DNA from: a virus
IMG/VR virus record: IMGVR_UViG_3300017991_000085
Location: 26,698-90,697 of that record
Length of the DNA: 64,000 nt
Direction: 5' to 3' (one strand)
Shown: piece by piece, positions 1 through 64,000 of the stretch
Layout of the letters: each line of letters starts with the position of its first letter
How positions within the stretch are numbered: position 1 is the first letter of the stretch
Translations under genes and position numbers: made by a program
The notes under the pieces: model-generated
The model's input: the letters and a program-made list of their open reading frames with translations, nothing else
Databases searched by the model: none
What the model was told of the DNA's origin: nothing

Positions 1-297
1 TTTAACCTCGAGCATTTTAACAATCTCGGGAAGAGTTTTTTTATCAAACTTCAGCGGAATTTCGCCTGTATCGCTCACTTCACTTTTAACAAAACTTCCG
101 CTATATACTCCGTCATCGTCTTTTCTTAAACTTAAAACCCCTGAGGGTAGATCGACATCTTTAAAATCGTTTACCTTCATTCCTCTTGTCTTCATCCACA
201 TATAGAATTTGTACTTCTCTGGGATTGACATTGAAGACAGAGTATGAGAACTGATATCGGTAACCGAAGTTGATGTTTCATGTGGAACAAATGGCAT
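1..297 (-). CDS. Partial hypothetical virion-region protein
   Basis: Open frame of 99 codons entering from the left edge; its 3' end is missing. It starts MPFVPHETSTSV. The ATG overlaps the stop of the preceding gene (TAATG), so the two are translationally coupled. I do not recognise the product. It follows a head-tail connector candidate and probably belongs to the neck or tail gene series that continues to the left. Confidence 0.7.
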   Translation of the reverse strand, partial: MPFVPHETSTSVTDISSHTLSSMSIPEKYKFYMWMKTRGMKVNDFKDVDLPSGVLSLRKDDDGVYSGSFVKSEVSDTGEIPLKFDKKTLPEIVKMLEVK

Positions 298-1127
298 TAG
301 ATCACGTCTATCCTTATTCCTTTGTAATTATCTTTAGCTTTCTGGAGTAGCCCTGGCTTCTTTCCGCCGCCACCGCCAAATCCGCCACCGCTTCCGCCAT
401 AAAGCTGACTCTCGTACTGAATAATACGAGCGCCATATCCAGCGTTAGTGGCGGACGATGTAGTCGCAATGCTTTGACTTAACCCATCTAACCCAATAGA
501 CTGAGATGCAATTCCCGCCCCTGTAATTAAGTCTCCAGCAATATTCAGAACATCGATTGCAGCCCTCAATCCAATAATATTATTTAACAAAACAGGAATT
601 TTGTCAAGCTCAAATCCCGCCGTATACTCAATCTGTAGCATCTGCGGAATCAACCTTCTTTGAAGGGCTAAATGCGGAAGAAGAACCCCCGTGTTCGTTA
701 ATACGAGCGGAACTGATCCGCTATCGGGAACAAGTCTCAAAATTCCCGTATCCTCCTCAACCCTAAACCAACTCACTGGATATTCAATCAAATCTTGATG
801 AGTTGGAAACTTTACTTTCACCGACTCAACGGAAAGTACCGGATAAACATCAAGCCTAATAAAATTCCAATTCCAATAAGTATCAACATTCCGATAGTCG
901 TGCCACTCTTGATTTTCATTCGCTTCGCTAAACACAAGCGGGCGAATAGGAATATCTAACTCTTCCTCTAGCCAACCAACTGCGTTATTGATAAGCTCAG
1001 AAAGAGTCTGGTTTGATAACTCTTTTCCATCGTCGTCTTTGGTATTAACGCCGTGAAGATACCTTCTCTTCAAAACAGACGGCGTAATTAAAGCTTCGGT
1101 TCTCGATGTAAAGTTTCTATTTGACAT
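297..1127 (-). CDS. Putative head-tail connector (neck) protein
   Basis: 276 residues. The N-terminal half (ITPSVLKRRYLHG, then a helical stretch and EELDIPIRP) and the middle (LRAAIDVLNIAGD, then AGYGARIIQYESQLYG) have the look of phage neck or head-completion proteins, which join the filled head to the tail. The C-terminus has a glycine-rich linker and a basic tail (KKPGLLQKAKDNYKG). It lies among virion genes. The family call rests on general resemblance and order only. Confidence 0.45.
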   Translation of the reverse strand: MSNRNFTSRTEALITPSVLKRRYLHGVNTKDDDGKELSNQTLSELINNAVGWLEEELDIPIRPLVFSEANENQEWHDYRNVDTYWNWNFIRLDVYPVLSVESVKVKFPTHQDLIEYPVSWFRVEEDTGILRLVPDSGSVPLVLTNTGVLLPHLALQRRLIPQMLQIEYTAGFELDKIPVLLNNIIGLRAAIDVLNIAGDLITGAGIASQSIGLDGLSQSIATTSSATNAGYGARIIQYESQLYGGSGGGFGGGGGKKPGLLQKAKDNYKGIRIDVI

Positions 1128-1335
1128 CTAACTCTCTTAAATGTTTAACAATATCGCCCTCTAATTTTTCCATCTCGCTTTTAAGTCTCATATGCTCAAG
1201 CTTTAGGCGACTTAACTCACACTCTTTTTCAAATATTGCCGTTTCTACTTGAAGAATTTTTTTATCTAACTCAGTAAACAGTCTCTGATTCTTTTTAGCT
1301 TTTTTTTCTTCAAACCCCGTGACTTTCCGCTTCAT
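1117..1335 (-). CDS. Small coiled-coil protein
   Basis: 72 residues, very rich in K, E and L with heptad-like spacing, predicted as one long coiled coil. It overlaps the next gene by 11 bases and its ATG sits on the stop of the upstream gene. No family recognised. Similar short coiled-coil genes occur at 8174 and 9347 in the same virion-gene block, so a structural accessory role is possible. Confidence 0.6.
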   Translation of the reverse strand: MKRKVTGFEEKKAKKNQRLFTELDKKILQVETAIFEKECELSRLKLEHMRLKSEMEKLEGDIVKHLRELDVK

Positions 1336-1709
1336 TAGAAAGACCTAACCTTTGACAGCAGCTTCATCTTGTTAATTCCTCTGGCTATTCTCGTTTGACC
1401 GGCATCAACAATTGTGACGAGAATATTTCCGCTAATCAATTCGGCAGTTTCGGCTGCAGTAAGGGCAGCAATAATAACACTTCTATGAGTAGTGTTGATC
1501 GTCGCTGCTTTAGTCAAATTTGTATTATCCTTTTTTCGTAAAACGATACTTACTGTGGCGGTCAACGGAATCAAGTAAACACTGTTTGATAACTCATCAA
1601 AAATTTGAAGCTTAATTATTCTATCTTCATCGGCAAAAAACTCGAACTCATTAACCTCTTGAAATCGAGCTGCATTCAGTTCATTAAGCACTTTTACTTC
1701 TAATGACAT
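1335..1709 (-). CDS. Beta-rich virion protein, BppU-N-like
   Basis: 124 residues, mostly short beta strands (KLQIFDELSNSVYLIP, ATVSIVLRKKDNTNL, GNILVTIVDAGQTRIARG). The pattern resembles the N-terminal beta-sandwich of phage baseplate upper proteins (BppU-N). The neighbouring protein at 1718-2572 begins with a domain of the same layout, so the two are probably related. Likely a tail or baseplate component; this is a weak fold-level inference. Confidence 0.45.
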   Translation of the reverse strand: MSLEVKVLNELNAARFQEVNEFEFFADEDRIIKLQIFDELSNSVYLIPLTATVSIVLRKKDNTNLTKAATINTTHRSVIIAALTAAETAELISGNILVTIVDAGQTRIARGINKMKLLSKVRSF

Positions 1710-1717
1710 TATACACC

Positions 1718-2572
1718 TTACACAAGCATATCATAGATTGTTATTTCGTCTTCTAGACGCTTTGCCATGATATATCGACCCTGCTGATCAACAAAACTAG
1801 ATTCATCAACAACCGTTACCGCAATTGTTTGAGATGTAGTAAGACTAACATCAATGTAAGCTACTTGATCATTAGCACTAAAAACAATTGGGGAGCTTAC
1901 AGTATAATCAATTGTATTAATAACAGTTGTCCCAGGAATATGAATTTCTATATCTTTATCAAAAATTAACTGCCCTGTCGATAGATCCCAAGTAAATGCC
2001 GCTTCTGTAGTCAGAGTCAGGTTTGATTGCTCAATAGGATTAGAAATAGCGGCAATTTTTGTTTTCTCTTGGCCCCCGACGGTTTCCTTTGTAATCTGAA
2101 TTCCTGCCCCAGCTAACAACTCATCTAACAAAAATCCAGCAACAGGATCTGTTCCGCTTGTTTTAACAGTCTCTCCCCCTGCTCCCGTTCCAGAAGGCTG
2201 CTGACCTGAGGCCTCTGTATAGGTTAGTTTTCTCACCGCTCCGCCATAGTAAGCAATCGTCGTTCCGAACCCCTCTGTAATCTGAACTTGAACTCCACCT
2301 GTGGTAATGAAAGGTAGAGTGTCTCCAGGGATCGTTACTTCAACAAGACTTCTGTTACCTAGAATAGCCCCGTCAAGAACTATGTTTTCTTCGGCGCCGG
2401 GAAAAGTAAGCTTAACGGTAGCCGCGACACTAATGTGATACGGGACCCCACTAACTTCTTCAAGAATCTGAGCTCGAAAAACTTTATCTCCCTCGCTCCC
2501 ATAGAAGGAGAATGTGCTGATATCAATGATCTCGTCGCTATATCCGTCTATAACATTGAATATCAGACTCAT
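1718..2572 (-). CDS. Beta-rich tail/baseplate-like protein
   Basis: 284 residues. Residues 1-120 form a beta-sandwich-like domain with the same strand pattern as the 1335-1709 protein, including VKLTFPGAEENIVLDGA and GGVQVQITEGFGTTIAYYGG. A short G/T-rich linker (EASGQQPSGTGAGGETV) leads to a second beta-rich domain rich in T, V and I. The composition fits an exposed fibre or baseplate protein. No catalytic motif is visible. Confidence 0.45.
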   Translation of the reverse strand: MSLIFNVIDGYSDEIIDISTFSFYGSEGDKVFRAQILEEVSGVPYHISVAATVKLTFPGAEENIVLDGAILGNRSLVEVTIPGDTLPFITTGGVQVQITEGFGTTIAYYGGAVRKLTYTEASGQQPSGTGAGGETVKTSGTDPVAGFLLDELLAGAGIQITKETVGGQEKTKIAAISNPIEQSNLTLTTEAAFTWDLSTGQLIFDKDIEIHIPGTTVINTIDYTVSSPIVFSANDQVAYIDVSLTTSQTIAVTVVDESSFVDQQGRYIMAKRLEDEITIYDMLV

Positions 2573-3064
2573 CTAATACTCCCACCTTCTATCTCTATCG
2601 ACTCTTGTATCAATATGAACCCACGTCGAAGCAACGCCAACCGCTCTCACCCCTTCTGAACGGGCGATATCTTCTAAATCAGATCCCGAAAGCCCAATTA
2701 TTTTAAAATCGACCGCTCTAACTTTTCCGCTTTCGTCGGGAACGTGCTTACTATTTGGATGTCCGCCGATTTTTTTATTGTGTTTTTTACATCTCTTTCC
2801 TGATGTAATGGTTATTTTTGTGTCCTTACCAAACTGACAGCTAATCTTTTTTCTAATAGCTTCTAACCATTTGATAATTTGACCGTCCACCACAGCAGGA
2901 GGGCAACTGCCACAGCTACAATTAAACTCTTTGCGTCTAAAATGAGCAGAGAGCTTATCGCCTGGGCCCAAAGGGGCTTCTTTTTTCTTTTTTTCATCTA
3001 AAAGAACCACTTTAGGGCCCCTAGAATCAGAGCTCCCAAAGAGACGGCTAAACCAATTGCCCAT
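2573..3064 (-). CDS. M15-family peptidoglycan peptidase (endolysin candidate)
   Basis: 163 residues. The zinc site of D-Ala-D-Ala carboxypeptidase-like peptidases (Peptidase_M15) is visible: His in HPNSKHVPD, Asp in RAVDFKI and His in TWVHIDT, with an upstream SGKRCKKHN segment. Such enzymes cut peptide bonds in peptidoglycan. The N-terminal 25 residues are basic, without a clear signal peptide, so export would need a holin. The gene overlaps by 67 bases a coiled-coil membrane protein that could be that holin, giving a lysis pair. It could instead be a virion-associated wall hydrolase. Confidence 0.8.
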   Translation of the reverse strand: MGNWFSRLFGSSDSRGPKVVLLDEKKKKEAPLGPGDKLSAHFRRKEFNCSCGSCPPAVVDGQIIKWLEAIRKKISCQFGKDTKITITSGKRCKKHNKKIGGHPNSKHVPDESGKVRAVDFKIIGLSGSDLEDIARSEGVRAVGVASTWVHIDTRVDRDRRWEY

Positions 3065-3405
3065 TTTAGGTAACCTTTGTAGTCTTTCAATGTTTTAGAT
3101 TCTACCTTTTCTGCTGTTTGCATCAAGGCAATATCTTTTTCGTTTTGTCCAATTCTCTTATCTTGTTCGTCGTCTTTTTTATTAAATCGTTCAAACTGTT
3201 GATTAACAGTTGCGACTAACATTTGAACACTAGACTCAATTCTAGGGATAGCTCCGTTTTGTTTGGCGAGACTAATACGAATCCCATCGACTTTCTCGCC
3301 AAGATCTACTTGAGCTAGTTTTAAGTCTCCAGTTGTTTGCTGAAGGGTTGTAATTTCTTGTTTTAAGAGTTGAAATTCGATGGTCCGCTCTTTATCTTCG
3401 GGCAC
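2998..3405 (-). CDS. Coiled-coil, tail-anchored membrane protein (holin/XhlA-like)
   Basis: 135 residues: about 110 residues of coiled coil (repeated Q, E, K and L heptads) and one C-terminal transmembrane helix (YLKWAIGLAVSLGALILGAL). This layout matches XhlA-type phage membrane proteins found next to endolysins. It overlaps the M15 peptidase gene, which supports a role in lysis. It lies just after a candidate terminator. Confidence 0.55.
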   Translation of the reverse strand: MPEDKERTIEFQLLKQEITTLQQTTGDLKLAQVDLGEKVDGIRISLAKQNGAIPRIESSVQMLVATVNQQFERFNKKDDEQDKRIGQNEKDIALMQTAEKVESKTLKDYKGYLKWAIGLAVSLGALILGALKWFF

Positions 3406-3421
3406 TGGGCTCTCCTCCTAG

Positions 3422-3446
3422 AAAAAATTAAAGCACAAGGCTTTAA
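3422..3446 (-). terminator. Rho-independent terminator candidate
   Basis: On the minus strand TTAAAGC-CTTGT-GCTTTAA forms a 7-bp hairpin followed directly by TTTTTT. It lies between the 3451-3765 gene and the lysis pair. The stem is AT-rich, so termination would be partial. Confidence 0.45.
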
Positions 3447-3450
3447 AGTT

Positions 3451-3765
3451 TTATGCTCTGAAAATCACAAATGAGAGCACAGCGTCATTATTCGTCACAC
3501 CCGCTGGCGTAATTTTCAAATTTCCAGCCTCGCACTCGGCAAGAATAAGCCCAACCGGGGCTCCTGTGTCGTCGCTAACGAGAGAAACGATAGCGATATC
3601 GCCGGCTGCAATGCCTTCAATCGCTACGTTTGTCGGGGAAGCCGCAAGAACAACCCGACCGACGGCGAGAGGGGCAAGCTTCTCTTCAATTTTATCTTCT
3701 TTCTTCAGGGGAACCGCCGCGCGAACGTACTTCACCTGTTTATCGCTAAGTCTTTTGTTTGCCAT
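3451..3765 (-). CDS. Small beta-rich virion-like protein
   Basis: 104 residues. A basic N-terminus (KRLSDKQVKYVRAAVPLKKEDK) is followed by a compact beta-rich domain (AIVSLVSDDTGAPVGLILAE, ending VLSFVIFRA). It is the first gene after a late-type promoter and precedes the lysis genes. The ending recalls the C-terminal strands of the surface protein at 8388-9347. Decoration or fibre-tip protein is a guess; the family is not recognised. Confidence 0.45.
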   Translation of the reverse strand: MANKRLSDKQVKYVRAAVPLKKEDKIEEKLAPLAVGRVVLAASPTNVAIEGIAAGDIAIVSLVSDDTGAPVGLILAECEAGNLKITPAGVTNNDAVLSFVIFRA

Positions 3766-3817
3766 TGCTAACTCCTTTTACATGTAAAATTGATTAATTA
3801 TGGGTATATACCTTACA

Positions 3818-3855
3818 ATTATAGTATCTTTTTATGTACAATTTAAATTAAATTG
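3818..3855 (-). promoter_or_regulatory. Late-type promoter candidate
   Basis: On the minus strand CAATTTAATTTAAA (3855-3842) is followed after 18 bases by TATAAT (3823-3818). The same 14-mer and exactly the same spacing occur at 32173-32210 ahead of the capsid genes. It would drive 3451-3765 and the lysis pair. The 14-mer overlaps the stop of the upstream gene. Confidence 0.55.
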
Positions 3856-4363
3856 ATTTGACAATTTTGTCAAAACACTCGCTATTTTTGACCCATTCAT
3901 GCAACTCTATGGGTGTCATAGATTCTTTGTCTAACCCCTTAAGGACAACATCTGCTGTCTCGCGCAATAATTCCTGAGCAAGCTCTGTACAAATGAGTTC
4001 ATTTCTCGACCCCAGTGGGTTTTTAATTGTAATTCCTATCTTCTTAAACACAATCTTAATAGCAAAACCAAGAACTTCGAGATAGTCATATGGTTTATGT
4101 CCATATTTATCTATCAGCTTGTCAAGAGCTGCGTCTCCGCCTTCTGGTTTATATCTGTAGCGATATATCGTGTCGTATCTTTTGATAAAATATTGCCACC
4201 AATCAGGCTCGACTCCAAAACACGACGCTTCTACCATCCACTCATGCTCAGGCTCACTATAACGAATAGCTACGTGAGATACTTTTTCACAGCCCCTTTT
4301 CGAGCTAAACAACATGATAGCCTTAGATATTAGCGATTTTCCCTCGCAAAAGATAATTTCCAT
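3848..4363 (-). CDS. Permuted NlpC/P60-like (YiiX-type) thiol hydrolase
   Basis: 171 residues. The circularly permuted papain-like layout is visible: His in VSHVAIRY near the N-terminus, a hydrophobic KPYDYLEVLGF segment, and Cys in ELICTELAQELL near residue 125. MTPIELHEWV follows. Members hydrolyse amide or ester bonds, often in cell-wall or lipid substrates. The start overlaps the stop of the downstream fibre-like gene's neighbour block. It may act on the wall at entry or lysis. Confidence 0.65.
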   Translation of the reverse strand: MEIIFCEGKSLISKAIMLFSSKRGCEKVSHVAIRYSEPEHEWMVEASCFGVEPDWWQYFIKRYDTIYRYRYKPEGGDAALDKLIDKYGHKPYDYLEVLGFAIKIVFKKIGITIKNPLGSRNELICTELAQELLRETADVVLKGLDKESMTPIELHEWVKNSECFDKIVKSI

Positions 4364-5151
4364 TATGACACTATTTTATTCCTAAATGTTTCGAGAACAA
4401 CCATAATATCGTGGCTATCTCCAGCTCCATGTTTTATAATAACGCGCATTTTATTTGAGTGATATGTCTCACTATATGACAAAAATGTAGATGCTCTTCC
4501 GTCAGCTGTAACTTGATCTCCTGGATCAATGTACGACATATTAACCCCGCCAATCATAGGAATGGATCCCCCACTAGATGCCGGGATATCAGGAGCGGCA
4601 GTCACCCAAACACGGATGTCGCCTGAAGGAGTACTCTTCTGACGACACGAGCCGCCAATAATTTCATAGTCATATGGTGGTTCAAAATCTACTATAGTCT
4701 TAACAGCATTTCCTTCATTTTCCTCACTTGTGATTTCATCGTCGCTCGAATCATATAATTTTAAAGTAACTCCGCTACGATCAGTCCCATCGTCTAGCTT
4801 ACTATACACACTATCAAGATCCGAAGTAGTAAATTCAATAGGAATAAGATTATAAATCCAACCCAAATTTGATGCTTTTATTCTACTAATCCGGGCGCCA
4901 TCAATATCGGTTGGACCCAACAAATAGTTAACTGTTCCCTTTAGCCAATCAACTCCACTATTGACATCTAAATCGCTATCTCCATCGTTAACGACTAAAT
5001 CTTCGCTGCCGATATCTGAAACAACTGTACTATCTGCTCCCCATTGAAGATCTTCTCCTACTTGAAGCTGATAGAAATCATTATTTTGAATTGTGACTCC
5101 ACACCACGTTCCTTCTGCGCCGGACTTATTGTATATCTTAATTACTCTCAT
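4363..5151 (-). CDS. Tail-fibre-like protein with VNDG domain
   Basis: About 262 residues. I place the start at the internal Met (MRVIKIYNKSG): its ATG overlaps the upstream TGA (ATGA), AAAGG lies 7 bases before it, and paralogues begin at the same point. The first ~75 residues are the domain ending DLVVNDGDSDLDVNSG, shared with the proteins at 5825 and 6543. The rest is beta-rich with a unique C-terminus. Probably a receptor-binding or surface protein. Confidence 0.55.
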   Translation of the reverse strand: MRVIKIYNKSGAEGTWCGVTIQNNDFYQLQVGEDLQWGADSTVVSDIGSEDLVVNDGDSDLDVNSGVDWLKGTVNYLLGPTDIDGARISRIKASNLGWIYNLIPIEFTTSDLDSVYSKLDDGTDRSGVTLKLYDSSDDEITSEENEGNAVKTIVDFEPPYDYEIIGGSCRQKSTPSGDIRVWVTAAPDIPASSGGSIPMIGGVNMSYIDPGDQVTADGRASTFLSYSETYHSNKMRVIIKHGAGDSHDIMVVLETFRNKIVS

Positions 5152-5825
5152 GTTGCAGCCTTTCTCAGCCAAACAAGAACCTTCGAATCATTTGGCTTAT
5201 CGTTCCCTGTTGCTGTAACTTTTGCAGACAATCCATATCCCTGCCCGATTGTAACGGAAAATTGAGGACTAACATACGTCTTACTTGAGATTGACGGCGA
5301 GGTATAAATCAATGTTTCATTCCCTCCCGTAATTGGATCGTATTTATAGAGCTTAATTACAACATCATCTGGAACAATCTTGTTTGAGAATGTAATTTTT
5401 CGAATCTCCATATTATAACCCATAACTTCTGGCGATTGATTTGATGGAAGATTATCAAATGTATTCATAAAAGCGTCTGTTGTGGTTCCAGATCGTCCAA
5501 ACCCAAGAGTATCAAGATCGGCCTCATAGGCCTCCTCAAAAACAACATCTACATTTATTGATCCGTCTTCGTTATCGGTTACAATTACTCCATTATTAAA
5601 ATTAATTGTCTCCGTACTAACATTAACAGATTCTCCGCTTTTTTTGGTTTCAACAGTCCCTAGAACAATCCAACGGCTCTTAGTCTGAGACCACACTTTG
5701 AATTTATTGTCGGCAGAATCAATACAAAAATATCCATGTGCCGGACTCTCTGGCAAAGGTTGAGGGACAACAATATTGTTTCTCCCTTCTATAACTACCC
5801 TATCGCCTTTGAATCTAAATCCCAT
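5148..5825 (-). CDS. Tail-fibre-like protein, shared C-terminal module
   Basis: 225 residues. The N-terminal ~60 residues (FKGDRVVIEGRNNIVVPQP, then HGYFCIDSADNKFKVW) resemble fibre attachment segments. The C-terminal ~115 residues, from LGFGRSGTTTDAF to KVLVWLRKA, match the C-terminal module of the 6543-7286 protein and, more loosely, the 7286-8155 protein. It seems to be one of a family of fibre subunits that share interchangeable modules. Confidence 0.5.
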   Translation of the reverse strand: MGFRFKGDRVVIEGRNNIVVPQPLPESPAHGYFCIDSADNKFKVWSQTKSRWIVLGTVETKKSGESVNVSTETINFNNGVIVTDNEDGSINVDVVFEEAYEADLDTLGFGRSGTTTDAFMNTFDNLPSNQSPEVMGYNMEIRKITFSNKIVPDDVVIKLYKYDPITGGNETLIYTSPSISSKTYVSPQFSVTIGQGYGLSAKVTATGNDKPNDSKVLVWLRKAAT

Positions 5826-6541
5826 TAGTCAATAACTCTCTGCCAATATTTATTGTAAATAGATACAATGATAGGATCATTGGTTGGATTATCATAGCCT
5901 TCTTCATTTGCAATTCTTTCTAGTCCCATGAAAATATATTTTTCATCATTGGCGAATAGAGATACAGGGAGAGTAATTTCGTAAGAAAATATTCTAAATG
6001 GATCTGTCGTAACCGGCACAGGTCCGACATCAAAATTTAGATCAGATGTATTCAAATATTTATCTTCATTTCCATTAGATGTAAGAAGATGGATTCTATA
6101 AGATGCATACTTATTTGGTTGATCATTGTCTATACAAAAATGTGCTACAATTACATAATAGTCTCCAATTATATTTTCCGCTTTTGATCTAAGATAGCCC
6201 TTATCCCCAATTTGTACTTTATAGCCCATTGTGGCGCCATTTAATTCCACTACTTCCGGGCTCTTCGTTCCAACACCAGGTACTATATCCATCCGGGTAT
6301 GCATCTTTACAATTTTACGTTGTAGATAGCCACTTCCAACGTTTGGACTTAAGTCTTCTATCCCATCGTTAACTATTAATTTTGGAGGATCGCTGGTAAT
6401 GTCACTTAAGGTTTTCTGGTAAGTGGAAAATCCAACTCTCTCTTGGTCTGATTGAATGGTATAATACTCTCCCGGCTCAATTACGATACCAAACCAAACA
6501 TCAGTTACTTCTTGATTATTTTTTAGCTTGATTATTTCCAT
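5825..6541 (-). CDS. Tail-fibre-like protein with VNDG domain
   Basis: 238 residues. The N-terminal ~80 residues (MEIIKLKNNQ through PPKLIVNDGIEDLSPNVG) are the same domain as in the 4363 and 6543 proteins. The remainder is a beta-rich domain seen nowhere else in the window, with SYEITLPVSLFANDEKYIF. No enzymatic motif. Probably a distinct fibre or receptor-binding subunit. Confidence 0.5.
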   Translation of the reverse strand: MEIIKLKNNQEVTDVWFGIVIEPGEYYTIQSDQERVGFSTYQKTLSDITSDPPKLIVNDGIEDLSPNVGSGYLQRKIVKMHTRMDIVPGVGTKSPEVVELNGATMGYKVQIGDKGYLRSKAENIIGDYYVIVAHFCIDNDQPNKYASYRIHLLTSNGNEDKYLNTSDLNFDVGPVPVTTDPFRIFSYEITLPVSLFANDEKYIFMGLERIANEEGYDNPTNDPIIVSIYNKYWQRVID

Positions 6542-6542
6542 A

Positions 6543-7286
6543 CTATCTTTGTCTTGTCCAAACTAAAACATTTAAATCACTAGGTTTTGGATTTCCAACA
6601 TTGATTGCCTTTACATAAAGTCCCCAACCCTTATCGACGGAGACTGCTAAATCCGTCGTAGTATATCCTGAGTAACCTGTAAAGTTTCCATTAGCTATGC
6701 TAAAAGTCTCAGAATAAATCATCGTCCGGACTGAGTGATTAGAATCTGCCTTCCATAGCTCTAAAGTAAAAGGAGCGGCAAGAGCTGAAACTGAAACAGA
6801 AAACCCACGAAAAATAATATTGTACTTTAACGTGTCAGGAGAATCATAACTAACAATATTATTTAAAGTTAAGAGATAAGTATTATTCGAAGTGCTTCCT
6901 TGCCTAGCATATTGAAATTTATCTAAATCATTATCAAATGCTCCCGACTTCGCATATTCAATTGCCTCTTGAACAGTGTCTTTGTCGTTAGGAAACCCAT
7001 TTGCTCTCCTATCGTCGGTCCAAAATCTGACGTTCCACGCCTCATCTGGATGTTTCAAAAACTTAATCGCTTCGTAAACATTAAGATTTTCGTGCCCGTC
7101 ATTAACTACGAGGCTCCCGGCTGTAATCAAAGTATCAATTTGAGAGGCTGGAGTTTTATCAACTCCCGAGGCCCACAACGAGTAATTTTCTGGATCAATA
7201 GTGATCGTTTCTCCGGCCTGGATTAATATCCCCGTATGAACGATACTAATGTTTCCCCCAGTAGTGTTTGTAATAATCTTAGGCAT
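6543..7286 (-). CDS. Tail-fibre-like protein carrying both shared modules
   Basis: 247 residues. It combines the N-terminal domain ending SLVVNDGHENLNVYEA with the C-terminal module FQYARQGSTSNNTY through LNVLVWTRQR. It therefore links the two domain families seen separately in its neighbours and may be closest to the ancestral arrangement. The start follows the upstream stop by a few bases. Confidence 0.5.
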   Translation of the reverse strand: MPKIITNTTGGNISIVHTGILIQAGETITIDPENYSLWASGVDKTPASQIDTLITAGSLVVNDGHENLNVYEAIKFLKHPDEAWNVRFWTDDRRANGFPNDKDTVQEAIEYAKSGAFDNDLDKFQYARQGSTSNNTYLLTLNNIVSYDSPDTLKYNIIFRGFSVSVSALAAPFTLELWKADSNHSVRTMIYSETFSIANGNFTGYSGYTTTDLAVSVDKGWGLYVKAINVGNPKPSDLNVLVWTRQR

Positions 7287-8155
7287 TATGGTCCAATCGA
7301 TCCGCCCAGAATTAGCGACACAACCGGATTAGTTGCCTTATCGGACCCGGTTGCTGACGCTATATAAACTGCTAGCTCTTTCCCGCGCGTGACATTTATA
7401 CCGGTAACAATAAAATTTCCACTTCTTTGAGTAACCATATTTACAGTAGTAAGAAGAGTATAAGTAGTCCCATCGTGTTCATAAACTAAAACATCAAATG
7501 TGTTTGGTACTTCATTTGAAACTGAAATTTGTTCAAGCGTACCATTATAAAAAGGAAAAGTACGGCCGGTTCGATTAGACGGAACAGTGTCATTTAAAAT
7601 CCACTGATTTCTAACCGTACCGCTCATACCCCATGTAAAGCCCGGACTAGCACTTAGTTTTAGTTCTGTTGCTAATTCTTCAATTGCATCCCGAACATTG
7701 GTTGATTCTAAATCGCTTATCGATTTTGTGAAAGAAAGACTCCTAGCATCTAAAACTTCCCAATTATTGTTATCCTTGTGTTCTACTAAAATAAGAACGC
7801 CAGGATAAATTGTAACAATACTGCTTCCTAAATTATCTTGAATAATGATTTGCTCGGTGCCAGAATTTTTAATCCAAATCTGTCTCCCACTCAAAGCATC
7901 GTCTGTAGCTATAAGACCACACGGCAACCTAACCGTAGCGGCTGTTGTTTGGTGAGTTTCAACTATACCGGGGATATTCTTAAGAAATTGAATAACTCTA
8001 CTAACGTTAATTCGGCGATAAGTTCCTAGTTCAGGGGGTGTGTAGGCAGCGCCGGCGACGGCAGCAAAATCAGACTCTAAAATGTCTACGTAATTAAATG
8101 CCGCTCCGCCGAAGGCTTTGATAGTCTGTACAATCTCTTTTTCGCCTGCGGACAC
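7286..8155 (-). CDS. Tail-fibre-like protein with C-terminal module
   Basis: 289 residues. Residues ~50-130 are beta-rich (IVETHQTTAATVRLPCGLIA, then GRQIWIKNSGTEQIIIQD), as in knob or shaft domains. The C-terminal ~115 residues (FTWGMSGTVRNQW onward) resemble the C-terminal module of the 5148 and 6543 proteins. First gene of the modular array in transcription order. Confidence 0.5.
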   Translation of the reverse strand: MSAGEKEIVQTIKAFGGAAFNYVDILESDFAAVAGAAYTPPELGTYRRINVSRVIQFLKNIPGIVETHQTTAATVRLPCGLIATDDALSGRQIWIKNSGTEQIIIQDNLGSSIVTIYPGVLILVEHKDNNNWEVLDARSLSFTKSISDLESTNVRDAIEELATELKLSASPGFTWGMSGTVRNQWILNDTVPSNRTGRTFPFYNGTLEQISVSNEVPNTFDVLVYEHDGTTYTLLTTVNMVTQRSGNFIVTGINVTRGKELAVYIASATGSDKATNPVVSLILGGSIGP

Positions 8156-8173
8156 TGCCTACCCCTACCTTGT

Positions 8174-8362
8174 TTATTCTAATCCAAGTTCCTTCAATAA
8201 AGCAGATTCCTCTTGTTCAAGATTTTTCAAAGACTCTTCTCTTTTCTTTTTCTCTTCAACAAGTCTCTTCAGCTCAACGATATCGGAACGTTTAGCTCTC
8301 TCTCTGCTACTAAGGTCTTGGATTTCGTTTTTTAGCTCTTTGAGCTTATCTCTAACGCCCAT
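8174..8362 (-). CDS. Small coiled-coil protein
   Basis: 62 residues, almost wholly charged and leucine-rich (VRDKLKELKNEIQDLSSRE, then EEKKKREESLKNLEQEE), predicted coiled coil. It lies between two surface-protein genes with short gaps. No family recognised. Confidence 0.55.
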   Translation of the reverse strand: MGVRDKLKELKNEIQDLSSRERAKRSDIVELKRLVEEKKKREESLKNLEQEESALLKELGLE

Positions 8363-8387
8363 TTTTATCTCCTAGACTTTAATAGTA

Positions 8388-9347
8388 TTAGTCGAGAGTA
8401 CCAACAATCAGCATCACACCATTAAAAGCAGTTCCAAGGCCTGCCTTCAAGATAGTAATATTGCCGCTTGAATCAAACTGAACTTCAGCGTCCACGATTT
8501 CGTCCGGAGTTTGATCGGTATTAACAATCTGAACAACGTACGAACCGGCGACAGTCAATCCGTGAGGACCAATCTGCCCAGCTCCTGGAGCTCCAGTCTG
8601 TAAACAAGTAATTTCATTGTTTGTTCCAGCAGCCCAATCAGCCGCAGCAAACGGAATGCGCTTCATTGTAGCAGTAACTTCACCTGGAGTCGGAAGAACG
8701 TTAATCCTCCAAACACCGCCACTCACATGATGAAGTAAATAGTCACCAGTCGTCTCAATATCAAACGAAGCAGCTCCATTAATAGTCGAACTACTACTCA
8801 ACGTAATTTTATTAGTTGAGCTAATATCCGAATTCTGAATAGAAAGATAGCAAAATCTACCATCGAGAGGAGCGCTACCTTGTGCAACATTTTCTGCTTC
8901 CATGTTATCGAGAGCTAAGGTTCTAGCTGCGCCCAATACTCCTGTTGAAACGAGAACGTGAGGAGCGTCAGTTTCCATAGCGCCATTTCCAGCTTTAAGA
9001 AGGATATCCTGAATATCAGTGTCGGGAGATCCATCAAACACAACGTCCACGCCTGCTTCATCAACAGGAGCCGGACTCACCACGATATCCGAAGTACTAT
9101 TAACTACAGTAATAGTAAATGGACCCGGGTTTAGAATAGAATCCGTACTGAATTCTGCTCCCACAACTTGCATCCAAGCAGGGAAAGTTCCGGCAGATAA
9201 TGTAATTTTACCAGTCGCGTTAGTAAAAGTAACATCATTGGCTTGGCCCGAACTATCAAAGCTTTGGTTGTGGCCTTGAGTAATGTCCCAGTTTTCGCCG
9301 GAAAAACCAGCGCTTGCAAAGACATGTTCGTAATTAAGTTTAGCCAT
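8388..9347 (-). CDS. Beta-rich virion surface protein
   Basis: 319 residues, rich in S, T, G, V and N with few lysines, as in fibre or decoration proteins. It carries PGAGQIGPHGL near residue 245 and ends in FNGVMLIVGTLD. The protein at 9528-10019 has the matching pair PGPGQIGPHTY and FNGKVIIDAE, so the C-terminal ~90 residues of both form one family. Likely exposed on the virion; not identified further. Confidence 0.5.
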   Translation of the reverse strand: MAKLNYEHVFASAGFSGENWDITQGHNQSFDSSGQANDVTFTNATGKITLSAGTFPAWMQVVGAEFSTDSILNPGPFTITVVNSTSDIVVSPAPVDEAGVDVVFDGSPDTDIQDILLKAGNGAMETDAPHVLVSTGVLGAARTLALDNMEAENVAQGSAPLDGRFCYLSIQNSDISSTNKITLSSSSTINGAASFDIETTGDYLLHHVSGGVWRINVLPTPGEVTATMKRIPFAAADWAAGTNNEITCLQTGAPGAGQIGPHGLTVAGSYVVQIVNTDQTPDEIVDAEVQFDSSGNITILKAGLGTAFNGVMLIVGTLD

Positions 9348-9541
9348 TATTTATTCTCCTTTGTCGACAAAATGTTTTCGACTTGCCTTAAGAACCCCTC
9401 CGGAACGTCCGTCTGTCTTAATGCATTGACAATTAAAAATAGTACTACTTCCAATTTTTCTATTCGCCTAAGCAACCTCTCCTTGTCGCCTAGATTAGTT
9501 TTGATCTCTGTTTTTTGTATTTTTTCATTATTCTGCATCAA
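9347..9541 (-). CDS. Small helical protein
   Basis: 64 residues, helical, with leucine heptads (RLLRRIEKLEVVLFLIVNAL). It may form a coiled coil with a hydrophobic core. ATG overlaps the downstream and upstream genes by a few bases. No family recognised. Confidence 0.5.
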   Translation of the reverse strand: MMQNNEKIQKTEIKTNLGDKERLLRRIEKLEVVLFLIVNALRQTDVPEGFLRQVENILSTKENK

Positions 9542-10019
9542 TGATTACCTTTCCATTAAATGCAGGAGGTAGCGAAGTTTTCCTCAGGTATATACTCTTT
9601 GTATTCCCATTAATTACGATAGAAGTAAAAACCTCTTTTCCTATATTTACCGCGATTTTCTTATAAACTTGGACCTGAAAACAATTTGCTGCATCATATG
9701 TATGAGGTCCAATTTGCCCAGGACCAGGGATTCCTGTAGCAATAATCTCAATCTGATTATTCACCCAATCGCTTATAGCAAAATCGAGACAAACCTTCTC
9801 ATTATGAAGAAACGGGTCATGATAATGACCACCCTGACATTCGTTCTGAGGATGATTGACGTTAAAGATAGTATTGCCATCGTGTGCTTTGGCAATTAAA
9901 TTATTTCCGATAGAGGCGGCTTTAGCTCCACCGTCTCTAACCCCGTGAAATATCTTTGAACGTCGACCCCAGAAAACGTCAAATGTAATAAGTTTTTTGA
10001 CGAACTCTGTAAGTGTCAC
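9528..10019 (-). CDS. Surface protein sharing the GQIGPH domain
   Basis: 163 residues, GTG start with AAGGTAGG about 6 bases upstream. Its C-terminal ~85 residues (ATGIPGPGQIGPHTY through AFNGKVIIDAE) match the C-terminal domain of the 8388-9347 protein. The N-terminal half includes HPQNECQGGHYHDPFLH, a His-rich stretch that could bind metal. Probably a second copy of the same surface-protein type with a different head domain. Confidence 0.5.
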   Translation of the reverse strand: MTLTEFVKKLITFDVFWGRRSKIFHGVRDGGAKAASIGNNLIAKAHDGNTIFNVNHPQNECQGGHYHDPFLHNEKVCLDFAISDWVNNQIEIIATGIPGPGQIGPHTYDAANCFQVQVYKKIAVNIGKEVFTSIVINGNTKSIYLRKTSLPPAFNGKVIIDAE

Positions 10020-10095
10020 TTAAACCTACCTTACTATACCCATTCTTCCGCATCCGATATTCCGCTTTACTCGCCCAATTCCGATGAACAGGTGG

Positions 10096-10109
10096 TTTAA
10101 ATTAAATTG
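10096..10109 (-). repeat. Copy of the 14-mer CAATTTAATTTAAA
   Basis: Third exact copy of the 14-mer found in the late-type promoters at 3842-3855 and 32197-32210. Here it overlaps the stop of the 10097-10606 gene, and I see no TATAAT at the expected 18-base spacing. The following 77 bases hold no gene. It may be a weak or regulated promoter, or only the recognition box. Confidence 0.5.
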
Positions 10110-10606
10110 TAAATTAGAGGATCAGACTCTTCCGATTCTCCTTCCAAGTTTTGTACTTTCACTGTTAAACTAACACTAGCCGGAGTCGAATATCCGGCTC
10201 CAGCTAAATCAATTGAAAACGAAAAAGCATTAACAGCAAGGGTCCCGGTTTCTTTCAATCTAGTTCCATCTGCATAAATGTAAACAACATCTCCATCGTC
10301 GTCTGTACAAGTTCCATTAACCGTAATTGTAGTAGCCGCATTTGGAGACGCGGGAACGGTTCCAGTAATAACAGGCTTTGGCGGGACCCCTAAATCCTCA
10401 TAAGTAACGGCGTCTGTTGTAGTGCGAGGAATAATACGCGTTAAAGTACAACAGTTTTCATCATACTTAAATCTAGTGACATGAACACGGCGCTGCCCTA
10501 ACTTTGCTAGATAGGAAAACTCGCGAATCTCAATCACGTTTAAGCAACTATCATAAATAAGCCGGGTTTTAGTTTTATCCGGCGCATCCTTTACTTTTTG
10601 GGGCAT
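10097..10606 (-). CDS. Ig-like domain protein
   Basis: 169 residues. The N-terminal ~70 residues are basic and beta-rich (LIYDSCLNVIEIREFSYLAK, then HVTRFKYDENCCTLTRIIPR). From about residue 75 there is a bacterial Ig-like domain: PPKPVITGTVPASPN, ITVNGTCTDDDGDVVYIYAD, and a final VQNLEGESEESDPLIYNL strand. Such domains decorate phage virions and bind loosely to carbohydrate. Likely a virion surface protein. Confidence 0.55.
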   Translation of the reverse strand: MPQKVKDAPDKTKTRLIYDSCLNVIEIREFSYLAKLGQRRVHVTRFKYDENCCTLTRIIPRTTTDAVTYEDLGVPPKPVITGTVPASPNAATTITVNGTCTDDDGDVVYIYADGTRLKETGTLAVNAFSFSIDLAGAGYSTPASVSLTVKVQNLEGESEESDPLIYNLI

Positions 10607-11076
10607 TAGGCTTCAGCTACTTTCTTAGACTTTTCCTTCTTGGCTACGTTCTTTTTTTCTTTCTTCTCTTTTTTGAATTCTTCAAAAACTTCGTCAAGAA
10701 GAATCAATGTCTTTGTTGCAACCTTAACATCGCCAAGATCGTCAAGTTTAATTGTGTCATCAATCACAAACTCAATATTGAGAAGATCGTCAAGATCCTT
10801 TGCCAGAGCTTTTGTGGAGTCTGGCGTAAAGGTATACTGGCTATTCTCAATCTTTGGCTTCCCTTTTACTGCGCCCTTTTCTTCATCATTCTCTTCCCAC
10901 TTAATGCAATGCTTCTCTAGAACCTGAGTTCGCGTACTGTGGAAAAGTTCCATTGATTTTCCCACCTGATCGAGGATCTTCTTCAATCGATAGGCGGTGC
11001 GAACTGGAACGTCCTTCTCGGACAGATCCTTGAGAGCAACCATAAAGTCGTCGGACGCAAATACTGCATTCTTCAT
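10606..11076 (-). CDS. DUF1617-like protein
   Basis: 156 residues. Helical N-terminus (LSEKDVPVRTAYRLKKILDQVGK, then RTQVLEKHCIKWEEND) followed by a beta region (YTFTPDS, DLDDLLNIEFVIDD) resembles the DUF1617 family of phage tail-region proteins with unknown role. The C-terminus is strongly basic and alanine-rich (KKEKKNVAKKEKSKKVAEA), suggesting nucleic-acid contact or a disordered tail. Confidence 0.45.
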   Translation of the reverse strand: MKNAVFASDDFMVALKDLSEKDVPVRTAYRLKKILDQVGKSMELFHSTRTQVLEKHCIKWEENDEEKGAVKGKPKIENSQYTFTPDSTKALAKDLDDLLNIEFVIDDTIKLDDLGDVKVATKTLILLDEVFEEFKKEKKEKKNVAKKEKSKKVAEA

Positions 11077-11124
11077 AATCTTACCTCCTTGGTAATTTTA
11101 TTATAGTATTATTTTATTATACAA

Positions 11125-11491
11125 TTATGATTCGCCATCTGTGTCTGAATCATAAATTATGTATTGAGCCGCTGCCTGAGCTCCATCAAAACGAATAAAC
11201 CTATGATCGGGTCCCGTATTAATCACAAGGCTTTCTTTATCAAGGATCGCAATTCCATTTGTCATCCCCGTAGGAGCAGCCATTCCAATATCTCCAATTG
11301 ACATAAATTGTCCCGCCAGATCCATTAGTAATACGAACAGGCATTCTTTTGCCTACTTCAATCTCAGTAGCTGGAACCGCACCAAGTGATCTAACCGCAA
11401 ACCCTGCATCCATATTTCGCTGGTTAAAAGTACTATCTTCGAACTGTAGATTGGTAACAGTCCTTTCATTTCTAGCTCTTTTACTTCCCAT
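11125..11491 (-). pseudogene. Surface protein gene split by a one-base frameshift
   Basis: Two overlapping frames make one sensible protein. The upstream frame (from MGSKRARNERTVTNLQ) reaches RITNGSGG and then turns into a W/C/Y-rich tail. The other frame continues with QFMSIGDIGMAAPTG and ends YIIYDSDTDGES. Removing one base from the GGG run (plus-strand 11312-11314) or the TTT run (11305-11307) joins them in frame. A sequencing or assembly error is most likely; a real mutation or +1 programmed shift is possible. Virion protein by context; family unknown. Confidence 0.6.
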
Positions 11492-11772
11492 TATTTGTTC
11501 CCTTTATTTTTCTTCAAGTCTTCTTCTTTGTTCTCTCTGCGAAGCTTCTCAATCTCCGCTCGATAAAAGAACCCCAGATCTCTATACTTCTTAAAGTCAG
11601 AGAATCTGAAGCTAATCTCTAGATCCCGACCGGTACCTTTTTCGTCATCAAAAACAAAATAAACTTTCGATTTGTTGTTTTTCCCCATTCCCCATTCAGC
11701 GCATAGATACTTAAGCCCCTCCATTTCCAAGTAGGGACATAGAGCAAGATTGTCGGTCTTAAATTGCTTCAT
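11491..11772 (-). CDS. DUF5659-like protein
   Basis: 93 residues. The pattern FKTDNLALCPYLEMEGLKYL, then SKVYFVFDDE and FRFSDFKKY is that of DUF5659, a small family next to phage structural genes, with unknown function. C-terminus very basic and disordered. It is the first gene after the late-type promoter at 11907 and a 160-base leader with two weak hairpins. Confidence 0.55.
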   Translation of the reverse strand: MKQFKTDNLALCPYLEMEGLKYLCAEWGMGKNNKSKVYFVFDDEKGTGRDLEISFRFSDFKKYRDLGFFYRAEIEKLRRENKEEDLKKNKGNK

Positions 11773-11906
11773 AAACTTTTTCCTTTTTTTTATTGTTGTA
11801 TCAATTCGTCAACGCCAACTTTAACTGCGTTGCTGTTTTGGCTCAAGGAAGATTACAATCTCAATGTTGTAAGATCCTGACGAGTTGAACACCGTACACG
11901 ATTAAT

Positions 11907-11938
11907 ATTATACCGGATTCTGCAAAATAATTAAATTA
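11907..11938 (-). promoter_or_regulatory. Late-type promoter candidate
   Basis: On the minus strand TAATTTAAT (11938-11930), 17-base spacer, TATAAT (11912-11907). Same layout as at 3818, 32173 and 45409. It would drive the virion-surface genes from 11772 leftward. The transcribed leader (11773-11900) contains no gene; I see only TTACAA/TTGTAA and CAACGC/GCGTTG hairpins and a 22-codon open stretch without a ribosome binding site. Confidence 0.5.
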
Positions 11939-12127
11939 TTTGGTGAAGGTTACGTCTTTTAACTTTGATTGTTTGGATTCTTTTTTCTCCTTCTTTTTCT
12001 GACGAGCTTCCCACTCCCACTTACAATATTTCTTGTCAACATATTCCGACGCTTCTTCATAGGTGTCAAACTGAGTATCAACCCACTTACCTTCTTTGTC
12101 CTTCTCTCGGACATAACATTTTGACAT
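11936..12127 (-). CDS. Small basic hypothetical protein
   Basis: 63 residues, lysine- and glutamate-rich, with KWVDTQFDTYEEASEYVDKK near the centre. This is like many short phage proteins with a variable surface helix. No family recognised. It precedes an exported-protein cluster. Confidence 0.5.
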   Translation of the reverse strand: MSKCYVREKDKEGKWVDTQFDTYEEASEYVDKKYCKWEWEARQKKKEKKESKQSKLKDVTFTK

Positions 12128-12445
12128 TTAGTACTCCCAGATAAGAAACGGGATAGATAACCCGATGCCTCCTGAGTTAGCTAAGATATCATAGGGATCT
12201 GCTTGAGGATCTTTAATGTATTCCTTTGCCAATCCCAATCCCATAGTGACCATACTACTTCCTATTATACACTCATTCTTGCTTAATTTCAATTGGTTTT
12301 TGCAGACTACATAAAGAACATGATTAATGGCGAAAGACCCGCCGATATGATAAAGCTTATCTTCATTGTCAAAAGAATAAACATTTGACCCTAGTATCAA
12401 AAACAACAAAACAACGATAACTTGTCTAATCACTAGTCCCACCAT
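12128..12445 (-). CDS. DUF2279/YfiM-like exported protein
   Basis: 105 residues with an N-terminal signal or membrane segment (VIRQVIVVLLFLILGSNVYS). The body carries KLYHIGGSFAINHVLY and GLAKEYIKDPQADPYDILAN, the His- and DxxD-containing pattern of the DUF2279/YfiM family of envelope proteins. Molecular role unknown. It starts inside the upstream gene by 13 bases. Likely works in the host envelope. Confidence 0.6.
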   Translation of the reverse strand: MVGLVIRQVIVVLLFLILGSNVYSFDNEDKLYHIGGSFAINHVLYVVCKNQLKLSKNECIIGSSMVTMGLGLAKEYIKDPQADPYDILANSGGIGLSIPFLIWEY

Positions 12446-13014
12446 GATCTGGAATATTTAGCAAACAATTTGCCAAAAATCTCTAAATCTCTTGACATAA
12501 TCTTTTCTTCCATGTCTGCGCACTCAAACATCTCTTTTCTTTCTTGCTCTTCGTCTTCTGGAGTTTTGACATTTTCTCTTTCCATAGTCATTCGTCTGCA
12601 ATTATTTTTCAAGACTGGGCCAAATGTTGTCTTAAAGCTTCCCCATTTTCTATCATGTCGGTCCCAAATTCTATCATGATATTCCCACCTGTGACTCATT
12701 CGATGCATAATCTTAATACAAATTCTAAGAGCTTGAAGGACGTCTTTTTCATGTTCTGCGCTTCCATTTTCGAGAGCATAAAACATTCGCTTCATTTTGA
12801 ATTCCATTAACTCAAACAAGAAATCGGCATCCCAATCCTCGCCCTTCCAGATTACTGAGAAATAAGAGAGCATCTTTTTAATTGTGTAGCAGAAATGCCA
12901 TACCCGGCTGTAGGGGTTATGAATAACATCAAACCAATCTGATAGGTAGATTCGATTCCATATCGATGGTTTCGTTTCATCTTGATCTTTAAGTGCTTTC
13001 ATTAGTGTTCTCAC
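12433..13014 (-). CDS. Conserved phage hypothetical protein
   Basis: 193 residues. The layout resembles a hypothetical protein common in large phages: FLFELMEFKMKRMFYAL followed by ALRICIKIMHRM and a W/H/R-rich stretch (HRWEYHDRIWDRHDRKWG). Mostly helical, soluble, no catalytic motif I can name. Confidence 0.55.
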   Translation of the reverse strand: MRTLMKALKDQDETKPSIWNRIYLSDWFDVIHNPYSRVWHFCYTIKKMLSYFSVIWKGEDWDADFLFELMEFKMKRMFYALENGSAEHEKDVLQALRICIKIMHRMSHRWEYHDRIWDRHDRKWGSFKTTFGPVLKNNCRRMTMERENVKTPEDEEQERKEMFECADMEEKIMSRDLEIFGKLFAKYSRSWWD

Positions 13015-13017
13015 ATC

Positions 13018-13784
13018 TTACTCCAGTATCATTTTAATCGCATTGGGAGTTCGATTAGGCTTCCCATCTTCATAGTAAATGGTTTCGCCTAATCCAAGTT
13101 CGCTCTTTGCTCTTTCAATATCAAAAATACTTAACTCGTATTCTCCGCTAGGATTATAGATTCCTTTTCCGTACATTATGTCAAACTTATTCTCAGTGTG
13201 TTGGAGATTCATGCAATGACCAAGTTCATGCATCATCAAAGCTCTAAGATAATCGTTTCCTTTGTCAACGTAATACGTTCTCGAGCCATCTTCGTTAGTC
13301 AGCGGAACGCCAAACTCATATTTCTTAACTCTGATATCGCACCTAATCTTTGCTCCACACCCCTTGCCCAACACGCATCCCCTGCAGCCTTCTCATCTAG
13401 CTCATCTCCTAGCCAGTGAATTGTATTGATATAGTCATCGGTATCGTAGGGAGTATCAGATCGGCCATCGTATTTAAACACTTCTACGCCAAGAGCTCTA
13501 TTCCACTCCTCCATTGCTTCTTTAATGTATTGGATTCTTTCTTGCGGGAAATCGCTGTGGACATAAAACTTGGCCGGAAATTCATCCTTTCCGCAACCAC
13601 TAACCTCTTCTCCGCAACCAACCATAATCACAATCAAATAAATAACAACTAACAATAAGATGAATCTCACAAGAATCTTCAGCCAAATATTTTGAGTCAC
13701 TCGCTCTCTAAACGAAAGATGAGGTTTCCTCAAATCTGGGAACTTAATTATCTTTGTTGGCGTCCTTCTTTTTTGCTTTTTCAC
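13018..13784 (-). pseudogene. Membrane-anchored metzincin-like metalloprotease, frameshifted
   Basis: Two frames form one ~255-residue protein. The upstream frame (13784 to ~13360) has a basic N-terminus, a hydrophobic segment ending IVIMVGCGEE and a helix with EEWNRALGVEVF. The second frame carries the zinc motif HELGHCMNLQH (HExxHxxxxxH) with IMYGKG, a Met-turn-like stretch. Adding one G to the GGGG run (plus-strand 13360-13363) gives CWARGCGAKIR and joins them. The protease probably acts outside the cytoplasm. Sequencing error or programmed -1 shift are both open. Confidence 0.65.
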
Positions 13785-13998
13785 AAACGCACCTTTTAGT
13801 CCCGGTCATCAGATTAATGTTTACTTCTCCCGTAAACACAAACCCTGTCCGCTCCATTCCTTTGAAGCGACAGAGTTGGTTACACGCTGACATCATCTCT
13901 TCATAATTAAGACAAATATCGCCAACATCTGCCTTTACTACATTCATTATACAGAGAAACAATAGAGCTCCCAGCGCTATTAAAACATATCTAATCAT
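13744..13998 (-). CDS. Small exported cysteine-rich protein
   Basis: 84 residues: signal peptide (YVLIALGALLFLCIMNVVKA), then a mature part with six cysteines in spaced pairs (ICLNYEEMMSACNQLC, KRCVCEK), consistent with disulfides outside the cytoplasm. Overlaps the protease gene by 41 bases. Function unknown. Confidence 0.55.
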   Translation of the reverse strand: MIRYVLIALGALLFLCIMNVVKADVGDICLNYEEMMSACNQLCRFKGMERTGFVFTGEVNINLMTGTKRCVCEKAKKKDANKDN

Positions 13999-14222
13999 TT
14001 TTCCCTCACAGTATGTTCAAAAATTGAGACGCAGCATAGGTCTCCTTCAATATCAGAAGCCCCTTTTTTTGTGAAATCAAGAACTACGGTTTCTTTACGA
14101 GGATGCTCTTTGCTCATTTTCCGACGTATTCGTTCGGCCGCCTCGCGGGCCGCTTTAAGTGTTTTATAAAAAAGCTCATGGCAATCCCAATCATTTAAAA
14201 CACCATAGATTTTCATTTCCAA
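13995..14222 (-). CDS. Small hypothetical protein
   Basis: 75 residues. An N-terminal IYGVLNDWDCHELFYKTLKAARE segment resembles short phage proteins with a variable domain, followed by a basic helix and EGDLCCVSIFEHTV. ATGA overlap with the next gene. No family recognised. Confidence 0.5.
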   Translation of the reverse strand: MEMKIYGVLNDWDCHELFYKTLKAAREAAERIRRKMSKEHPRKETVVLDFTKKGASDIEGDLCCVSIFEHTVREK

Positions 14223-14395
14223 TACTCCACGTCGCCCTTATTTTTAGGCATTCTGTGATCGCACTTCTCGCACCACCAAAGAGACTTCCAATTCTTAGCC
14301 TCTTTGACTATAACCATATCCCCATCGCATTTAGGACACTTCTTGCGAGGGCGTCCTTTCTCTTGCTTTTGTTGTGTTGGTTTCCAAGCTGCCAT
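14213..14395 (-). CDS. Zinc-ribbon protein
   Basis: 60 residues. Two CxxC pairs (KKCPKCDGDM and WWCEKCDHRM) about 17 residues apart make a small zinc ribbon, preceded by a basic KPTQQKQEKGRPRKK tail with an AT-hook-like GRPRK. Possibly nucleic-acid binding. Starts at the TAATG-type junction with the upstream lipoprotein gene. Confidence 0.6.
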   Translation of the reverse strand: MAAWKPTQQKQEKGRPRKKCPKCDGDMVIVKEAKNWKSLWWCEKCDHRMPKNKGDVEYWK

Positions 14396-14937
14396 TATTC
14401 CTCCAGCATATCGCGATTAATGACACGTGTTATCACGCCATTGTTCGTTTGAAACACTTGTAGGTTAATCGCTAACAATTCATCGTCGTTAAACGAAATT
14501 ACGACCTCATATCGATAAGTCCGGGTTGCTGTAGTCGATAGGCTCGATCCTGTATCACTATCACAATTTCCACTTGCAAGAGCAACAGTGGTTCCGTAAA
14601 GCAGAACATCATTATGAATATTAATCGAACTCCCATTCAGCAAAAGAGAACAAATTGAGCCATCAGGATTTAATGTCTCATAGCGCGCGGTAACGCTATA
14701 CATTTCTTCATGATTGACGTTGACGATAACATAGCCAGAAAATGGCAAATAATACTCACCAACAAATTCAGGAAGAGTTGGAACTTCGGCAACAACTGTT
14801 TCTCCTGACTCGCCCTTATCGCCTTGCTCTCCCTGCGGCCCATTATTGGTAACCGTCTCGACTACCTTCTCGCTTCCGCAGCTAATCAAAAATAAACCAA
14901 TCAAAACTAACGCAATTCCAAGTAATGTCTTCCTCAT
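14395..14937 (-). CDS. Lipoprotein with collagen-like segment
   Basis: 180 residues. Signal peptide with lipobox (GLFLISCGS), so Cys20 would be lipidated. A short Gly-X-Y stretch (GPQGEQGDKGESGE) follows, then a beta-rich domain of ~120 residues containing two cysteines. Preceded by AAGGAGGAGAGG. Phage lipoproteins often sit in the outer membrane and block superinfection; that role is only a possibility. The leader holds a structured RNA. Confidence 0.65.
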   Translation of the reverse strand: MRKTLLGIALVLIGLFLISCGSEKVVETVTNNGPQGEQGDKGESGETVVAEVPTLPEFVGEYYLPFSGYVIVNVNHEEMYSVTARYETLNPDGSICSLLLNGSSINIHNDVLLYGTTVALASGNCDSDTGSSLSTTATRTYRYEVVISFNDDELLAINLQVFQTNNGVITRVINRDMLEE

Positions 14938-14959
14938 TGTCCTCTCCTCCTTAAAAAGG

Positions 14960-15060
14960 GCGCTGGGGGTCTGGTTAGCTGCTAGCTACTCTGAGCTTTA
15001 TACCCTGTGCACTTACCGGGTCTAGAACCCGGGTTGGGCGAGCCAGCCTCGCCCCAGCGC
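14960..15060 (-). ncRNA. GC-rich structured RNA candidate
   Basis: 101 bases in the 181-base gap 14938-15118. The ends pair perfectly over 9 bp (14960-14968 with 15052-15060). Inside lie hairpins CGAG-GGCTGG-type (15039-15051), a 5-bp/7-base-loop arm (15016-15032) whose loop reads TTCTAGA on the minus strand, and TAGCT/AGCTA (14976-14988). GC content is far above the surroundings. TTTTT follows the closing stem, then the lipoprotein ribosome binding site. It could be a leader element or a free RNA. Confidence 0.5.
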
Positions 15061-15118
15061 TATGTCTTGTACATTACTCCCGACGGAGCGGCTTTTATAA
15101 TACCCACTTGGGGCGAAT

Positions 15119-15616
15119 TTACCCCTCTATTATACATTTCAATGTTTCATACTCCACGGGTTCATAATCCCAAACTTCTACTGAAACGTTGATCAGCTTC
15201 TTATCTTTTTCTATTTTCCAAAGACCATGAACATGGCCGTGGATCAACCAATCGTCTTTTAGCAAAGTGACTTTAATAGCTGGATCATGAGCAAGATAAA
15301 TATTGTCAACTTTTAAACTAGTATGTACACTCACAAACCCGGCCTCAACATAGGCAAAAGGTTTCAGTTTATCGTGATTGCCGAGAACTAAATGCTTATC
15401 TCCATTTAGTCTTCTAATAAAAGATCCGATATGTTCGGCATTTGTTCCCCAGGCAAAATCTCCCAAATGATAAACTGTATCGTCTATTCCCACAATTGTA
15501 TTCCAAACAGCTACCATTTTCTCATTCATTTGAGAGGAATTCTTAAAGGGACGGTTGGTGTGTCTAATAATATTGGTATGCGAGAAGTGATGATCGGATG
15601 TAAAGAAAACAGACAC
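15119..15616 (-). CDS. Calcineurin-like metallophosphoesterase
   Basis: 165 residues, the usual length of the small YfcE-like group. Metal-binding motifs in order: SDHHFSH (residues 7-13), LGDFAWG (~51), LGNHDKL (~78), YLAHDP (~105) and HGHVHG (~121). It hydrolyses a phosphodiester or phosphomonoester; the substrate is unknown, though relatives act on nucleotides. It ends just before the structured gap. Its start overlaps the preceding gene by one base. Confidence 0.8.
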   Translation of the reverse strand: MSVFFTSDHHFSHTNIIRHTNRPFKNSSQMNEKMVAVWNTIVGIDDTVYHLGDFAWGTNAEHIGSFIRRLNGDKHLVLGNHDKLKPFAYVEAGFVSVHTSLKVDNIYLAHDPAIKVTLLKDDWLIHGHVHGLWKIEKDKKLINVSVEVWDYEPVEYETLKCIIEG

Positions 15617-15906
15617 TACTTAACCTCCTTTACCTCAAACTTACGACAATACTCATTCTGACCGCTCGCCTTGTAGTACTCTTTCAGCATTGTATAGATA
15701 TAGTACGCCTTGCAGTAGTCCCACCTGTACTCTGCTCCATCGGTTTTGATTGAAAGGCCATTTCCATTGTCGTGAAGCTTCCCGCAAGCACCGCCAGGCT
15801 TAGTCCAGCTCTTATCAAATTCAGAGTATTTCATATTTGCGTTATGATCATCGCACTCTACCTCATAAAGGCCACCCTCCTGAGGAACAAGTAGAAACTT
15901 TTTCAT
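15616..15906 (-). CDS. Hypothetical protein
   Basis: 96 residues: compact, with KFLLVPQEGGLYEVECDDHN at the N-terminus and YKASGQNEYCRKFEVKEV at the end, three cysteines, no recognised family. It is coupled to the phosphoesterase gene by overlap. Confidence 0.5.
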   Translation of the reverse strand: MKKFLLVPQEGGLYEVECDDHNANMKYSEFDKSWTKPGGACGKLHDNGNGLSIKTDGAEYRWDYCKAYYIYTMLKEYYKASGQNEYCRKFEVKEVK

Positions 15907-15907
15907 A

Positions 15908-16195
15908 TCACTCCTCCCAATTCATCGGGGCATTGCTTTCGCACTCAAAAGCATAATCCATAGATTTCGGACAATCATCATCAAAACAGCAAACGACTTC
16001 CCGATAGGTCCCGAAATCATGAGAAAAGCTTTTCACCACAAGCTTGGCATTTTCAGGTTCTGGACCAAGCTTCTTACGAATTAGATCGATAAACCGACGA
16101 CATTCCTGGCGAGATTTCATCTCGTAATCTTCATCTCCAAGCTGAGCACACAGCTCGTCCCCTGGAGCAGGTCCTATCTCAACAAAATCTTTCAT
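15908..16195 (-). CDS. Hypothetical protein
   Basis: 95 residues, acidic, with ECRRFIDLIRKKLGPEPENA and KSFSHDFGTYREVVCCFDDD, six residues of Cys overall. Good ribosome binding site (GAGGAGGAT). Possibly an alpha/beta protein of the small host-takeover type; not recognised. Confidence 0.5.
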   Translation of the reverse strand: MKDFVEIGPAPGDELCAQLGDEDYEMKSRQECRRFIDLIRKKLGPEPENAKLVVKSFSHDFGTYREVVCCFDDDCPKSMDYAFECESNAPMNWEE

Positions 16196-16229
16196 ATATC
16201 CTCCTCCTCTATCTTAATTATATCCTATC

Positions 16230-16532
16230 TCAAGAGAAAGATCCAGCTAAAAGTACATAGATTACAAAGCTGTTCCACAGTATAATCGCCCCATGCAAAA
16301 CCCCAAGGATTCCAAGAGCGTAGACAGCTTTAGGGTAGTATTTGGCCGTTAGTCCTAAAATTGCTACTACCCAGCAAAATAATAGTAACAAAGCCCAATC
16401 AACCCCTATTAGCCTCATCAGATAATTCGCTATTGGATTGGCCTCGCTCCCACCCATGCCTAGCGCAATTCGCGTTAAATACACATCAAGAAACTTAAGC
16501 ATTATGTTGAGAGCTAATAGTTGTTTGATCAT
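16230..16532 (-). CDS. DUF5658-like membrane protein
   Basis: 100 residues with three hydrophobic segments. The stretch LKFLDVYLTRIALGMGGSEA followed by NPI is the signature of the DUF5658 family of small bacterial membrane proteins with unknown role. It is the first gene after the structured RNA at 16551-16678 and has AAAGGAAAGGG upstream. Confidence 0.6.
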   Translation of the reverse strand: MIKQLLALNIMLKFLDVYLTRIALGMGGSEANPIANYLMRLIGVDWALLLLFCWVVAILGLTAKYYPKAVYALGILGVLHGAIILWNSFVIYVLLAGSFS

Positions 16533-16550
16533 TCCCTTTCCTTTTTCTGT

Positions 16551-16678
16551 GTACTCGGCCCGATGGACGTGTTAGGACGGCCATCGGGTGGACGTATTCG
16601 CAGAGGCCATAGAGAGTGGCGGTTTTCTATGGCTTACCCTAACACCTAACCGTCCGATCCGCCTACAGACCCGAGCAC
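16551..16678 (-). ncRNA. Structured RNA candidate with pseudoknot
   Basis: The gap 16533-16701 holds a strongly folded element. Closing stem 16551-16558/16671-16678 (8 bp); hairpin 16559-16566/16581-16588 (8 bp); its loop (16569-16576) pairs with 16638-16645 (8 bp), a pseudoknot; hairpin 16607-16613/16626-16632 (7 bp). The one non-Watson-Crick pair of the closing stem is G-U only if the minus strand is transcribed, so the RNA probably runs with the genes. It follows prs and precedes a membrane-protein gene. No known class recognised. Confidence 0.6.
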
Positions 16679-16701
16679 TATATTTGAGCACACGCCTCCG
16701 C

Positions 16702-17670
16702 TTATTTATAGTCATACAAATCACCTATTGATGTATCGGTATGGACACACGAAATCGCCTGAGCAAGAAGTCTAGCTACCGATATAATCTGAATCTTATC
16801 AGAGTTTTCGATTCGTTCTTCAAGCTTAATTGTATCGGTTATAATTAATTCTGTTAATGATTCGGACCGTTCTATTCTATCCATTGTCCATCCGGAAAGT
16901 ACCGGATGGGTAACTGCTGCCCTTACATCTTCCGCTCCTTTTTCTTTCAACACGTCGGCCGCTAAAAGCAGCGTTCCGGCCGTATCACACATATCATCAA
17001 GAATAAAAATATCTCTTCCCTTCACATCTCCAATAATCTCCATCGTCTCAATTTTATTATGCTCATTCCGCCTCTTACTCATCACCGCCAAAGGGACACC
17101 TAAATGTTTAGCAAATATGTGAGCCCTCCCCGCGCCTCCAGCATCTGGCGAAACAATTGTAAGCTTATCGTCCCATGAATAGCGCTCTTCAATGTATTGA
17201 ACAAATAATGGGCCGGCTAAAAGATGATCAACTGGAATGTTGAAGAAACCTTGGATTTGCGGTGAATGAAGATCAATAGTAATCACTCGATCTGCTCCTG
17301 AAACCGTGATCAGATCTGCTACTAATTTAGCTGTGATAGCTGTTCGAGGGGAAGTCTTGCGATCTTGTCTTGCATACCCGAAGTAAGGAATTACAGCCGT
17401 CACTCTACCAGCTGAAGCTCTCTTTAGGGCATCGATTATGATTAGAAGCTCCATTAAGGTTTCATTGGCAGGCGAGCTAGTGGATTGAACAACGAACACA
17501 TCCTCTCCTCTCACGCTTTCCTCTACCTTTACAAATAACTCTTTGTCGTCGAAGCGCCTTCCCGACATCTGGCCCAGAGTAACGCAACGACTAAGCAAAA
17601 CGCTCAAATCCACAACTACACCGCTAGCAAGACTCATGGAAGCAGTTCCACAGAAAACTTTGATACCCAT
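16702..17670 (-). CDS. prs: Ribose-phosphate pyrophosphokinase (PRPP synthetase)
   Basis: 322 residues, full length for class I enzymes. It makes PRPP from ribose 5-phosphate and ATP for nucleotide, NAD and histidine synthesis. Visible motifs: VIPYFGYARQDRK (~residue 95), TIDLHSPQIQGFF (~132), SPDAGGAGRA (~173), the flexible KRRNEHN loop and the PRPP loop LDDMCDTAGTL (~223). Nothing key is missing. Ten bases after a radical SAM gene and ahead of the structured RNA. No phosphoribosyltransferase lies beside it, so it may simply boost nucleotide supply. Confidence 0.93.
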   Translation of the reverse strand: MGIKVFCGTASMSLASGVVVDLSVLLSRCVTLGQMSGRRFDDKELFVKVEESVRGEDVFVVQSTSSPANETLMELLIIIDALKRASAGRVTAVIPYFGYARQDRKTSPRTAITAKLVADLITVSGADRVITIDLHSPQIQGFFNIPVDHLLAGPLFVQYIEERYSWDDKLTIVSPDAGGAGRAHIFAKHLGVPLAVMSKRRNEHNKIETMEIIGDVKGRDIFILDDMCDTAGTLLLAADVLKEKGAEDVRAAVTHPVLSGWTMDRIERSESLTELIITDTIKLEERIENSDKIQIISVARLLAQAISCVHTDTSIGDLYDYK

Positions 17671-17679
17671 TTCTTCTCC

Positions 17680-18504
17680 TCAAAAAATAATACTTGCCGG
17701 AGTATCCCAGCTTGTATACATATGTCCATCTTCAGCAAAAATCAAGCTTCGGATATCATTTGTTCTATTACAGCTTTGCATACACGTGTCAATATGCATC
17801 ACCGAAATTCCTTCGTAATCATAGACGCGCCCGCCATGGACCATCTCGCGCACCAAATCAAGACCTGCCTCATTCATTTGCTCTACATATTTATAATACA
17901 AGCTTTGTGGGGCAAATTTTTCAATCCACCCTCTAGTCCCCCAACCTCCCGACATACGTTGAGGACACATAATTCGTCGCAACGAGAATTGTCTAACCTT
18001 TGTTCGCTTACACTCCTCAATCATTCTTTGAAAAGTATCCTGAGCATTAAGAATGCTCGTTACATTCATCGCCACTCTAACTGTTATTCCTTCCTTATCG
18101 AGATAGTCAAACAACTTCTCGAACTTCTGAAAGTCATTCATACAATCAAACGAGAAAGCAACAACATTGAACTTGAGGTCGCTAAACTGCGTAAGAAATT
18201 TAACATCATTCTCCTCGAATCGATTCAAGAGACGAAGTCCGTTTGTTTGGACTTCGAGAGGAAAATCGTTGAACTGAGTGGTAAAATAGAACAAATCATC
18301 CCAGTTCATAAAAGGCTCGCCCTTGCCAGTAATCAAAACACACGCCACACCGGCAAGCTTAGCCATCATACGAACCTTACGAATATTTACGCCCATACGA
18401 TAGATGTTAGGCGTAACTTCTGGAGTCATATTACTTACGCAATATGCACACTTCTTATCACATCCCTTATTCGGCAGACAAATCGTCAGACTTTGCGCCT
18501 TCAT
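17680..18504 (-). CDS. Radical SAM protein of unknown function
   Basis: 274 residues. The CxxxCxxC cluster motif is in KGCDKKCAYCVSN (residues ~14-23), GKGEPFMNW (~60) is the GGE-like SAM-binding motif, and the middle has the strand pattern of a partial TIM barrel (VQTNGLRLL, VVAFSFDCM). Two C-terminal cysteine sites (IDTCMQSC) could bind an auxiliary cluster. It is not QueE-like: that family has a longer first cysteine spacing and a different N-terminus. It sits directly before prs. Substrate unknown. Confidence 0.8.
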   Translation of the reverse strand: MKAQSLTICLPNKGCDKKCAYCVSNMTPEVTPNIYRMGVNIRKVRMMAKLAGVACVLITGKGEPFMNWDDLFYFTTQFNDFPLEVQTNGLRLLNRFEENDVKFLTQFSDLKFNVVAFSFDCMNDFQKFEKLFDYLDKEGITVRVAMNVTSILNAQDTFQRMIEECKRTKVRQFSLRRIMCPQRMSGGWGTRGWIEKFAPQSLYYKYVEQMNEAGLDLVREMVHGGRVYDYEGISVMHIDTCMQSCNRTNDIRSLIFAEDGHMYTSWDTPASIIF

Positions 18505-18982
18505 TTTTCTCCTCCTCGATAACAGTATCAGTCAATAGATCAAGCTTAACGATCCGAATCTTATTCATATCTTTGGCCCCATATCGCGTATAATCTCTTC
18601 CTCCGTCAATCATTGCTTCGTTTGGGCACCCACAAGTGTGATAATGGTGTCGGCAGACGCTATATAATACCACATCACACTCCAAACAATGAATAGCATT
18701 CTGATAGCGATATTTTTCCATTTCATCTTTATCCATTCCGCCTACAACTAGATGTCCAGGAGCATCCTCATCTAGTCCAATAAAAGTGTACGGATACTCC
18801 ATGAACAAGAGCATGTAATCTTTATGATTCTTCTCACGATTAGGATTCGCATTATGATAAACAGCAACAGGTCTATCCCAATTACGAACGCTGAATTCAT
18901 TGATGAAGGTCAAGTCCCCTTCAAACTTCTCATAGACCTTTTTGTGATTAAAACCATACCAGTCTATCTTCTTAACTTTCAC
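18467..18982 (-). CDS. Phage protein with zinc-binding CxxC/HH motif
   Basis: 171 residues. The C-terminal half has HCLECDVVLYSVCRHHYHTCGC followed by IDGGRDYTRYG; this pattern (CxxC, R-H-H, CxC, then DGGxDY) is widespread in small phage proteins and is probably a zinc fold. The N-terminal half (VKKIDWYGFNHKKVYEKF) is not recognised. Overlaps the radical SAM gene by 38 bases. Function unknown. Confidence 0.6.
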   Translation of the reverse strand: MKVKKIDWYGFNHKKVYEKFEGDLTFINEFSVRNWDRPVAVYHNANPNREKNHKDYMLLFMEYPYTFIGLDEDAPGHLVVGGMDKDEMEKYRYQNAIHCLECDVVLYSVCRHHYHTCGCPNEAMIDGGRDYTRYGAKDMNKIRIVKLDLLTDTVIEEEKNEGAKSDDLSAE

Positions 18983-19317
18983 CAGCGTTCCTCCTCATAT
19001 TTGTTAATTTCCTCAAGCTTATATTTCTCCTTCAACCACTCTTCAACCAGCTCTTTGAGAGTAAACAGCTCGCTAAAGGCCTGGACAATCTTGCGGGCCT
19101 TTTCAACAACATCTCTTTGATTATTTTTCAGCTCATTGATCTGTAGCTCAAGGCGTCCAATTTTGGCATCTTTATTCTTAACCTGACGCTCGAGTGTGAT
19201 AAGCTGCTTCTTTACATCTTTTTTAAGCTGGGCTTCAATCTCGGCATATGTTTCGGCCGGAACCGATACCTTGACTGTCTTAGCCTTCATTATTCTCCCC
19301 CTCCAAGTATCTACCAT
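18979..19317 (-). CDS. Coiled-coil protein
   Basis: 112 residues. Basic N-terminus, then ~90 residues of coiled coil (ERQVKNKDAKIGRLELQINE). ATGA overlap with the next gene; the first residues overlap the upstream gene by 38 bases, so the true start may be the internal Met at MKAKTVKV. No family recognised. Confidence 0.5.
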   Translation of the reverse strand: MVDTWRGRIMKAKTVKVSVPAETYAEIEAQLKKDVKKQLITLERQVKNKDAKIGRLELQINELKNNQRDVVEKARKIVQAFSELFTLKELVEEWLKEKYKLEEINKYEEERW

Positions 19318-19501
19318 TTAAGGTTTCCTCCTGCTGTAAATCTTGTTCTGCTAATTGAAGAGCAGTTTCAAGCGCTTCCTCAGCTCGTGCCAAATATTCA
19401 TCAACAACATCAAGAGGGCGTGCATAATCAACCTCAGCAATAACTTTCAGGTTTTCCTTAATCTTGGCTACCCTTTTTTGATACCACTTGAGTTTTTTCA
19501 T
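19280..19501 (-). CDS. Small helical hypothetical protein
   Basis: 73 residues, helical and charged (WYQKRVAKIKENLKVIAEVD, then YLARAEEALETALQLAEQD). It is the first gene after the tRNA and shares a run of coupled genes. No family recognised. Confidence 0.5.
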   Translation of the reverse strand: MKKLKWYQKRVAKIKENLKVIAEVDYARPLDVVDEYLARAEEALETALQLAEQDLQQEETLNGRYLEGENNEG

Positions 19502-19583
19502 TTTTAAGCCCTCCTCGCCGGCCTAATATCTCGAATGGAAAATCTAAATCTATCATACCGACTCTGTGTTATTGACTTCTCAA

Positions 19584-19656
19584 CTCCGGGGATAGGATTC
19601 GAACCTATATATTTCTGATTAACAGTCAGACTCATTGCCAGTTATGATACCCCGGA
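19584..19656 (-). tRNA. tRNA-Asn (GTT)
   Basis: 73 bases, full cloverleaf on the minus strand: acceptor TCCGGGG/CCCCGGA (7 bp), D stem TCAT/ATGA, anticodon stem TCTGA/TCAGA with loop CTGTTAA (anticodon GTT), 5-base variable loop, T stem ATAGG/CCTAT with loop TTCGAAT, discriminator G. CCA is not encoded. The 5' half overlaps the end of an endonuclease gene, whose TAA stop is formed by anticodon base 36 and A37-A38. Confidence 0.92.
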
Positions 19657-20080
19657 ATTCAGAAGTCAATTCATATTTTTCAGCCCAATTAATCCCCTTT
19701 TTTTGATTATTTTTAGGCTTGTTTATTCTCAAAAAAGCTCCATTAGCACTACAAGTTTTAACCGGAATAACATAAATATTATCATTCTCTGGACAATATA
19801 CTGCAAACAAATTGCAGCTATTTTTATAATCCATTTTCTTAGCTCTTTTTCCAGATCCAGAGAAATTATAAGTATAAAAATGAATTACTCCTCTTTTTAA
19901 TCGACCAGTCTTAATCTGAATCTTTAGTAATTTCCCCTCCATATCTGCGATTAGATCATACCTTTGATTATCTCCGAATGGAATAGATACAGTTATTCCC
20001 AACTCAATAAATCTTGATATAACTTTGGCTTCAGAAATATCGCCAATCTGTTTTGTATTGTTCCTCATAATATTAACCAC
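19619..20080 (-). CDS. PD-(D/E)XK endonuclease, group I intron-type
   Basis: 153 residues from GTG at 20080, or 149 from an ATG at 20068 that overlaps the upstream stop. The nuclease core is visible: KQIGDISEAKVISRFIELG, YDLIADMEGKLLKIQIKTGR (D then x-x-K within IQIKTGR) and NLFAVYCPENDNIYVIP. It matches the PDDEXK_5 family typified by I-Ssp6803I, a homing enzyme for a tRNA intron. The last 12 codons lie inside the tRNA-Asn gene. Likely a free-standing homing endonuclease; a repair role is possible. Confidence 0.75.
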   Translation of the reverse strand: MVNIMRNNTKQIGDISEAKVISRFIELGITVSIPFGDNQRYDLIADMEGKLLKIQIKTGRLKRGVIHFYTYNFSGSGKRAKKMDYKNSCNLFAVYCPENDNIYVIPVKTCSANGAFLRINKPKNNQKKGINWAEKYELTSEFRGIITGNESDC

Positions 20081-20271
20081 TCGCCAGCACTCTCCTCCTT
20101 CTCTTCGTCCACCTCAATGCACTCAATTATACAAATTCCCCCTATTAACATATAACTGAGATCAACATCCCACGAGTTATCAACGGTCGTCCAATAATCA
20201 TCTTCGCCGAAACGATATCGATATTTCTTCACACAACCCCATGTCGTTGGTACATCGCTCTCGCATCGAAT
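20065..20271 (-). CDS. Small hypothetical protein, start uncertain
   Basis: An open frame encodes KIRCESDVPTTWGCVKKYRY and on to EEKEESAGEWLIL, ending in TGA overlapped by the endonuclease ATG (ATGA), which argues it is real. No ATG is available. The frame could start at ATT (20271), which has GAGG 7 bases upstream, or at GTG (20232), giving 68 or 55 residues. The sequence has natural composition and an acidic C-terminus. Unknown function. Confidence 0.45.
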   Translation of the reverse strand: MRCESDVPTTWGCVKKYRYRFGEDDYWTTVDNSWDVDLSYMLIGGICIIECIEVDEEKEESAGEWLIL

Positions 20272-20283
20272 CTTTTTTCCTCA

Positions 20284-20427
20284 CTAACGCCTACGGCGCC
20301 TATCTGGAATAAGCTGAATCAAGAATAAAAGACACGCTGCGATTCCTACGCCCATTTTGTCTCCAAAACAATACCCGATAATCAAACCGAGAACGATAAT
20401 TGCGACTCCAGTTGGATTCCAATTCAT
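20284..20427 (-). CDS. Small membrane protein
   Basis: 47 residues, too short for usual ORF cut-offs. MNWNPTGVAIIVLGLIIGYC begins a first transmembrane helix, VGIAACLLFLIQLI forms a second, and the end is five arginines. Its ATG overlaps the upstream TGA and GAGGAAAACAA precedes it. A small hairpin membrane protein of unknown role. Confidence 0.6.
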   Translation of the reverse strand: MNWNPTGVAIIVLGLIIGYCFGDKMGVGIAACLLFLIQLIPDRRRRR

Positions 20428-20702
20428 TTGTTTTCCTCCTCGTATTCAATTCTTGTACACCCAGCATTTGGCATACCGAAATCCTCCAACGGGCCAAACT
20501 CATTTTCCCCGAGCATATATCCTTCATAATACAGTTCTCCGTCATCGTCGAACATCTTGAACTTCCTACCGCGGGCAGTTATATGATCGTCATCAAAAGG
20601 GCATCCATACGGTCCCGAAATTCCAACTGCGTTACAGTTAGTCTTCAGCGGAGCTTTTGAGTCCGCAATATGATCCTTTGTAATAACCCAACCGTATTCC
20701 AT
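20424..20702 (-). CDS. Hypothetical protein
   Basis: 92 residues from MEYGWVITKDHIADSK. I prefer this ATG to an earlier one because GAGGAG lies 6 bases upstream and it clears the neighbouring gene. The body contains GPYGCPFDDDHITARGRKFK and MFDDDGELYYEGYM, a pattern common in short phage proteins that look like compact beta folds. Not recognised. Confidence 0.55.
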   Translation of the reverse strand: MEYGWVITKDHIADSKAPLKTNCNAVGISGPYGCPFDDDHITARGRKFKMFDDDGELYYEGYMLGENEFGPLEDFGMPNAGCTRIEYEEENK

Positions 20703-20715
20703 CTTTATCTCCTCT

Positions 20716-20904
20716 TTACGCTGCAATTTGCTTTTCTGCAAACCGAGCTGCGTCCGCATAATTGGTAAATGTTTTATACTCGCTCTCGATATGTCGATCA
20801 ACTCTCACATAAAATGTGTGCTCGTTGAGCTTAAGAATCTGGACAAAATGACCGCGGGTGTTCTCGCCTCTCCAAACCTCTGACTGGTGATAGTTGTTTT
20901 TCAT
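20716..20904 (-). CDS. Small hypothetical protein
   Basis: 62 residues, beta-beta-alpha-like: HFVQILKLNEHTFYVRVDRH followed by TFTNYADAARFAEKQI. Good AGGAGG site. Function unknown. Confidence 0.5.
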   Translation of the reverse strand: MKNNYHQSEVWRGENTRGHFVQILKLNEHTFYVRVDRHIESEYKTFTNYADAARFAEKQIAA

Positions 20905-20916
20905 AAATCCTCCTCA

Positions 20917-21273
20917 CTAATCAAGCGTGATCTCATCACGCGTTTTAAGCTGAAAATCCCAACCGCTCAACACATACGTGTCCTCTTTCTCAACATCTTC
21001 GTTCACCTTGCTCCCGACTCGGTTACCACAAAACAGCGAGGTGAAATCCGATCCAACAATCACACCAGGCATCTCAACAAAAAAATCAGCCCCTGGTTTT
21101 TCCTGATAAACTGGATACCAGCCGGGCTGTACTTCAATGTTCGTGTACCACGCCTCTACCTCATAGTAGCGTGTAAAGACTGTTTCCTCATTCACGTGAA
21201 ACCAGCCGATGCGCTTAAACTCAACCTCGACCGAATGACCGTCCCGAATAAGCTTGCGAGTGATTTTTTCCAT
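20917..21273 (-). CDS. Hypothetical protein
   Basis: 118 residues, beta-rich, with RKLIRDGHSVEVEFKRIGWF and EVEAWYTNIEVQPGWYPVYQ. It is the first gene after the strong promoter at 21298-21326 and is preceded by GGGGAGGAC, so it is probably well expressed early. Not recognised. Confidence 0.55.
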   Translation of the reverse strand: MEKITRKLIRDGHSVEVEFKRIGWFHVNEETVFTRYYEVEAWYTNIEVQPGWYPVYQEKPGADFFVEMPGVIVGSDFTSLFCGNRVGSKVNEDVEKEDTYVLSGWDFQLKTRDEITLD

Positions 21274-21297
21274 TTGATGTCCTCCCCTCTTTCTTAT

Positions 21298-21326
21298 ATT
21301 ATAGCTGATTTCGCAGAAAAAGGCAA
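21298..21326 (-). promoter_or_regulatory. Canonical sigma-70 promoter (early-type)
   Basis: On the minus strand TTGCCT (21326-21321), 17-base spacer, TATAAT (21303-21298) followed by ATAA. Shares TTGC(C/A).TTTTT and TATAATATAA with the promoters at 36762 and 61029. Drives 20917-21273 and the genes to its left. Confidence 0.75.
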
Positions 21327-21337
21327 GGACTTTTTTG

Positions 21338-21541
21338 TCAAGAATGAATATTTTTTGTGCGATCCTCTAACACTGTGATTTCATTAGCTAATTCATCTCT
21401 ACGTTCTTTGAGCTTAGCTTTGAATTGATCTGAGCTCTTATCTAGCTTAGCACAGCGTCTCGGTATATGATTGGGATCATTGAAGAATTTACGAGCTCGC
21501 TCCAAAGCACTAACTCTACGTTTTTCTTGGTTTTTCTTCAT
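21338..21541 (-). CDS. Small basic helical protein
   Basis: 67 residues, rich in K, R and E (VSALERARKFFNDPNHIPRR, then LKERRDELANEITVLED). ATGA overlap with the next upstream gene. It ends inside the promoter region at 21298-21326. No family recognised. Confidence 0.5.
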   Translation of the reverse strand: MKKNQEKRRVSALERARKFFNDPNHIPRRCAKLDKSSDQFKAKLKERRDELANEITVLEDRTKNIHS

Positions 21542-21699
21542 TTCTCATCTCCCTCCTCATAGGTAATAAGAACCTTAACTTTACCTTGAAACTCGCCAGG
21601 GATATCGGGATTATCATCCCACATCTCGCTAATATCTCTTTCCATATCATAGATATCTTCAAAACCGTAATATATTTTCTCAAAGAGAATCTTCTTCAT
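21538..21699 (-). CDS. Small acidic protein
   Basis: 53 residues, missed by length cut-offs. MKKILFEKIYYGFEDIYDME, then an acidic middle and a beta-like VKVLITYEEG end. Coupled by ATGA at both ends (21538-21541 and 21696-21699), which supports it being a gene. Function unknown. Confidence 0.6.
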   Translation of the reverse strand: MKKILFEKIYYGFEDIYDMERDISEMWDDNPDIPGEFQGKVKVLITYEEGDEK

Positions 21700-22199
21700 G
21701 CTGCTTCTCTCCTCATTATCTTAAACCTGAGAAACCATGCTGACGGCGATTCCAATCGACGCTCTACTACATAATGATGTTTGAGGATTTCCGCCATATC
21801 GCCCCAGCTTATCTTACTCTCAGCTCTTTTCTCTCCTCCATCTTTATTAACTACAGTATATTCCTTTTTAGCCGGATCATAATCAACGATCAGAAGATAG
21901 TGACTATTATCAAGAGGATCGAGTCTATATGACAAAACAATAATCCCGCCTTCTCTAAGATGATTGTTAATATCGAGAATCCCAGGCCAATTTTTACGGG
22001 TAGTAGTCATGAGCTTAGACATGCTTCTAATGGCGCTAGTAAAATCATTCCAAGAACAACCGTTAGGATAGGTGCATTTACAAAGTCTTTGAAAGCGTTT
22101 TAGATCTTTATAGGTATACTTAAATCCGGCCCACTTGAGCGCATTAATCAAAGCAACCGGCCCGCAACTGTAGGTGTCTTTTTGCTTAATATACCTCAT
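21696..22199 (-). CDS. C39-like papain-fold peptidase
   Basis: 167 residues. The N-terminus has the C39 signature, KQKDTYSCGPVALINALKWA (Cys12), and NSHYLLIVDYD (~residue 100) supplies the His, with a following Asp/Asn-containing strand VVNKDGG. C39 peptidases cut leader peptides at double-glycine sites; stand-alone relatives process or inactivate other substrates. There is no membrane or transporter domain, so it acts in the cytoplasm. Target unknown. Confidence 0.7.
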   Translation of the reverse strand: MRYIKQKDTYSCGPVALINALKWAGFKYTYKDLKRFQRLCKCTYPNGCSWNDFTSAIRSMSKLMTTTRKNWPGILDINNHLREGGIIVLSYRLDPLDNSHYLLIVDYDPAKKEYTVVNKDGGEKRAESKISWGDMAEILKHHYVVERRLESPSAWFLRFKIMRREAA

Positions 22200-22416
22200 T
22201 ATCTTTCCTCAGTTTTTCTAGTATTTTTTGTTTGGCCTTTTCATCAAATTTGGGCTTTGTACATTGATCTCTCATGAAGAGGCGATAGCACTCCGGACTG
22301 CAAAGGTGTAATATTCCCACCTGAGTTTTAAGATGCACAAATCCTTTAGGCAATGGCTTAAAAGATGTCACCATTTTTTTACACCAATCGCATTCATACC
22401 CCTCGCCTTTAATCAT
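22186..22416 (-). CDS. Zinc-finger protein
   Basis: 76 residues from MIKGEGYECDWC, a start fixed by the ATGA overlap with the upstream gene. CDWCKK and, ~25 residues on, HLCSPECYRLF make a CxxC...CxxxC treble-clef-like zinc site. The C-terminal half is basic and helical. Possibly nucleic-acid binding. Confidence 0.6.
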   Translation of the reverse strand: MIKGEGYECDWCKKMVTSFKPLPKGFVHLKTQVGILHLCSPECYRLFMRDQCTKPKFDEKAKQKILEKLRKDNEVY

Positions 22417-22667
22417 TTCTTTTCCCAATCTTCCCAGTTTTGGCCTAACATCTTCATTGCCTTCTTGCAAATATCTTGACCAGCCATTTGAGTATCTCTC
22501 CAGTTACCATTCCACATGGCATCGCACATTTCAGCTATCGCACGCCAAGAATAGTTATGCTCCATATACATCCTGCGAATCCAGTTAGCTTGCCGCCTTG
22601 TCATGTCTTCGAAGTTATCGTCCCACCTAGGCATTTTATTCAGGAACCTCGACCTTTTCATTCTCAT
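22413..22667 (-). CDS. Small HTH-like protein
   Basis: 84 residues from the ATG that overlaps the upstream TAA (TAATG), with AGGGG before it. The helical core RRQANWIRRMYMEHNYSWRA followed by IAEMCDAMWNG resembles the short HTH proteins of phages with an NYSWRxIA turn. May bind nucleic acid; not proven. Confidence 0.55.
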   Translation of the reverse strand: MRMKRSRFLNKMPRWDDNFEDMTRRQANWIRRMYMEHNYSWRAIAEMCDAMWNGNWRDTQMAGQDICKKAMKMLGQNWEDWEKK

Positions 22668-22849
22668 TACCACCCCTCGGTCCTCCGTTCCTCGTCCTCT
22701 CTCTCCTCTGAATGCTCTTGACAGCATTTCATTGAACAATAGTGGTATTGGCGCTTCTTGCCTCGGATTACGATAGGCTTCATAATTTGTTCATAATCCA
22801 GAACTTTTCTACATTGATCGCAAATATTGCAGTATAGCTTTTCTACCAT
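22667..22849 (-). CDS. Zinc-binding small protein
   Basis: 60 residues from MVEKLYCNICDQC, ATG preceded by AGTAGGGGAC. Cysteine pairs CNICDQC and YCSMKCC form a zinc site. A longer version starting with a basic segment at 22918 (TTG) is possible. The 119 bases 22850-22968 otherwise show no gene. Confidence 0.5.
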   Translation of the reverse strand: MVEKLYCNICDQCRKVLDYEQIMKPIVIRGKKRQYHYCSMKCCQEHSEEREDEERRTEGW

Positions 22850-22968
22850 GTCCCCTACTTTCTTTATACAGCAACTGTCTCGTCCACGCCGTCTGTTTTT
22901 ATATTTTTTACGGCTCAAGGATGGTCCGCTAAATTATTTTATATGCGGAAGACCCTGACAGACGATTG

Positions 22969-23196
22969 CTATTTTTTAATTTGATTCCAATTGAGACCTT
23001 TCTTAATAACACTAACCCCGCCAGTCCTTAGACAAATCCAAGTCGTTCGTCCACATTTGTTACAGTGGTAGACTGTATTGAATTTGTCACAAACGTAATT
23101 CCAATCCGACTCCCCACAGCCGCAAACCGTCCTATAATTATCCTGTTGTTCGGCTCTCCAGCTTTTGATATGCTGTTTAATTGTTGTGTTCTTCAT
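22969..23196 (-). CDS. Zinc-ribbon protein
   Basis: 75 residues. CGCGESDW and YHCNKCGRTTW form the two knuckles of a zinc ribbon, with a basic helical N-terminus (QHIKSWRAEQQDNYR). Overlaps the next gene by 20 bases. Function unknown. Confidence 0.55.
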   Translation of the reverse strand: MKNTTIKQHIKSWRAEQQDNYRTVCGCGESDWNYVCDKFNTVYHCNKCGRTTWICLRTGGVSVIKKGLNWNQIKK

Positions 23197-23404
23197 CCCA
23201 TCCGCCTTCTGCTATTTGGTTGTCAATAAATTTGAACAGCTTTTCGTGCCTACCTATCTTGATCATATCGAGTGGGCTAATTCCTCCGAGAAGCGGGTTT
23301 GGCGTTTCGAACCAAAGTATGCCTTTTGCGTAACCGAGCACGCGCTCCACCTTCTTGTGGTATTTATTAACGCGCCTTTGTAGCTCGTATGGATCTTCTT
23401 TCAT
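23177..23404 (-). CDS. Orphan MbcA/ParS/Xre antitoxin toxin-binding domain
   Basis: 75 residues. The core WFETPNPLLGGISPLDMIKI through FIDNQIAEG is the DUF2384 signature of MbcA/ParS/Xre antitoxins (W, PNP.L.G..P), the part that contacts RES-type toxins. The usual N-terminal DNA-binding region is almost absent (about 25 residues precede the core) and there is no toxin gene nearby. It may neutralise a host toxin such as an NAD-degrading RES enzyme. That role is inferred. Confidence 0.7.
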   Translation of the reverse strand: MKEDPYELQRRVNKYHKKVERVLGYAKGILWFETPNPLLGGISPLDMIKIGRHEKLFKFIDNQIAEGGWDEEHNN

Positions 23405-23428
23405 GATATTATCTATAGGTGTAAACGC

Positions 23429-24010
23429 CTATTCCTCCTCATTCTCTTCTAGGTCTTCTCGAGCCTTAATATCCTCATCGCTATCCCCTTCTCTCGCATG
23501 TTCATTACAACTCACATAGAGCCATCCTTGGCCACGCAGGCTCCCATATTTACCGCATTCTTCGCACGTGTGATATGATACTCTCTCAGCGAGACTGATA
23601 AGACTATGAATTCTACTATTACAAGCCTGAGTATAGAAGCGCAAACCCCCAAATTTCTCTTTTACCTGAGTAACTTCAAATACTCCCGAATCTGACCACA
23701 TAATCCAGCGAGCAATAGGCCCAAAGTCCGTTTTCCGATAAAGCCACTTTGGCTGATGTCTAAACATCAACCTATTCCACTTCCGAGCAAACCAACTTTT
23801 CAAAAGAGCCCGCCTGATTTTAAGCCAGGTGTGCCCACAATTTCTCTTGAGCTCGTCCTCGATAGCCAAACTGAGCATCCATAAGAGGTCAAACCAACCA
23901 TCCCCACAACTGAAACCCCAACACATACAAGTCTGGCGCATGTCTTTGTAGTAGCCTCGATACAGGAGCGGAAAACGTTTAAGTAATTTTTTCGTATTCT
24001 CCTTATTCAT
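23429..24010 (-). CDS. Conserved phage protein with KEKFGGLRFY motif
   Basis: 193 residues. Widely distributed phage type: VTQVKEKFGGLRFYTQACN (~residue 112) followed by a zinc-like CEECGKYG and RGQGWLYVSCNEH. The N-terminal half is W- and R-rich. No activity known. ATG follows the upstream stop closely; RBS AAGGAG. Confidence 0.65.
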   Translation of the reverse strand: MNKENTKKLLKRFPLLYRGYYKDMRQTCMCWGFSCGDGWFDLLWMLSLAIEDELKRNCGHTWLKIRRALLKSWFARKWNRLMFRHQPKWLYRKTDFGPIARWIMWSDSGVFEVTQVKEKFGGLRFYTQACNSRIHSLISLAERVSYHTCEECGKYGSLRGQGWLYVSCNEHAREGDSDEDIKAREDLEENEEE

Positions 24011-24212
24011 ATTTAACCACCTCTCTACTATTGTTCCTTTTTAATAAATCATTTACATTAAGTTCAATTCTTATTTCAGGTTTAATCTCTTGACTGGGCT
24101 CTAAGTCGATATTTCTTATCGAATGATTGGTATTCTTCTTAGTGCTCAATATTCTGTCTTGTCCATAAACCGGGCCAAACACAATCATAAATATTATAAT
24201 CATCCAAATCAA
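24003..24212 (-). CDS. Small exported protein
   Basis: 69 residues with a signal peptide (MIWMIIIFMIVFGPVYG|QD). The mature part is short and charged, ending in NVNDLLKRNNSREVVKYE. The size and charge fit a periplasmic peptide; role unknown. Confidence 0.5.
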   Translation of the reverse strand: MIWMIIIFMIVFGPVYGQDRILSTKKNTNHSIRNIDLEPSQEIKPEIRIELNVNDLLKRNNSREVVKYE

Positions 24213-24493
24213 TCTAAATCCTCCAGAAAACGATCTAAATTCTCCTGTTCTTGTTCAGATGTAAGATCTTTGAATCCGTGCTTTTTCCTAATCTTCTTGG
24301 CAGAAATCTTCTTAACCTTTCCTCTCTTAGGCTGCCAAGGCTCGGAGACCCTTGTTCCAGTACTATCAACAAAAACCGGACCACATCCTTCACATAAAGC
24401 AGCCACTTTCTCTCCATCTTTGCACAGGCCGGTCAGATCCCCAAAATCTTGACCAAAAAGCTTGATTGAGCACTGTTTACAAAAATCTGCCAT
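24209..24493 (-). CDS. Conserved phage zinc-finger protein
   Basis: 94 residues from MADFCKQCSIKLFG, a conserved phage N-terminus; GAAAGGTAA precedes this ATG, so I reject an earlier start. CKQC and, ~30 residues on, CEGCGPVFVD form the zinc site. The C-terminus is basic, then acidic. Unknown function. Confidence 0.65.
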   Translation of the reverse strand: MADFCKQCSIKLFGQDFGDLTGLCKDGEKVAALCEGCGPVFVDSTGTRVSEPWQPKRGKVKKISAKKIRKKHGFKDLTSEQEQENLDRFLEDLD

Positions 24494-24494
24494 T

Positions 24495-24722
24495 TTACCT
24501 TTCAATTGGAACAATATCTTGTCTCTCTGCTATAACAATCTCTTCTAGTGCATCCATTGCCTCATTTGCCTCATCTATCTTCCCGCGCACTCTCAGCGAC
24601 TGAATAGTTGTTAAATATCGCTTTCTGAGTCGATCGTGGTGTTGCATAGCCTCTGTTCTAGTGTTGAACTCCTTCTCGTCTACTCTTTCCTCGTTTGACT
24701 GCCTGACTAAAAAGTATTTCAT
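24495..24722 (-). CDS. Small helical protein
   Basis: 75 residues. KYFLVRQSNEERVDEKEFNT followed by a helix (EAMQHHDRLRKRYLTTIQSL) suggests a strand plus two helices. ATGA overlap with the small gene upstream. Not recognised. Confidence 0.5.
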   Translation of the reverse strand: MKYFLVRQSNEERVDEKEFNTRTEAMQHHDRLRKRYLTTIQSLRVRGKIDEANEAMDALEEIVIAERQDIVPIER

Positions 24723-24841
24723 TTAACCCTCTTTGGCCATTTGCCTACCATACCTCCAAAAATGTATGGAGCAAATCGCCCTAAACTAATTTCCCAATAT
24801 TCACAAAAATCCCAAATTTGCTTAAATACCCAACGAATCAT
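24719..24841 (-). CDS. Conserved phage microprotein (SLGRFAP type)
   Basis: 40 residues, below usual cut-offs. It reads MIRWVFKQIWDFCEYWEISL then GRFAPYIFGGMVG, a pattern I have seen in small conserved phage proteins. ATGA overlap with the next gene. Aromatic and amphipathic; could lie on the inner membrane. Function unknown. Confidence 0.65.
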   Translation of the reverse strand: MIRWVFKQIWDFCEYWEISLGRFAPYIFGGMVGKWPKRVK

Positions 24842-25394
24842 AATACTTCTTACCTGTAAAATATTCTACAATTATGTGCACATCTCCAAGCTGAAGACCA
24901 TGCAAGGGATTTGTTTTATGCAAATGATCCATGTACGGCTCCATATCGGAGTAGTCGTCTAAAATTACAAACTTTGATGGATGCCCATTCTTCTTAATCC
25001 ATTCATCAATCTCTGCCCCTCTCTCATGACGAGGTTCTGATATCCTAGATGGACACAACGTAGGAGTTACCCCTTTGATTCTCTTATAATAGTCTCCTTT
25101 GAGCCAATCTTTGAACATAGTTTGAAGCTCTTTTAAGTTCTTCCAATTGCGCCAGGCACTTGAAATAACAATCACAACATCTGGACATTTTTTAAGAATT
25201 TGAATAAGGTTGCCGAGAGCAATTGGACAGGGACGTTGGTCCCAACTAGGAGGGATCGGATAATAAAGATTTCGATACATTACCTCACTCTGATATGAGT
25301 TCAGCACCCCATCAATATCAAGAAAAAGAACCTGGCGGTACTTTGGAATACTTGAGGTAAATTTTGTAGACTTGTTTGTATTTCTTTTTACCAT
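24822..25394 (-). CDS. HAD-fold phosphatase, RNA-repair type
   Basis: 190 residues. HAD motif I is FLDIDGVLNS (~residue 25), motif II VIVISSAWR (~78), and a C-terminal FVILDDYSDM supplies the motif IV acids. This matches the HAD domain of the Swiss-army-knife RNA-repair group, which removes 3'-phosphates from nucleic-acid ends. No ligase or kinase domain is fused. Phages use such enzymes to repair tRNAs cut by host nucleases; that is inference here. Overlaps the upstream gene by 77 bases. Confidence 0.7.
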   Translation of the reverse strand: MVKRNTNKSTKFTSSIPKYRQVLFLDIDGVLNSYQSEVMYRNLYYPIPPSWDQRPCPIALGNLIQILKKCPDVVIVISSAWRNWKNLKELQTMFKDWLKGDYYKRIKGVTPTLCPSRISEPRHERGAEIDEWIKKNGHPSKFVILDDYSDMEPYMDHLHKTNPLHGLQLGDVHIIVEYFTGKKYYDSLGI

Positions 25395-25587
25395 CGTAAT
25401 CTAAATCCCAATAAAATGGGTCTCCATTTTTACTCATTTCAAACTCTAAACCCCAACATGTATACATACACTCTTTTGGACCAATCATTTGAGCCGCTTT
25501 CTCATGCTCCTCAAGGGAGTCATCTAAAATATAGCAACCTCTATAATTATACTTCTTGTATAGTTTTTCCCAAAACTCCCTACTCAC
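25318..25587 (-). CDS. Hypothetical protein
   Basis: 89 residues, with YKKYNYRGCYILDDSLEEHE and WGLEFEMSKNGDPFYWDLDY. Overlaps the HAD gene by 77 bases, so the two may be co-translated. Not recognised. Confidence 0.45.
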   Translation of the reverse strand: MSREFWEKLYKKYNYRGCYILDDSLEEHEKAAQMIGPKECMYTCWGLEFEMSKNGDPFYWDLDYDGKKKYKQVYKIYLKYSKVPPGSFS

Positions 25588-25888
25588 TCCTTATCTCCTC
25601 TGCCTCTGCAACTAGCTTTTGTCTTCTTTCTTCAAGTTTTTTGACGAGTTCATTGGCCTGTCTAACATAATCTTTTGCGTCTTTGATATCAATATCGCAT
25701 TGCAAAATTTGACGCATTTTTATGGCATGCTCCTTATTAACTGCTCCTGGGGTATCTTTCACCAGACATTCCTCGCATACCCAACACCTATAAACTTCCT
25801 CGCCCGTCATAAACTTATATGTTCGAAACCCACTTCTTCCTATCGTTATCTCTTCGTTACATGAGCTACAAATAAAACCCACTTCCAT
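25580..25888 (-). CDS. Zinc-ribbon plus coiled-coil protein
   Basis: 102 residues. Two CxxC pairs, FICSSCNEEI and CWVCEECLV, form an N-terminal zinc ribbon; residues ~60-100 are coiled coil (YVRQANELVKKLEERRQKL). The arrangement is DksA-like in outline but I see no DksA acidic loop motif. It starts 15-20 bases after a TGTATAATA sequence. Confidence 0.55.
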   Translation of the reverse strand: MEVGFICSSCNEEITIGRSGFRTYKFMTGEEVYRCWVCEECLVKDTPGAVNKEHAIKMRQILQCDIDIKDAKDYVRQANELVKKLEERRQKLVAEAEEIRSE

Positions 25889-25913
25889 TTCTATCCTCCG
25901 TACTTATTATACA

Positions 25914-25951
25914 GGGAAAGGGATTAGTCTTTTTACAACTAACCCCTTCCC
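25914..25951 (-). terminator. Hairpin after the major capsid gene
   Basis: A 14-bp stem with one bulge and a 9-base loop lies 33 bases after the capsid stop; a non-Watson-Crick pair is G-U only on the minus strand. There is no T run, so it may protect the abundant capsid mRNA or stop transcription partly. TGTATAATA (25913-25905) follows directly. Confidence 0.55.
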
Positions 25952-25983
25952 GTCTATATGAATCTGTAATTAGATTCTAGATC

Positions 25984-27450
25984 TTATGAACGCCCAATGT
26001 TCTTCACGATACAATTCTTGCGAGGTGTATACATATGAAGAGCACCGTACATCAGCTGCATCCATCGATAGTTCGTACCAAGCAATGCAAGGTCGATCTT
26101 CATCATGGTAAGAAGCTGTTTGAACGCAAAGTTGTCCTCGTTTACCTGCATGAGGTAAGCTTTGGACAAACCAGGCATACTAGCGTTGAAGTCAATATCC
26201 AAATCACGGAAGTCACCGTCACCAGCGTGGAAGTTTGCAGGCTTCACGCGGCCGATAAACTCATGATTGCTCGACCCAGCCTTGGGTGAGCGGAAGATAT
26301 TGAAATACTGAACACCACTCGGATTCGAACCCGGGAGAATATCCAGCACGACTTTGTCGCCAGCGGCCACGGTAACTGCCTTAGCAGCGCTTGCCAACGT
26401 TTCACCGTCGGAATACACTGCTGAACACTTATACTCGTAAGCGCCAACGTCAACAGCCGCAAACTGAGAACTACCAGAAGCCGGGCTGTTGTCGCCTGAG
26501 TTCGCATCCTGAAGGGTAGGGGCCGATTCAGCTGAAACGGCCGCAGCCAACGGAATACGACGAGGACGCTGGAACACGCCAGACTTAAGGTTGAAAGTAC
26601 CAGAACCGGAAACGAACTGCTTCACAACGTAACCAGCTTTTCCTTCCATACCGAGCGTATTGATGCGCTCCTTGGCATAGAAAGCACGACTGAAGTCACT
26701 GTGGGCTTTCGTATCCATATACATATCCGTGCACATACCGAAATTGTTGGCCTGAACGAGGGCTGCCTCTTCGAGGATTTCCTCATCCAAAACCTCTCCA
26801 CTCTGGAGATCATTTCGTTTGTCGAGGATGATGGTATCTGCGCCACTCAGCACATTGTAACCATCAAAGGCCTGAGCTTTAAACTCAGCCTGGCTCTCTT
26901 TGTCGCCAATCTGCTTATCAATACCGTCGAATTCGAGGCCATTGATTGAACTGTCGGCTGAAAAGAGGGCTCGCTCGAGCTGGGCCAGAATCCAAAGAGC
27001 ACCATTCTTGATCTCTCTCTGAACGATCGGACCATGAGCTTGCCTAACCAGCATAACGTCGTGGTTAATCTGTTTCTGAACGCCCATGTACTTGATCTGC
27101 ACCACGTTTCGGTCATAACCGGAATCCGCAGTTGCTGGAGCCGAGGCCATTGTGAAAAATGGAGGAATCTGGGCGCCATAACTGTTGTTCGTATTCGCTT
27201 GTTCAACCGTGTTGTATGCAGGAGTCTTCGGAATATCATTCCAAAGAAGCAGGTGCTTTTGTTCGTGGGTCACCACTCGGAGGGTCTTATCCAAAGATTC
27301 GACCTGGAGAGCGGGAGCACCTGTAAAATCACCCGGAAGAGTATCCGAATAATTTTGGCTTGCAAAGCTGAGGGCTTTGCTGATTTCTTCAAGAAGCTGG
27401 GGAGCATCAGCTCCAAAACCAGTCAATGAAGAAGGATTGCTATTTTGCAT
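25984..27450 (-). CDS. Major capsid protein
   Basis: 488 residues. Directly follows the prohead protease and scaffold genes. An N-terminal arm (LPGDFTGAPALQVESLDKTL) leads to the capsid core: VQIKYMGVQKQINHDVMLVR, ALWILAQLERALFS, and the C-terminal KIDLALLGTNYRWMQLMYGA. This is an HK97-fold pattern typical of larger phages. From ~residue 330 to 410 an Ig/FN3-like domain is inserted (AYEYKCSAVYSDGETLASA, then GVQYFNIFRSPKAGSS), likely exposed on the head. High GC and preferred codons fit high expression. Confidence 0.85.
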   Translation of the reverse strand: MQNSNPSSLTGFGADAPQLLEEISKALSFASQNYSDTLPGDFTGAPALQVESLDKTLRVVTHEQKHLLLWNDIPKTPAYNTVEQANTNNSYGAQIPPFFTMASAPATADSGYDRNVVQIKYMGVQKQINHDVMLVRQAHGPIVQREIKNGALWILAQLERALFSADSSINGLEFDGIDKQIGDKESQAEFKAQAFDGYNVLSGADTIILDKRNDLQSGEVLDEEILEEAALVQANNFGMCTDMYMDTKAHSDFSRAFYAKERINTLGMEGKAGYVVKQFVSGSGTFNLKSGVFQRPRRIPLAAAVSAESAPTLQDANSGDNSPASGSSQFAAVDVGAYEYKCSAVYSDGETLASAAKAVTVAAGDKVVLDILPGSNPSGVQYFNIFRSPKAGSSNHEFIGRVKPANFHAGDGDFRDLDIDFNASMPGLSKAYLMQVNEDNFAFKQLLTMMKIDLALLGTNYRWMQLMYGALHMYTPRKNCIVKNIGRS

Positions 27451-27465
27451 TGATTAATACTCCCT

Positions 27466-28095
27466 TTACTTTAACTCTTTAATTGCCTGTTCAACAACTT
27501 CTCGATCCTTGGCATCAAGAATCTGAGACGTTGCCTCATAACCACTCAGTGAGGCGCCGGAAATCTTTCCAGCTTTCCAAAGCTCTTCCATTGTATCAAG
27601 AACCTGGGACTTAGAAATTTTCTTTGGTCCCTCATTCTCAGAAGCCGTATGAAATGACTTTTTAACTTCGTTCACCTTGTCAACCGACTGACGACCGGTC
27701 TTAGGAGCGCGAAGGGCTTTAGTCAACTCATTAACAGCTTCTCGGAGATCTTTGATTTCCTCTTGGACGACGCTCTGAATCGACTTCTTGAATTCCTCTT
27801 CTTTCTTAGCCGACTCTTCTTTTGCCTTCTGCTCTTTTGCAGCTTTCAGCAACTGAAGATCTTCAGCTGTAATCTCGATGGATTCAGGAGTCTCTTCATC
27901 TTCTGAGCCTTCTTCTGACTTCTCAACCTGCTCATCGCCAGTCTCGTCATCAGTAGAATCGGCTTCAGCCACCTCTTCGTCCTTGAGGTACTCATCGATA
28001 AGATCATCGATGGACTTCTCAAGCTCTTCGTCAGTAACAGTTTCGCTGTCCTGCTCTTCAAGCTTGGTCTTCTCAAGATCAGACATTTTCACCAT
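27466..28095 (-). CDS. Acidic scaffold-like capsid assembly protein
   Basis: 209 residues, very acidic N-terminal half (DLIDEYLKDEEVAEADSTDD) followed by a coiled coil (EEFKKSIQSVVQEEIKDLRE) and a basic linker. Position between protease-side genes and the capsid gene, acidity and coiled coil are all typical of phage scaffolding proteins, which are removed by the prohead protease. The start may be MSDLEKT three codons in. Confidence 0.65.
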   Translation of the reverse strand: MVKMSDLEKTKLEEQDSETVTDEELEKSIDDLIDEYLKDEEVAEADSTDDETGDEQVEKSEEGSEDEETPESIEITAEDLQLLKAAKEQKAKEESAKKEEEFKKSIQSVVQEEIKDLREAVNELTKALRAPKTGRQSVDKVNEVKKSFHTASENEGPKKISKSQVLDTMEELWKAGKISGASLSGYEATSQILDAKDREVVEQAIKELK

Positions 28096-28102
28096 TCTCC
28101 TT

Positions 28103-28936
28103 TTATTGTTTGTTATCGGACTCAGATGTTGTATCTGAATCCCCCTGTAGAAGTTTCTTTTGCCACTTTTCCGTTGTAATCTCGATTATCGTTTGATAAT
28201 CGGTTTCTGGAAACCTTTCTTTAACCTCCTTTAATATTGCTTTAAAGATTTGCTTACGTTTCTGTCTAGATATGTCATCATTTGCACTAAGTAAATCACA
28301 GCCTTTAATTTTGTTTTTGCCTTTACCGGGCCCCATCCCACGCCCACTAGAGCCCTGAACTGAACCTTTTCCATCTCTCTGGAATACTAACTTCTTCTTC
28401 CCTTCTTTAGTTGTCTCTACCTCGAACTGTCTATTCTTATCTTTCGGATCTTTGACAACAATAGCACCCTTCTTAATCCCTTCCTTTTTAGCCTTATCTT
28501 CCATTGTCTTGAGACGAGTATAATAATCCGAAATTTCTGCTAAGTGATCTTTTGCAATTTCTTTAGCCTTGGTTTTATCCTTTGTATGCTCCATCTCAAC
28601 TTTAATACCCATAGCTAACTGCTTTGGGTCAAAATCACTATCGGGCCTTCCAGCTGCCTTTCCTCCAGGGATTTTCTCAGCCTTGGCTAGATTTGATAAA
28701 AGCTTTTCGTCTTCTTTAATTACCTGCTCAACGTCCGACTTCTCTACATTTTCGCCCTTATGTTTCTGTTTGCGCTTTTTCTTCTTCTTTCTAGCAAGGC
28801 TCTCTGTTGTTGTTACCACAGCCCCACTCATGTCTCCTGGCAACGTATTGGCATAACTAGGACCGCCCGCACCAATAGTGAGCGCTTTTTTAAATACTCT
28901 AAGGAGCTGTTCTAGTTTTGTCTTTTCAATTTTCAT
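28103..28936 (-). CDS. Head-region protein with capsid-like N-terminus
   Basis: 277 residues. Residues ~20-47 (KALTIGAGGPSYANTLPGDM, then SGAVVTTTESL) closely resemble the N-terminal arm of the major capsid protein. The rest is strongly basic: KKKKRKQKHK, then EMEHTKDKTKAKEIAKDHLA, which recalls DUF5661-like phage segments, and GSSGRGMGPGKGKNKIKG. A minor capsid or internal head protein is likely. The basic tail could bind DNA. Confidence 0.5.
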   Translation of the reverse strand: MKIEKTKLEQLLRVFKKALTIGAGGPSYANTLPGDMSGAVVTTTESLARKKKKKRKQKHKGENVEKSDVEQVIKEDEKLLSNLAKAEKIPGGKAAGRPDSDFDPKQLAMGIKVEMEHTKDKTKAKEIAKDHLAEISDYYTRLKTMEDKAKKEGIKKGAIVVKDPKDKNRQFEVETTKEGKKKLVFQRDGKGSVQGSSGRGMGPGKGKNKIKGCDLLSANDDISRQKRKQIFKAILKEVKERFPETDYQTIIEITTEKWQKKLLQGDSDTTSESDNKQ

Positions 28937-30153
28937 TAGTATTTAGATTTCATTTGCTCTTTTTCTGTTTTTTTTCCAATCTTAGCTACAAAAGCCTGAT
29001 TGCGTTTCTCTTTTAGCTCTTTCATACGTTCCCCGAACTTCTTATCGGCCTCTTCTCCTTCTTTCCTTTTCGCTGTGACCTTACCTACGGCTGCTTGATT
29101 GCGTTTTTCTTTACGGGCTTTCATACGTTCGGCGAACTTCTTATCCCAATCTTCGCTCTCTTTTCGCTTTGAAGTAATCTTACCTAAAGCAGCCTGATTG
29201 CGAGACTCTTTTCCCGACTCATAAATTGGCTTACCGCTCTTTGTGCGACCAACAATTCTGCCACCTTTTGAGCCCTCTCCGCCAGCCTTCTTCAGTTTTG
29301 ACTGTTTACGGGCTCTAAGCTCAGTCAACACCGCCCGCTTCGTGGTATCATCGAGCCCTCGAAGCACTTCATTTACTTTTGCTCCCGGGCTTATGATCTT
29401 ATCAACAAGTTTACTAACGTCGCCATCTGTCTTCTTCATGCTCTTGCGATTTGTTGTTCCTCCAATCGATGCCCGACATACTGCATAAGGATTAACGCCT
29501 GGGCTCTCCTTTTTAACCTCTTTTACACAACGCTTTTCTTTTGGCGTACAACCCTTATTGAGATACTTTCTTGCCACATTAAGGATCTTCTCAAGCTTAT
29601 CTTTATCAATCTCAACATATTCATCTTCGCCATCGTCAGTTGATTTACGCATACATTTCTTTGCGTCTTTTTGACCTTCTTTCAAGAGTTTTTCTTTTCC
29701 ATCTTTTCCTTCGCCCATAAAGCTCTTTTTATCTTTTGAAAGCTTTTTGTGCTCTTTCTCAATAGCCGAAACTCTATCACTTAATGAACGCATTTCCTTA
29801 TGCTCTTTTTTCTCCTCGCCCTTCGACTCTCCTCCGTCTTTTTTCAATGGCATAAGCTTTGTCTCGCTTTCTTTTGTCGATGGCTTCTTAGGCTTCTGTT
29901 TCTTCGGCTCTAGCTCATCTGATCCGGCTTCTTCGGCAGCTTTCTTATGCCCAACCTGATCAGTAGCTCGGGAGTCGTGGGGGTGGTGTTCATAGCGAGG
30001 CTTTGAATTAATCTCATCAATGTTCTTCGGACGATCTCCTGGAATCATCGCTTTCTTCTCGTCCTCGTGCCAATAAACATAATTACCGGGTGTACCGGTT
30101 CGCTTGGCATATTTCAACTTAGACTGTGATTTATCTTTTTCTTTATCTGTCAT
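28936..30153 (-). CDS. Lysine-rich head protein with C-terminal repeats
   Basis: 405 residues, about 20 percent lysine. It contains KRCVKEVKKESPGVNPYAVC, a motif often fused to phage head proteases; GRTKSGKPIYESG, shared with the prohead protease extension; and three C-terminal repeats of ~33 residues beginning RNQA(A/F)(V/L) with KKFxERMKxxKEK. Mostly disordered or coiled. By position it is a head gene; it could be a DNA-binding internal protein cut by the protease. No enzyme motif. Confidence 0.55.
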   Translation of the reverse strand: MTDKEKDKSQSKLKYAKRTGTPGNYVYWHEDEKKAMIPGDRPKNIDEINSKPRYEHHPHDSRATDQVGHKKAAEEAGSDELEPKKQKPKKPSTKESETKLMPLKKDGGESKGEEKKEHKEMRSLSDRVSAIEKEHKKLSKDKKSFMGEGKDGKEKLLKEGQKDAKKCMRKSTDDGEDEYVEIDKDKLEKILNVARKYLNKGCTPKEKRCVKEVKKESPGVNPYAVCRASIGGTTNRKSMKKTDGDVSKLVDKIISPGAKVNEVLRGLDDTTKRAVLTELRARKQSKLKKAGGEGSKGGRIVGRTKSGKPIYESGKESRNQAALGKITSKRKESEDWDKKFAERMKARKEKRNQAAVGKVTAKRKEGEEADKKFGERMKELKEKRNQAFVAKIGKKTEKEQMKSKY

Positions 30154-30170
30154 TGTTTAATCCTCTACGG

Positions 30171-32126
30171 CTATTTCTTTCTGGCTTTTTCAATTTCCGC
30201 CTTTTTTAAGCTATGCTTAGCGTCCCAACGCCTAAGAAATTCCTTCTCACTGATGTTATACTTTGTTGGGTTCTTTTTCTTTGCCTCTTGAAACATCTTA
30301 AGAGCAACGCCACGATTACTAGCTATTCTCCCAGGCCCGCGATCGGCAAATGCCTGTCTTTGGATAGCTCTTGCTGACGTCCCTGGACCGGGCTTACGGC
30401 CGCTTCCAGGGCCCCCCTTTTCAAAAAGCTTGGCTCGCTGTTTCTTTTTCTCCTGTTCTTTCTTCCAGCTTTCTCCGGCTCTATATTCAGAAATCTTTTG
30501 TTTAGATTCTATTGCTCTATCAACCTTCTTTCCTTGATCTCGCGCTTGATTAAAATGACTGGTAGCTTTAACATTTTTTCCTTCTGCGACTGCACTGTGG
30601 AAATCGGCTAGATGCTCGTGATATTTTGCTTTCTCTTTAGCAATCCCGCTACCAGAAACAGGAGCTCCTCCCTCAGTGCGACTTGGCTTAGATCTCTTCT
30701 CAGCTGCTTCTGCTTCCTTTCTGTGAGCGGCAGCAGCGTCTTTATGATCCTCTTTCGACCAATCATGATGATAGCCTACTGTATACCCGCTGTGACCTTT
30801 ACCGTGTGAGGAATAAATAGGTTTGCCCGACTTCGTTCTTCCTATTACTTTTCCGCCTCTGGAGCCTTCTCCTGCTGCTTTATCGAGAGCTTCCGAAATC
30901 GCTTCAACGATTACGCTTTTAATGAAATGCTTCCTATCTTCTTTACGCGTAACAATTTTGGGCTTGAAATCTTCGCCAGGCTGGGCTTGATGATATTCAA
31001 CGCGAGAAACATGTTCTTGATATGGAATGTGTAAGCTATTAACTGCTTCTTTAAAACGATTTAAGTGCCCGGGAGTATGAAATGAGTCTCCATGCTCACT
31101 AATTATCTTTCCATGCTCATCTAAAAGTTTTTGAATTTTCTTGTACGTCTCGTTAGCATGGCTTTCGACAGCATCTCTACCTGGAGCATTATGTTCGCCC
31201 GCTCCTCGCTTTTTTCTTGGAGCCTTATCTTTTGCTCCCATGCGACGGGCCTTTTCGAGGACACTTAAAAGGGTCATTAAATTACTTTTTTTGACTCTTA
31301 CTGCGCCCGGTGAAGGGGCGGAGGAGGCGACATCCCCTATCACCGGTTGACTAGCCACTGAAGGACTAGCCAGGGAAGAATCTTCATCTGTATATCCTAA
31401 AAGCTCGCCATCCTCCGACTTAGCAAGGGTTGGATTATCGTCGTAAGTAGAAAGCTCTACTGCTTCACTGTCCTTTTTCTTTTTCTTCTTTTCGCCATCC
31501 TGAATTTTATCTGCCTGACTTGCGCCTTCGGCCTGAATCTTTTCTACCTCACCCTCTCCCACACTTTCAAGAATACAGGCCTTATCAATTTCTTCAATAG
31601 TATCTGAGCACTCATTAACTTCAAACCTCTCAACAGATAAAGATTTGGCAATCTCTGCATAAGTGCTTGTATTGACTGGATCAAGTGTTAAGGCGACTTT
31701 CTCCACTCTCGCCCTTGCAATAACGCTCTTATCAATATCGTCTCGTTTAACAATCTTTCCCTCAATTGACATTTGCACTCTGTTCTTATCTGCTTTCTTC
31801 AACGAGCGCATAATGTTATAGAAGGCCTGAGCGCGGGGTTGGTGCTTAAAAAGATAGCCCTCAACATACAACCCGTTCATTGTGTTTTGGGCATAATCGA
31901 TCTTACCGAGAACATTTTCTGGGCCCTTTTGATGGTCGTTATTAAAAAGTCCTTTTCCGTTTTTCAACGGACCAATATCGAGCCCCGACTGCTGAACCAC
32001 TTCACCTTGTAAATCCTTATCACCTGTGGAAGCAATTCCTTTAATGCGCCATTCGTCTTCGTTCTCGCCTTTGGCGAGCTCGACGGGCACAAAAAATTTG
32101 AAGGTGTCTTGGTCGCTTTTCCCCAT
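30171..32126 (-). CDS. Prohead protease with long fused extension
   Basis: 651 residues, about three times the usual size. The N-terminal ~165 residues are the protease: IKGIASTGDKDLQGEVV, His in FNNDHQKGPENVLG, Ser in NRVQMSIEGKIVKR and VEKVALTLDPVN. After an acidic/disordered linker come GRTKSGKPIYSSHGKG with a following KEDHKDAAAAHRKEAEAAE helix, GGPGSGRKPGPG and a basic end. Such modules are common in phage head fusions. It matures the head by cutting scaffold and capsid; the extension may be an internal head protein. Confidence 0.8.
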   Translation of the reverse strand: MGKSDQDTFKFFVPVELAKGENEDEWRIKGIASTGDKDLQGEVVQQSGLDIGPLKNGKGLFNNDHQKGPENVLGKIDYAQNTMNGLYVEGYLFKHQPRAQAFYNIMRSLKKADKNRVQMSIEGKIVKRDDIDKSVIARARVEKVALTLDPVNTSTYAEIAKSLSVERFEVNECSDTIEEIDKACILESVGEGEVEKIQAEGASQADKIQDGEKKKKKKDSEAVELSTYDDNPTLAKSEDGELLGYTDEDSSLASPSVASQPVIGDVASSAPSPGAVRVKKSNLMTLLSVLEKARRMGAKDKAPRKKRGAGEHNAPGRDAVESHANETYKKIQKLLDEHGKIISEHGDSFHTPGHLNRFKEAVNSLHIPYQEHVSRVEYHQAQPGEDFKPKIVTRKEDRKHFIKSVIVEAISEALDKAAGEGSRGGKVIGRTKSGKPIYSSHGKGHSGYTVGYHHDWSKEDHKDAAAAHRKEAEAAEKRSKPSRTEGGAPVSGSGIAKEKAKYHEHLADFHSAVAEGKNVKATSHFNQARDQGKKVDRAIESKQKISEYRAGESWKKEQEKKKQRAKLFEKGGPGSGRKPGPGTSARAIQRQAFADRGPGRIASNRGVALKMFQEAKKKNPTKYNISEKEFLRRWDAKHSLKKAEIEKARKK

Positions 32127-32172
32127 CGTTTCTCCAGATTTATGAACGGATTTGTAGAGTGGTCAATATTTA

Positions 32173-32210
32173 ATTATAGTATAACATGGGGTATTTTTTA
32201 AATTAAATTG
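32173..32210 (-). promoter_or_regulatory. Late-type promoter for the capsid operon
   Basis: On the minus strand CAATTTAATTTAAA (32210-32197), 18 bases, TATAAT (32178-32173). Same 14-mer and spacing as at 3818-3855. It begins 7 bases after the sigma-like gene and points into the prohead protease, scaffold and capsid genes. Confidence 0.6.
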
Positions 32211-32216
32211 TGCAAA

Positions 32217-32549
32217 TTAGTTATCACCAAACTCGCCTAGCTCTTTCATAATCTTGACAATCTGTGTCCGGAAGTTCTTCTTTGCCTCTTCCTCACGCAA
32301 AGCAATATTGTTGATCGATGTTGCCGTCAACTTGGCCACCTCTTCCAATGTATGTTCTCTTCCATTGTCCAACATATATTTGAAGAAGCAATAGTTGGCC
32401 TTTCGATCATCCACATACCAAACACACTCATTCTTGGCACAAGGTAGGACATTAAACCGGCCTGATTTCATCTTCTCAGCCTTCCGCCTTCCCATGCTAC
32501 AAACCCGAGTAGGATACTTATCCAGTTTTCGAGGACATCTCTGATCCAT
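32217..32549 (-). CDS. Cysteine-rich protein with sigma-region-4-like HTH
   Basis: 110 residues. The N-terminal half has five spaced cysteines (RCPRKLDKYPTRVCSMG, then LPCAKNECVWY), a probable zinc site. The C-terminal half, EHTLEEVAKLTATSINNIAL then REEEAKKNFR, aligns with the HTH of sigma-70 region 4, which reads -35 boxes. There is no region 2, so it is not a full sigma factor; it could be an accessory or late transcription activator. It lies directly before the capsid promoter. No Shine-Dalgarno is visible before its ATG. Confidence 0.55.
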   Translation of the reverse strand: MDQRCPRKLDKYPTRVCSMGRRKAEKMKSGRFNVLPCAKNECVWYVDDRKANYCFFKYMLDNGREHTLEEVAKLTATSINNIALREEEAKKNFRTQIVKIMKELGEFGDN

Positions 32550-32551
32550 TT

Positions 32552-32571
32552 GACAAAACCTATAATTTGTC
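32552..32571 (-). promoter_or_regulatory. Hairpin at the sigma-like gene start
   Basis: GACAAA/TTTGTC (6 bp, 8-base loop) ends 3 bases before the ATG at 32549. The leader (32550-32634) lacks a ribosome binding site and also has two CCACTAAT copies (32609-32616 and 32619-32626). Candidate operator or translational control site. Confidence 0.4.
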
Positions 32572-32634
32572 GGGAATTTATCTGGCCTATTTATGACACA
32601 TTAATAGACCACTAATGGCCACTAATATCAAGTA

Positions 32635-32907
32635 TTAATGACGGAGCCACCAAAATCTTTGCCCAGCTTCTTCATTTTGCATAACCCAGCGATCAAGAAC
32701 ATTTTCTCCATCACACTTCTCGCATACGAGAAAATTAATACAGCTTCTAGATACCGCATAAACCCAGCGCCAAACATCTCCTACCTCAAACCTATGACCA
32801 CACATATAACATCGAAAACCATCTCCACTCTCTCTCGGTCCCCATTTTGCTTGAACATCTTTTTCTGTTGCAACTCTAGGCTTCTGATCTACAAAGCTAG
32901 TAGTCAT
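32635..32907 (-). CDS. Zinc-ribbon protein
   Basis: 90 residues. FRCYMCGHRFEVGDVWRWVY and FLVCEKCDG give two CxxC knuckles. This form (CxxC-HxFxxGDxWR) recalls small phage proteins with a rubredoxin-like fold. Function unknown. Confidence 0.6.
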   Translation of the reverse strand: MTTSFVDQKPRVATEKDVQAKWGPRESGDGFRCYMCGHRFEVGDVWRWVYAVSRSCINFLVCEKCDGENVLDRWVMQNEEAGQRFWWLRH

Positions 32908-32924
32908 TTTTATCTCCTGTATAG

Positions 32925-33191
32925 CTACTCTGCAGCTGACTCTTCTTTTTTCTTCTTCTGTATAACGGGGTTTTCTTCGTTATAAATAGGCAAACAAGTT
33001 CTACACATCCAATATCGTTTATCTCTCGTTTTCCTCGTCTTTCTAGGTTTCCCACATCCATCACATTTGATATTGGCTATTGCACGTCTGCGATAGAATC
33101 TAATAAGCTCAAATGCTCCTTCTGCAGCTATTCCTGCAAAGAAGATTATCATAAACCATATGGTGTACTCTATCATAGATTCGGCCGGCAT
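32925..33191 (-). CDS. Membrane protein with zinc ribbon
   Basis: 88 residues. One N-terminal transmembrane helix (YTIWFMIIFFAGIAAEGAFE), then KCDGCGKPRKTRK and WMCRTCLPIY as a cytoplasmic zinc ribbon, and a charged tail. Unknown role at the membrane. Confidence 0.55.
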   Translation of the reverse strand: MPAESMIEYTIWFMIIFFAGIAAEGAFELIRFYRRRAIANIKCDGCGKPRKTRKTRDKRYWMCRTCLPIYNEENPVIQKKKKEESAAE

Positions 33192-33193
33192 TT

Positions 33194-33466
33194 TTATTTC
33201 TTGTAATCCTCTAAGATATGGCCTTTCGTTGCCAGGTAATCTGCAAAACCTGGATCTATTTGTCCAAGCACGTATACACTCCCTGACTCAGTTCGGGCTG
33301 TCAACCGCTCGGGGTCAAACTCTGTCACATTCGATGTAATGATTCGCTTTCCATTCTCAAAATTTGGATTCCCATGAACCTCCCCTGCAAGAGCCCTTCG
33401 CCACTGCTCGGGGGCCTTGTACGGATCACCAATTGACACTACAAATGACCAATTCTCTAACTTCAT
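33194..33466 (-). CDS. Hypothetical protein
   Basis: 90 residues, with KLENWSFVVSIGDPYKAPEQ and a middle beta region (RIITSNVTEFDPERLTART). I do not recognise the family. RBS AGGGGAAAAGG upstream. Confidence 0.5.
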   Translation of the reverse strand: MKLENWSFVVSIGDPYKAPEQWRRALAGEVHGNPNFENGKRIITSNVTEFDPERLTARTESGSVYVLGQIDPGFADYLATKGHILEDYKK

Positions 33467-33478
33467 CCTTTTCCCCTC

Positions 33479-33712
33479 CTAATACTTCTCCGGTAACGTG
33501 TCAAGCTCTGGGCTACAGCCACAGCACTGCGTATCCCCACTTAAGGCAAGATCTGTCTTTTCTGACAAATTCCTGAGAAATTCAATCAACCCTTTCTTAT
33601 TAAATTCCAGATCAGCGAGCTCTCCATTATTATAATGAGCTTTAACTAGCCCCTGTTCAATGGCCCAGTCCCAAATGTTCTGCCCTTCATCTTTTTTATA
33701 CTTGTTTGTCAT
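33479..33712 (-). CDS. Small hypothetical protein
   Basis: 77 residues from MTNKYKKDEGQNIWDWAIEQ; AAGGAG lies 8 bases upstream, which favours this ATG over one 63 bases earlier. The C-terminus has CCGCSPELD, a possible metal site. Unknown function. Confidence 0.5.
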   Translation of the reverse strand: MTNKYKKDEGQNIWDWAIEQGLVKAHYNNGELADLEFNKKGLIEFLRNLSEKTDLALSGDTQCCGCSPELDTLPEKY

Positions 33713-33908
33713 CGTCTTTCTCCTTATCATCAAAAGACTCTTGATACGAAATATGAGCAACATGAACGCCTTCACTATAGAACGTTTTAACGCTTCCTAT
33801 CACAGCTCCTTTTATCTCAAGAATTTCTACAATTGCCCGCTCCAGCCTATCTTCAAATCCAATATCGTGCTCATCTCTTACAACTTTAATTCTAAAAACG
33901 CGTGTCAT
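33696..33908 (-). CDS. Small protein, Cse60-like
   Basis: 70 residues. FRIKVVRDEHDIGFEDRLER then VAHISYQESFDD gives a beta-alpha-beta layout like short Cse60-like proteins. Start overlaps the metallopeptidase stop. Weak family call. Confidence 0.45.
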   Translation of the reverse strand: MTRVFRIKVVRDEHDIGFEDRLERAIVEILEIKGAVIGSVKTFYSEGVHVAHISYQESFDDKEKDDDKQV

Positions 33909-34576
33909 TTTTCCACTCTCCTCTTATCGATCTTCTCTAAAATCTTACTTTTATCCTCGCAATATTTGTCCCAGTGTTTGTCACATAGACCTATCTTTCC
34001 AAGCTCCGGTACCATTACCCAACATTCCAGCTGCATCTTACAATACTTAACACTACACCTCAGATCTTTATCTTCATAATCTTGAAAAAAGCCTTTTTGA
34101 GCAGTGCCAGCAAATTCTGCTTCAATGTTTTGCCTATACAATTCTGCCGCTCCCTCCAGCGCATATCCTCTTTCATATTTGTACTTTCCCTCGTATGCTC
34201 TCTCCATCAACTGTTCCCCAACCTTGTCAACATATCTCTCCGCTCTTAATCCAATTTGTTTTGCTACATCATATGTCAAAGATCTGTTATGATACCGAGC
34301 AAACTTTCTATCTAACTTACACTGCCAGTGTCCAAGCTCATGGAACAGGTGATTTAAAAATCGCTCTACATTCGTAAAACGACCCTTAGAGTCTCTCATG
34401 CTAATTTTGATTTCTTTTGTCTCCAGATTGATCATAGCACCGCCGCATGTCGTCCAATCAAAGATCAATCCCAGCCCGCTTCTCAAAGCGATATCGATTC
34501 CTTTAGCTACATCTGGATGTTTCAAAAATCTATTCACAATCCACCTTTGTGAATCCGCCCGTAAAACTAATCGCAT
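33905..34576 (-). CDS. Zinc metallopeptidase-like protein
   Basis: 223 residues. The zincin motif is in FLNHLFHELGHWQCKLDRKF (HExGH, ~residue 80), preceded by strand EIKISMRDSKGRFTNVERF. A second metal site lies at the C-terminus (CSVKYCKMQLEC, then LCDKHWDKYC). A cytoplasmic peptidase of unknown target. Its first residues overlap the PilZ gene by 47 bases, so they are probably co-translated. Confidence 0.65.
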   Translation of the reverse strand: MRLVLRADSQRWIVNRFLKHPDVAKGIDIALRSGLGLIFDWTTCGGAMINLETKEIKISMRDSKGRFTNVERFLNHLFHELGHWQCKLDRKFARYHNRSLTYDVAKQIGLRAERYVDKVGEQLMERAYEGKYKYERGYALEGAAELYRQNIEAEFAGTAQKGFFQDYEDKDLRCSVKYCKMQLECWVMVPELGKIGLCDKHWDKYCEDKSKILEKIDKRRVEK

Positions 34577-34892
34577 ATCCGAGGCGGCGATCTCTTTCTT
34601 TCCTTTTCCAGTTAACTCTCCTCACCTCTCCATATACTCTAAACGTGCTAGGTCCATACCAATTAGGATGCTTCAGTTTGACAAAAAGAACAACCTCCGC
34701 TCGAGGCCTAATCTTAATCTGATCCTCTTCTTTCACAATGATAAAGCAACCGCCAACGTTAAAATCATATACCGACCCCTTAGCAACTATCGTTCTAGTT
34801 TCCATATCCATCATTGCTGCATTACTGCCAAGGAAGGTGAGAAGTCTGGGTTTCTTTCTTTTCTCTTCTTTATTTTCCATCCTCTGTTCCAC
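34530..34892 (-). CDS. PilZ-like c-di-GMP receptor candidate
   Basis: 120 residues, GTG start with AAAGG 6 bases upstream. Features of PilZ domains in order: basic RKKPR (RxxxR, residues 12-16), strand and turn VYDFNVGGCFIIV (DxNxxG, a near match to D/NxSxxG with Asn for Ser), ENEEVVLFVKLKH-like strand, then YGEVRRVNWKRKERDRRLGY and AISFTG, the usual closing strands. PilZ proteins bind c-di-GMP through the two motifs. A diguanylate cyclase gene lies upstream in the same unit. Binding is inferred. Confidence 0.65.
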   Translation of the reverse strand: MEQRMENKEEKRKKPRLLTFLGSNAAMMDMETRTIVAKGSVYDFNVGGCFIIVKEEDQIKIRPRAEVVLFVKLKHPNWYGPSTFRVYGEVRRVNWKRKERDRRLGYAISFTGGFTKVDCE

Positions 34893-34912
34893 TTTAAACC
34901 TTTACCTCTCTA

Positions 34913-35275
34913 TTATACATCATCATCATATCTTTGTCTGGTTATCCAACTAGCTACTTTTGAGATTATCTTTTCCATGGCGCCCGATTCGTGACAAACC
35001 AACTCTAAGTAATAATCATGGTGATATTCTTTCAAGTCACTAATGATCATAAAAAGACTAAAATAAGGATCAGGCTCTTCTGCTTCTAACTCATAATAGT
35101 ACAAAATATCAAGAGCATCAATGATCGGAAGAGACATCAGATCGGCGATATAAGACTGTCTGTCTTTTTGCAAGATCTCTTGAACCTCTCCAATCATCCG
35201 CTCAAGTTTCCTCTCTTTATAAGTCCTGAGATCAGTTACTGGTTTTTTCGGATCCATGCCTGTAATTCCATTCAC
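34913..35275 (-). CDS. Helical hypothetical protein
   Basis: 120 residues, all helical, acidic (MSLPIIDALDILYYYELEAE, then FSLFMIISDLKEYHHDYYLE). It ends in DDDV with a stop that is part of TGTATAATA. Lies between the GGDEF and PilZ genes. Start could be the internal MDPKKPV. Not recognised. Confidence 0.5.
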   Translation of the reverse strand: MNGITGMDPKKPVTDLRTYKERKLERMIGEVQEILQKDRQSYIADLMSLPIIDALDILYYYELEAEEPDPYFSLFMIISDLKEYHHDYYLELVCHESGAMEKIISKVASWITRQRYDDDV

Positions 35276-35927
35276 GCTTAACCGCAGCCAAAAACTCTTT
35301 CACCGTTTGCCAGCGGGTCATTTCTCTGCCGGATGTTTTCACAAAATAAACGGGATAATGAATATAAATCTGATATAGATTATCAAAATAAGCATAAATT
35401 TTGTAGGGACCTTCATAAAACCAAGTATTATACCACTTCCACTCGGTTTTTCCTGGTGTTAGAATTCCACAATAAGCAAGGTAATCCAAAACTCTTTCTT
35501 CTCGAACTTTTTGCATCTCCTCTCTCACTTCCTCATACGGCCTATCACCAAACAATTCAGGAGTAGCTGTGCTCCAAACCGGTTTTCGATTTTTCATCTT
35601 CTCTTTGTGCTTTTTAGACATTTCTTTTTCATCCGCAACTTCAAAAGGAAAAACTCTTAAATCGTGCTCATAATAGATCTCGATGTCTGAGCCAACGAGC
35701 TCAGCAATTTTTCCTAACCAATTACGATCTTTATCCAGATCGACATCTCCATACCAAACGACCTCGCCATCGACTACTACATTTGAATTATAAACTGCCA
35801 TTGCCGGCCCTCGACTTTTCGATGCGCTCACAAGACGCCCCGGACGACCGAGAAGAATACTCAAAATTGCTCCAGGGTCTTTATCTGAACACAGAGCTTG
35901 AATCTTTTTTTTAATTTTTGTTCCCAT
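35232..35927 (-). CDS. Hypothetical protein
   Basis: 231 residues. A basic N-terminus (TKIKKKIQALCSDKDPGAIL), then an alpha/beta body with YKIYAYFDNLYQIYIHYPVY and the ending WQTVKEFLAAVKREWNYRHG. I do not recognise a family. It is in the GGDEF-PilZ unit. Confidence 0.5.
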   Translation of the reverse strand: MGTKIKKKIQALCSDKDPGAILSILLGRPGRLVSASKSRGPAMAVYNSNVVVDGEVVWYGDVDLDKDRNWLGKIAELVGSDIEIYYEHDLRVFPFEVADEKEMSKKHKEKMKNRKPVWSTATPELFGDRPYEEVREEMQKVREERVLDYLAYCGILTPGKTEWKWYNTWFYEGPYKIYAYFDNLYQIYIHYPVYFVKTSGREMTRWQTVKEFLAAVKREWNYRHGSEKTSN

Positions 35928-36120
35928 TTTTTCTCTCCTCTATTTCGTTAAGCCGACATAACCAAGTAAACAGCTTAGCAATTCGACATTCATAAAGAGC
36001 TATCCGCTCTAAATTTCCTGGTCTAGCTCTTTCAAGCGGATCCCAGAAAAGCTTATTTATTTTTTCTTGAAGCTGGTCTCGTTTTCTTATTACCATTGCT
36101 TTCATTGGATGAATGTACAT
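35911..36120 (-). CDS. Small helical basic protein
   Basis: 69 residues, basic and helical (RKRDQLQEKINKLFWDPLER, then RIALYECRIAKLFTWLCRLN). Its first third overlaps the end of the GGDEF gene by 68 bases. No family recognised. Confidence 0.45.
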   Translation of the reverse strand: MYIHPMKAMVIRKRDQLQEKINKLFWDPLERARPGNLERIALYECRIAKLFTWLCRLNEIEERKNGNKN

Positions 36121-36748
36121 GTCTAATCACCCCATGGCCATAGCCTTCATGGCTAAAATCCATAATTGTAGTAAATACTAATGAATCTTTTTTTTCTTTA
36201 GCGATATACATGCCCCGATCAGCCGCTGTAATTAGCTCTTCTGCTTTGTCTCCTTTACTATATGATACAACCCCCATACTGGCCGTAACCTTAATTGAAT
36301 CATACTTAAACCTCATTTTCCTGTGGAGACGTTCGTAAAAATCAGCTGCTTTGTTAGGAGATTTGTTTAAGCTAATCACAACAAATTCTTCTCCTCCCCA
36401 GCGAAATGCCTTATCATAGGATCGAGTTTGCTGACGTAAAGTTTCTCCTACTTTTTTAAGAATTTTATCTCCTACTGCATGCCCATGAGTGTCGTTGATC
36501 TGTTTAAAGTTGTCCAAATCAATAAAACCAAGAGATAAAACTCCACCAATCCGATCGCATTGGTTGGTCAACTCTTCAAAATACCTATAGAAAGACTTGC
36601 GATGATGCAAACCTGTAAGCTCATCGCAAAAACTAATGCCAAATTTTTCTAGAAAATCAATGAGTTTTGTGGCGAGAATGAGCGAACAATCGTTTTTGTG
36701 CTCATCGATAAATAGAGTCAGTTCGCCTGTGAAATTGTCCTTTTTCAT
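36053..36748 (-). CDS. Diguanylate cyclase (GGDEF domain)
   Basis: 231 residues. Makes c-di-GMP from two GTP. All key parts are visible: DELTGLHHRKSFY (~residue 42), FIDLDNFKQINDTHGHAVGD (~75), RWGGEEF as the active site (~117), and TASMGVV near 150. The inhibitory site RSYD (RxxD) lies exactly five residues before GGEEF, so product inhibition is expected. Only ~40 residues precede the domain, with no sensor or membrane segment, so the protein is cytoplasmic. It stands first behind a strong promoter. A phage c-di-GMP synthase is unusual. Confidence 0.92.
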   Translation of the reverse strand: MKKDNFTGELTLFIDEHKNDCSLILATKLIDFLEKFGISFCDELTGLHHRKSFYRYFEELTNQCDRIGGVLSLGFIDLDNFKQINDTHGHAVGDKILKKVGETLRQQTRSYDKAFRWGGEEFVVISLNKSPNKAADFYERLHRKMRFKYDSIKVTASMGVVSYSKGDKAEELITAADRGMYIAKEKKDSLVFTTIMDFSHEGYGHGVIRHVHSSNESNGNKKTRPASRKNK

Positions 36749-36761
36749 AGCTCCTACTTAT

Positions 36762-36790
36762 ATTATAGTAGACCTCTATCAAAAAGGCAA
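36762..36790 (-). promoter_or_regulatory. Canonical sigma-70 promoter for the GGDEF gene
   Basis: On the minus strand TTGCCT (36790-36785), 17-base spacer, TATAAT (36767-36762) followed by ATAAG, then AGTAGGAGC and the GGDEF ATG. Nearly the same as the promoter at 21298. Confidence 0.75.
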
Positions 36791-36819
36791 GCTAAATTTT
36801 TATGAGAGATTCCAACAGG

Positions 36820-37014
36820 TTACACTAAACTTAGAAAATCCCCCTCAGAAATCTTCTTTCCTGCTGCTAATCTCTCTAAATACTGGGCAGCTAACGTTCC
36901 GATTTTTACGTTATTTTCTACCCAATGATAATCATCAACCTTGCGAAAAACGCGTTTTCGAGTCCCATTGCTTGTAACTTGCTTAATGACTATCACCAAG
37001 CCTCCTTCCATCAA
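36820..37014 (-). CDS. Small hypothetical protein
   Basis: 64 residues, strand-rich N-terminus (GGLVIVIKQVTSNGTRKRVF) then a helix (KIGTLAAQYLERLAAGKKIS). ATGA overlap with the next upstream gene. Unknown. Confidence 0.5.
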   Translation of the reverse strand: MMEGGLVIVIKQVTSNGTRKRVFRKVDDYHWVENNVKIGTLAAQYLERLAAGKKISEGDFLSLV

Positions 37015-37304
37015 CAGTCCTTCTTATTTCTTGTATCAAAATAGTTTAAAATTCTATCATAAACAATCTCTTTCTCTTTCTCTAGTAGGCTTTGTCGTCT
37101 TATAAATTCATCGCTTGTTCGTCTATAATATTCGATCAAACTCTTAGTCAATCTATCACTAAGATCTGCTAACTGAATCATCTTAATGGAAGGGCTTTGG
37201 CCTTCGGCTGTAAGAAGCCCGTTCCTCTGAGCGGACAGTTTCTCAATTCGTCTAATTATATCTGAGATCTCTCTTAAGTAATTCTCATACAGAGGAATCA
37301 TCAT
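37011..37304 (-). CDS. Coiled-coil hypothetical protein
   Basis: 97 residues, helical (NYLREISDIIRRIEKLSAQR, then SDRLTKSLIEYYRRTSDEFI). Overlaps the upstream gene by 20 bases. Not recognised. Confidence 0.5.
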   Translation of the reverse strand: MMIPLYENYLREISDIIRRIEKLSAQRNGLLTAEGQSPSIKMIQLADLSDRLTKSLIEYYRRTSDEFIRRQSLLEKEKEIVYDRILNYFDTRNKKDC

Positions 37305-37485
37305 CCGGGTCCTCTAATCTCACAACAGGTTTCAACTCATGAAGGCCCTTCTCGCTAAACAACGTTACGAGATAAATATCGTCGTATTTGACAACCGCTT
37401 CTTCAGCTTCTTCTTTAGTTGTAAACAATAAATAATGCGGATCTTTCTTAAAAATCACACAATAATGAAATTTTTCTTGCTTCAT
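37285..37485 (-). CDS. Small hypothetical protein
   Basis: 66 residues, strand-turn-helix-strand pattern (FHYCVIFKKDPHYLLFTTKE, then EAVVKYDDIYLVTLFSEKG). ATGA overlap with the protease gene upstream. Not recognised. Confidence 0.5.
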   Translation of the reverse strand: MKQEKFHYCVIFKKDPHYLLFTTKEEAEEAVVKYDDIYLVTLFSEKGLHELKPVVRLEDPDDDSSV

Positions 37486-38312
37486 TTGTTTTCTTCCAAA
37501 AATTTAACAATCTCCTTGTGGACAATCATCCACCCAATACTCGTAGGAGATTGATAGTTTCCAAAAAGACCGGCAAAAACCAAACCGGACAGCTCTCCCT
37601 TATCATTAAAGACTCCCGACCCGCTATTGCCTGGATAAATGGGAGCCGAAATTAGTCGCGCTTCCGAACCAAGAACTTCAGCATAGCTTCCGACCCTTCC
37701 TTCGGCGACAGAGCCAAAAATTCCAAGAGGATTTCCGACAACAAAGATCTGATCTCCAAACTTAACTGGCTCTTTAGCAATCTTAACAGGGGTAAGTTTT
37801 TTTCCCTGCGAAACCACTTTTAACAAACACAAATCTGCTAATGACGATTTTCTATGAACTTTTGCATATAGATAGCTTGTATGTTCGGGGCTCTTAAGAG
37901 CCAAACGAAAGAACGTGCCAGGGGCTCTTTTATTAGCCGCCATATCGCAGACATGATTATTTGTTAACACTAGATCGGGACTAATTGCAACCCCCGTACC
38001 AAAACCAACATTTGTCATCTCTACTCTCACAAACCCTGCCGATGGTTTATCAAGATATCCTTTTGTCGTACTTTCGGGCCCTTTAGTAGGAAACTTAATA
38101 GTATTCCTTTGAGGAATCATATTTCTGCCAACAGGATGTTGTAATGTTATTCCTTTTACAGTATGATTAACAGGAGTAGAGAGGGTCGAACGATCAATAA
38201 ATTCGTCCAATTTAACAATTGTAGCGACATTTAATAGAAACATCGCCACCCCCGCAGCCAAATAAAAAACCACCAGTCCGATATTAAGAATTCGCGCAAT
38301 TTTACTCAACAT
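37482..38312 (-). CDS. Membrane-anchored trypsin-like serine protease
   Basis: 276 residues from MLSKIARILNIG; AAGGAG lies 8 bases before this ATG, inside the end of clpP. One transmembrane helix (IGLVVFYLAAGVAMFLL), a linker, then the protease: His in VLTNNHVCDM, Asp in SSLADLCLLKV and Ser in YPGNSGSGVF, the DegP/HtrA-like S1C triad. No PDZ domain. The catalytic part would be periplasmic. Located beside ClpP and chaperone-like genes. It could cleave envelope proteins or digest entry barriers. Confidence 0.85.
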   Translation of the reverse strand: MLSKIARILNIGLVVFYLAAGVAMFLLNVATIVKLDEFIDRSTLSTPVNHTVKGITLQHPVGRNMIPQRNTIKFPTKGPESTTKGYLDKPSAGFVRVEMTNVGFGTGVAISPDLVLTNNHVCDMAANKRAPGTFFRLALKSPEHTSYLYAKVHRKSSLADLCLLKVVSQGKKLTPVKIAKEPVKFGDQIFVVGNPLGIFGSVAEGRVGSYAEVLGSEARLISAPIYPGNSGSGVFNDKGELSGLVFAGLFGNYQSPTSIGWMIVHKEIVKFLEENK

Positions 38313-39171
38313 TTGTATCTCCTTCTTGATTTTCTTTTTTCTCATTACTTTCTTCCCCAGCAATCTGACTCAATACTTCTTCAGTGTTATCAAACTCTTT
38401 TTGTAAAGGCTCATACTCTTCTTTTTTAATCTCAACTGTGATCTCTCCTCCTGCAGGAATGCTAATCCTGTCACATAGAGCCTTGTATAGCTTTTTCAGC
38501 TCGCTTGGTTTGGGAAGATTATCAAAGGTCCTTTTTCTCGGTCCTTTTCGGTAATTCCCTCTTTTTCGATATTCAACAATCTCATCTATTAGCCCTAACT
38601 CGAGCGCTTCCTCTGCCGAAATAAAAATATCTTTTCCGGTACTAGTCAACCTATCATAAAATTTCTTATCGGGATATGAATTATCGGCATAAACTTGATT
38701 CAATTTTGACTGAATCCTTTGCTCTTCCTCTTGATATATTTTTTGATCCGCTAGCGTTCTGCAACCTGGGTCATTAGCTCCCTCATGTAACAGGACCCTT
38801 GTAAGCTTAGACAAATATCTTTCATCGCAACAGCACATAATCCATGTAGCAGAGCTTCCTACGTGGCCTTTCCCATAAAATACAAACTTACAGCGAGTTT
38901 CTTGAATAGTGTCATGAAGAGCCATCATTGACTCTGCGCATCCGCCATAAGAATTCATATAAATAGTGATTGGTTTGCTACTCATCTCCTCCATGAGATG
39001 AATTCCCATAATAGCTACTTTAACTGAATCCTGATCAAAAGCGTTATAGCTGACTTCTTCGTCGTCAGGCTCTTTATCCGTTGGTTTACCAAAATAGATT
39101 TTTCTATGAATAACATCCACACCCCATTTCATTAGATTGTCAAGCCAGTCAGCGTCTTTTCTTGTAGACAT
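38302..39171 (-). CDS. clpP: ClpP-family serine protease
   Basis: 289 residues, longer than usual ClpP (~200). Core: ITIYMNSYGGCAESMMALHD, the catalytic Ser in GHVGSSATWIM, His in RVLLHEGAND and Asp in STGKDIFISAEEALELGLID. The extra ~80 C-terminal residues are acidic and unstructured. ClpP works with an AAA+ unfoldase; none is encoded here, so it may use the host ClpX or ClpA. Phage ClpP-like proteins can also serve as head proteases, but the phage has a separate prohead protease. The trypsin-like protease gene overlaps its end. Confidence 0.85.
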   Translation of the reverse strand: MSTRKDADWLDNLMKWGVDVIHRKIYFGKPTDKEPDDEEVSYNAFDQDSVKVAIMGIHLMEEMSSKPITIYMNSYGGCAESMMALHDTIQETRCKFVFYGKGHVGSSATWIMCCCDERYLSKLTRVLLHEGANDPGCRTLADQKIYQEEEQRIQSKLNQVYADNSYPDKKFYDRLTSTGKDIFISAEEALELGLIDEIVEYRKRGNYRKGPRKRTFDNLPKPSELKKLYKALCDRISIPAGGEITVEIKKEEYEPLQKEFDNTEEVLSQIAGEESNEKKENQEGDTNVE

Positions 39172-39179
39172 AACGCCTC

Positions 39180-40502
39180 CTATTTCTTGTGTTCTAGCTC
39201 TAAATCATAAATTGGAATGATTTTATCTAACTCCTTGTTATTATCTACTTCTTTACTAAACTGAACTCGCCTAATATCTCCGCATGGATGTTTTTTTGTA
39301 GACTCCACGATTGTCTGAGATGAAATAGCGTAGTTGATACTTAGTGAGCTTGCAAACGGATCTATTCCGGATAATGTCGAATTAACAACAACATCGATTC
39401 CATTTTGTGTTTTAGCTTTTAGCTCCTGGTGAACGTGCCCTGCAAGAACGCCAGCAATAGGAGGATTCCCCTTTTTAATTTCTCCAGTATTAAATGACTC
39501 TATTTGATGTGTAAGGGCTTTAAAATTAATTGACTTCCCGGGAGCAGAAATAGCTGAAAATACCGTATCTCCGTGAACACCTATCAGACGACCACCAATC
39601 GTATCAATCATCACATACTGTGTTTTAGGAATAACGAATTTAACCCGACCAGCAAAAATCAACGATAGGGCATAATAAACGGGATTAATTACGCTATCAT
39701 ATTTTTGTTGGTTAACTCTATTTCCGCCCTCTCTACGAAATGGCCAGTCTTCATGATTGCCAGGAATACCATAGAATACAATCTCATCAAAAAAATTCAA
39801 AAGATACGAAATCATATGAAACAAAACATGTAGGGCCCCGTTCATTTGATGAACAATAAGATCAGTATCAATTCCCGTCTTGTTATGAATCTTACCATGA
39901 TTAATATCGCCTAAAGAGGCTAAGTGAAGTTTTTTGGTGGCTGCCCTATGGGCAAGTTTATAGTTAGCAATTTCCTGGGCAAAGAATGCGCATCTCCTGC
40001 AGCCCTCTGTCCATCCAAAACTATTTGAATTCCCGACTTCATTACTATCGACCTTGAGACCAAGATGCCAGTCTGAAAACGGAGCAACCAACTCTCTTTT
40101 TTCTACAGTAGGGGCTTGAATCTTTTTAAGAAATCCTTTTATTTCTTTCTTATTAAGAACAACCGGACTTAACTTAAGATTTTTGATTGACTTGGCAAAC
40201 TCTTCGGTCAAATAGGCCATTTCATAATCTTCAAGAATATTTTTTCTTTGAATTGAGCGTGCAAGACTCCTATATTTATTTGCAACAATTGTTTCTGATG
40301 TTTTAAGAGTCTCTCCCAAATCAACCGCTTCTTCAAAAGCGACGTTCCATCCTCCGAAGAATTTTCTGATTAAATGGTCTGATAAACCGGCTGAAACAAA
40401 CTCTGTCTTCGTTGGCCGAGATCCTTTCAACTTATGTAAAGCAACTATCTTCTCTAGAATTTCTTTTTTGAGCTCTTTATTGCTTTTTTTCTTCATCCTC
40501 AT
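39180..40502 (-). CDS. Metallophosphoesterase with homing-endonuclease-associated repeat
   Basis: 440 residues. The N-terminus (residues ~15-60: ILEKIVALHKLKGSRPTKTE, then IRKFFGGWNVAFEEA) is a DNA-binding repeat of the HNH_repeat type usually seen with homing enzymes. The C-terminal ~300 residues are a calcineurin-like phosphoesterase: SDWHLGLKV, LGDINHG, GIPGNHEDW and LAGHVHQE. The enzyme may cut phosphodiester bonds in DNA or nucleotides, directed by the N-terminal domain. An odd fusion; the substrate is unknown. Confidence 0.75.
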   Translation of the reverse strand: MRMKKKSNKELKKEILEKIVALHKLKGSRPTKTEFVSAGLSDHLIRKFFGGWNVAFEEAVDLGETLKTSETIVANKYRSLARSIQRKNILEDYEMAYLTEEFAKSIKNLKLSPVVLNKKEIKGFLKKIQAPTVEKRELVAPFSDWHLGLKVDSNEVGNSNSFGWTEGCRRCAFFAQEIANYKLAHRAATKKLHLASLGDINHGKIHNKTGIDTDLIVHQMNGALHVLFHMISYLLNFFDEIVFYGIPGNHEDWPFRREGGNRVNQQKYDSVINPVYYALSLIFAGRVKFVIPKTQYVMIDTIGGRLIGVHGDTVFSAISAPGKSINFKALTHQIESFNTGEIKKGNPPIAGVLAGHVHQELKAKTQNGIDVVVNSTLSGIDPFASSLSINYAISSQTIVESTKKHPCGDIRRVQFSKEVDNNKELDKIIPIYDLELEHKK

Positions 40503-40782
40503 CTCCGCAATAATTAAAAATGATATTATCTGGCCTCATAGCCAGATAATCCTTGCCTTCTATATTAATTGTGTAAATTTTAAATTCATCGAGCTCAGCA
40601 AAGCAGACTCTTTTTCCCATAAGCTTAGAAATAGCTTCTTTAGGTTGTATGAATCCCGACACCTTTACAATCGTCCCTTCGTTGTTGTTTTGCTCTTTAG
40701 GCATAATAAGCCCTTTTTGCTCAGGGGCTTTATCTTTCTCAATAATAAGCCATCCATTCCAGACATCAATATTATTTAGCAT
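40477..40782 (-). CDS. GroES-like co-chaperonin
   Basis: 101 residues. The beta-barrel pattern matches Cpn10/GroES: WNGWLIIEKDKAPEQKGLIM, then EGTIVKVSGFIQPKEA, GKRVCFAELDEFKIY and YLAMRPDNIIF. The mobile loop equivalent lies near residue 28. Phage GroES homologues (like T4 gp31) fit a larger capsid into GroEL. It stands next to an FKBP-type protein and proteases. Called from pattern, not from strong identity. Confidence 0.7.
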   Translation of the reverse strand: MLNNIDVWNGWLIIEKDKAPEQKGLIMPKEQNNNEGTIVKVSGFIQPKEAISKLMGKRVCFAELDEFKIYTINIEGKDYLAMRPDNIIFNYCGDEDEEKKQ

Positions 40783-41596
40783 CTTCCTTCTCCTGCTTTA
40801 CGCGAATATTAAGAACTTCAACATCAAAATCAACTTCTTTTCCCGCCAACTGTTCGTCTGCGTAATCTTCAGGAAAAACAACATGAATTACTCCAGGCTT
40901 ATTCTTTTCTGCACCAATAAGGGCCTGTTCAAACCCTTCAAAAACCTGCCCGGCTCCGACCTGAATCAGCTCATTATCGTTAGATCCTCCCTCAAACTCA
41001 ACGCCGTCAAGTTTGCCCACATATTTTAGATTAACAATGTCCCCCTCTTCAACGGGACGATCGACTTCAACCAAATTAAGCTTTTCATTGACCTGCTTTT
41101 CAATTTCTCTCATCTTATCTTTTTGAAGATCGTTGATTTTATCAACCAAAGCCTTCTTTTCTTTTTTCTCGCTTTCTTCAAGATCTTCAACAGACATACA
41201 CTTTTCTGGATTAAGACTAAGCAAGATTTCTTTCACCCAAGCCATCTCTCGGACCAGATATTCTTGAGTCCCTGCAATTTGCAAAGTAAGATCCGCAACA
41301 GCTCTGTTCAGCTTAGTTGTGTTTTCCGATACATAGCTGGTAGTATTAGCAATAATCTTCCTAAAATTCATATCCATTTGAAGAACATCATTACCTAAAG
41401 CCTGAACGATAGCTTGAAGTCGTGCAACGGGGATAACAACAGCTTTATCTCTATATCCTTTAGCAAGAGGCTCGTTTTTTGCTCCAGCTTTTTGAAACCC
41501 GCTCTGCTTCACATTCTGTTCGGCTTCATCGGCGGCCTTATCGTGACTCTCTTTCATTTGCTCAGCTTCCTTTTTGAGCGCTTCTTCATTTGTCAT
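40772..41596 (-). CDS. FKBP/trigger-factor-like peptidyl-prolyl isomerase
   Basis: 274 residues. Residues ~1-165 are helical and coiled. The last ~95 residues match the FKBP domain of trigger factor: EEGDIVNLKYVGKLDGVEFE, VGAGQVFEGFEQALIGAE, VVFPEDYADEQLAGKEVDFD and VEVLNI. It catalyses proline cis-trans change and holds unfolded chains. The helical N-terminus may bind clients or a virion protein. Overlaps the GroES-like gene. Confidence 0.8.
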   Translation of the reverse strand: MTNEEALKKEAEQMKESHDKAADEAEQNVKQSGFQKAGAKNEPLAKGYRDKAVVIPVARLQAIVQALGNDVLQMDMNFRKIIANTTSYVSENTTKLNRAVADLTLQIAGTQEYLVREMAWVKEILLSLNPEKCMSVEDLEESEKKEKKALVDKINDLQKDKMREIEKQVNEKLNLVEVDRPVEEGDIVNLKYVGKLDGVEFEGGSNDNELIQVGAGQVFEGFEQALIGAEKNKPGVIHVVFPEDYADEQLAGKEVDFDVEVLNIRVKQEKEDAK

Positions 41597-41607
41597 GGAG
41601 ATTCCTC

Positions 41608-42024
41608 CTACTTAATATTTTTGTTATCTTCTTCTGTTTTATTTTCAACTGAATAATTGTTCTTTTGTCTGTCCATATTAACGCGCCATTTCTGCATATA
41701 AAGATCGTAAAGCTTATCTGCATCAATTCCATTTGATGTGCAAATGTCGAGCATAAAAAATAGCAAATCTGCAATTTCAACATTGATATTCTGTTTTTGA
41801 GATTCCAGCAGAGCAAAACGATTTTCTCTTCCTTCCTTACTCCACCACTTCCAAGCATAGCAATCTTGAAGCTCAGATAACTCTTGTCGAAGAGCTTGAA
41901 TCAAATCAATAGTCCACTTACCGACTTCATTAGGAGATAGGTCTTTTAGCATGTCGGTTCCGCGACCAATTGCTAATCTGAGCTGTTTCTGTTTATCAAA
42001 AATATCTTTCAATTTGTCACTCAT
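41608..42024 (-). CDS. MazG-like/dimeric dUTPase-type pyrophosphatase
   Basis: 138 residues, all helical. ALRQELSELQDCYAWKWWSK and NVEIADLLFFMLDICTSNG supply the ExxE...ExxD metal-binding pairs of the dimeric dUTPase (DUTPase_2) and MazG group. Such enzymes remove pyrophosphate from dUTP or other NTPs, keeping uracil out of phage DNA. Lies at the edge of the head-gene block. Confidence 0.7.
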   Translation of the reverse strand: MSDKLKDIFDKQKQLRLAIGRGTDMLKDLSPNEVGKWTIDLIQALRQELSELQDCYAWKWWSKEGRENRFALLESQKQNINVEIADLLFFMLDICTSNGIDADKLYDLYMQKWRVNMDRQKNNYSVENKTEEDNKNIK

Positions 42025-42509
42025 TTAACTTCGCTCTCCTCAACGACTGTTTTTTGACCGTTAGGAAATTTAACAACTATCTTCCCATTTCGCCTGGCCA
42101 TAATTTTGACTTTTTGATTATTGTAGATTCCCTCTCCAATTCCGTCTCTCAAAGTCTGTCCTAGAACACCAGCAAAACCATCCTTGGGAGACTCAGGGAG
42201 AGAGGTTTCTTTCTCGGAAGATCCAATATTACTCAACACTCTGCTGGCCAAATGTTTTAAAGCAGAAACCTCTTGCTCAGTAAACAAAATTTCAATTTGT
42301 TGAGCGCTAGAAGTGGTTCTATCAGTATCAATTTCTTCAATGCGCCTATTGGCATAATCTTGAATTTCATTTGACACTTGCTCTTTAATCTCTTTTGGAA
42401 ATTGCTTACCATTAAACTTAATAGAAAGAGACTTAAAAGCTTGAATTAATTGAAGTTTTGTGCGTAACTTATTAAGAGTAATCTCTGACTTGAGTTGTTC
42501 TTGCGACAT
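42021..42509 (-). CDS. Hypothetical protein with C-terminal beta domain
   Basis: 162 residues. Helical N-terminal ~115 residues (TLNKLRTKLQLIQAFKSLSI, then TEQEVSALKHLASRVLSNI); the last ~30 (NQKVKIMARRNGKIVVKFPN) form an SH3-like strand set. It starts after the TGTATAATG sequence at 42534-42526. By position a minor head or portal-accessory protein. Not recognised. Confidence 0.5.
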   Translation of the reverse strand: MSQEQLKSEITLNKLRTKLQLIQAFKSLSIKFNGKQFPKEIKEQVSNEIQDYANRRIEEIDTDRTTSSAQQIEILFTEQEVSALKHLASRVLSNIGSSEKETSLPESPKDGFAGVLGQTLRDGIGEGIYNNQKVKIMARRNGKIVVKFPNGQKTVVEESEVK

Positions 42510-42534
42510 GTTTGCCTCCTGTCTTCATTATACA

Positions 42535-43434
42535 TTATCGCTTACGTTGATGATGATAATGTATATAATCGGGGCCAACATATTCCATTTTGTCTTTTTC
42601 GGTGAAGCCCCAACCTTTTGGTAGTTCAACCAATCTATCTCTACAATTTGGATGAGTTGATCCAACCACTGGCTTCCACTCCGAAGCCTTCCTCCCATAA
42701 TTTGTCCCATTTCTCATGAGATCGGTGAGCCGATATATTTTCGGAGTCCCGTCGGGATTAACATAAAACTTTCTACAATAAGCGCAAAGAGCGGCGTCTC
42801 TAACAACCAACTTATAGACGTATGTTTCTTCGAGTTCTTGTTTCCCTTTATTTCTTTTTACAATAGCGTCCGCTGCCCCATAAGATTGAGCGTTATTCAT
42901 TTCAGTAACTGCTACTCTACTCCAATCTCGCGCGAAGTCCCCAGTAGCTTCCCTCAGGTCTTTAACAATCTCTTGAATCTTCTTATCTTCCTCTATCGCG
43001 GTAACAAAAGCCGGCCTAATCCCTTCAGTCTGAATTATATTTCTGTATTCAAAATTTCCATCTCGAATTAGCCCTTCAACTTTTTGCTGAAACTGAGAGG
43101 ACAGCTTTTGAACTGTCTGAGCCACGTTCTCTTTCACATGATCAACGGCATGTTTTTCAATATCACTAAGAGAAGGCTTTGGTTCTCTAATCTTCCAATC
43201 CTCGTGATCTACTGGGCCATACTCATACCCTTGAACGTTTCCTCGGGTCATCCCAGTTTTATAAGAATCAGCGATATAATCTTCATTTTTAGCAGTATCA
43301 AATCCTAGATCCTTTAACTCCTTAATTTCTTCATCAGATAGTTGATCGGGCCCTAGAGTACTTAGAATAAAATAATTATGTCTTATCCTAATTCTCTCTT
43401 TAATGGCTTCAATTTTTGATTTATCAACAATCAT
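42535..43434 (-). CDS. MuF-like minor head protein
   Basis: 299 residues. A helical N-terminal part leads to RDWSRVAVTEMNNAQSYGAA, then DAALCAYCRKFYVN and, at the end, VGSTHPNCRDRLVELPKGWG; this CxxC...HPNCR pattern is the phage Mu gpF/SPP1 gp7 head-morphogenesis domain. It enters the procapsid with the portal and is found next to it, as here. Confidence 0.75.
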   Translation of the reverse strand: MIVDKSKIEAIKERIRIRHNYFILSTLGPDQLSDEEIKELKDLGFDTAKNEDYIADSYKTGMTRGNVQGYEYGPVDHEDWKIREPKPSLSDIEKHAVDHVKENVAQTVQKLSSQFQQKVEGLIRDGNFEYRNIIQTEGIRPAFVTAIEEDKKIQEIVKDLREATGDFARDWSRVAVTEMNNAQSYGAADAIVKRNKGKQELEETYVYKLVVRDAALCAYCRKFYVNPDGTPKIYRLTDLMRNGTNYGRKASEWKPVVGSTHPNCRDRLVELPKGWGFTEKDKMEYVGPDYIHYHHQRKR

Positions 43435-43652
43435 TAATAATTTCTCAACTCATCAATAATATCTTGAATTGATCTTTCAATCACGTCTTTTGCATATTGA
43501 GCGGACCACTTAAGTTCAATATCTCTCAACACCGGATCGTCGAACCTACTCGGATGAGCGTTTTCTGCTTTTTCAGAAAGAGCTTTAACAAGCTCCTCTT
43601 CAACAGACTCAGGAGTCTCTCCGGGTTCCAAAATGATTTTAATCTTAGCCAT
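43434..43652 (-). CDS. Small portal-adjacent protein
   Basis: 72 residues: an N-terminal KIKIILEPGETPESVEEELV strand-helix and a helical end (KDVIERSIQDIIDELRNY). Coupled to both the portal and MuF-like genes by overlaps. Not recognised. Confidence 0.5.
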   Translation of the reverse strand: MAKIKIILEPGETPESVEEELVKALSEKAENAHPSRFDDPVLRDIELKWSAQYAKDVIERSIQDIIDELRNY

Positions 43653-45376
43653 TATTTTTTATACCACTCTACTTTGATCAATTTAGGACTTTTACTTTTC
43701 TTGAGAGATCTTTGCATCTCTCCTTCAGGCTCTCCGGATTCTTCTTCATTCAGAGCTCCGAACCCCTGATCTTCTTCAGGGCCAAACTCTCCACCCTCTG
43801 GGATTGCTTCTTGTTTCTTCTCTGCTTCGAATTCGCCAAATTGAGAAATCCACTGAACGTATTGAGGGTCTAAAATCAAATGCCCGCCTCTCTCTGGCCC
43901 CAAAGGCTCCATTCCATCCTCAGCTCGAATTTCATCAATAGTTTTTGAATACCTGACTTCTTTATTTTCTCTTTCGACTTCTTGAACTCTAGATTCTGCA
44001 TCTAACCCAACAAACTCTAAACAAAATTCATTATTGACCTTATCAATAATTTCCTCATTAATCAGATCCTCAAAAAACCGAAGAAGCGGCCTCAGTCCTT
44101 TGTCTTTTGAATGCTTCATCCGGGTTTCGTTTTGAGACTGGAAAACTCCTCCAGGAGATCCGGCATCTTTAGCAATATCGAACCCAATTTCCTCAGGGCT
44201 GATACAATAAATAGCACAAGCAATCTTAATAAGATAGTTCATCCAATTTGAATACTCGATATCTCTGTTAGATTGAGTTAGCGGAATCCACGAAATCTTA
44301 TCAGAGCCTGCAAAAATCGGAGTTCTCCAACTATTAACATTCCCGCTCGTTTGGGCATCCCACTGCTGTCTTAAAGCTTTCAGTTTCCTCTGTGGAACGT
44401 CAGCTTGAAAATGAAGAATTCCTTTGGTAACATGCCCTTGAGTAAAGAAAAGCTTGTTATAGGTTTCTGCCTGTAGATGAGAAGTGATTGTTGATACCAA
44501 TAGTTCTAGTTCTCCAACGGAGTACCCGTTTGCATAAATATCGTTAACGGGGTTCCCCATACGAAAAATAAGATCATCCGCTGTAAATCCCCTGACTACT
44601 CTGTTATCAATAACTTGAGCATAAAGATTGTTGTTTTCCTGGGCCTCTTTTCTTTCTTCCTCGTTATCGGGTCTTGTAATGTTATTGTAAGATTGAGCCC
44701 CAGTAGCGGAGGCGGTAGAAGTGTCTTGCCCTTTGTTAGATGCAAATCTTATTGTTCCAGCGTCGACAGGTAAAAAATGATGAAGTTTATCTGCATTATC
44801 ATGAATTTTTTCTATTGCGACCTGGTCATATGTGAGCCTGTCCCTAGCGGCTTTTCTCAAAAATACGTCAAGAGATAAAAGCTCGGTCTGTGGGCGATCG
44901 TTCATATGTCCACAATTTGAAATAAACTCGGTTAGCTCATCAATAATTGCTTTATCTTGCTGTTCGAGTTCTTTGATTTTATTTTCATCATCATCGAGAC
45001 TTTGATCACGATCCCTCTTGCGCCTAATAATAAATCCTTCACTATATTTATTTTTCTGAGGTCGACTAAACAAGCAAAGCTGGTTGGTCCGAGTTTGAAT
45101 AATTGAAGCTATGATAGTATCTCGATAGGACATTAACTTTAGAACATTGAAATCAATTCGAGTTGGTTTTTCTTTATACCCAGCAGACTCATAGTAGGCA
45201 TCATGAAGAGGAGCATAAAAAGATCGACGATAGAATCCGTCGTTGAAATCCATAAGCTCGTTATCTCGAGATTTCCGGACCATATCGGCTCTTGAATCAG
45301 AAATGTATTTTTCAAGACGAACGTCAGTTGCTTCTAGTATCTTTCCAATAAGTCCTTTTTTCTTCTCATCTGACAT
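43652..45376 (-). CDS. Portal protein
   Basis: 574 residues, in the usual portal length range. Directly after terL. Visible pattern: DTIIASIIQTRTNQLCLFSR near residue 90, LTYDQVAIEKIHDNADKLHH, QAETYNKLFFTQGHVTKGIL and IACAIYCISPEEIGFDIAKD followed by a Gly/Gln/Glu-rich end. The portal ring is the channel for DNA packaging. The gene follows its own late-type promoter at 45409. Confidence 0.85.
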   Translation of the reverse strand: MSDEKKKGLIGKILEATDVRLEKYISDSRADMVRKSRDNELMDFNDGFYRRSFYAPLHDAYYESAGYKEKPTRIDFNVLKLMSYRDTIIASIIQTRTNQLCLFSRPQKNKYSEGFIIRRKRDRDQSLDDDENKIKELEQQDKAIIDELTEFISNCGHMNDRPQTELLSLDVFLRKAARDRLTYDQVAIEKIHDNADKLHHFLPVDAGTIRFASNKGQDTSTASATGAQSYNNITRPDNEEERKEAQENNNLYAQVIDNRVVRGFTADDLIFRMGNPVNDIYANGYSVGELELLVSTITSHLQAETYNKLFFTQGHVTKGILHFQADVPQRKLKALRQQWDAQTSGNVNSWRTPIFAGSDKISWIPLTQSNRDIEYSNWMNYLIKIACAIYCISPEEIGFDIAKDAGSPGGVFQSQNETRMKHSKDKGLRPLLRFFEDLINEEIIDKVNNEFCLEFVGLDAESRVQEVERENKEVRYSKTIDEIRAEDGMEPLGPERGGHLILDPQYVQWISQFGEFEAEKKQEAIPEGGEFGPEEDQGFGALNEEESGEPEGEMQRSLKKSKSPKLIKVEWYKK

Positions 45377-45408
45377 ATCTAATCTCCAATCCTTGTGTAT
45401 AATCTATC

Positions 45409-45440
45409 ATTATAGCGGAATTCCATACAACTTTAAATTA
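45409..45440 (-). promoter_or_regulatory. Late-type promoter for the portal operon
   Basis: On the minus strand TAATTTAAA (45440-45432), 17-base spacer, TATAAT (45414-45409), then the portal ribosome binding site. Same layout as 3818, 11907 and 32173. Confidence 0.55.
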
Positions 45441-45450
45441 TTCAACCATG

Positions 45451-47346
45451 TCAAAACGCGAAATTAAAGCCTCCATCGTCGTCGTCGTCGTTGTTGTCTT
45501 CAAAATCCGCTCTGTTATCATAAATTGGCTTTCCAGTTAGCTGTCCAATTTCTTCCGGAGTTGGCGCTTTGTCAAATTTTCTGGTTTGGGCGTTCCCGTG
45601 GCTCTCAGCAAAATTAAATTCTGGCGTTCCAATTCCTAAAGTAGAATGTAATGGATATCTAATTGCGTCTGGCGCGTGAGAGTATTCATGGGCATATTCC
45701 CCATCAATTACATTTCCCGCGCTGTCCAGTTTATGATGGAACTTATGAATGCATAGCTTTAAATACTCACAAGATTCGTGAACAAACAGTCGAGTATTCT
45801 CGGTTCCAGGAATTCTGATTAAATTTCTGACAGTAGAGATCCCAGGGCGAACATCTTTGACAACATTCTCTTTCATTCCGTCCTTTGCGCCTCTTTGGAT
45901 GTTTCCCCCGTACCTTTTTGGTCCTGCACAATGAAAGCCTGCTTTTCGGAGAGATTTTATTCCGCTAGGATTCTCTGTGTCGGCATAAATTGTCTCAATT
46001 TTGTATCTTCCCCACTGTTGTTTAAAGTATAGGGCAAATTCCTCGTCTGTCATTTCTGGACTCATCAAAGCGATTTCTTTAACAATATAGACTCTTTGTC
46101 TTCCATCGACATAGATCAAATATGCAACCATAGGGTCAGTAAAACCAAAATCAATTCCTACAATTGGGAAAACACTATGATCTTCAAACGTTTTTACAAG
46201 CTCTTCTTCGGTAATCTCATGATCTGGAGATTCTCCAGTGAAAATCTCATACATTTGAGTGTATGTTTTGATATTTTTATAGTCTCTCCAATCACTATAT
46301 ACTAAACCTGTAGAAGGAGGTTGCTTGCATAAGAACTGAGCAATGGCCATTTGCTCGTCATTTGACTCAAAAAGCTTCATCTGGACATAATCACATGTCT
46401 TAAGCCACTTACTCTTCGATTTTTGCTTCTTTGAATGAGTTCTACATGCAGCAAAAATTTTACAATTTTTTAAACATCCTTCATACCCATCAAACCTCTC
46501 ATATCTTTTTTGATCATCGGGAGGAAGACTTTCGAAATCCTCTTCCGACTGAGAGATAAGAGTATCCCTTTTTACATAAATAGGAATCTTTTTAGTCCCC
46601 GACCTGCTCTCAGGACACCTCTCCATAATATCAATAATATTCCAATGAAATACTTTGACACCTTTTTGAGGCGCTTCATCGATTTCTTTTTGAACCAATC
46701 CAAACGCCGACTTCCGAACAGAGATGCCAAAAGTAATAGGGGGGCGGCCATCGGGCATATTAATAGGAATGCCATCAATATCACTGTACGCGGAAACGTC
46801 TTGCACGACATCAATTTCATCCTTACAAACTAACGATTGGTGAGGCCCTTGCACTCTTTTTTTAGTACAGGGCATTGTTTCTAAAATAGCTCCTTTTTTT
46901 GTCACAGTCTTTTCTAATATAGAACTTTCAACCAACTCCCATATAAGAGAATTTCGCTTTATATATGGTTGAAAATAATCATTGTAACAATGCTTTACAT
47001 GAGACTCTCCTGCAGCAATATGACAAGATCCTCTACTGTCATGAGTAAGAGATAACAGCTCTACAATTGCAGCATTCAAAGTTTTAAAGCCCGAACGGCA
47101 GGCATACCATAAAGATTTGGTGAAACGCTCTTCTGGAGAAATTGTGTTCCAATAAAGCATACTCCTATACAATTCCCATACCATATGCATTGGATTACTA
47201 TTAGAGTCGGGATCAACGGTACAATCGGGGAGATCGGCCTTAAGAAAAAACTTAATCCAATTCCGCAATTCCCTTTTAGTCTTGCACGGGCGATCCCTTA
47301 GGGTCCTTAGGGTCGCTAGTGTTTTGTCGCTTTTCTGATCGCTCAT
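45451..47346 (-). CDS. Terminase large subunit
   Basis: 631 residues. ATPase: YACRSGFKTLNAAIVELLSL carries an atypical Walker A (~residue 84) and SLVCKDEIDVV the Walker B acids (~172). Nuclease: VGIDFGFTDPMVAYLIYVD (~398), YADTENPSGI (~455) and SHAPDAIRYPLHS (~585) give the RNase H-like acids. It cuts and pumps phage DNA through the portal. Its start overlaps the small subunit gene by 71 bases. Confidence 0.9.
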   Translation of the reverse strand: MSDQKSDKTLATLRTLRDRPCKTKRELRNWIKFFLKADLPDCTVDPDSNSNPMHMVWELYRSMLYWNTISPEERFTKSLWYACRSGFKTLNAAIVELLSLTHDSRGSCHIAAGESHVKHCYNDYFQPYIKRNSLIWELVESSILEKTVTKKGAILETMPCTKKRVQGPHQSLVCKDEIDVVQDVSAYSDIDGIPINMPDGRPPITFGISVRKSAFGLVQKEIDEAPQKGVKVFHWNIIDIMERCPESRSGTKKIPIYVKRDTLISQSEEDFESLPPDDQKRYERFDGYEGCLKNCKIFAACRTHSKKQKSKSKWLKTCDYVQMKLFESNDEQMAIAQFLCKQPPSTGLVYSDWRDYKNIKTYTQMYEIFTGESPDHEITEEELVKTFEDHSVFPIVGIDFGFTDPMVAYLIYVDGRQRVYIVKEIALMSPEMTDEEFALYFKQQWGRYKIETIYADTENPSGIKSLRKAGFHCAGPKRYGGNIQRGAKDGMKENVVKDVRPGISTVRNLIRIPGTENTRLFVHESCEYLKLCIHKFHHKLDSAGNVIDGEYAHEYSHAPDAIRYPLHSTLGIGTPEFNFAESHGNAQTRKFDKAPTPEEIGQLTGKPIYDNRADFEDNNDDDDDGGFNFAF

Positions 47347-47932
47347 TATTATCCAATAGTTTGGTTTCTTTTACTTCTTTAAATTCTGCATCTACGATGT
47401 CATCCGCCAGTACCTCGAGCAAACGATCTGCTTTTTCATCGCTAATCTCTATTTTTTCATATATATCAACATTAACTTGTTTTCTTTCCACTCCATCGTT
47501 TTCAATCAAGTATAGGGTCTTAACGAGCTTTTCAAAATCGCCAATGTCAGAAACAAAATTAATAAGTTGAAGATAGCCAAAATCTTTGTCTTCTTTATTT
47601 TGACCTTCTCTAATACGTTTTTCAATATCAGAGATGCGCGAAGCCGTTAAATCGATCAGCTTTCCTGTTGCTTCGAAAACTTGTTGTTTGAGTTCAAGAA
47701 TCTTTTTATCGTTCTGAGCTCGAACTTTCTCAAGAATTTTACCTTTGCGATCCATCCATTTTTCCTCGTCCCTCATATTATAAATTGTCTGAACATCACA
47801 ATCGTATTGAAGAGCCAATTGCGTATACGTTTTATTATTTTCCATCCAGTCCTTAAAAATAAGCTCACGCGTTTCAGGCGAATGCTTATGTTTAGGGCCG
47901 ACAGCTTTCTTTTTTGATTTCCTGCCCATCAA
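47276..47932 (-). CDS. Terminase small subunit
   Basis: 218 residues. Basic N-terminus and HTH: SPETRELIFKDWMENNKTYT then LALQYDCDVQTIYNMRDEEKW, which would bind the packaging site; a central helical oligomerisation part; acidic, charged C-terminus. It sits directly upstream of terL. The true ATG may be the second Met. Confidence 0.75.
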   Translation of the reverse strand: MMGRKSKKKAVGPKHKHSPETRELIFKDWMENNKTYTQLALQYDCDVQTIYNMRDEEKWMDRKGKILEKVRAQNDKKILELKQQVFEATGKLIDLTASRISDIEKRIREGQNKEDKDFGYLQLINFVSDIGDFEKLVKTLYLIENDGVERKQVNVDIYEKIEISDEKADRLLEVLADDIVDAEFKEVKETKLLDNNERSEKRQNTSDPKDPKGSPVQD

Positions 47933-48446
47933 TTTTCTTCTTAATCTCTTTTATATGATCAAAATACTCAGTTGCCTCTTTAATGATTTCAGGGTTTGAG
48001 ACATTTGACCCCGTTTTATAAAACCCAAGCCAAGAATTTGGATGCCGAATCTTGTACGTAAGTTTAAGATGTCGTAAGATCTTGCAGGCAACATCCAAAT
48101 TATAATCAAAATCACTCAATAGGCGATCCGGATTAAGTTTCATTCTCCAAATATTAGTAACGTTGATTTGATAACAACCATAATCAATTATATGCCCGTT
48201 CTCGTTTTTTCCTTTTTTATATTTGCATAGGGTGCTTTCCTTGAATGCGATGGCAGTTAAGTTTTTCCAGTCTAATCTATATTTTTTAGCATATAGATAA
48301 ATTGACTTTGCCATATCGTAAGCCTCGTCACAAGAAATATTAGGCCTTAGTTTCATAATAGAAGAAGTAATCGGTAATTCGCACTTAGATCCTGCAAATC
48401 CCGGTGAGCTAAGCAAGGCAAATAATAGAATCAAAGAGTACTTCAT
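47892..48446 (-). CDS. Exported lytic transglycosylase (SLT domain)
   Basis: 184 residues. Signal peptide (YSLILLFALLSSPGFAG). The catalytic Glu is in LTAIAFKESTLC (~residue 71) followed by DYGCYQINVTNIW and NLDVACKILRHL, the SLT family pattern. It cuts glycan strands of peptidoglycan with anhydro product. Overlaps terS by 41 bases. May act in lysis or as a virion-borne wall cutter. Confidence 0.8.
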   Translation of the reverse strand: MKYSLILLFALLSSPGFAGSKCELPITSSIMKLRPNISCDEAYDMAKSIYLYAKKYRLDWKNLTAIAFKESTLCKYKKGKNENGHIIDYGCYQINVTNIWRMKLNPDRLLSDFDYNLDVACKILRHLKLTYKIRHPNSWLGFYKTGSNVSNPEIIKEATEYFDHIKEIKKKIDGQEIKKESCRP

Positions 48447-48745
48447 TACTTTTTATACACCTTAAATTCGCATTTCAGATCATATGCAGCCGTAAGTGGA
48501 GCTAAAGCAGTAAACAATCTATCTCGAATCCGGCTTTTACTCCGAAAAATCATGCTCCATCGAGACAAAAAAAGCCTAACAACAATACTTCTCTCTTTTT
48601 TATCCAGCGAGAAATGAGCCGATTTTACAGCTCCATCGCACATCAAAGCTAATCCTAGAATACAGTCTACAACGGGACCGGAATCAATCTGATCGTGATC
48701 AATAAGCCACTTAATACTCTCATTTATAAATCGTTCATCTTGCAT
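48446..48745 (-). CDS. Hypothetical protein
   Basis: 99 residues, mixed helical, with ESIKWLIDHDQIDSGPVVDC and SIVVRLFLSRWSMIFRSKSR. Stop meets the transglycosylase start; it overlaps the resolvase gene by 22 bases. Not recognised. Confidence 0.5.
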   Translation of the reverse strand: MQDERFINESIKWLIDHDQIDSGPVVDCILGLALMCDGAVKSAHFSLDKKERSIVVRLFLSRWSMIFRSKSRIRDRLFTALAPLTAAYDLKCEFKVYKK

Positions 48746-49332
48746 CTTTGGCTCCTAAGATATGCTAATCCAACAAGAATAGCGTCACACACGTCGTTAT
48801 CTTTCATTTTCATATTAAGATTATACAATTTATTGACCATTCTCACGGACAGGTGTTTTTTTGTAATTTTGCCCCTGGCCTTCTTGCCTTCCTTTTTAGC
48901 TTTTCTAATATCAGCATTATTCTGCTTATCTTCTTTTGACATATACAAGCCCATAGTTTGGCGCCACTTTGATGTATCTAAATAAATAACTCGGATTTCT
49001 TCATCCCTACAAACATCAACAACCAAACAATGTATGAATTCAAGCATTTTTTGAGCAAATCTATTTTTCCCTTTGTTAGTTTCTTCTATCACAACCACAT
49101 CGGGAATAAACTTATGATATACGTCAAAAATATTGAGCATCATCCTTTTAGCAGCATCAACATAATTAAACGGATACCCTTCTTCTTCGGTATTATAAGG
49201 AGCATTTTTTCCCCATACCTTCTGAACAATGGTTCCGTGGTCAACAAGTTTCTCTTCCTCGTCTATGATAGCCCACCCCGTTTGAGTAGAGATATCCAGA
49301 GCTAAAATTCTATGCAATTTTTGATATTCCAT
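48724..49332 (-). CDS. RuvC-like Holliday junction resolvase
   Basis: 202 residues from MEYQKLHRILALDIST (ATG at 49332, inside the end of sbcC). RNase H-fold acids: LALDISTQTGWAII (~residue 13), VVVIEETNKGKN (~90), and KDNDVCDAILVGLAY near the C-terminus. A basic insertion (KKEGKKARGKITKKH) follows the third strand. It resolves branched DNA before packaging, matching the recombination genes upstream. Confidence 0.8.
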   Translation of the reverse strand: MEYQKLHRILALDISTQTGWAIIDEEEKLVDHGTIVQKVWGKNAPYNTEEEGYPFNYVDAAKRMMLNIFDVYHKFIPDVVVIEETNKGKNRFAQKMLEFIHCLVVDVCRDEEIRVIYLDTSKWRQTMGLYMSKEDKQNNADIRKAKKEGKKARGKITKKHLSVRMVNKLYNLNMKMKDNDVCDAILVGLAYLRSQRCKMNDL

Positions 49333-51157
49333 CTCGTTTTTCCACGGATAGCGTGTTATCGACCAAATCCTTTGTGGCGTTAAAATGATCAATAATGAAA
49401 ATATTTTCTCTTTCTTGTTTCAGGCGATTCAATAAATCAACGATTAGCTCTCGTCCGTTCTCATCGAGCCCCTCAAACACCTCATCCAGAAACATGAAAT
49501 TAAATGTCTTATGGCTTCGGTTGGCCACAATATTTGATAATGCAAAACTTACTGCTAGTTCGATCCTCTTTTTCTCGCCGCCAGATAGGGATTCAAAATC
49601 TCTCTGAACATTATCCATCACAATAGATGTACTAAACTTTTGCTTAATTTCTCCCTTTGAATCGGTCGTTTCGGTCTCAAACGATACGCGAACATCTGCA
49701 TTAAACAAAGTCTGAACATAATCATTAACGTTATCATTTAGCTCGTTGACAACAGTATCAAATACATGATACTTAATATTTTTGTAAAGATCTTTTAAGG
49801 TAATGTAATACTGTTGGCTTTCGTTTTTCTCTTTCACTTCATCATTTAACTTTTGCAACTCGCTTTCGACTTTTTTAATACTTTCTTGACAGCTTTTCAA
49901 CAAATCCCAAAAACGATTGGTTTCGTGACCGATTTTTTCTAAATCGCCGATAAGCCTGCTCCAAATTCCGCGAGCGGATTCGAGATTGGACAAATACATT
50001 TCTTTATGGCGAATCTTTTCTTGAACATCTCTTTTTGCCCGTTCGGCTTTCTCAATTTTTTCTTTAACGAGAGGTTCAAATGTTAACAACTCTTTACACT
50101 CTGTCATTTTTTCAAGAATTTGCTGTAGCTCTTGATCAAGAACTCTAAGCTCTCCCCGAGCCTTTTCAATTTCTTTTCGTTGATGCTCTTCATTGATCGG
50201 CTGTTTACAGCGAGGACAATCTCCTTCTAAAGAAGAAAGCTGTTCTATCTCTCGCTTTTTATTGTTTGACAACTCCAGTAGCACACTTTTTCTGTTAGCG
50301 TAGCTACTATTTAGATTATGAACCTCCGCGAGAATGTTAATTTTATTTTTGTATTTTTGTATTTTTTGATCAAAGTCAACACTTTGCTCCTTAATAGAAT
50401 TTTCAAGAATTGCAACATCTTCTTCTATCTTCTTAATAGCTTGGGACTGTTTTTCAATTTCTACTTCTTTTTCATCCAGTTTGCGCTTTTTATCGGTCTC
50501 AAATCCCTCATATGCAATTTCAAAGCTTTTATACTCTCTCTCCAGCTTTTGTTTACTTTCCGTCATAAAGGAAATCTTCTGACTCAACATCTCTAATCCC
50601 ACAGAAGAAGTTCCCAGAGCCTCATGTGCTATTTTATAAGCTTTATCAAAATCATCTAAGCTAATCAACTCGGTTAAAATCTTAACTTTTTCCCCGTCGC
50701 TGGCAGAAACAAAACGAGACTTAGCATTTTGACAGAAATAAACCGAATTAACAAAAATATCATATGACAATCCTAGAGTATTCTCAATGACCTTTTGAAG
50801 TTCGTCTTTATCTTTTCCTAGCTCTTGCTGCCCATTAATTGTAAGATTTAATATGGTAGGCTTCCTTCCTCTTTCAATTTTATATATATTGCCGTGATCT
50901 TCGACTTCCATACTCACAAAAAGATCTTTCTTTTTCTTTTTGTTAATTAGTTCATCTACCTTAACAGATCGAGGAATTTTTCCTGTAAATGCATAGCATA
51001 TTGCGTCGGGGATAGCTGTCTTTCCGGCTCCGTTAGCGGAGTCCTCGTCATAGTTCCATCCTTTAATCAAATGAAGGCCTTGATCAAAAATTGCATGATC
51101 TAAATTAAGCTCTTCAAAGCTCCAAAAATTTTTAGCGCTGAGACTTAAAACTCTCAT
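49310..51157 (-). CDS. SbcC/gp46-like exonuclease ATPase subunit
   Basis: 615 residues from MRVLSLSAKNFWSF, whose ATG overlaps the upstream TGA. Walker A ANGAGKTAIP (~residue 43), zinc-hook CPRCKQP (~314) between two long coiled coils, signature LSGGEKKRIELAVS (~525) and Walker B FMFLDEVFEGLD (~553). With SbcD it resects double-strand ends for recombination. The genes share one unit with RecA. Confidence 0.9.
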   Translation of the reverse strand: MRVLSLSAKNFWSFEELNLDHAIFDQGLHLIKGWNYDEDSANGAGKTAIPDAICYAFTGKIPRSVKVDELINKKKKKDLFVSMEVEDHGNIYKIERGRKPTILNLTINGQQELGKDKDELQKVIENTLGLSYDIFVNSVYFCQNAKSRFVSASDGEKVKILTELISLDDFDKAYKIAHEALGTSSVGLEMLSQKISFMTESKQKLEREYKSFEIAYEGFETDKKRKLDEKEVEIEKQSQAIKKIEEDVAILENSIKEQSVDFDQKIQKYKNKINILAEVHNLNSSYANRKSVLLELSNNKKREIEQLSSLEGDCPRCKQPINEEHQRKEIEKARGELRVLDQELQQILEKMTECKELLTFEPLVKEKIEKAERAKRDVQEKIRHKEMYLSNLESARGIWSRLIGDLEKIGHETNRFWDLLKSCQESIKKVESELQKLNDEVKEKNESQQYYITLKDLYKNIKYHVFDTVVNELNDNVNDYVQTLFNADVRVSFETETTDSKGEIKQKFSTSIVMDNVQRDFESLSGGEKKRIELAVSFALSNIVANRSHKTFNFMFLDEVFEGLDENGRELIVDLLNRLKQERENIFIIDHFNATKDLVDNTLSVEKRDGISKIA

Positions 51158-51504
51158 TCGTAGTCCTCCATCTTTTTTGGAGTTCCGTCTTCCCTCAACC
51201 AACCCTGCTCTTTTGCATATTTGGTCCCATATTTGGCAACCAGATCGGGCAGCTCATATTTAACGTGATGTTCTTTGGTTCGTCTTTTCATAATCGAATT
51301 CAGGTCTTTTTTAATCTGTTTATTTCTATAGGAATCGGCCTGCTCTTTAACGATAGCATTAGAAACAATAGCAGCTTTTTTCTTCATCGAAGTTCCACAC
51401 TTACTACATACAGGACAAACATAGCTGTTTTCTTCTTCACGGGTCTTGAAGAGTTTTCTTTTTTCTTCTGCGCACTTATCGCATACATATATTCTAATTG
51501 GCAT
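51154..51504 (-). CDS. Zinc-ribbon protein between sbcD and sbcC
   Basis: 116 residues. IRIYVCDKCAEEKRKLFKTR and VCPVCSKCGTSM form an FmdB-like zinc ribbon; the C-terminal ~70 residues are basic and helical. It overlaps SbcD by 11 bases and sbcC by 4. Possibly a regulator or partner of the SbcCD complex. Confidence 0.6.
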   Translation of the reverse strand: MPIRIYVCDKCAEEKRKLFKTREEENSYVCPVCSKCGTSMKKKAAIVSNAIVKEQADSYRNKQIKKDLNSIMKRRTKEHHVKYELPDLVAKYGTKYAKEQGWLREDGTPKKMEDYE

Positions 51505-52489
51505 CTCTTACCTGCTTAAGTATTTTTTGACTAAGTTGATTTAATTTTTCTTTGTCAAGTTTCGTTTGAAGAGTACTGATGTAGACTTCAACCATTTTAT
51601 TCTTATCTAGATTTTCCTCGATCTTGATAAGTTTGGCGCTTTTAATTTCTATTTTTTGAAGAGAGAGGTTAGGAAAATTGAACATTGATTTGGTAATTTT
51701 GTTGAGGACATCTTTTGGTCCTTTTAGCTTAAGCCTAATATAATCGCCAGGAGAAGCTTCAATTTTGATGCTCTTAATATCTTTTTTCTTCATTACCGTG
51801 CAGCTTAATTGAATATGACGCGGTAAATCTAATCTAATTTTGTTTATACTATCATCTCTGGTGTCATAAATAATAACACTCTTTTCTTGATTAGCTTCTG
51901 AAAATGAATGAGAGAAGGGTGTCCCTACACAAATAATATTCTTTTGCTCTTGAGGAGTATGAATATGTCCTAAAAAAACTCTCTTATAGGGGTCAAAACG
52001 AGAAACTTTAATTCCGCTAGTTATTTCTTTCCCGCTCTCATACTTAAAACCACTGACGTCTTGATGAGCATATATAACATCCACATTCCCAACCTTTTGC
52101 AACGCGGAGACAAAGGATTCCTCGTTCTTACAATAAGGAATCACCCCAGCCCGAACCGATTCAGAAGAAAACCCGAAGGCAATAGGCTCAGAATGAATAT
52201 CTACGTTCTCTAATTGATTGAATGGAGTTAGAGCGTGATTTTGACACTCAAGATTCTCATAATCGTGATTTCCAACAAGCATAGAAACACGCGTTGGCCA
52301 ATCGCGAAGCTGATGAAGAAGAAATCTCTGACATTCAGATCTGATATCAGCTTTTCCGTGATATTGATCTCCCAAGAATATAGTATGATCGACAGTTTTT
52401 GCAATCTCGCGCAGCTGTTCAAAACATTTTTCAGCTGTCTTCAGTCGGCTCTTCTTCAGATGAAGATCCCCAACTATCAGTTTCCTCAT
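51494..52489 (-). CDS. SbcD/gp47-like exonuclease subunit
   Basis: 331 residues. Calcineurin-like nuclease motifs: VGDLHLKKSRL (~residue 6), LGDQYHG (~39), LVGNHDYEN (~72), YAHQDVSG (~144) and LGHIHTPQ (~177). The C-terminal ~150 residues are the capping and SbcC-binding region. The start overlaps recA by 59 bases. Confidence 0.88.
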   Translation of the reverse strand: MRKLIVGDLHLKKSRLKTAEKCFEQLREIAKTVDHTIFLGDQYHGKADIRSECQRFLLHQLRDWPTRVSMLVGNHDYENLECQNHALTPFNQLENVDIHSEPIAFGFSSESVRAGVIPYCKNEESFVSALQKVGNVDVIYAHQDVSGFKYESGKEITSGIKVSRFDPYKRVFLGHIHTPQEQKNIICVGTPFSHSFSEANQEKSVIIYDTRDDSINKIRLDLPRHIQLSCTVMKKKDIKSIKIEASPGDYIRLKLKGPKDVLNKITKSMFNFPNLSLQKIEIKSAKLIKIEENLDKNKMVEVYISTLQTKLDKEKLNQLSQKILKQVRDAN

Positions 52490-53360
52490 CTTCTCCCCCT
52501 CTCTTTGATCCTTTAGTTAGATCTTCAATAAAATAAGATCTCACTCTGAATTGGACCGATTCAGGCTCAAGTCCCGAACGAAGATGATTTTTAGTCATTC
52601 TTGCTTTAACAACAATTCCGTCTTTAATTCTCTCTCCTTTGACCATTCTAATATAATCACTTACTCGCGCCAATTGAATAATTACTGAGCTAAAATATTC
52701 GGCTGCGTCTCCGCCCTTATTTCCATACCCATGGCCACCAATCTTAGCATACGTTTGGTTAATAAACAATAGAGTAATATTACTATTATATAGTTTCTGG
52801 ACAAATACTCTGAGCCAACGTGCGATAACCTTCGCTGCAGAAGCTAACTGAGTTTTTTCATCCATATCGGCTTCGGTTTCTACTTGAGATGGGGTCCCCC
52901 CTAAACTATCAAAAGCAATAAAAATCTTTGCATTGGGATCATGAGCAAAAATTATATTGATGTACTCGTCAATCCCCACAAAAGCTTGCTCTAGATTTGG
53001 TGGAAAAATTGCGTTAATATCCCCCGGCTTTCCGCCCATTTTTTCATAACGCTCCATACTAAATTTCTTTTCTGTATCCACCAAAACAACATAAAGCCCA
53101 TCTTTTTGAGCTTGAATCATAGCAAGCATTGCAAGAGTTGTTTTCCCGGAATTTGGACGGCCTGCTATTTGATAAATTCTTGATGCTCCGTATCCTGGGC
53201 GAGTTAAAAGACGATCAATTGGAGCGGCGGCATTAATCCAATAAGCAGGGAGAGGGACATCTTCTCCTGTCCCAACGATAACATCGTTACGTTTCTTTGC
53301 TTTATAGCTTTCTTTCAACTTCTTGGCTAAAATATCAGCGCTAAGCTTTTGATCAGTCAT
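52431..53360 (-). CDS. RecA/UvsX-type recombinase
   Basis: 309 residues. Walker A QIAGRPNSGKTTLAML (~residue 68), AKIFIAFDSLGGTPSQ as Walker B (~147), and the L2-like INQTYAKIGGHGYGNKGGDA (~215). The C-terminus is very acidic (SSSEEEPTEDS), as in UvsX. It pairs single strands with homologous duplex. Upstream are a UvsY-like candidate and the single-strand binding protein. Confidence 0.88.
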   Translation of the reverse strand: MTDQKLSADILAKKLKESYKAKKRNDVIVGTGEDVPLPAYWINAAAPIDRLLTRPGYGASRIYQIAGRPNSGKTTLAMLAMIQAQKDGLYVVLVDTEKKFSMERYEKMGGKPGDINAIFPPNLEQAFVGIDEYINIIFAHDPNAKIFIAFDSLGGTPSQVETEADMDEKTQLASAAKVIARWLRVFVQKLYNSNITLLFINQTYAKIGGHGYGNKGGDAAEYFSSVIIQLARVSDYIRMVKGERIKDGIVVKARMTKNHLRSGLEPESVQFRVRSYFIEDLTKGSKRGGEDEETDSWGSSSEEEPTEDS

Positions 53361-53737
53361 TATTTATCCCTTGCCTTTCCACGATAATATATGTGAGCAT
53401 TCATAAACAGCTCTTGCATGCTTTTAAAATACTCTACTTCATTTTTCTTTTGTTGATATTCTCTTTCCGCTTTAGCATACTCTTGATTTAAAGGAATATC
53501 AATTTTTTTCGATGTCGCCGAAGATTCCGGAGATTTCTTAAAAGCATTCGACTCGGCAATATTTCTTAGGCTTCTAAAGCCAACTAATTCATTTTGAACA
53601 GTCTTAACTATTCTACAAAGAGTATAATATGCTTTGATAAACTGAGTAGCGTAATATTCTGCATCAGAGAATGAACAGTCTCTGTCCGGTAAATTTTCAA
53701 TTAGTTTTCCAAATTCCTTTAATTGCTCTTCAAACAT
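53360..53737 (-). CDS. UvsY-like recombination mediator candidate
   Basis: 125 residues, helical (CSFSDAEYYATQFIKAYYTL, then EREYQQKKNEVEYFKSMQEL). Size, charge and position between the ssDNA-binding protein and the recombinase fit UvsY, the loader of UvsX. Sequence resemblance to T4 UvsY is slight. A folded leader hides its ribosome binding site. Confidence 0.4.
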   Translation of the reverse strand: MFEEQLKEFGKLIENLPDRDCSFSDAEYYATQFIKAYYTLCRIVKTVQNELVGFRSLRNIAESNAFKKSPESSATSKKIDIPLNQEYAKAEREYQQKKNEVEYFKSMQELFMNAHIYYRGKARDK

Positions 53738-53741
53738 TTAA

Positions 53742-53791
53742 CCTCCAAAAGAGGAGGCCGAAAGGGCCGCTCTCGCGGCCCTATCCGGCCT
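53742..53791 (-). promoter_or_regulatory. Leader RNA that can hide the ribosome binding site
   Basis: On the minus strand AGGCCG/CGGCCT (53791-53786/53760-53755) encloses GGGCCGC-GAGA-GCGGCCC (53781-53764), a 7-bp stem with a GNRA loop. Next to the gene start, CCTCC (53757-53753) can pair with the GGAGG ribosome binding site (53746-53742). The outer stem and the GGAGG hairpin share bases 53755-53757, so only one can form. Candidate translational switch. Confidence 0.6.
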
Positions 53792-53812
53792 ATTTTACGA
53801 GGAGGGGACATC

Positions 53813-54634
53813 TTAATCTTCCTGCAACATTGCTTTCAGCTTATTCAAATTGGTATCGCCAACAGCTGACGTCTCTGCTGTTTTTACAGGCTCAGGTTGA
53901 GAAGCTGAAGCTGAGTTCGTGATCTGCATTCCAGCTAACAAGGGAGATGAATTTGTTGGCTGGGTCGCATTTTGATTGGAAAGTTTTGCCGCATTAACAT
54001 CCTCTCCATTCAAAACTTTTTCCAATTCTTCAGGGGTATTCTCAATATAAACTGAAGTCAGATCTTCAAGCTCAAGTCCATTCACAATTGAATCGGGGAG
54101 GGCCCCTTTAGCTTTAACCCAAACCCGACAGTAAGGGTCAGTCTTTACCCTCTCAACTTCAAGAATGGCTCCGGTTTTGAGATCTGTAATATCGCCATCT
54201 TCGCGAAGCATGGTAGCGCGAATTTCTCTGTGCTGCGACTTTTTAGCACGCAAAACTTTGACTTTCCCTTCTCCGTCAACTATGTTGTAAAGAAAGAAAG
54301 TCTGAGGGCCAATATTCTGAGCCTCTTTCTGCTTTTGATTAGCTGTAAGCCAATCAGCTCGATCACAAATTGGACAAGCTCCGTGCTTTTCTTTTGAACA
54401 AACATAAACTCGATTCTTACCATCTCCTCCAATAAATCCATAATGAAGTGTAATTTCATGAAAAGGAATTCCGTCGGTCTCTGGGCGAGCCGGAAGAACA
54501 CGGAGAAGAGTATTGTTCCCATTCGTTGAATAGGGAATAGTAACAATTCTTCCGCCGCCGCCAGAAAGAGCTGCCTGTTTGCGCTCTTCGTCATGCTTAG
54601 CTTGTTCTCTTAAAAAATTCTTATTAAGTGCCAT
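53813..54634 (-). CDS. Single-stranded DNA-binding protein (gp32-like)
   Basis: 273 residues from MALNKNFLREQAK; AAAGGAGGG lies 6 bases before this ATG. The middle has the T4 gp32-type zinc site VYVCSKEKHGACPICDRADW and an OB-like beta region (FFLYNIVDGEGKVKVLRAKK). The C-terminus is low-complexity then acidic (KAMLQED), for partner binding. It covers single strands in replication and recombination. Confidence 0.8.
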   Translation of the reverse strand: MALNKNFLREQAKHDEERKQAALSGGGGRIVTIPYSTNGNNTLLRVLPARPETDGIPFHEITLHYGFIGGDGKNRVYVCSKEKHGACPICDRADWLTANQKQKEAQNIGPQTFFLYNIVDGEGKVKVLRAKKSQHREIRATMLREDGDITDLKTGAILEVERVKTDPYCRVWVKAKGALPDSIVNGLELEDLTSVYIENTPEELEKVLNGEDVNAAKLSNQNATQPTNSSPLLAGMQITNSASASQPEPVKTAETSAVGDTNLNKLKAMLQED

Positions 54635-54663
54635 TTTCGACCCTCCTTTATTTTTATTATACA

Positions 54664-55653
54664 TTAAAAATTTACTTCTAAACTCAGAAACAAACTTTTA
54701 TTGTCGTTGATATCATATCCAATTCCTGGACCCAGATAGGTATTTGGAAAGATATCCAAAGGCCTATACATTATCGGTTTAAAATTAACTCCAAGATTTT
54801 TGATAGATTTGTCAAAGTCTACTCCGATATTGACAAATTTAAACTTCAAATCGTTTTTACTTTTTCCATATCCCGAAGTCGAGAAAGTTAGGTTTGGCTT
54901 TGCTATGAATCCATTTAGATTAGCACCAATATTAGCTCCTAAACCAAAACGAGGAGCCCACCAAATAAATGTATTCTTTTTAGAATCGTCCTGCTCTGTC
55001 GGATCAGTAATTATGATTCCGCCTTTAATGGGTAGCGGATAGGGAATGTCTTTCCAATCTTTAATTTCTCTCTTCTCTGCAAGCCCGCTTTCCTTGACAA
55101 CATAAAATGCTTTGGTAAAAACTTTTATCTTTCCAGTCTGCTCGTCTTTAACTTCAAAACTCTTGACCACTATTTCAAACAAATAATTTCCACTTTCAAC
55201 ACTATGATCTTTTTTAATTAAAACCCAGCCAATTGGCGGGCTATCTTCACCTTGAATTCTAACTTCATTCAAGAAATAGCCTCCATCAAGATTAAAAAAA
55301 CTCCAATCGTCACTTTGCTCGGCTTGCCGAATTTTCTTTTTTAGCTCAAAGGTGGTTTCAGTAATTGACTTAATTCGACCATTTGCTTCATCAAGAGCTT
55401 CTTCAAACTCCTTCTTGACTTCCTCAAAAAGCTCTTTTTGAGTGCGATATCGGCTTTCCAACTTTCCAGTATAGTCATTAAGCTTTTTGAACTTCTCATC
55501 TTTACCGATCAGCTCTTTGTATAGTCTATCTTTCTCTTGTCTGTCTTGAATATAGTTATACGTAAAAATAGCAACTAAAATTAACAAAACTCCAATTACT
55601 AGGCCTTTAAAATTTCTAACAAGGAGTCTTAACAAAAATTTTAAAAAGTTCAT
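54664..55653 (-). CDS. Envelope-spanning protein: TM helix, coiled coil, barrel-like end
   Basis: 329 residues from MNFLKFLLRLLVRN (ATGA overlap fixes the start). One transmembrane helix (GLVIGVLLILVAIFTYNYI), ~80 residues of coiled coil, a beta domain, then a C-terminal ~110 residues with alternating strands and a final F (RFGLGANIGANLNGFIAKPN to LFLSLEVNF) like an outer-membrane strand set. This could bridge both membranes, as spanins do, or shape the envelope. Not assigned. Confidence 0.5.
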   Translation of the reverse strand: MNFLKFLLRLLVRNFKGLVIGVLLILVAIFTYNYIQDRQEKDRLYKELIGKDEKFKKLNDYTGKLESRYRTQKELFEEVKKEFEEALDEANGRIKSITETTFELKKKIRQAEQSDDWSFFNLDGGYFLNEVRIQGEDSPPIGWVLIKKDHSVESGNYLFEIVVKSFEVKDEQTGKIKVFTKAFYVVKESGLAEKREIKDWKDIPYPLPIKGGIIITDPTEQDDSKKNTFIWWAPRFGLGANIGANLNGFIAKPNLTFSTSGYGKSKNDLKFKFVNIGVDFDKSIKNLGVNFKPIMYRPLDIFPNTYLGPGIGYDINDNKSLFLSLEVNF

Positions 55654-55970
55654 AAAATGAAACCCCATAGAAGACGTCCAATATTTAGACCAACAATCCA
55701 AAAAAGAACATCGAATATTGTTTTAGTTATTGATTGCCCATTCCGAACATCTTCACACTCTTTAAATCCAAGAAAAAATGTAAACACATTACCAAACAAA
55801 ACCCATATAATCCAATTCCATCCTAAACTAAATCCAAGCGACACCCCACCTATCAAATGAAAACACTGTTTATACCAAAATTGCCAATGCAAAGGGTTAT
55901 GCTGAAGAACTCGGCCGACTCCAAAAGAGTAAGGCAATCGACAAAGAAACAAATAAACCTTATCAAACAC
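55650..55970 (-). CDS. Small membrane protein
   Basis: 106 residues with about three hydrophobic stretches (FHLIGGVSLGFSLGWNWIIW, then FDVLFWIVGLNIGRLLWGFI). Conserved look of phage membrane proteins, role unknown. Overlaps both neighbours, so it is co-translated with the envelope-spanning protein. Confidence 0.55.
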   Translation of the reverse strand: MFDKVYLFLCRLPYSFGVGRVLQHNPLHWQFWYKQCFHLIGGVSLGFSLGWNWIIWVLFGNVFTFFLGFKECEDVRNGQSITKTIFDVLFWIVGLNIGRLLWGFIL

Positions 55971-56199
55971 TTTCCTCTTCCTCTCCGCTCAAATCGGTAT
56001 GTTTTCTAAAACCATAGAGGGCCCCGATTGATCCTACAACCGTTGCAAAATCGGTTCCAGAAAACTCGCCAAGAGAAATTCCCTGAATTGTCATTCCCGA
56101 TAGTAAAAGTTTGATAATTGACACAAAAAAAGCAATAACAAGTAAAGTAAGAGTGACGGACGATTTACTCGTTTTGGGGTCTCGGATCCACACTTTCAT
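55963..56199 (-). CDS. Two-helix membrane protein (holin-like)
   Basis: 78 residues from MKVWIRDPKTSKSSV; GGAGGGAGA lies 3 bases before this ATG. Helices SVTLTLLVIAFFVSIIKLLL and FATVVGSIGALYGFRKH are separated by a short GISLGEFSG turn. Similar small phage proteins sit with lysis genes, and it is grouped with two further membrane proteins. It may be a holin; alternatively a head-associated membrane protein. Confidence 0.5.
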   Translation of the reverse strand: MKVWIRDPKTSKSSVTLTLLVIAFFVSIIKLLLSGMTIQGISLGEFSGTDFATVVGSIGALYGFRKHTDLSGEEEESV

Positions 56200-56797
56200 A
56201 GTCTCCCTCCTGATCCCATTCGTTGACAAAATAATCCATTATCGTTTTAGCCATCGGATATTTCTCAAGCAATGGGCCATAATATTTGTCATTTAATTGA
56301 CTAATAGTATTCTTATATACCTTGTTAAATTTAGTATTTCCACTACGGCGTTCTTCTGTTAAATAAATTAGCCGCTCAAGTAAATCTGCAAGAGCAATAA
56401 TTTCTCCCTCTATTCCATCTTTGCAGTTGAGAGTGGCTCGGCGAATATTCTTTTTAGCTTCTCTAGGTAAATGTAAGAGAGCCTCATCAAATAATTTTGT
56501 CTCAATTTGTTTAGTTTTGGCTCGCATTTCATCATCAAAATTTTTTGTAGGAGCAGGGATATCCCCCAGCATAGATTCGGGGACATCGTGCCATGCAGCT
56601 TTAGAATAGATCGCTAACATATCTAATTTTTCTTCATTCTCTCCTCTTCGCGCATTTTCGCACTCGGCAATAATAGCAGCCAAACAAATGACAACATGAC
56701 TATGAGCCGCAACAGACTGAGAACAATTGACTCTATGAGTTGAGTACCTTTTGATATACTGAAGATTAAGCAAAATATTAAGTAGTTGATTCTTCAT
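56165..56797 (-). CDS. HD-domain 5'-nucleotidase (YfbR-like)
   Basis: 210 residues. The HD metal site: VAAHSHVVIC (His), AAWHDVPESMLGDIPAP (HD plus the GD.P.P signature of YfbR) and IIALADLLERLIYL (Asp). YfbR removes phosphate from deoxynucleoside 5'-monophosphates. It lies with a dNMP kinase and may correct the nucleotide pool, for instance for a modified base. Confidence 0.8.
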   Translation of the reverse strand: MKNQLLNILLNLQYIKRYSTHRVNCSQSVAAHSHVVICLAAIIAECENARRGENEEKLDMLAIYSKAAWHDVPESMLGDIPAPTKNFDDEMRAKTKQIETKLFDEALLHLPREAKKNIRRATLNCKDGIEGEIIALADLLERLIYLTEERRSGNTKFNKVYKNTISQLNDKYYGPLLEKYPMAKTIMDYFVNEWDQEGDYESVDPRPQNE

Positions 56798-57506
56798 CGC
56801 CCTTTTTTAAAACCTTTCTTTGAATCTTTTTAAATACTTTTGCCGAATCCTTTTCCAACTGTTCTAATTCTCCATACACACTATCAACAACCGCATCGGC
56901 CTTATCCCGAAGAACTAGATATCCCTGCTCCGACGGATGGTTATCTTTTCCCTTTTCCTCGGCAACCTCATTTTTGACATATACCAAATAGAATTCATCT
57001 CCAAATGTTTTCTTACAGTGTTCATATTCATTTTCAAATCTCATATCAGTAACAAGATATACCCCCTGAGGTTGAACATTTTTGAATGCCATCTCGATAT
57101 GCCACGTAGGACAAATATGCCTAATAATTTCAGTAGCAACAAATTTAATCACATCTCTATAGGTATTTTTTCCTCCAACAAAAACGTGCCTATCCCACGA
57201 ACTCACTGAAATTGAGTATGGATTAATCACATTTTTATTTTTCAAGCGATTGTAAAGGTCTGCTACTTTATGAATAATCTGTCTTACGGTTTTAGTGCTT
57301 AAAGGAACATTTTTGCTTAAAAAACTATCTTTCTCGTCTCCGTCTATTTGTTCTGCGGTAAACTTAAAAATCTCTTTCATAATTTCATCTTTAAAGCACC
57401 TTGCAAAAGAAATTGTTCCAGATGCTCCAAATCGCTCGAGAGCAATCTGTCCTACTGTGTCTTTTCCTGCTCTTTTCGCCCCTATAAGTCCAATAATTAG
57501 TCTCAT
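56778..57506 (-). CDS. Deoxynucleoside monophosphate kinase (T4 gp1-like)
   Basis: 242 residues from MRLIIGLIGAKRAGKDTVG; AGGAGACAAT precedes the ATG. The P-loop GAKRAGKDT and VYLVTDMRFENEYEHCKK (LID/substrate region) match T4 gp1 family dNMP kinases. It makes dNDPs for replication. Overlaps the HD nucleotidase gene. Confidence 0.8.
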   Translation of the reverse strand: MRLIIGLIGAKRAGKDTVGQIALERFGASGTISFARCFKDEIMKEIFKFTAEQIDGDEKDSFLSKNVPLSTKTVRQIIHKVADLYNRLKNKNVINPYSISVSSWDRHVFVGGKNTYRDVIKFVATEIIRHICPTWHIEMAFKNVQPQGVYLVTDMRFENEYEHCKKTFGDEFYLVYVKNEVAEEKGKDNHPSEQGYLVLRDKADAVVDSVYGELEQLEKDSAKVFKKIQRKVLKKGDEESTT

Positions 57507-57523
57507 ATTGTCTCCTACCTCCA

Positions 57524-60500
57524 TTATACAACAATACACTTAATTGAATTGAGAGCTAGTCCAAATTTGCTAGTTGATCCTACTATTTCAACCATTATAC
57601 CGGGAACTAACTTATCTTTCACCGCCGGTAGAATATCGCTCCAAACGTAAACTGTTATGACATTATCTCCGTTTTTGACCTTCACTCGATAAAAATCTTT
57701 ATCGGTTTTTGTCTTTGCTTTCTGAACAAGGTCGATTAAACCTCCTATGCGAACAGTCTGGTTATCAATAGGAGGAATTTTAGTATAATCCCCAATTGTT
57801 CCCTTTGTAAAAAGAGTATCAAATCTCTTTACCCAATCGGTCCTATAAATTGAAAGAGCATTTTTCTTAAGTTCTTCAAAAGCGAAGGTATTATCAATAT
57901 TGTCAAACTTCTTTGGAACGTCTTCTTTTCTCAAAAAATAGAAATGCATGATGAGATCTCTAATGCTTTTCTCTGGCTCTATATTTCTAAATGTATTCGA
58001 TAAAATTAAATTTTCAATCACATTCTTCTTTACGGTTCTTTTTTCTATTCGAGTCCAAAAATCCTTGAAACTATTAAAAGGTCTTTTAGAAATAATCTCT
58101 TCAATTGCTTTATCGGCAACTTGGGTAACATAAGCGAGGGGCATAACCAGTTTCTCATTTTCGTTAAGTCTGAACTCTTTTTCGCTTTCGTTGATTTCTG
58201 GTTCAATTAGAATATCGCGTAAAAAACTGTTCTTATCGTCTTCAACAAACCCCTTAAAGTCATCCGTCGAGCAATTCTGGAATACGGATGCCCACCACTC
58301 TAACGGATAATAGGTTTTTAGATATTGACATATATATCCTATATACGAATAACAAACAGAATGAGATCTATTGAAGCAATAGCTCGCGTAGTTTTCCATT
58401 TCTTTAAGAAAAGTATGAGCTCCATCCTCGCTCATTGGAGGATTAAGCTGTGTCGTTGCGTAATTAATGAATTGATCTTTTGCCTCTTGTTTTAGTCCCC
58501 CAGGCTTTGAAATAGCTTTTCTAATATGATTCGATTCTACGGCGGTAAAACCCCCTAAAGACTGAAAAATTCTCATGATTTGCTCTTGATAGACCATCAG
58601 CCCATATGTATCTTTCAAAATTGGCTCTAAAGCAGGATGAACATAAGTTATTGCCTTTTCTCCTAATTTTCGATCAACATACTTCTCGTCCATTTTTCCA
58701 AGCCTGTATGGTCCCGGTCGACCTATTGCTGTAATAATTGCTAGGTCATTAAACGTATCTGCTTTTGATCTTTCTAAAAGAGGAGTCGACAAAGCCGTAT
58801 TAAACTGAAATACTGACTCAGTATCTCCTTTTCTAAACTTGTCTAGAACCTTTTTATCGGTCGGCTCTAAACTATAAATATCTAGATCTATATTTCTTCT
58901 CAATTTGAGTAATCTAAGACACCCTTGAATATCTCTCAGAGTATTCAGAGATAGAATATCAAACTTGACTAATCCCGCTTTTTCTAGATATCTTCCATCA
59001 TATCCAGTCATTGGGGTTGCATCAAGTGCGTTTGGCTTATTTATTACAACCGGAATATAGTCTGTTGGATTTCCAGGAACAATTACAATCGCGCAAGGAT
59101 GAACTTTATTAGTCTTGATTTTGCCTGCCATCTTTAACGCTGCTTTGAACACATCTTGATTGGCAACAAAAAATCCCTGAAGCTCTTCATTCCCCTCGCT
59201 AAACAAAAACTCTTCAAACCATTCACGCTCATTAACTCCAGGGCCAGAGGACGGAATGTCTTTAGTAATTGTATTTATGTATGCATAGTCATAAGCTTCT
59301 TTTCGAAGAACCCTGTAAGCATCTTTAATAGCTGTTTTTGTTTTGATGCCCTGCAGAATCCCAACTCTAATTACTTTATCATGTCCATATTTTTGTCTCA
59401 AATAACCAAACACTGATTCCTGATCAGAAAAGTCTAGATCAATATCGGGATAATCAGTTCTACTAATATCAAGAAACCTTTCAAACGGCATATCATATTT
59501 GATAGGATCTAGTTTAGTAATATCTAATGCATAAGAAAGCAAAGATCCTCCAACAGATCCACGACCTGGCCCAACAAGGATATCATTAGCCCTACACCAT
59601 CGAACAATATCTTCAATAATAAGGAAGTAGTCAGCAAAACCTTTCTCTTTTATTACCGTCAGCTCGAAGTTCAATCTTTGAATATATTCATCTCGGATAG
59701 GAATTTTCTTATTCTTTTTAACAATAGTAAGTAAGAGGTCCTCAGAGGTCATTTTTTCTTTTGATAAAGGATGGTCTTCAATAGGAAATCTAACAACCTC
59801 AGGCCTTCTTCCTAACTCATATATCTCTACCTTATCTGCTATTTCATTGGAATTCTGAACCGATTGGTTGAATTCTTCTTTAGTAAAAATCTTATCGTGC
59901 CCGTGCTTCTTGAACTCTTCCCAAGATTCTTCAGCGGTCATCAAATAATGATTATCAGTAGCAAAATGCCATCCATCTTTTCCTGCAAACGAATTAAGAA
60001 TAAAGATATCTTGAATCTGCTTATCTTGTTTACTCGGATAATGAACATCCAAAGTATGAATTAGTTTCACATTGTGTTTGCGGGCCCATTCAATCATCTG
60101 TCTATTGTGATCGATTTGAGAATTCTTTTCAGTCTTTTCAAAATTTTTATACTCCCTATTCCACTGCGTACTAAGATCAAGCGGCTGAATCTCAGCATAA
60201 AAATCATCGCCAAGCTCTTTTTTAAACTCAATGAAGAGCTCTTCGCTTGTGACAGAAGATGCAATGCATGCAGTAGTAACGATTAGGCCTTCTTTATGAT
60301 CAAACAGATCTTGAATACTAATCAAAGGCCGGTAGTTGAACGTCTTAAATCCTAACGAAGCAAGCTTCAATAAATTAAGATACCCGGCATGGTTCTTAGC
60401 AAGAGCAACAATATGTCGTCTTTCAATTTTTTTCTTTGTCTTTTTTTCAGGAAGAAAAAACTTTTCGCACGTATAAAACTCAACGCCTAAAACAGGCTTA

Positions 60501-60676
60501 ATATCTTCTGTTTTGCAAGCTTCATGAAAATGGAAAAGGCCACAGGCAGTACCGTGATCGGTAATACCTATGGCCTTCATCCCGAGTTTCTTAGCTCTTT
60601 TTACGTACTCTTCAGGTGTCCCAACTCCGTCGAGGAAAGAATACATAGTGTGAAGGTGTAGCTCAACTCTTTCCAT
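57524..60676 (-). CDS. dnaE: DNA polymerase III alpha-type (family C) replicase
   Basis: 1050 residues. PHP domain with ELHLHTMYSFLDG (residues 5-17) and GITDHGT (~39); palm with GPGRGSVGGSLLS (~370), DYPDIDLDFSDQ (~412) and the third acid in LVKFDILSL (~571); helix-hairpin-helix region and an OB fold near 977 (VRIGGLIDLVQKAKTKTDKD). All three catalytic acids are visible. A phage with its own family C polymerase does not need the host's. It ends in a stop inside TGTATAATG. Confidence 0.93.
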   Translation of the reverse strand: MERVELHLHTMYSFLDGVGTPEEYVKRAKKLGMKAIGITDHGTACGLFHFHEACKTEDIKPVLGVEFYTCEKFFLPEKKTKKKIERRHIVALAKNHAGYLNLLKLASLGFKTFNYRPLISIQDLFDHKEGLIVTTACIASSVTSEELFIEFKKELGDDFYAEIQPLDLSTQWNREYKNFEKTEKNSQIDHNRQMIEWARKHNVKLIHTLDVHYPSKQDKQIQDIFILNSFAGKDGWHFATDNHYLMTAEESWEEFKKHGHDKIFTKEEFNQSVQNSNEIADKVEIYELGRRPEVVRFPIEDHPLSKEKMTSEDLLLTIVKKNKKIPIRDEYIQRLNFELTVIKEKGFADYFLIIEDIVRWCRANDILVGPGRGSVGGSLLSYALDITKLDPIKYDMPFERFLDISRTDYPDIDLDFSDQESVFGYLRQKYGHDKVIRVGILQGIKTKTAIKDAYRVLRKEAYDYAYINTITKDIPSSGPGVNEREWFEEFLFSEGNEELQGFFVANQDVFKAALKMAGKIKTNKVHPCAIVIVPGNPTDYIPVVINKPNALDATPMTGYDGRYLEKAGLVKFDILSLNTLRDIQGCLRLLKLRRNIDLDIYSLEPTDKKVLDKFRKGDTESVFQFNTALSTPLLERSKADTFNDLAIITAIGRPGPYRLGKMDEKYVDRKLGEKAITYVHPALEPILKDTYGLMVYQEQIMRIFQSLGGFTAVESNHIRKAISKPGGLKQEAKDQFINYATTQLNPPMSEDGAHTFLKEMENYASYCFNRSHSVCYSYIGYICQYLKTYYPLEWWASVFQNCSTDDFKGFVEDDKNSFLRDILIEPEINESEKEFRLNENEKLVMPLAYVTQVADKAIEEIISKRPFNSFKDFWTRIEKRTVKKNVIENLILSNTFRNIEPEKSIRDLIMHFYFLRKEDVPKKFDNIDNTFAFEELKKNALSIYRTDWVKRFDTLFTKGTIGDYTKIPPIDNQTVRIGGLIDLVQKAKTKTDKDFYRVKVKNGDNVITVYVWSDILPAVKDKLVPGIMVEIVGSTSKFGLALNSIKCIVV

Positions 60677-60687
60677 TAAAGCTAACC

Positions 60688-60966
60688 TTATTTGTTCAAC
60701 AATCCAAGTTTCCTCGCCTGGTAGTTGACGATAGTAACGGTGGATTTGTTGAAACCCTGTCCGATGATATCTGCAGCAGCTTCACCGGCCAAAAGGCGAC
60801 GGAGAATGTCAGCTCGCTTTTTCGTAAAACGAACTTTGGTAACATTCCCATTCTTTCGCTCCAACTCGAAAGTCTTACCAAACCACTCCTCGGCACTCGC
60901 CGTGGCGTCGGTATTGGGAGTTTCGACAGTTGCAGCATTCTCAGTCATGTCTAAGGTAGTAGTCAT
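60688..60966 (-). CDS. Small HTH-like protein
   Basis: 92 residues. The N-terminal half is acidic and low-complexity (ENAATVETPNTDATASAEE); the C-terminal half is basic with RADILRRLLAGEAAADIIGQ then GFNKSTVTIVNYQARKLGLL, an HTH of the LuxR-like type. It is the first gene behind the strong promoter at 61029 and has AGGAGGT at its start. It may regulate the replication genes. Higher GC than neighbours. Confidence 0.6.
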   Translation of the reverse strand: MTTTLDMTENAATVETPNTDATASAEEWFGKTFELERKNGNVTKVRFTKKRADILRRLLAGEAAADIIGQGFNKSTVTIVNYQARKLGLLNK

Positions 60967-61028
60967 AATTTGACCTCCTCTAGGTGTTTATGTTAGAACC
61001 ACTTGTATTATACATCCTATCTAATTAT

Positions 61029-61057
61029 ATTATAACATATTTTGCAAAAAAGTGCAA
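61029..61057 (-). promoter_or_regulatory. Canonical sigma-70 promoter (early-type)
   Basis: On the minus strand TTGCAC (61057-61052), 17-base spacer, TATAAT (61034-61029) followed by ATAA. Shares TTGC(C/A)-TTTTT and TATAATATAA with 21298 and 36762. Drives the HTH-like gene and likely dnaE. A further TGTATAATA lies 15 bases downstream (61014-61006). Confidence 0.78.
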
Positions 61058-61078
61058 GAACTTTGTTTCTCAATAATT

Positions 61079-61627
61079 TCAACGAGTTAGCCCTAAGATA
61101 AACTCATACCAAGATCTTTTGGCTAGCTGTCCTAAGGTGTGATAGAGCTGAGAAACTCCTTTCTGATAGTTGATTTTGCACTCGCGTCGATACATAATTT
61201 CCCCACAATCTACGTCTTTTGTAGCTTTATGGATTACAACCCCAGTCGATGGAAGCTCTAAACGATATGCCTTCTCTTGAGGATCTTTTCCTTTAAGCTC
61301 GGGGAATTTTACTATGTCTCCAGGATGAAGATTATAGATTTTGTACTCGGCACAAATTTCTTCAGGAATAACCCTCATATATCCCATAAGAAAAATATAG
61401 TCGATAGGCATAAACTCTTCAATTCGAACTAAGACTTCTTTATAGTCCTCAAGAGTTGGATTTTTTGGAAGAACATAGATTAGATTTGAATTCCAACCGC
61501 CTTTCAACAGAGGAGATTTTGCGTTATTTGTAACAAAAACAACTGCGCTAATCCCCAATTCCCATTGGCGATCGGCTATGTGTTGAGCATCCGAACCTGT
61601 GCGCGAGCTAAAAATAACAACATTCAT
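61079..61627 (-). CDS. PurN-like formyltransferase (DpdN-type candidate)
   Basis: 182 residues from MNVVIFSSRTGSDAQ; GAGG precedes this ATG. The formyl-transfer triad of the GART/PurN fold is visible: Asn and His in IYNLHPGDIV (~residue 99) and Asp in DVDCGEIM (~140). It uses 10-formyl-THF. Located in a run with QueF and a DpdA-like transglycosylase, it is best explained as the enzyme that formylates preQ1 or preQ1 in DNA, the role proposed for DpdN. Purine or tRNA substrates cannot be ruled out. Confidence 0.7.
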   Translation of the reverse strand: MNVVIFSSRTGSDAQHIADRQWELGISAVVFVTNNAKSPLLKGGWNSNLIYVLPKNPTLEDYKEVLVRIEEFMPIDYIFLMGYMRVIPEEICAEYKIYNLHPGDIVKFPELKGKDPQEKAYRLELPSTGVVIHKATKDVDCGEIMYRRECKINYQKGVSQLYHTLGQLAKRSWYEFILGLTR

Positions 61628-61628
61628 C

Positions 61629-62165
61629 TCAATCCTCTTTTGATGAAGCAAGCCTCATTAATGAAACCTTACTTAAAATAAAATCAATTCTCTCATCAAT
61701 TGTTCCAGCCACTACAAAATGTGGAACATCATATTCATAAAGTAACTTTCGAATTTCATCATCCACCCTTTGTTGATACAGCGGGTTCCCCGATCTCTCG
61801 GAATCTCCCTCTAATTCAAACGTAATTGGAAAATAGAAGAAAATTGAATCGTCTTTGATTTTGTGATAAAAGTCAATCATTTTTTTTTCGTTGCTAAAGT
61901 CCCGAATATTTACCTTTGCATAAGCAATACAGTCAAAAACATTGCGCGTAAAATATACCAGCTTATCGTAGTCAATAAAATGTTTTTGAATATGAATAGT
62001 TAAGTCGTCAATTAAGCTTTGATATTCGGGTTTTCCAATAGGTAGATTTGCTCTAATAACAGGCCGGCTAATCCCATCTAAGTATAAATCTCCGGTTCGG
62101 TTTGAGATTTCTCTCAACACCGTGGTTTTTCCTGTTCCATGACTTCCTACTGCAAAAATAAACAT
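61629..62165 (-). CDS. P-loop kinase (NadR/AAA_28-like)
   Basis: 178 residues. Walker A AVGSHGTGKTTVLRE (residues ~5-18), then a lid-like YQQRVDDEIRKLL. The layout resembles small NMP/nucleoside kinases. It stands between QueF and the formyltransferase, overlapping both, so it probably acts on a deazaguanine-pathway nucleotide or in dNTP supply. Substrate unknown. Confidence 0.65.
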   Translation of the reverse strand: MFIFAVGSHGTGKTTVLREISNRTGDLYLDGISRPVIRANLPIGKPEYQSLIDDLTIHIQKHFIDYDKLVYFTRNVFDCIAYAKVNIRDFSNEKKMIDFYHKIKDDSIFFYFPITFELEGDSERSGNPLYQQRVDDEIRKLLYEYDVPHFVVAGTIDERIDFILSKVSLMRLASSKED

Positions 62166-62659
62166 TATCGGTTGTCTACCTTTTTACAATTGATATTTCT
62201 CTGTATTAGTCGATGCTGTCTAAAATTTTCCCACTCGGGACTCCCATTGCAAGAGCTCGAGAAAGGATCAATGCTAATTCCGCCCCGAGGGAGAAACTCT
62301 CCCACCACTTCGATATATCTAGGGTTCATCAGCTTCTTCAAATCTTTCATAATGATATTTACGCAATCCTCATGAAAATCTCCCTGATTGCGAAACGAAA
62401 ACAAATACAGCTTTAATGACTTTGATTCGACCATCAATTCATCCGGGACATAGCTGATATAAATCGTAGCAAAATCCGGCTGCCCAGTTTTTGGACAAAG
62501 AGACGTAAACTCGGGACAATTAAAAGTTACCATATACTCGGTATCTAAATGCTTATTCCGAAACGTCTCTAGAACTTCAGGATTATACTTATCAGAATAT
62601 TTTACATTCTGATTCCCTAGTAAGTTCACACCCTCCAATTCTTTGTCATTCCTCGACAT
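62165..62659 (-). CDS. queF: QueF, preQ0 reductase
   Basis: 164 residues from [18 protein letters not shown] lies 6 bases before this ATG. Reduces 7-cyano-7-deazaguanine (preQ0) to preQ1 with NADPH. Signatures: catalytic Cys and Asp in [15 protein letters not shown] (~residue 56), [14 protein letters not shown] (~80), and [22 protein letters not shown] ends the core. This is the type I (single-domain) form. In this phage it is expected to make preQ1 for DNA. Confidence 0.93.
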
Positions 62660-63503
62660 TTCTTTTCTCCTGTGCAACGAGGTACTTAAATACCTCTATA
62701 TTATACAAGATGCATTGCATTTGCCTAATCGTAAGCTTAACGTCAAGGTTATTGGCTAAAAGATCTTTTTTCTTCTTTCCCCTCAATCCAAAAAGATAGC
62801 TAATTTTCATGTCAAAATATCCATGAATGATAGGACAGCTTGTATCCACAGATACAATAAAGTCGTATCTATTTCCATCCCTATATTTGATAAACTCGAT
62901 AGGATCGCTACATCCAAGAAGATGATGGTGTTTCTCTCTGTTAATAAGCCCTTTTTCAATAAGTCGATTGATTAGTTTATGCCGCGCTTCAACAAAGCGA
63001 AGAACTTCTTTGCCATATTTTGGAATAAGTTCATCATCATAAAACAAAACATCATATGGAATAGCAATAACGCTAACACCGGGATTATTAACTAATGTAG
63101 AATAACAATCAAAGTATTCTTGTTCGGTTTTTCCCTGAGCAACTGCGATGATTTTATACTCTAATCTCTCTTCCTTCATTCGAGCAATAAAATTTTCAAC
63201 GCTTGCAACTGTAGCAGGTCCATTATGTAAAACATCTGGAGGAACGATATGAGTAGGATTAATCATTCTTGCGTACTTTAAAAGAAAATCAGCAGTAACA
63301 GACTCTCCCAACTCAAAAACACTATTATCAAGGAAAATTATTCGTCCTTTTTTTGCTCTGTCAATATAAAACTGCAAATACTCCGGATCCCGCTCGCACA
63401 TATGAACTAAGCAATAATCAAAATCATTGAATGTCAAAGAAGGTCCAAAGAGCATTTTCGGGCACTCATGAGAAACTAGCAACCTGTCATTTGTCTTTTT
63501 CAC
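62646..63503 (-). CDS. dpdA: DpdA-like DNA guanine transglycosylase
   Basis: 285 residues, GTG start with AAAGGAATTTTC before it. TGT-like barrel with the two catalytic acids in [13 protein letters not shown] (Asp59) and [11 protein letters not shown] (~219), as well as [10 protein letters not shown] and [13 protein letters not shown]. It is shorter than tRNA TGTs and lacks their zinc site and C-terminal domain, matching phage DpdA. It swaps guanine in DNA for a 7-deazaguanine. Placed between folE2 and queF. Confidence 0.85.
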
Positions 63504-64000
63504 GAAAATTCCTTTCTAATGTTGCAATAGCATTACACTGATGAATGCTCTCATCGTGGTCGGCTGTTACTTGGTAGTAGTCGATCTTATCCCCCATCTC
63601 ATCTAAAACAACAGCAATCTTACGAACCATATCCTCGACAAATCCAGGATTATCATAGGCCCTCTCTGTGACATATTTTTCGTCAGGCCTTTTGAGAGTA
63701 TTCCAAATTGGACAGCTTCCAGCTTGTTCAATTATCTGAGCAAGATCTTCAATCCAAATAAAATTTTTCATATCTTTAAAGCGAATCTTAATGGTTCCGG
63801 TCGACCTTTGATTATGAGCCCCGTGCCCCGCTCCGTTTCCATTAGAACTCATTTCTTTGCTACAAGGACAAAGAGACGTGTACATAACACTGACGCTCAA
63901 AAAAAGATCCTTTTCTCCGTTTTCTAATACGCCTTCGAAATGACAATCGTAGTAAAAATGAGACTCTTCTCCGCTAACTGGAGCTTTCTTTTTAACAAAA
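63487..64000 (-). CDS. folE2: GTP cyclohydrolase IB (FolE2), partial
   Basis: The frame runs through the right edge, so the N-terminus is missing. In order: KKAPVSGEESHFYYDC (63990-63940 region), VMYTSLCPCSKEMS with the active-site cysteines, GAHNQRS and, near the end, DHDESIHQCNAIATLER. It makes dihydroneopterin triphosphate from GTP, the first step to both folates and 7-deazaguanines. Overlaps the dpdA start by 17 bases. It may supply both preQ1 and the formyl carrier. Confidence 0.92.
   Translation of the reverse strand, partial: FVKKKAPVSGEESHFYYDCHFEGVLENGEKDLFLSVSVMYTSLCPCSKEMSSNGNGAGHGAHNQRSTGTIKIRFKDMKNFIWIEDLAQIIEQAGSCPIWNTLKRPDEKYVTERAYDNPGFVEDMVRKIAVVLDEMGDKIDYYQVTADHDESIHQCNAIATLERNFREKDK

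Follow-up and report, generated by a model that had tools for sequence, protein, structure and literature searches.

Viral diguanylate cyclases have been reported as auxiliary genes in Mu-like viruses of the Cariaco Basin, where the phage-borne cyclase has a predicted promoter, as does the one described here (PMC7785012). Those viruses differ from ours in being Mu-like, and no mention of a receptor was found in the text passages available from that study (PMC7785012). In jumbo phages, HD-GYP enzymes have been interpreted as counter-defence, and the main text of that report does not contain PilZ (PMC7824862). Thus far, phage diguanylate cyclases have been catalogued as auxiliary genes whose roles were guessed, and our literature search found no publication on a phage pair of c-di-GMP writer and reader. 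Among PilZ proteins, YcgR, MotI/DgrA and BcsA (through its PilZ domain) act on the flagellar motor or on the surface-polysaccharide/adhesion apparatus.

The window analyzed here, a stretch of 64,000 nucleotides from the 90.7-kb virus record IMGVR_UViG_3300017991_000085, is phage DNA that carries terminase, portal, capsid and DnaE-like polymerase genes. A 113.6-kb twin contig is practically identical to the record. Inside the head-gene region, and within 2.3 kb, lie a gene for a predicted diguanylate cyclase and a gene for a probable PilZ-domain protein. The features of interest are the following.

25984..27450, (-) strand, major capsid protein of the SPO1 type (phrog_752, 223 bits)
30171..32126, (-) strand, head maturation protease (phrog_1028, 126.9 bits)
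33905..34576, (-) strand, probable zincin metallopeptidase with HELGH (WLM and MPTase-PolyVal matches below cut-off)
34530..34892, (-) strand, PilZ-domain protein, probable reader, 120 aa, with RKKPR and DFNVGG
34912..34940, (-) strand, promoter-like site ahead of the PilZ gene, CAGACA-17-TATAAT, 10 of 12 consensus matches
34913..35275, (-) strand, 120-aa ORF with no assigned function, from the ORF list
35232..35927, (-) strand, 231-aa ORF with no assigned function, from the ORF list
35911..36120, (-) strand, 69-aa ORF with no assigned function, overlapping the end of the cyclase gene
36053..36748, (-) strand, diguanylate cyclase, probable writer, 231 aa, a short N-terminus and one GGDEF domain
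36762..36790, (-) strand, promoter-like site ahead of the cyclase gene, TTGCCT-17-TATAAT, 10 of 12 consensus matches
43652..45376, (-) strand, portal protein (phrog_12, 145.5 bits)
45451..47346, (-) strand, terminase large subunit (phrog_5653, 42.7 bits)

Bacterial contamination of the window was considered and dismissed, because phage head and packaging genes (terminase, portal, head protease and capsid) lie on either side of the cassette and on the same strand.

Judged by its sequence, the ORF at 36053-36748(-) is clearly a predicted diguanylate cyclase with intact catalytic residues, in agreement with the original prediction of intact GGEEF and RxxD sites. It matches Pfam GGDEF (PF00990) with 132.5 bits, against a cut-off of 23.8, and NCBIfam TIGR00254 with 141.2 bits. 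The GGEEF signature occupies residues 118-122, and the RxxD of the I-site is RSYD, located at the expected spacing of five residues ahead of GGEEF (RSYD-KAFRW-GGEEF). About 38 residues precede the domain, and their match to DUF7763 (14.4 bits) is below the cut-off of 27. GGDEF domains work as dimers; no dimerizing domain was recognized in the cyclase. In an alignment with the GGDEF domains of phages SP-15 and G and of two related phage records (L142 and L152), D77, N85 and D94 are invariant. Metal-binding and guanine-binding residues, including the Asn and Asp that bind the base, were assigned by PleD positions, D344 among them. The GTP-selectivity position is an Asp (D94), which, according to the relevant passages of a published account, marks a strict c-di-GMP maker and not a Hypr enzyme (PMC9140294). 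The possibility of a cGAMP-type (Hypr) cyclase was therefore dropped.

For the ORF at 34530-34892(-), which had been described as PilZ-like with RxxxR and DxNxxG motifs, the evidence is more mixed. Its score with Pfam PilZ (PF07238) is 14.4 bits (E 0.05), under the cut-off of 22.5, and it also escaped detection when the record was searched with PF07238. Homology to PilZ therefore rests on other profile methods. A PilZ profile that we built from 27 sequences gives the protein 22.9 bits, a score that none of 20,000 shuffled sequences attained, and hhalign returns 94.8% for PilZ and 0.08% for a control profile. Structure prediction, which had been suggested as a check, yields an AlphaFold model of moderate quality (pLDDT 72, pTM 0.63) that resembles PilZ, with a six-stranded barrel, but the model is not independent evidence because its input alignment included known PilZ proteins. 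A prediction from the single sequence failed (pLDDT 47). Six of the seven best PDB chains found with Foldseek are PilZ or BcsA structures, with no match as good as E 0.001, and VIA-align ranks MotI/DgrA first (Z 10.4), followed by BcsA (9.7), YcgR (9.1) and Alg44 (8.9). Several other searches gave no recognizable relative: none of the 50 matches listed from a viral fold library has a PilZ name, phmmer against solved structures and tblastn against phages produced one and three chance matches, respectively, and PHROG and NCBIfam searches produced no match. Profile comparisons and the predicted model nonetheless support the assignment of a PilZ domain to this ORF, such that the earlier description stands for the homology and for RxxxR, albeit with a Pfam score below cut-off.

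The ligand motifs likewise qualify the role of this protein as a reader. Its RxxxR is R12-KKP-R16, which aligns with the R..R columns of our profile. At the DxSxxG position the protein reads DFNVGG, with Asn replacing Ser; among the reference PilZ sequences, [DN]xSxxG occurs in 23 of 27 and [DN]xNxxG in 0 of 27. Because of this substitution, the protein is not filed as a canonical c-di-GMP binder, and binding of c-di-GMP, as judged by these motifs, is likely but not secure.

The two genes had been placed in a single unit behind one promoter, in a gene order that also includes two unrecognized proteins and a peptidase. The promoter-like site of the cyclase gene stops 14 nt upstream of its ATG. 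A separate promoter-like site stops 20 nt upstream of the GTG of the PilZ gene, and thus a single transcription unit is not assured. Both sites are positioned like the other good promoter-like sites of this phage, of which 7 of 10 lie at most 60 nt before a gene start, compared with 0.84 expected. The gene order itself has to be corrected. Three ORFs (69, 231 and 120 aa) lie between the GGDEF and PilZ genes, none with a match in a Pfam search to E 1, and the peptidase gene comes after the PilZ gene, whose end it overlaps by 47 bases. In line with the reported lack of a phosphodiesterase, EAL and HD_5 searches found no EAL or HD-GYP gene in either the 90.7-kb record or its 113.6-kb twin.

The explanation that we favor, and to which we give somewhat less than an even chance, is that the two genes form a phage c-di-GMP output module, in which the cyclase raises the signal and the phage's own PilZ protein relays it to the motility or surface machinery of the host. 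The cyclase, which lacks a known sensor domain, would be read from its own promoter, would raise c-di-GMP in the infected cell, and would be curbed by its own inhibitory site. The single-domain PilZ protein would take up c-di-GMP and, by analogy with characterized PilZ proteins, might then dock on a host machine, likeliest the flagellar motor or the surface-polysaccharide/adhesion apparatus. An infected cell would thereby stay sessile, in matrix, until lysis, presumably to the benefit of the phage. Motility or matrix as the target is a guess. The earlier proposal of a phage with its own c-di-GMP writer and reader is partly upheld, in that both homologies hold and the pair is phage-borne and recurring, whereas the change from Ser to Asn leaves the reading step insecure.

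The combination of writer and reader is not unique to this phage. As the suggested search of other phages revealed, both genes are present in Bacillus phage SP-15, in a diverged relative (L142) and in three similar prophage-like loci (L351, L353 and L354). GGDEF matches occur in 132 phage records, and the surroundings were covered for 4 of these. Two of the four, SP-15 and phage G, are named phages; the other two, vB_EcoS-683R6 and MD-2021a, were left out as phage cases, with chromosome-type genes around the match.

It is conceivable, though unlikely, that the two genes were captured from a host, help the phage little or not at all, and are retained by chance. Their distribution is patchy, with GGDEF in 4 of 50 relative records (the twin among the four), and the bacterial relatives of the cyclase, which come from many phyla, are at most 42% identical, with no close bacterial source among the 80 matches listed. 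For 87 GGDEF domains, the best tree also scatters the phage sequences over five positions and requires five changes. A single phage origin is not rejected by the AU test (p-AU 0.24 with four head-linked rows and 0.254 with eight), and separate acquisitions are therefore not claimed. Chance retention does not sit easily with the intact catalytic residues of the cyclase, with promoter-like sites before both genes, with the end of the PilZ protein, where 24 of the final 33 residues are kept in a sister phage contig (G003), or with the finding of the pair in several separate phage groups.

In L142, PilZ, REC-GGDEF and HD-GYP genes stand in a row by the capsid genes. The PilZ protein of this relative has the canonical motif DISLNG, and BLAST finds no similarity between it and that of the window. 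Such a row of input, writer, reader and eraser would suit a circuit internal to the phage, in which the phage PilZ protein reads phage c-di-GMP and times the phage's own late genes, lysis or packaging, as would the closeness of writer and reader in the head region of the window, each with a promoter-like site. We regard this circuit as improbable, since the PilZ protein, at 120 aa, lacks any additional domain for DNA binding, no c-di-GMP riboswitch in the window reaches the Rfam gathering score (only a tRNA does so), and two other relatives (L148 and L152) carry GGDEF near the capsid gene with PilZ undetected. The HD-GYP gene beside GGDEF and PilZ in L142 is, as in jumbo phages, a phage-borne cyclic-dinucleotide phosphodiesterase, and the counter-defence interpretation given to the jumbo-phage enzymes (PMC7824862) might be extended to our pair, which would disrupt host cyclic-nucleotide defence through a flood of c-di-GMP or through a PilZ protein that sponges the defence nucleotide. 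This is rather less credible, given that the cyclase bears the Asp ascribed to strict c-di-GMP makers (PMC9140294), that producing extra signal is the opposite of removal, and that PADLOC finds no defence-gene match for the cyclase or the PilZ-like protein. Quite improbable is a GGDEF protein made with the head proteins, perhaps packed and injected, that acts at once in the new host: the distance between GGDEF and capsid genes is 4-9 kb in the window and in L142, L148 and L152, and GGDEF-like genes lie downstream of portal in L281, L287 and L293, directly behind a large ORF that by eye resembles a prohead protease in L289, and between prohead protease and capsid genes in Myxococcus phage Mx1, but in L142, L148 and L152 the GGDEF and capsid genes occupy opposite strands, and Asn replaces the selectivity Asp in L281 and L287, such that the domain may have lost activity.

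Beyond the output module, it is possible, if doubtful, that tailed phages of one lineage, whose capsids are of the SPO1 type, maintain a c-di-GMP hub by their head genes. Equally tentative is an ordering of hub states that leads from a lone GGDEF gene, through the writer and reader of the window phage, to the writer-reader-eraser row with REC in L142. If the hub reading is true, what these phages have is no stray host enzyme but a complete second-messenger circuit that they own and adjust themselves. A phage with its own likely receptor, together with a relative in which writer, reader and eraser stand in a row, makes it directly testable whether phages use c-di-GMP deliberately.

The predicted fold of the phage PilZ protein is shared with YcgR, MotI/DgrA, Alg44 and BcsA, from which it differs in consisting of one short domain and in having the Ser of the ligand motif replaced by Asn. 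Among other phages, Bacillus phage G, which is cultured, likewise has a GGDEF protein (gp350, 155.5 bits), but its 497-kb record has no PilZ match, unlike the window. The 'nucleotide cyclase' of Mx1 (OR576727, 17173-17904), a distant relative (terminase large subunit 29% identical over 83%, portal 29%, capsid 24%), is GGDEF-like and is encoded between portal and capsid genes; it is divergent (39.2 bits), and its record also has no PilZ match. The cultured phage SP-15 (KT624200) resembles the window phage in carrying both GGDEF (SP15_150, 130.9 bits) and PilZ (SP15_170, 31.3 bits), each annotated in its record by Pfam match, and a search of the main text of its paper found neither PilZ nor c-di-GMP (PMC5977210). 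In SP-15 the two genes are ∼15 kb apart, with the cyclase amid sugar-synthesis genes, whereas those of the window are close together, and the SP-15 PilZ protein has the canonical motif DISATG where ours has DFNVGG. The SP-15 record gives Bacillus subtilis as host, which makes this phage a possible laboratory model.

Terminase, portal and head protease genes in the window, together with genes for an SPO1-type capsid protein, SbcCD-like and UvsX-like proteins and a DnaE-like polymerase, identify it as tailed-phage DNA and bear out the original prediction that the signaling genes are phage-borne. A search for a tyrosine integrase found none in the 90.7-kb virus record (G000; the window is its bases 26,698-90,697), nor in its twin G001 (IMGVR_UViG_3300018080_000123, 113.6 kb), to which a 2.6-kb cassette matches at 100%. 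The phage is a mosaic at 43652-47346, with a terminase closest to that of Myxococcus phage Mx1 (29%) and a portal closest to those of SPO1-type phages (37-40%).

The ORF at 36053-36748 (minus strand) carries a textbook GGDEF domain and is a predicted diguanylate cyclase. The domain scores 132.5 bits in Pfam and 141.2 in NCBIfam, and 55 distinct solved sequences match the ORF at E up to 0.001. As originally proposed, GGEEF and the RxxD I-site (RSYD) are intact, as are the metal-binding and base-binding residues. The GTP-versus-ATP selectivity residue is Asp, as strict c-di-GMP makers have it (PMC9140294). Ahead of the domain lie ∼38 N-terminal residues, in which no sensor was recognized.

Assignment of the ORF at 34530-34892 (minus strand) as a PilZ reader is the less certain half of the pair, and is doubtful. 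The Pfam PilZ model aligns with residues 11-110 at 14.4 bits, below the cut-off of 22.5, and a PF07238 search of the phage record did not pick up this ORF. With an in-house profile of 27 PilZ sequences from 20 bacterial genomes, this ORF scores 22.9 bits (E 5e-9, one comparison); the top shuffle in a control reached 15.5 bits (18,372 of 20,000 shuffles reported), and among 245 stop-to-stop phage frames it ranks first, the second scoring 6.2 bits. The hhalign comparison gives 94.8% to PilZ, versus 0.08% for a control GGDEF profile. The predicted RxxxR motif is kept, and the second motif reads DFNVGG, an Asn for Ser replacement that none of the 27 reference sequences shows. Contig G003, a sister with a capsid 93% identical, starts within this gene and keeps 24 of its 33 C-terminal residues.

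Structure prediction, suggested as a check, provided partial support. AlphaFold yielded no usable fold from the PilZ-like sequence alone, and a model with pLDDT 72 from a seven-sequence alignment (window, twin, relative L142, three prophage-like loci and fragment L008). PilZ or BcsA structures make up six of the seven best PDB chains in Foldseek, every E being above 0.009. VIA-align places MotI/DgrA best (Z 10.4; 97 residues at rmsd 3.2), and the first flavin-binding barrel, from another split-barrel family, appears lower down at Z 8.2. Because known PilZ proteins are in its alignment, the model is not independent proof of a PilZ fold.

In SPO1, LysYB1 and vB_EalM-132 the prohead protease gene comes after the portal gene, 76-78 bases on. 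In the window this gap is ∼11.5 kb (32127-43651) and holds the cyclase/PilZ pair together with:

37482-38363, HtrA-like (trypsin-like) protease
38302-39171, ClpP-like protein (protease)
39180-40502, exonuclease-like protein

The HtrA-like protease matches the PADLOC protease models RT-Protease_XI (44 bits) and Avs1b (23 bits), perhaps due merely to a common trypsin-like nature.

A scan for TATAAT sites with a −35 box of at least four matches found 10 on the gene strand and one on the opposite strand. Seven of the 10 lie no more than 60 nt ahead of a gene start (0.84 expected; starts hand-picked from the ORF list), including those of the cyclase, PilZ gene, portal and head protease. Thus, the promoter predicted ahead of the cyclase has a corresponding site, and the PilZ gene, originally placed in the same unit, has one as well, such that each may be read from its own promoter.

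Among the relatives listed, 80 loci were fetched by capsid and 80 by portal, some loci sharing one contig, and 158 of the 160 (L138-L295), the window and three known loci were scanned with a GGDEF profile. Twin aside, seven of these fetched loci matched: L142, L152, L148, L289, L293, L287 and L281. Within this set, PilZ turned up solely in the window, its twin and L142. Whole-record Pfam searches of 50 chosen relatives, the others being covered as fetched loci, found GGDEF in four (one the twin) and PilZ in one (that of L142), overlooking the twin's PilZ. In line with the original reading that the window lacks a phosphodiesterase, its record gave no EAL or HD_5 match; across 51 records (these 50 and the window's), EAL is found in none and HD_5 in one.

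Signaling and neighboring genes in relatives

L142 locus, 11.8 kb, capsid 42% identical to the window's
L142, strand opposite capsid gene, PilZ, 27.8 bits, DISLNG
L142, strand opposite capsid gene, REC-GGDEF, 41.1 and 124.6 bits
L142, strand opposite capsid gene, HD-GYP, 96.3 bits, HHEYYNGHGYPNGL
L142:4407-5282, L148:6586-7545, L152:6353-7243, aminotransferase/109-112 aa gene region
L289:13139-14446, L281:15913-17148, L287:16904-18130, L293:8343-11924, OR576727:17173-17904 (Mx1), divergent GGDEF-like members

Most surprising for a specialist is L142:1357-3787, where PilZ, REC-GGDEF and HD-GYP genes stand in a row adjoining the head protease and capsid genes, possibly a complete c-di-GMP circuit. 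In L148 and L152, whose records carry integrases, GGDEF genes (79.5 and 94.5 bits, the domain's first part missing) lie upstream of the head protease, on the strand opposite the capsid gene. All three loci share a class IV aminotransferase gene (by Pfam in L142, by eye in L148 and L152) and a 109-112 aa gene with no function assigned, both located upstream of their GGDEF or PilZ genes.

Mx1 and Mx1-like phages carry a divergent GGDEF-like family in their head-gene region. Its Mx1 member lies one gene past the annotated prohead protease and ahead of the capsid gene; that of L289 directly follows a large ORF resembling this protease by eye; those of L281, L287 and L293 are downstream of the portal. 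In two members, L281 and L287, Asn replaces the selectivity Asp.

The proposed search for the pair in other phages found it in Bacillus phage SP-15, L142 and the prophage-like loci L351, L353 and L354. In the SP-15 record, the genes annotated as diguanylate cyclase and PilZ protein are ∼15 kb apart. A Listeria phage LIS04 protein (OQ999172, 139245-139463) is 44% identical to the SP-15 PilZ over 62% of it. Among 80 listed GGDEF-bearing viral loci, PilZ lies within the fetched stretch in four (twin, L351, L353 and L354) and HD-GYP in one (L359). MASE1-PAS-GGDEF, globin and PilZ genes stand in a row at L351:8675-11478, the PilZ near-identical to those of L353 and L354; this record has an integrase, and tail-type genes were recognized by eye.

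The simplest account is a putative self-contained output module in which the cyclase would raise c-di-GMP and the phage would pass this signal on to a host machine. Recurrence of the pair argues against pure accident, and its patchy occurrence against an essential role.

Among matches listed in the open-access literature, outside which most subscription papers fall, no paper is on a phage that pairs its cyclase with a PilZ protein. Viral diguanylate cyclases have been discussed (PMC7785012), a figure legend on SP-15 marks one (PMC5977210), and HD-GYP enzymes of jumbo phages are interpreted as counter-defence (PMC7824862).
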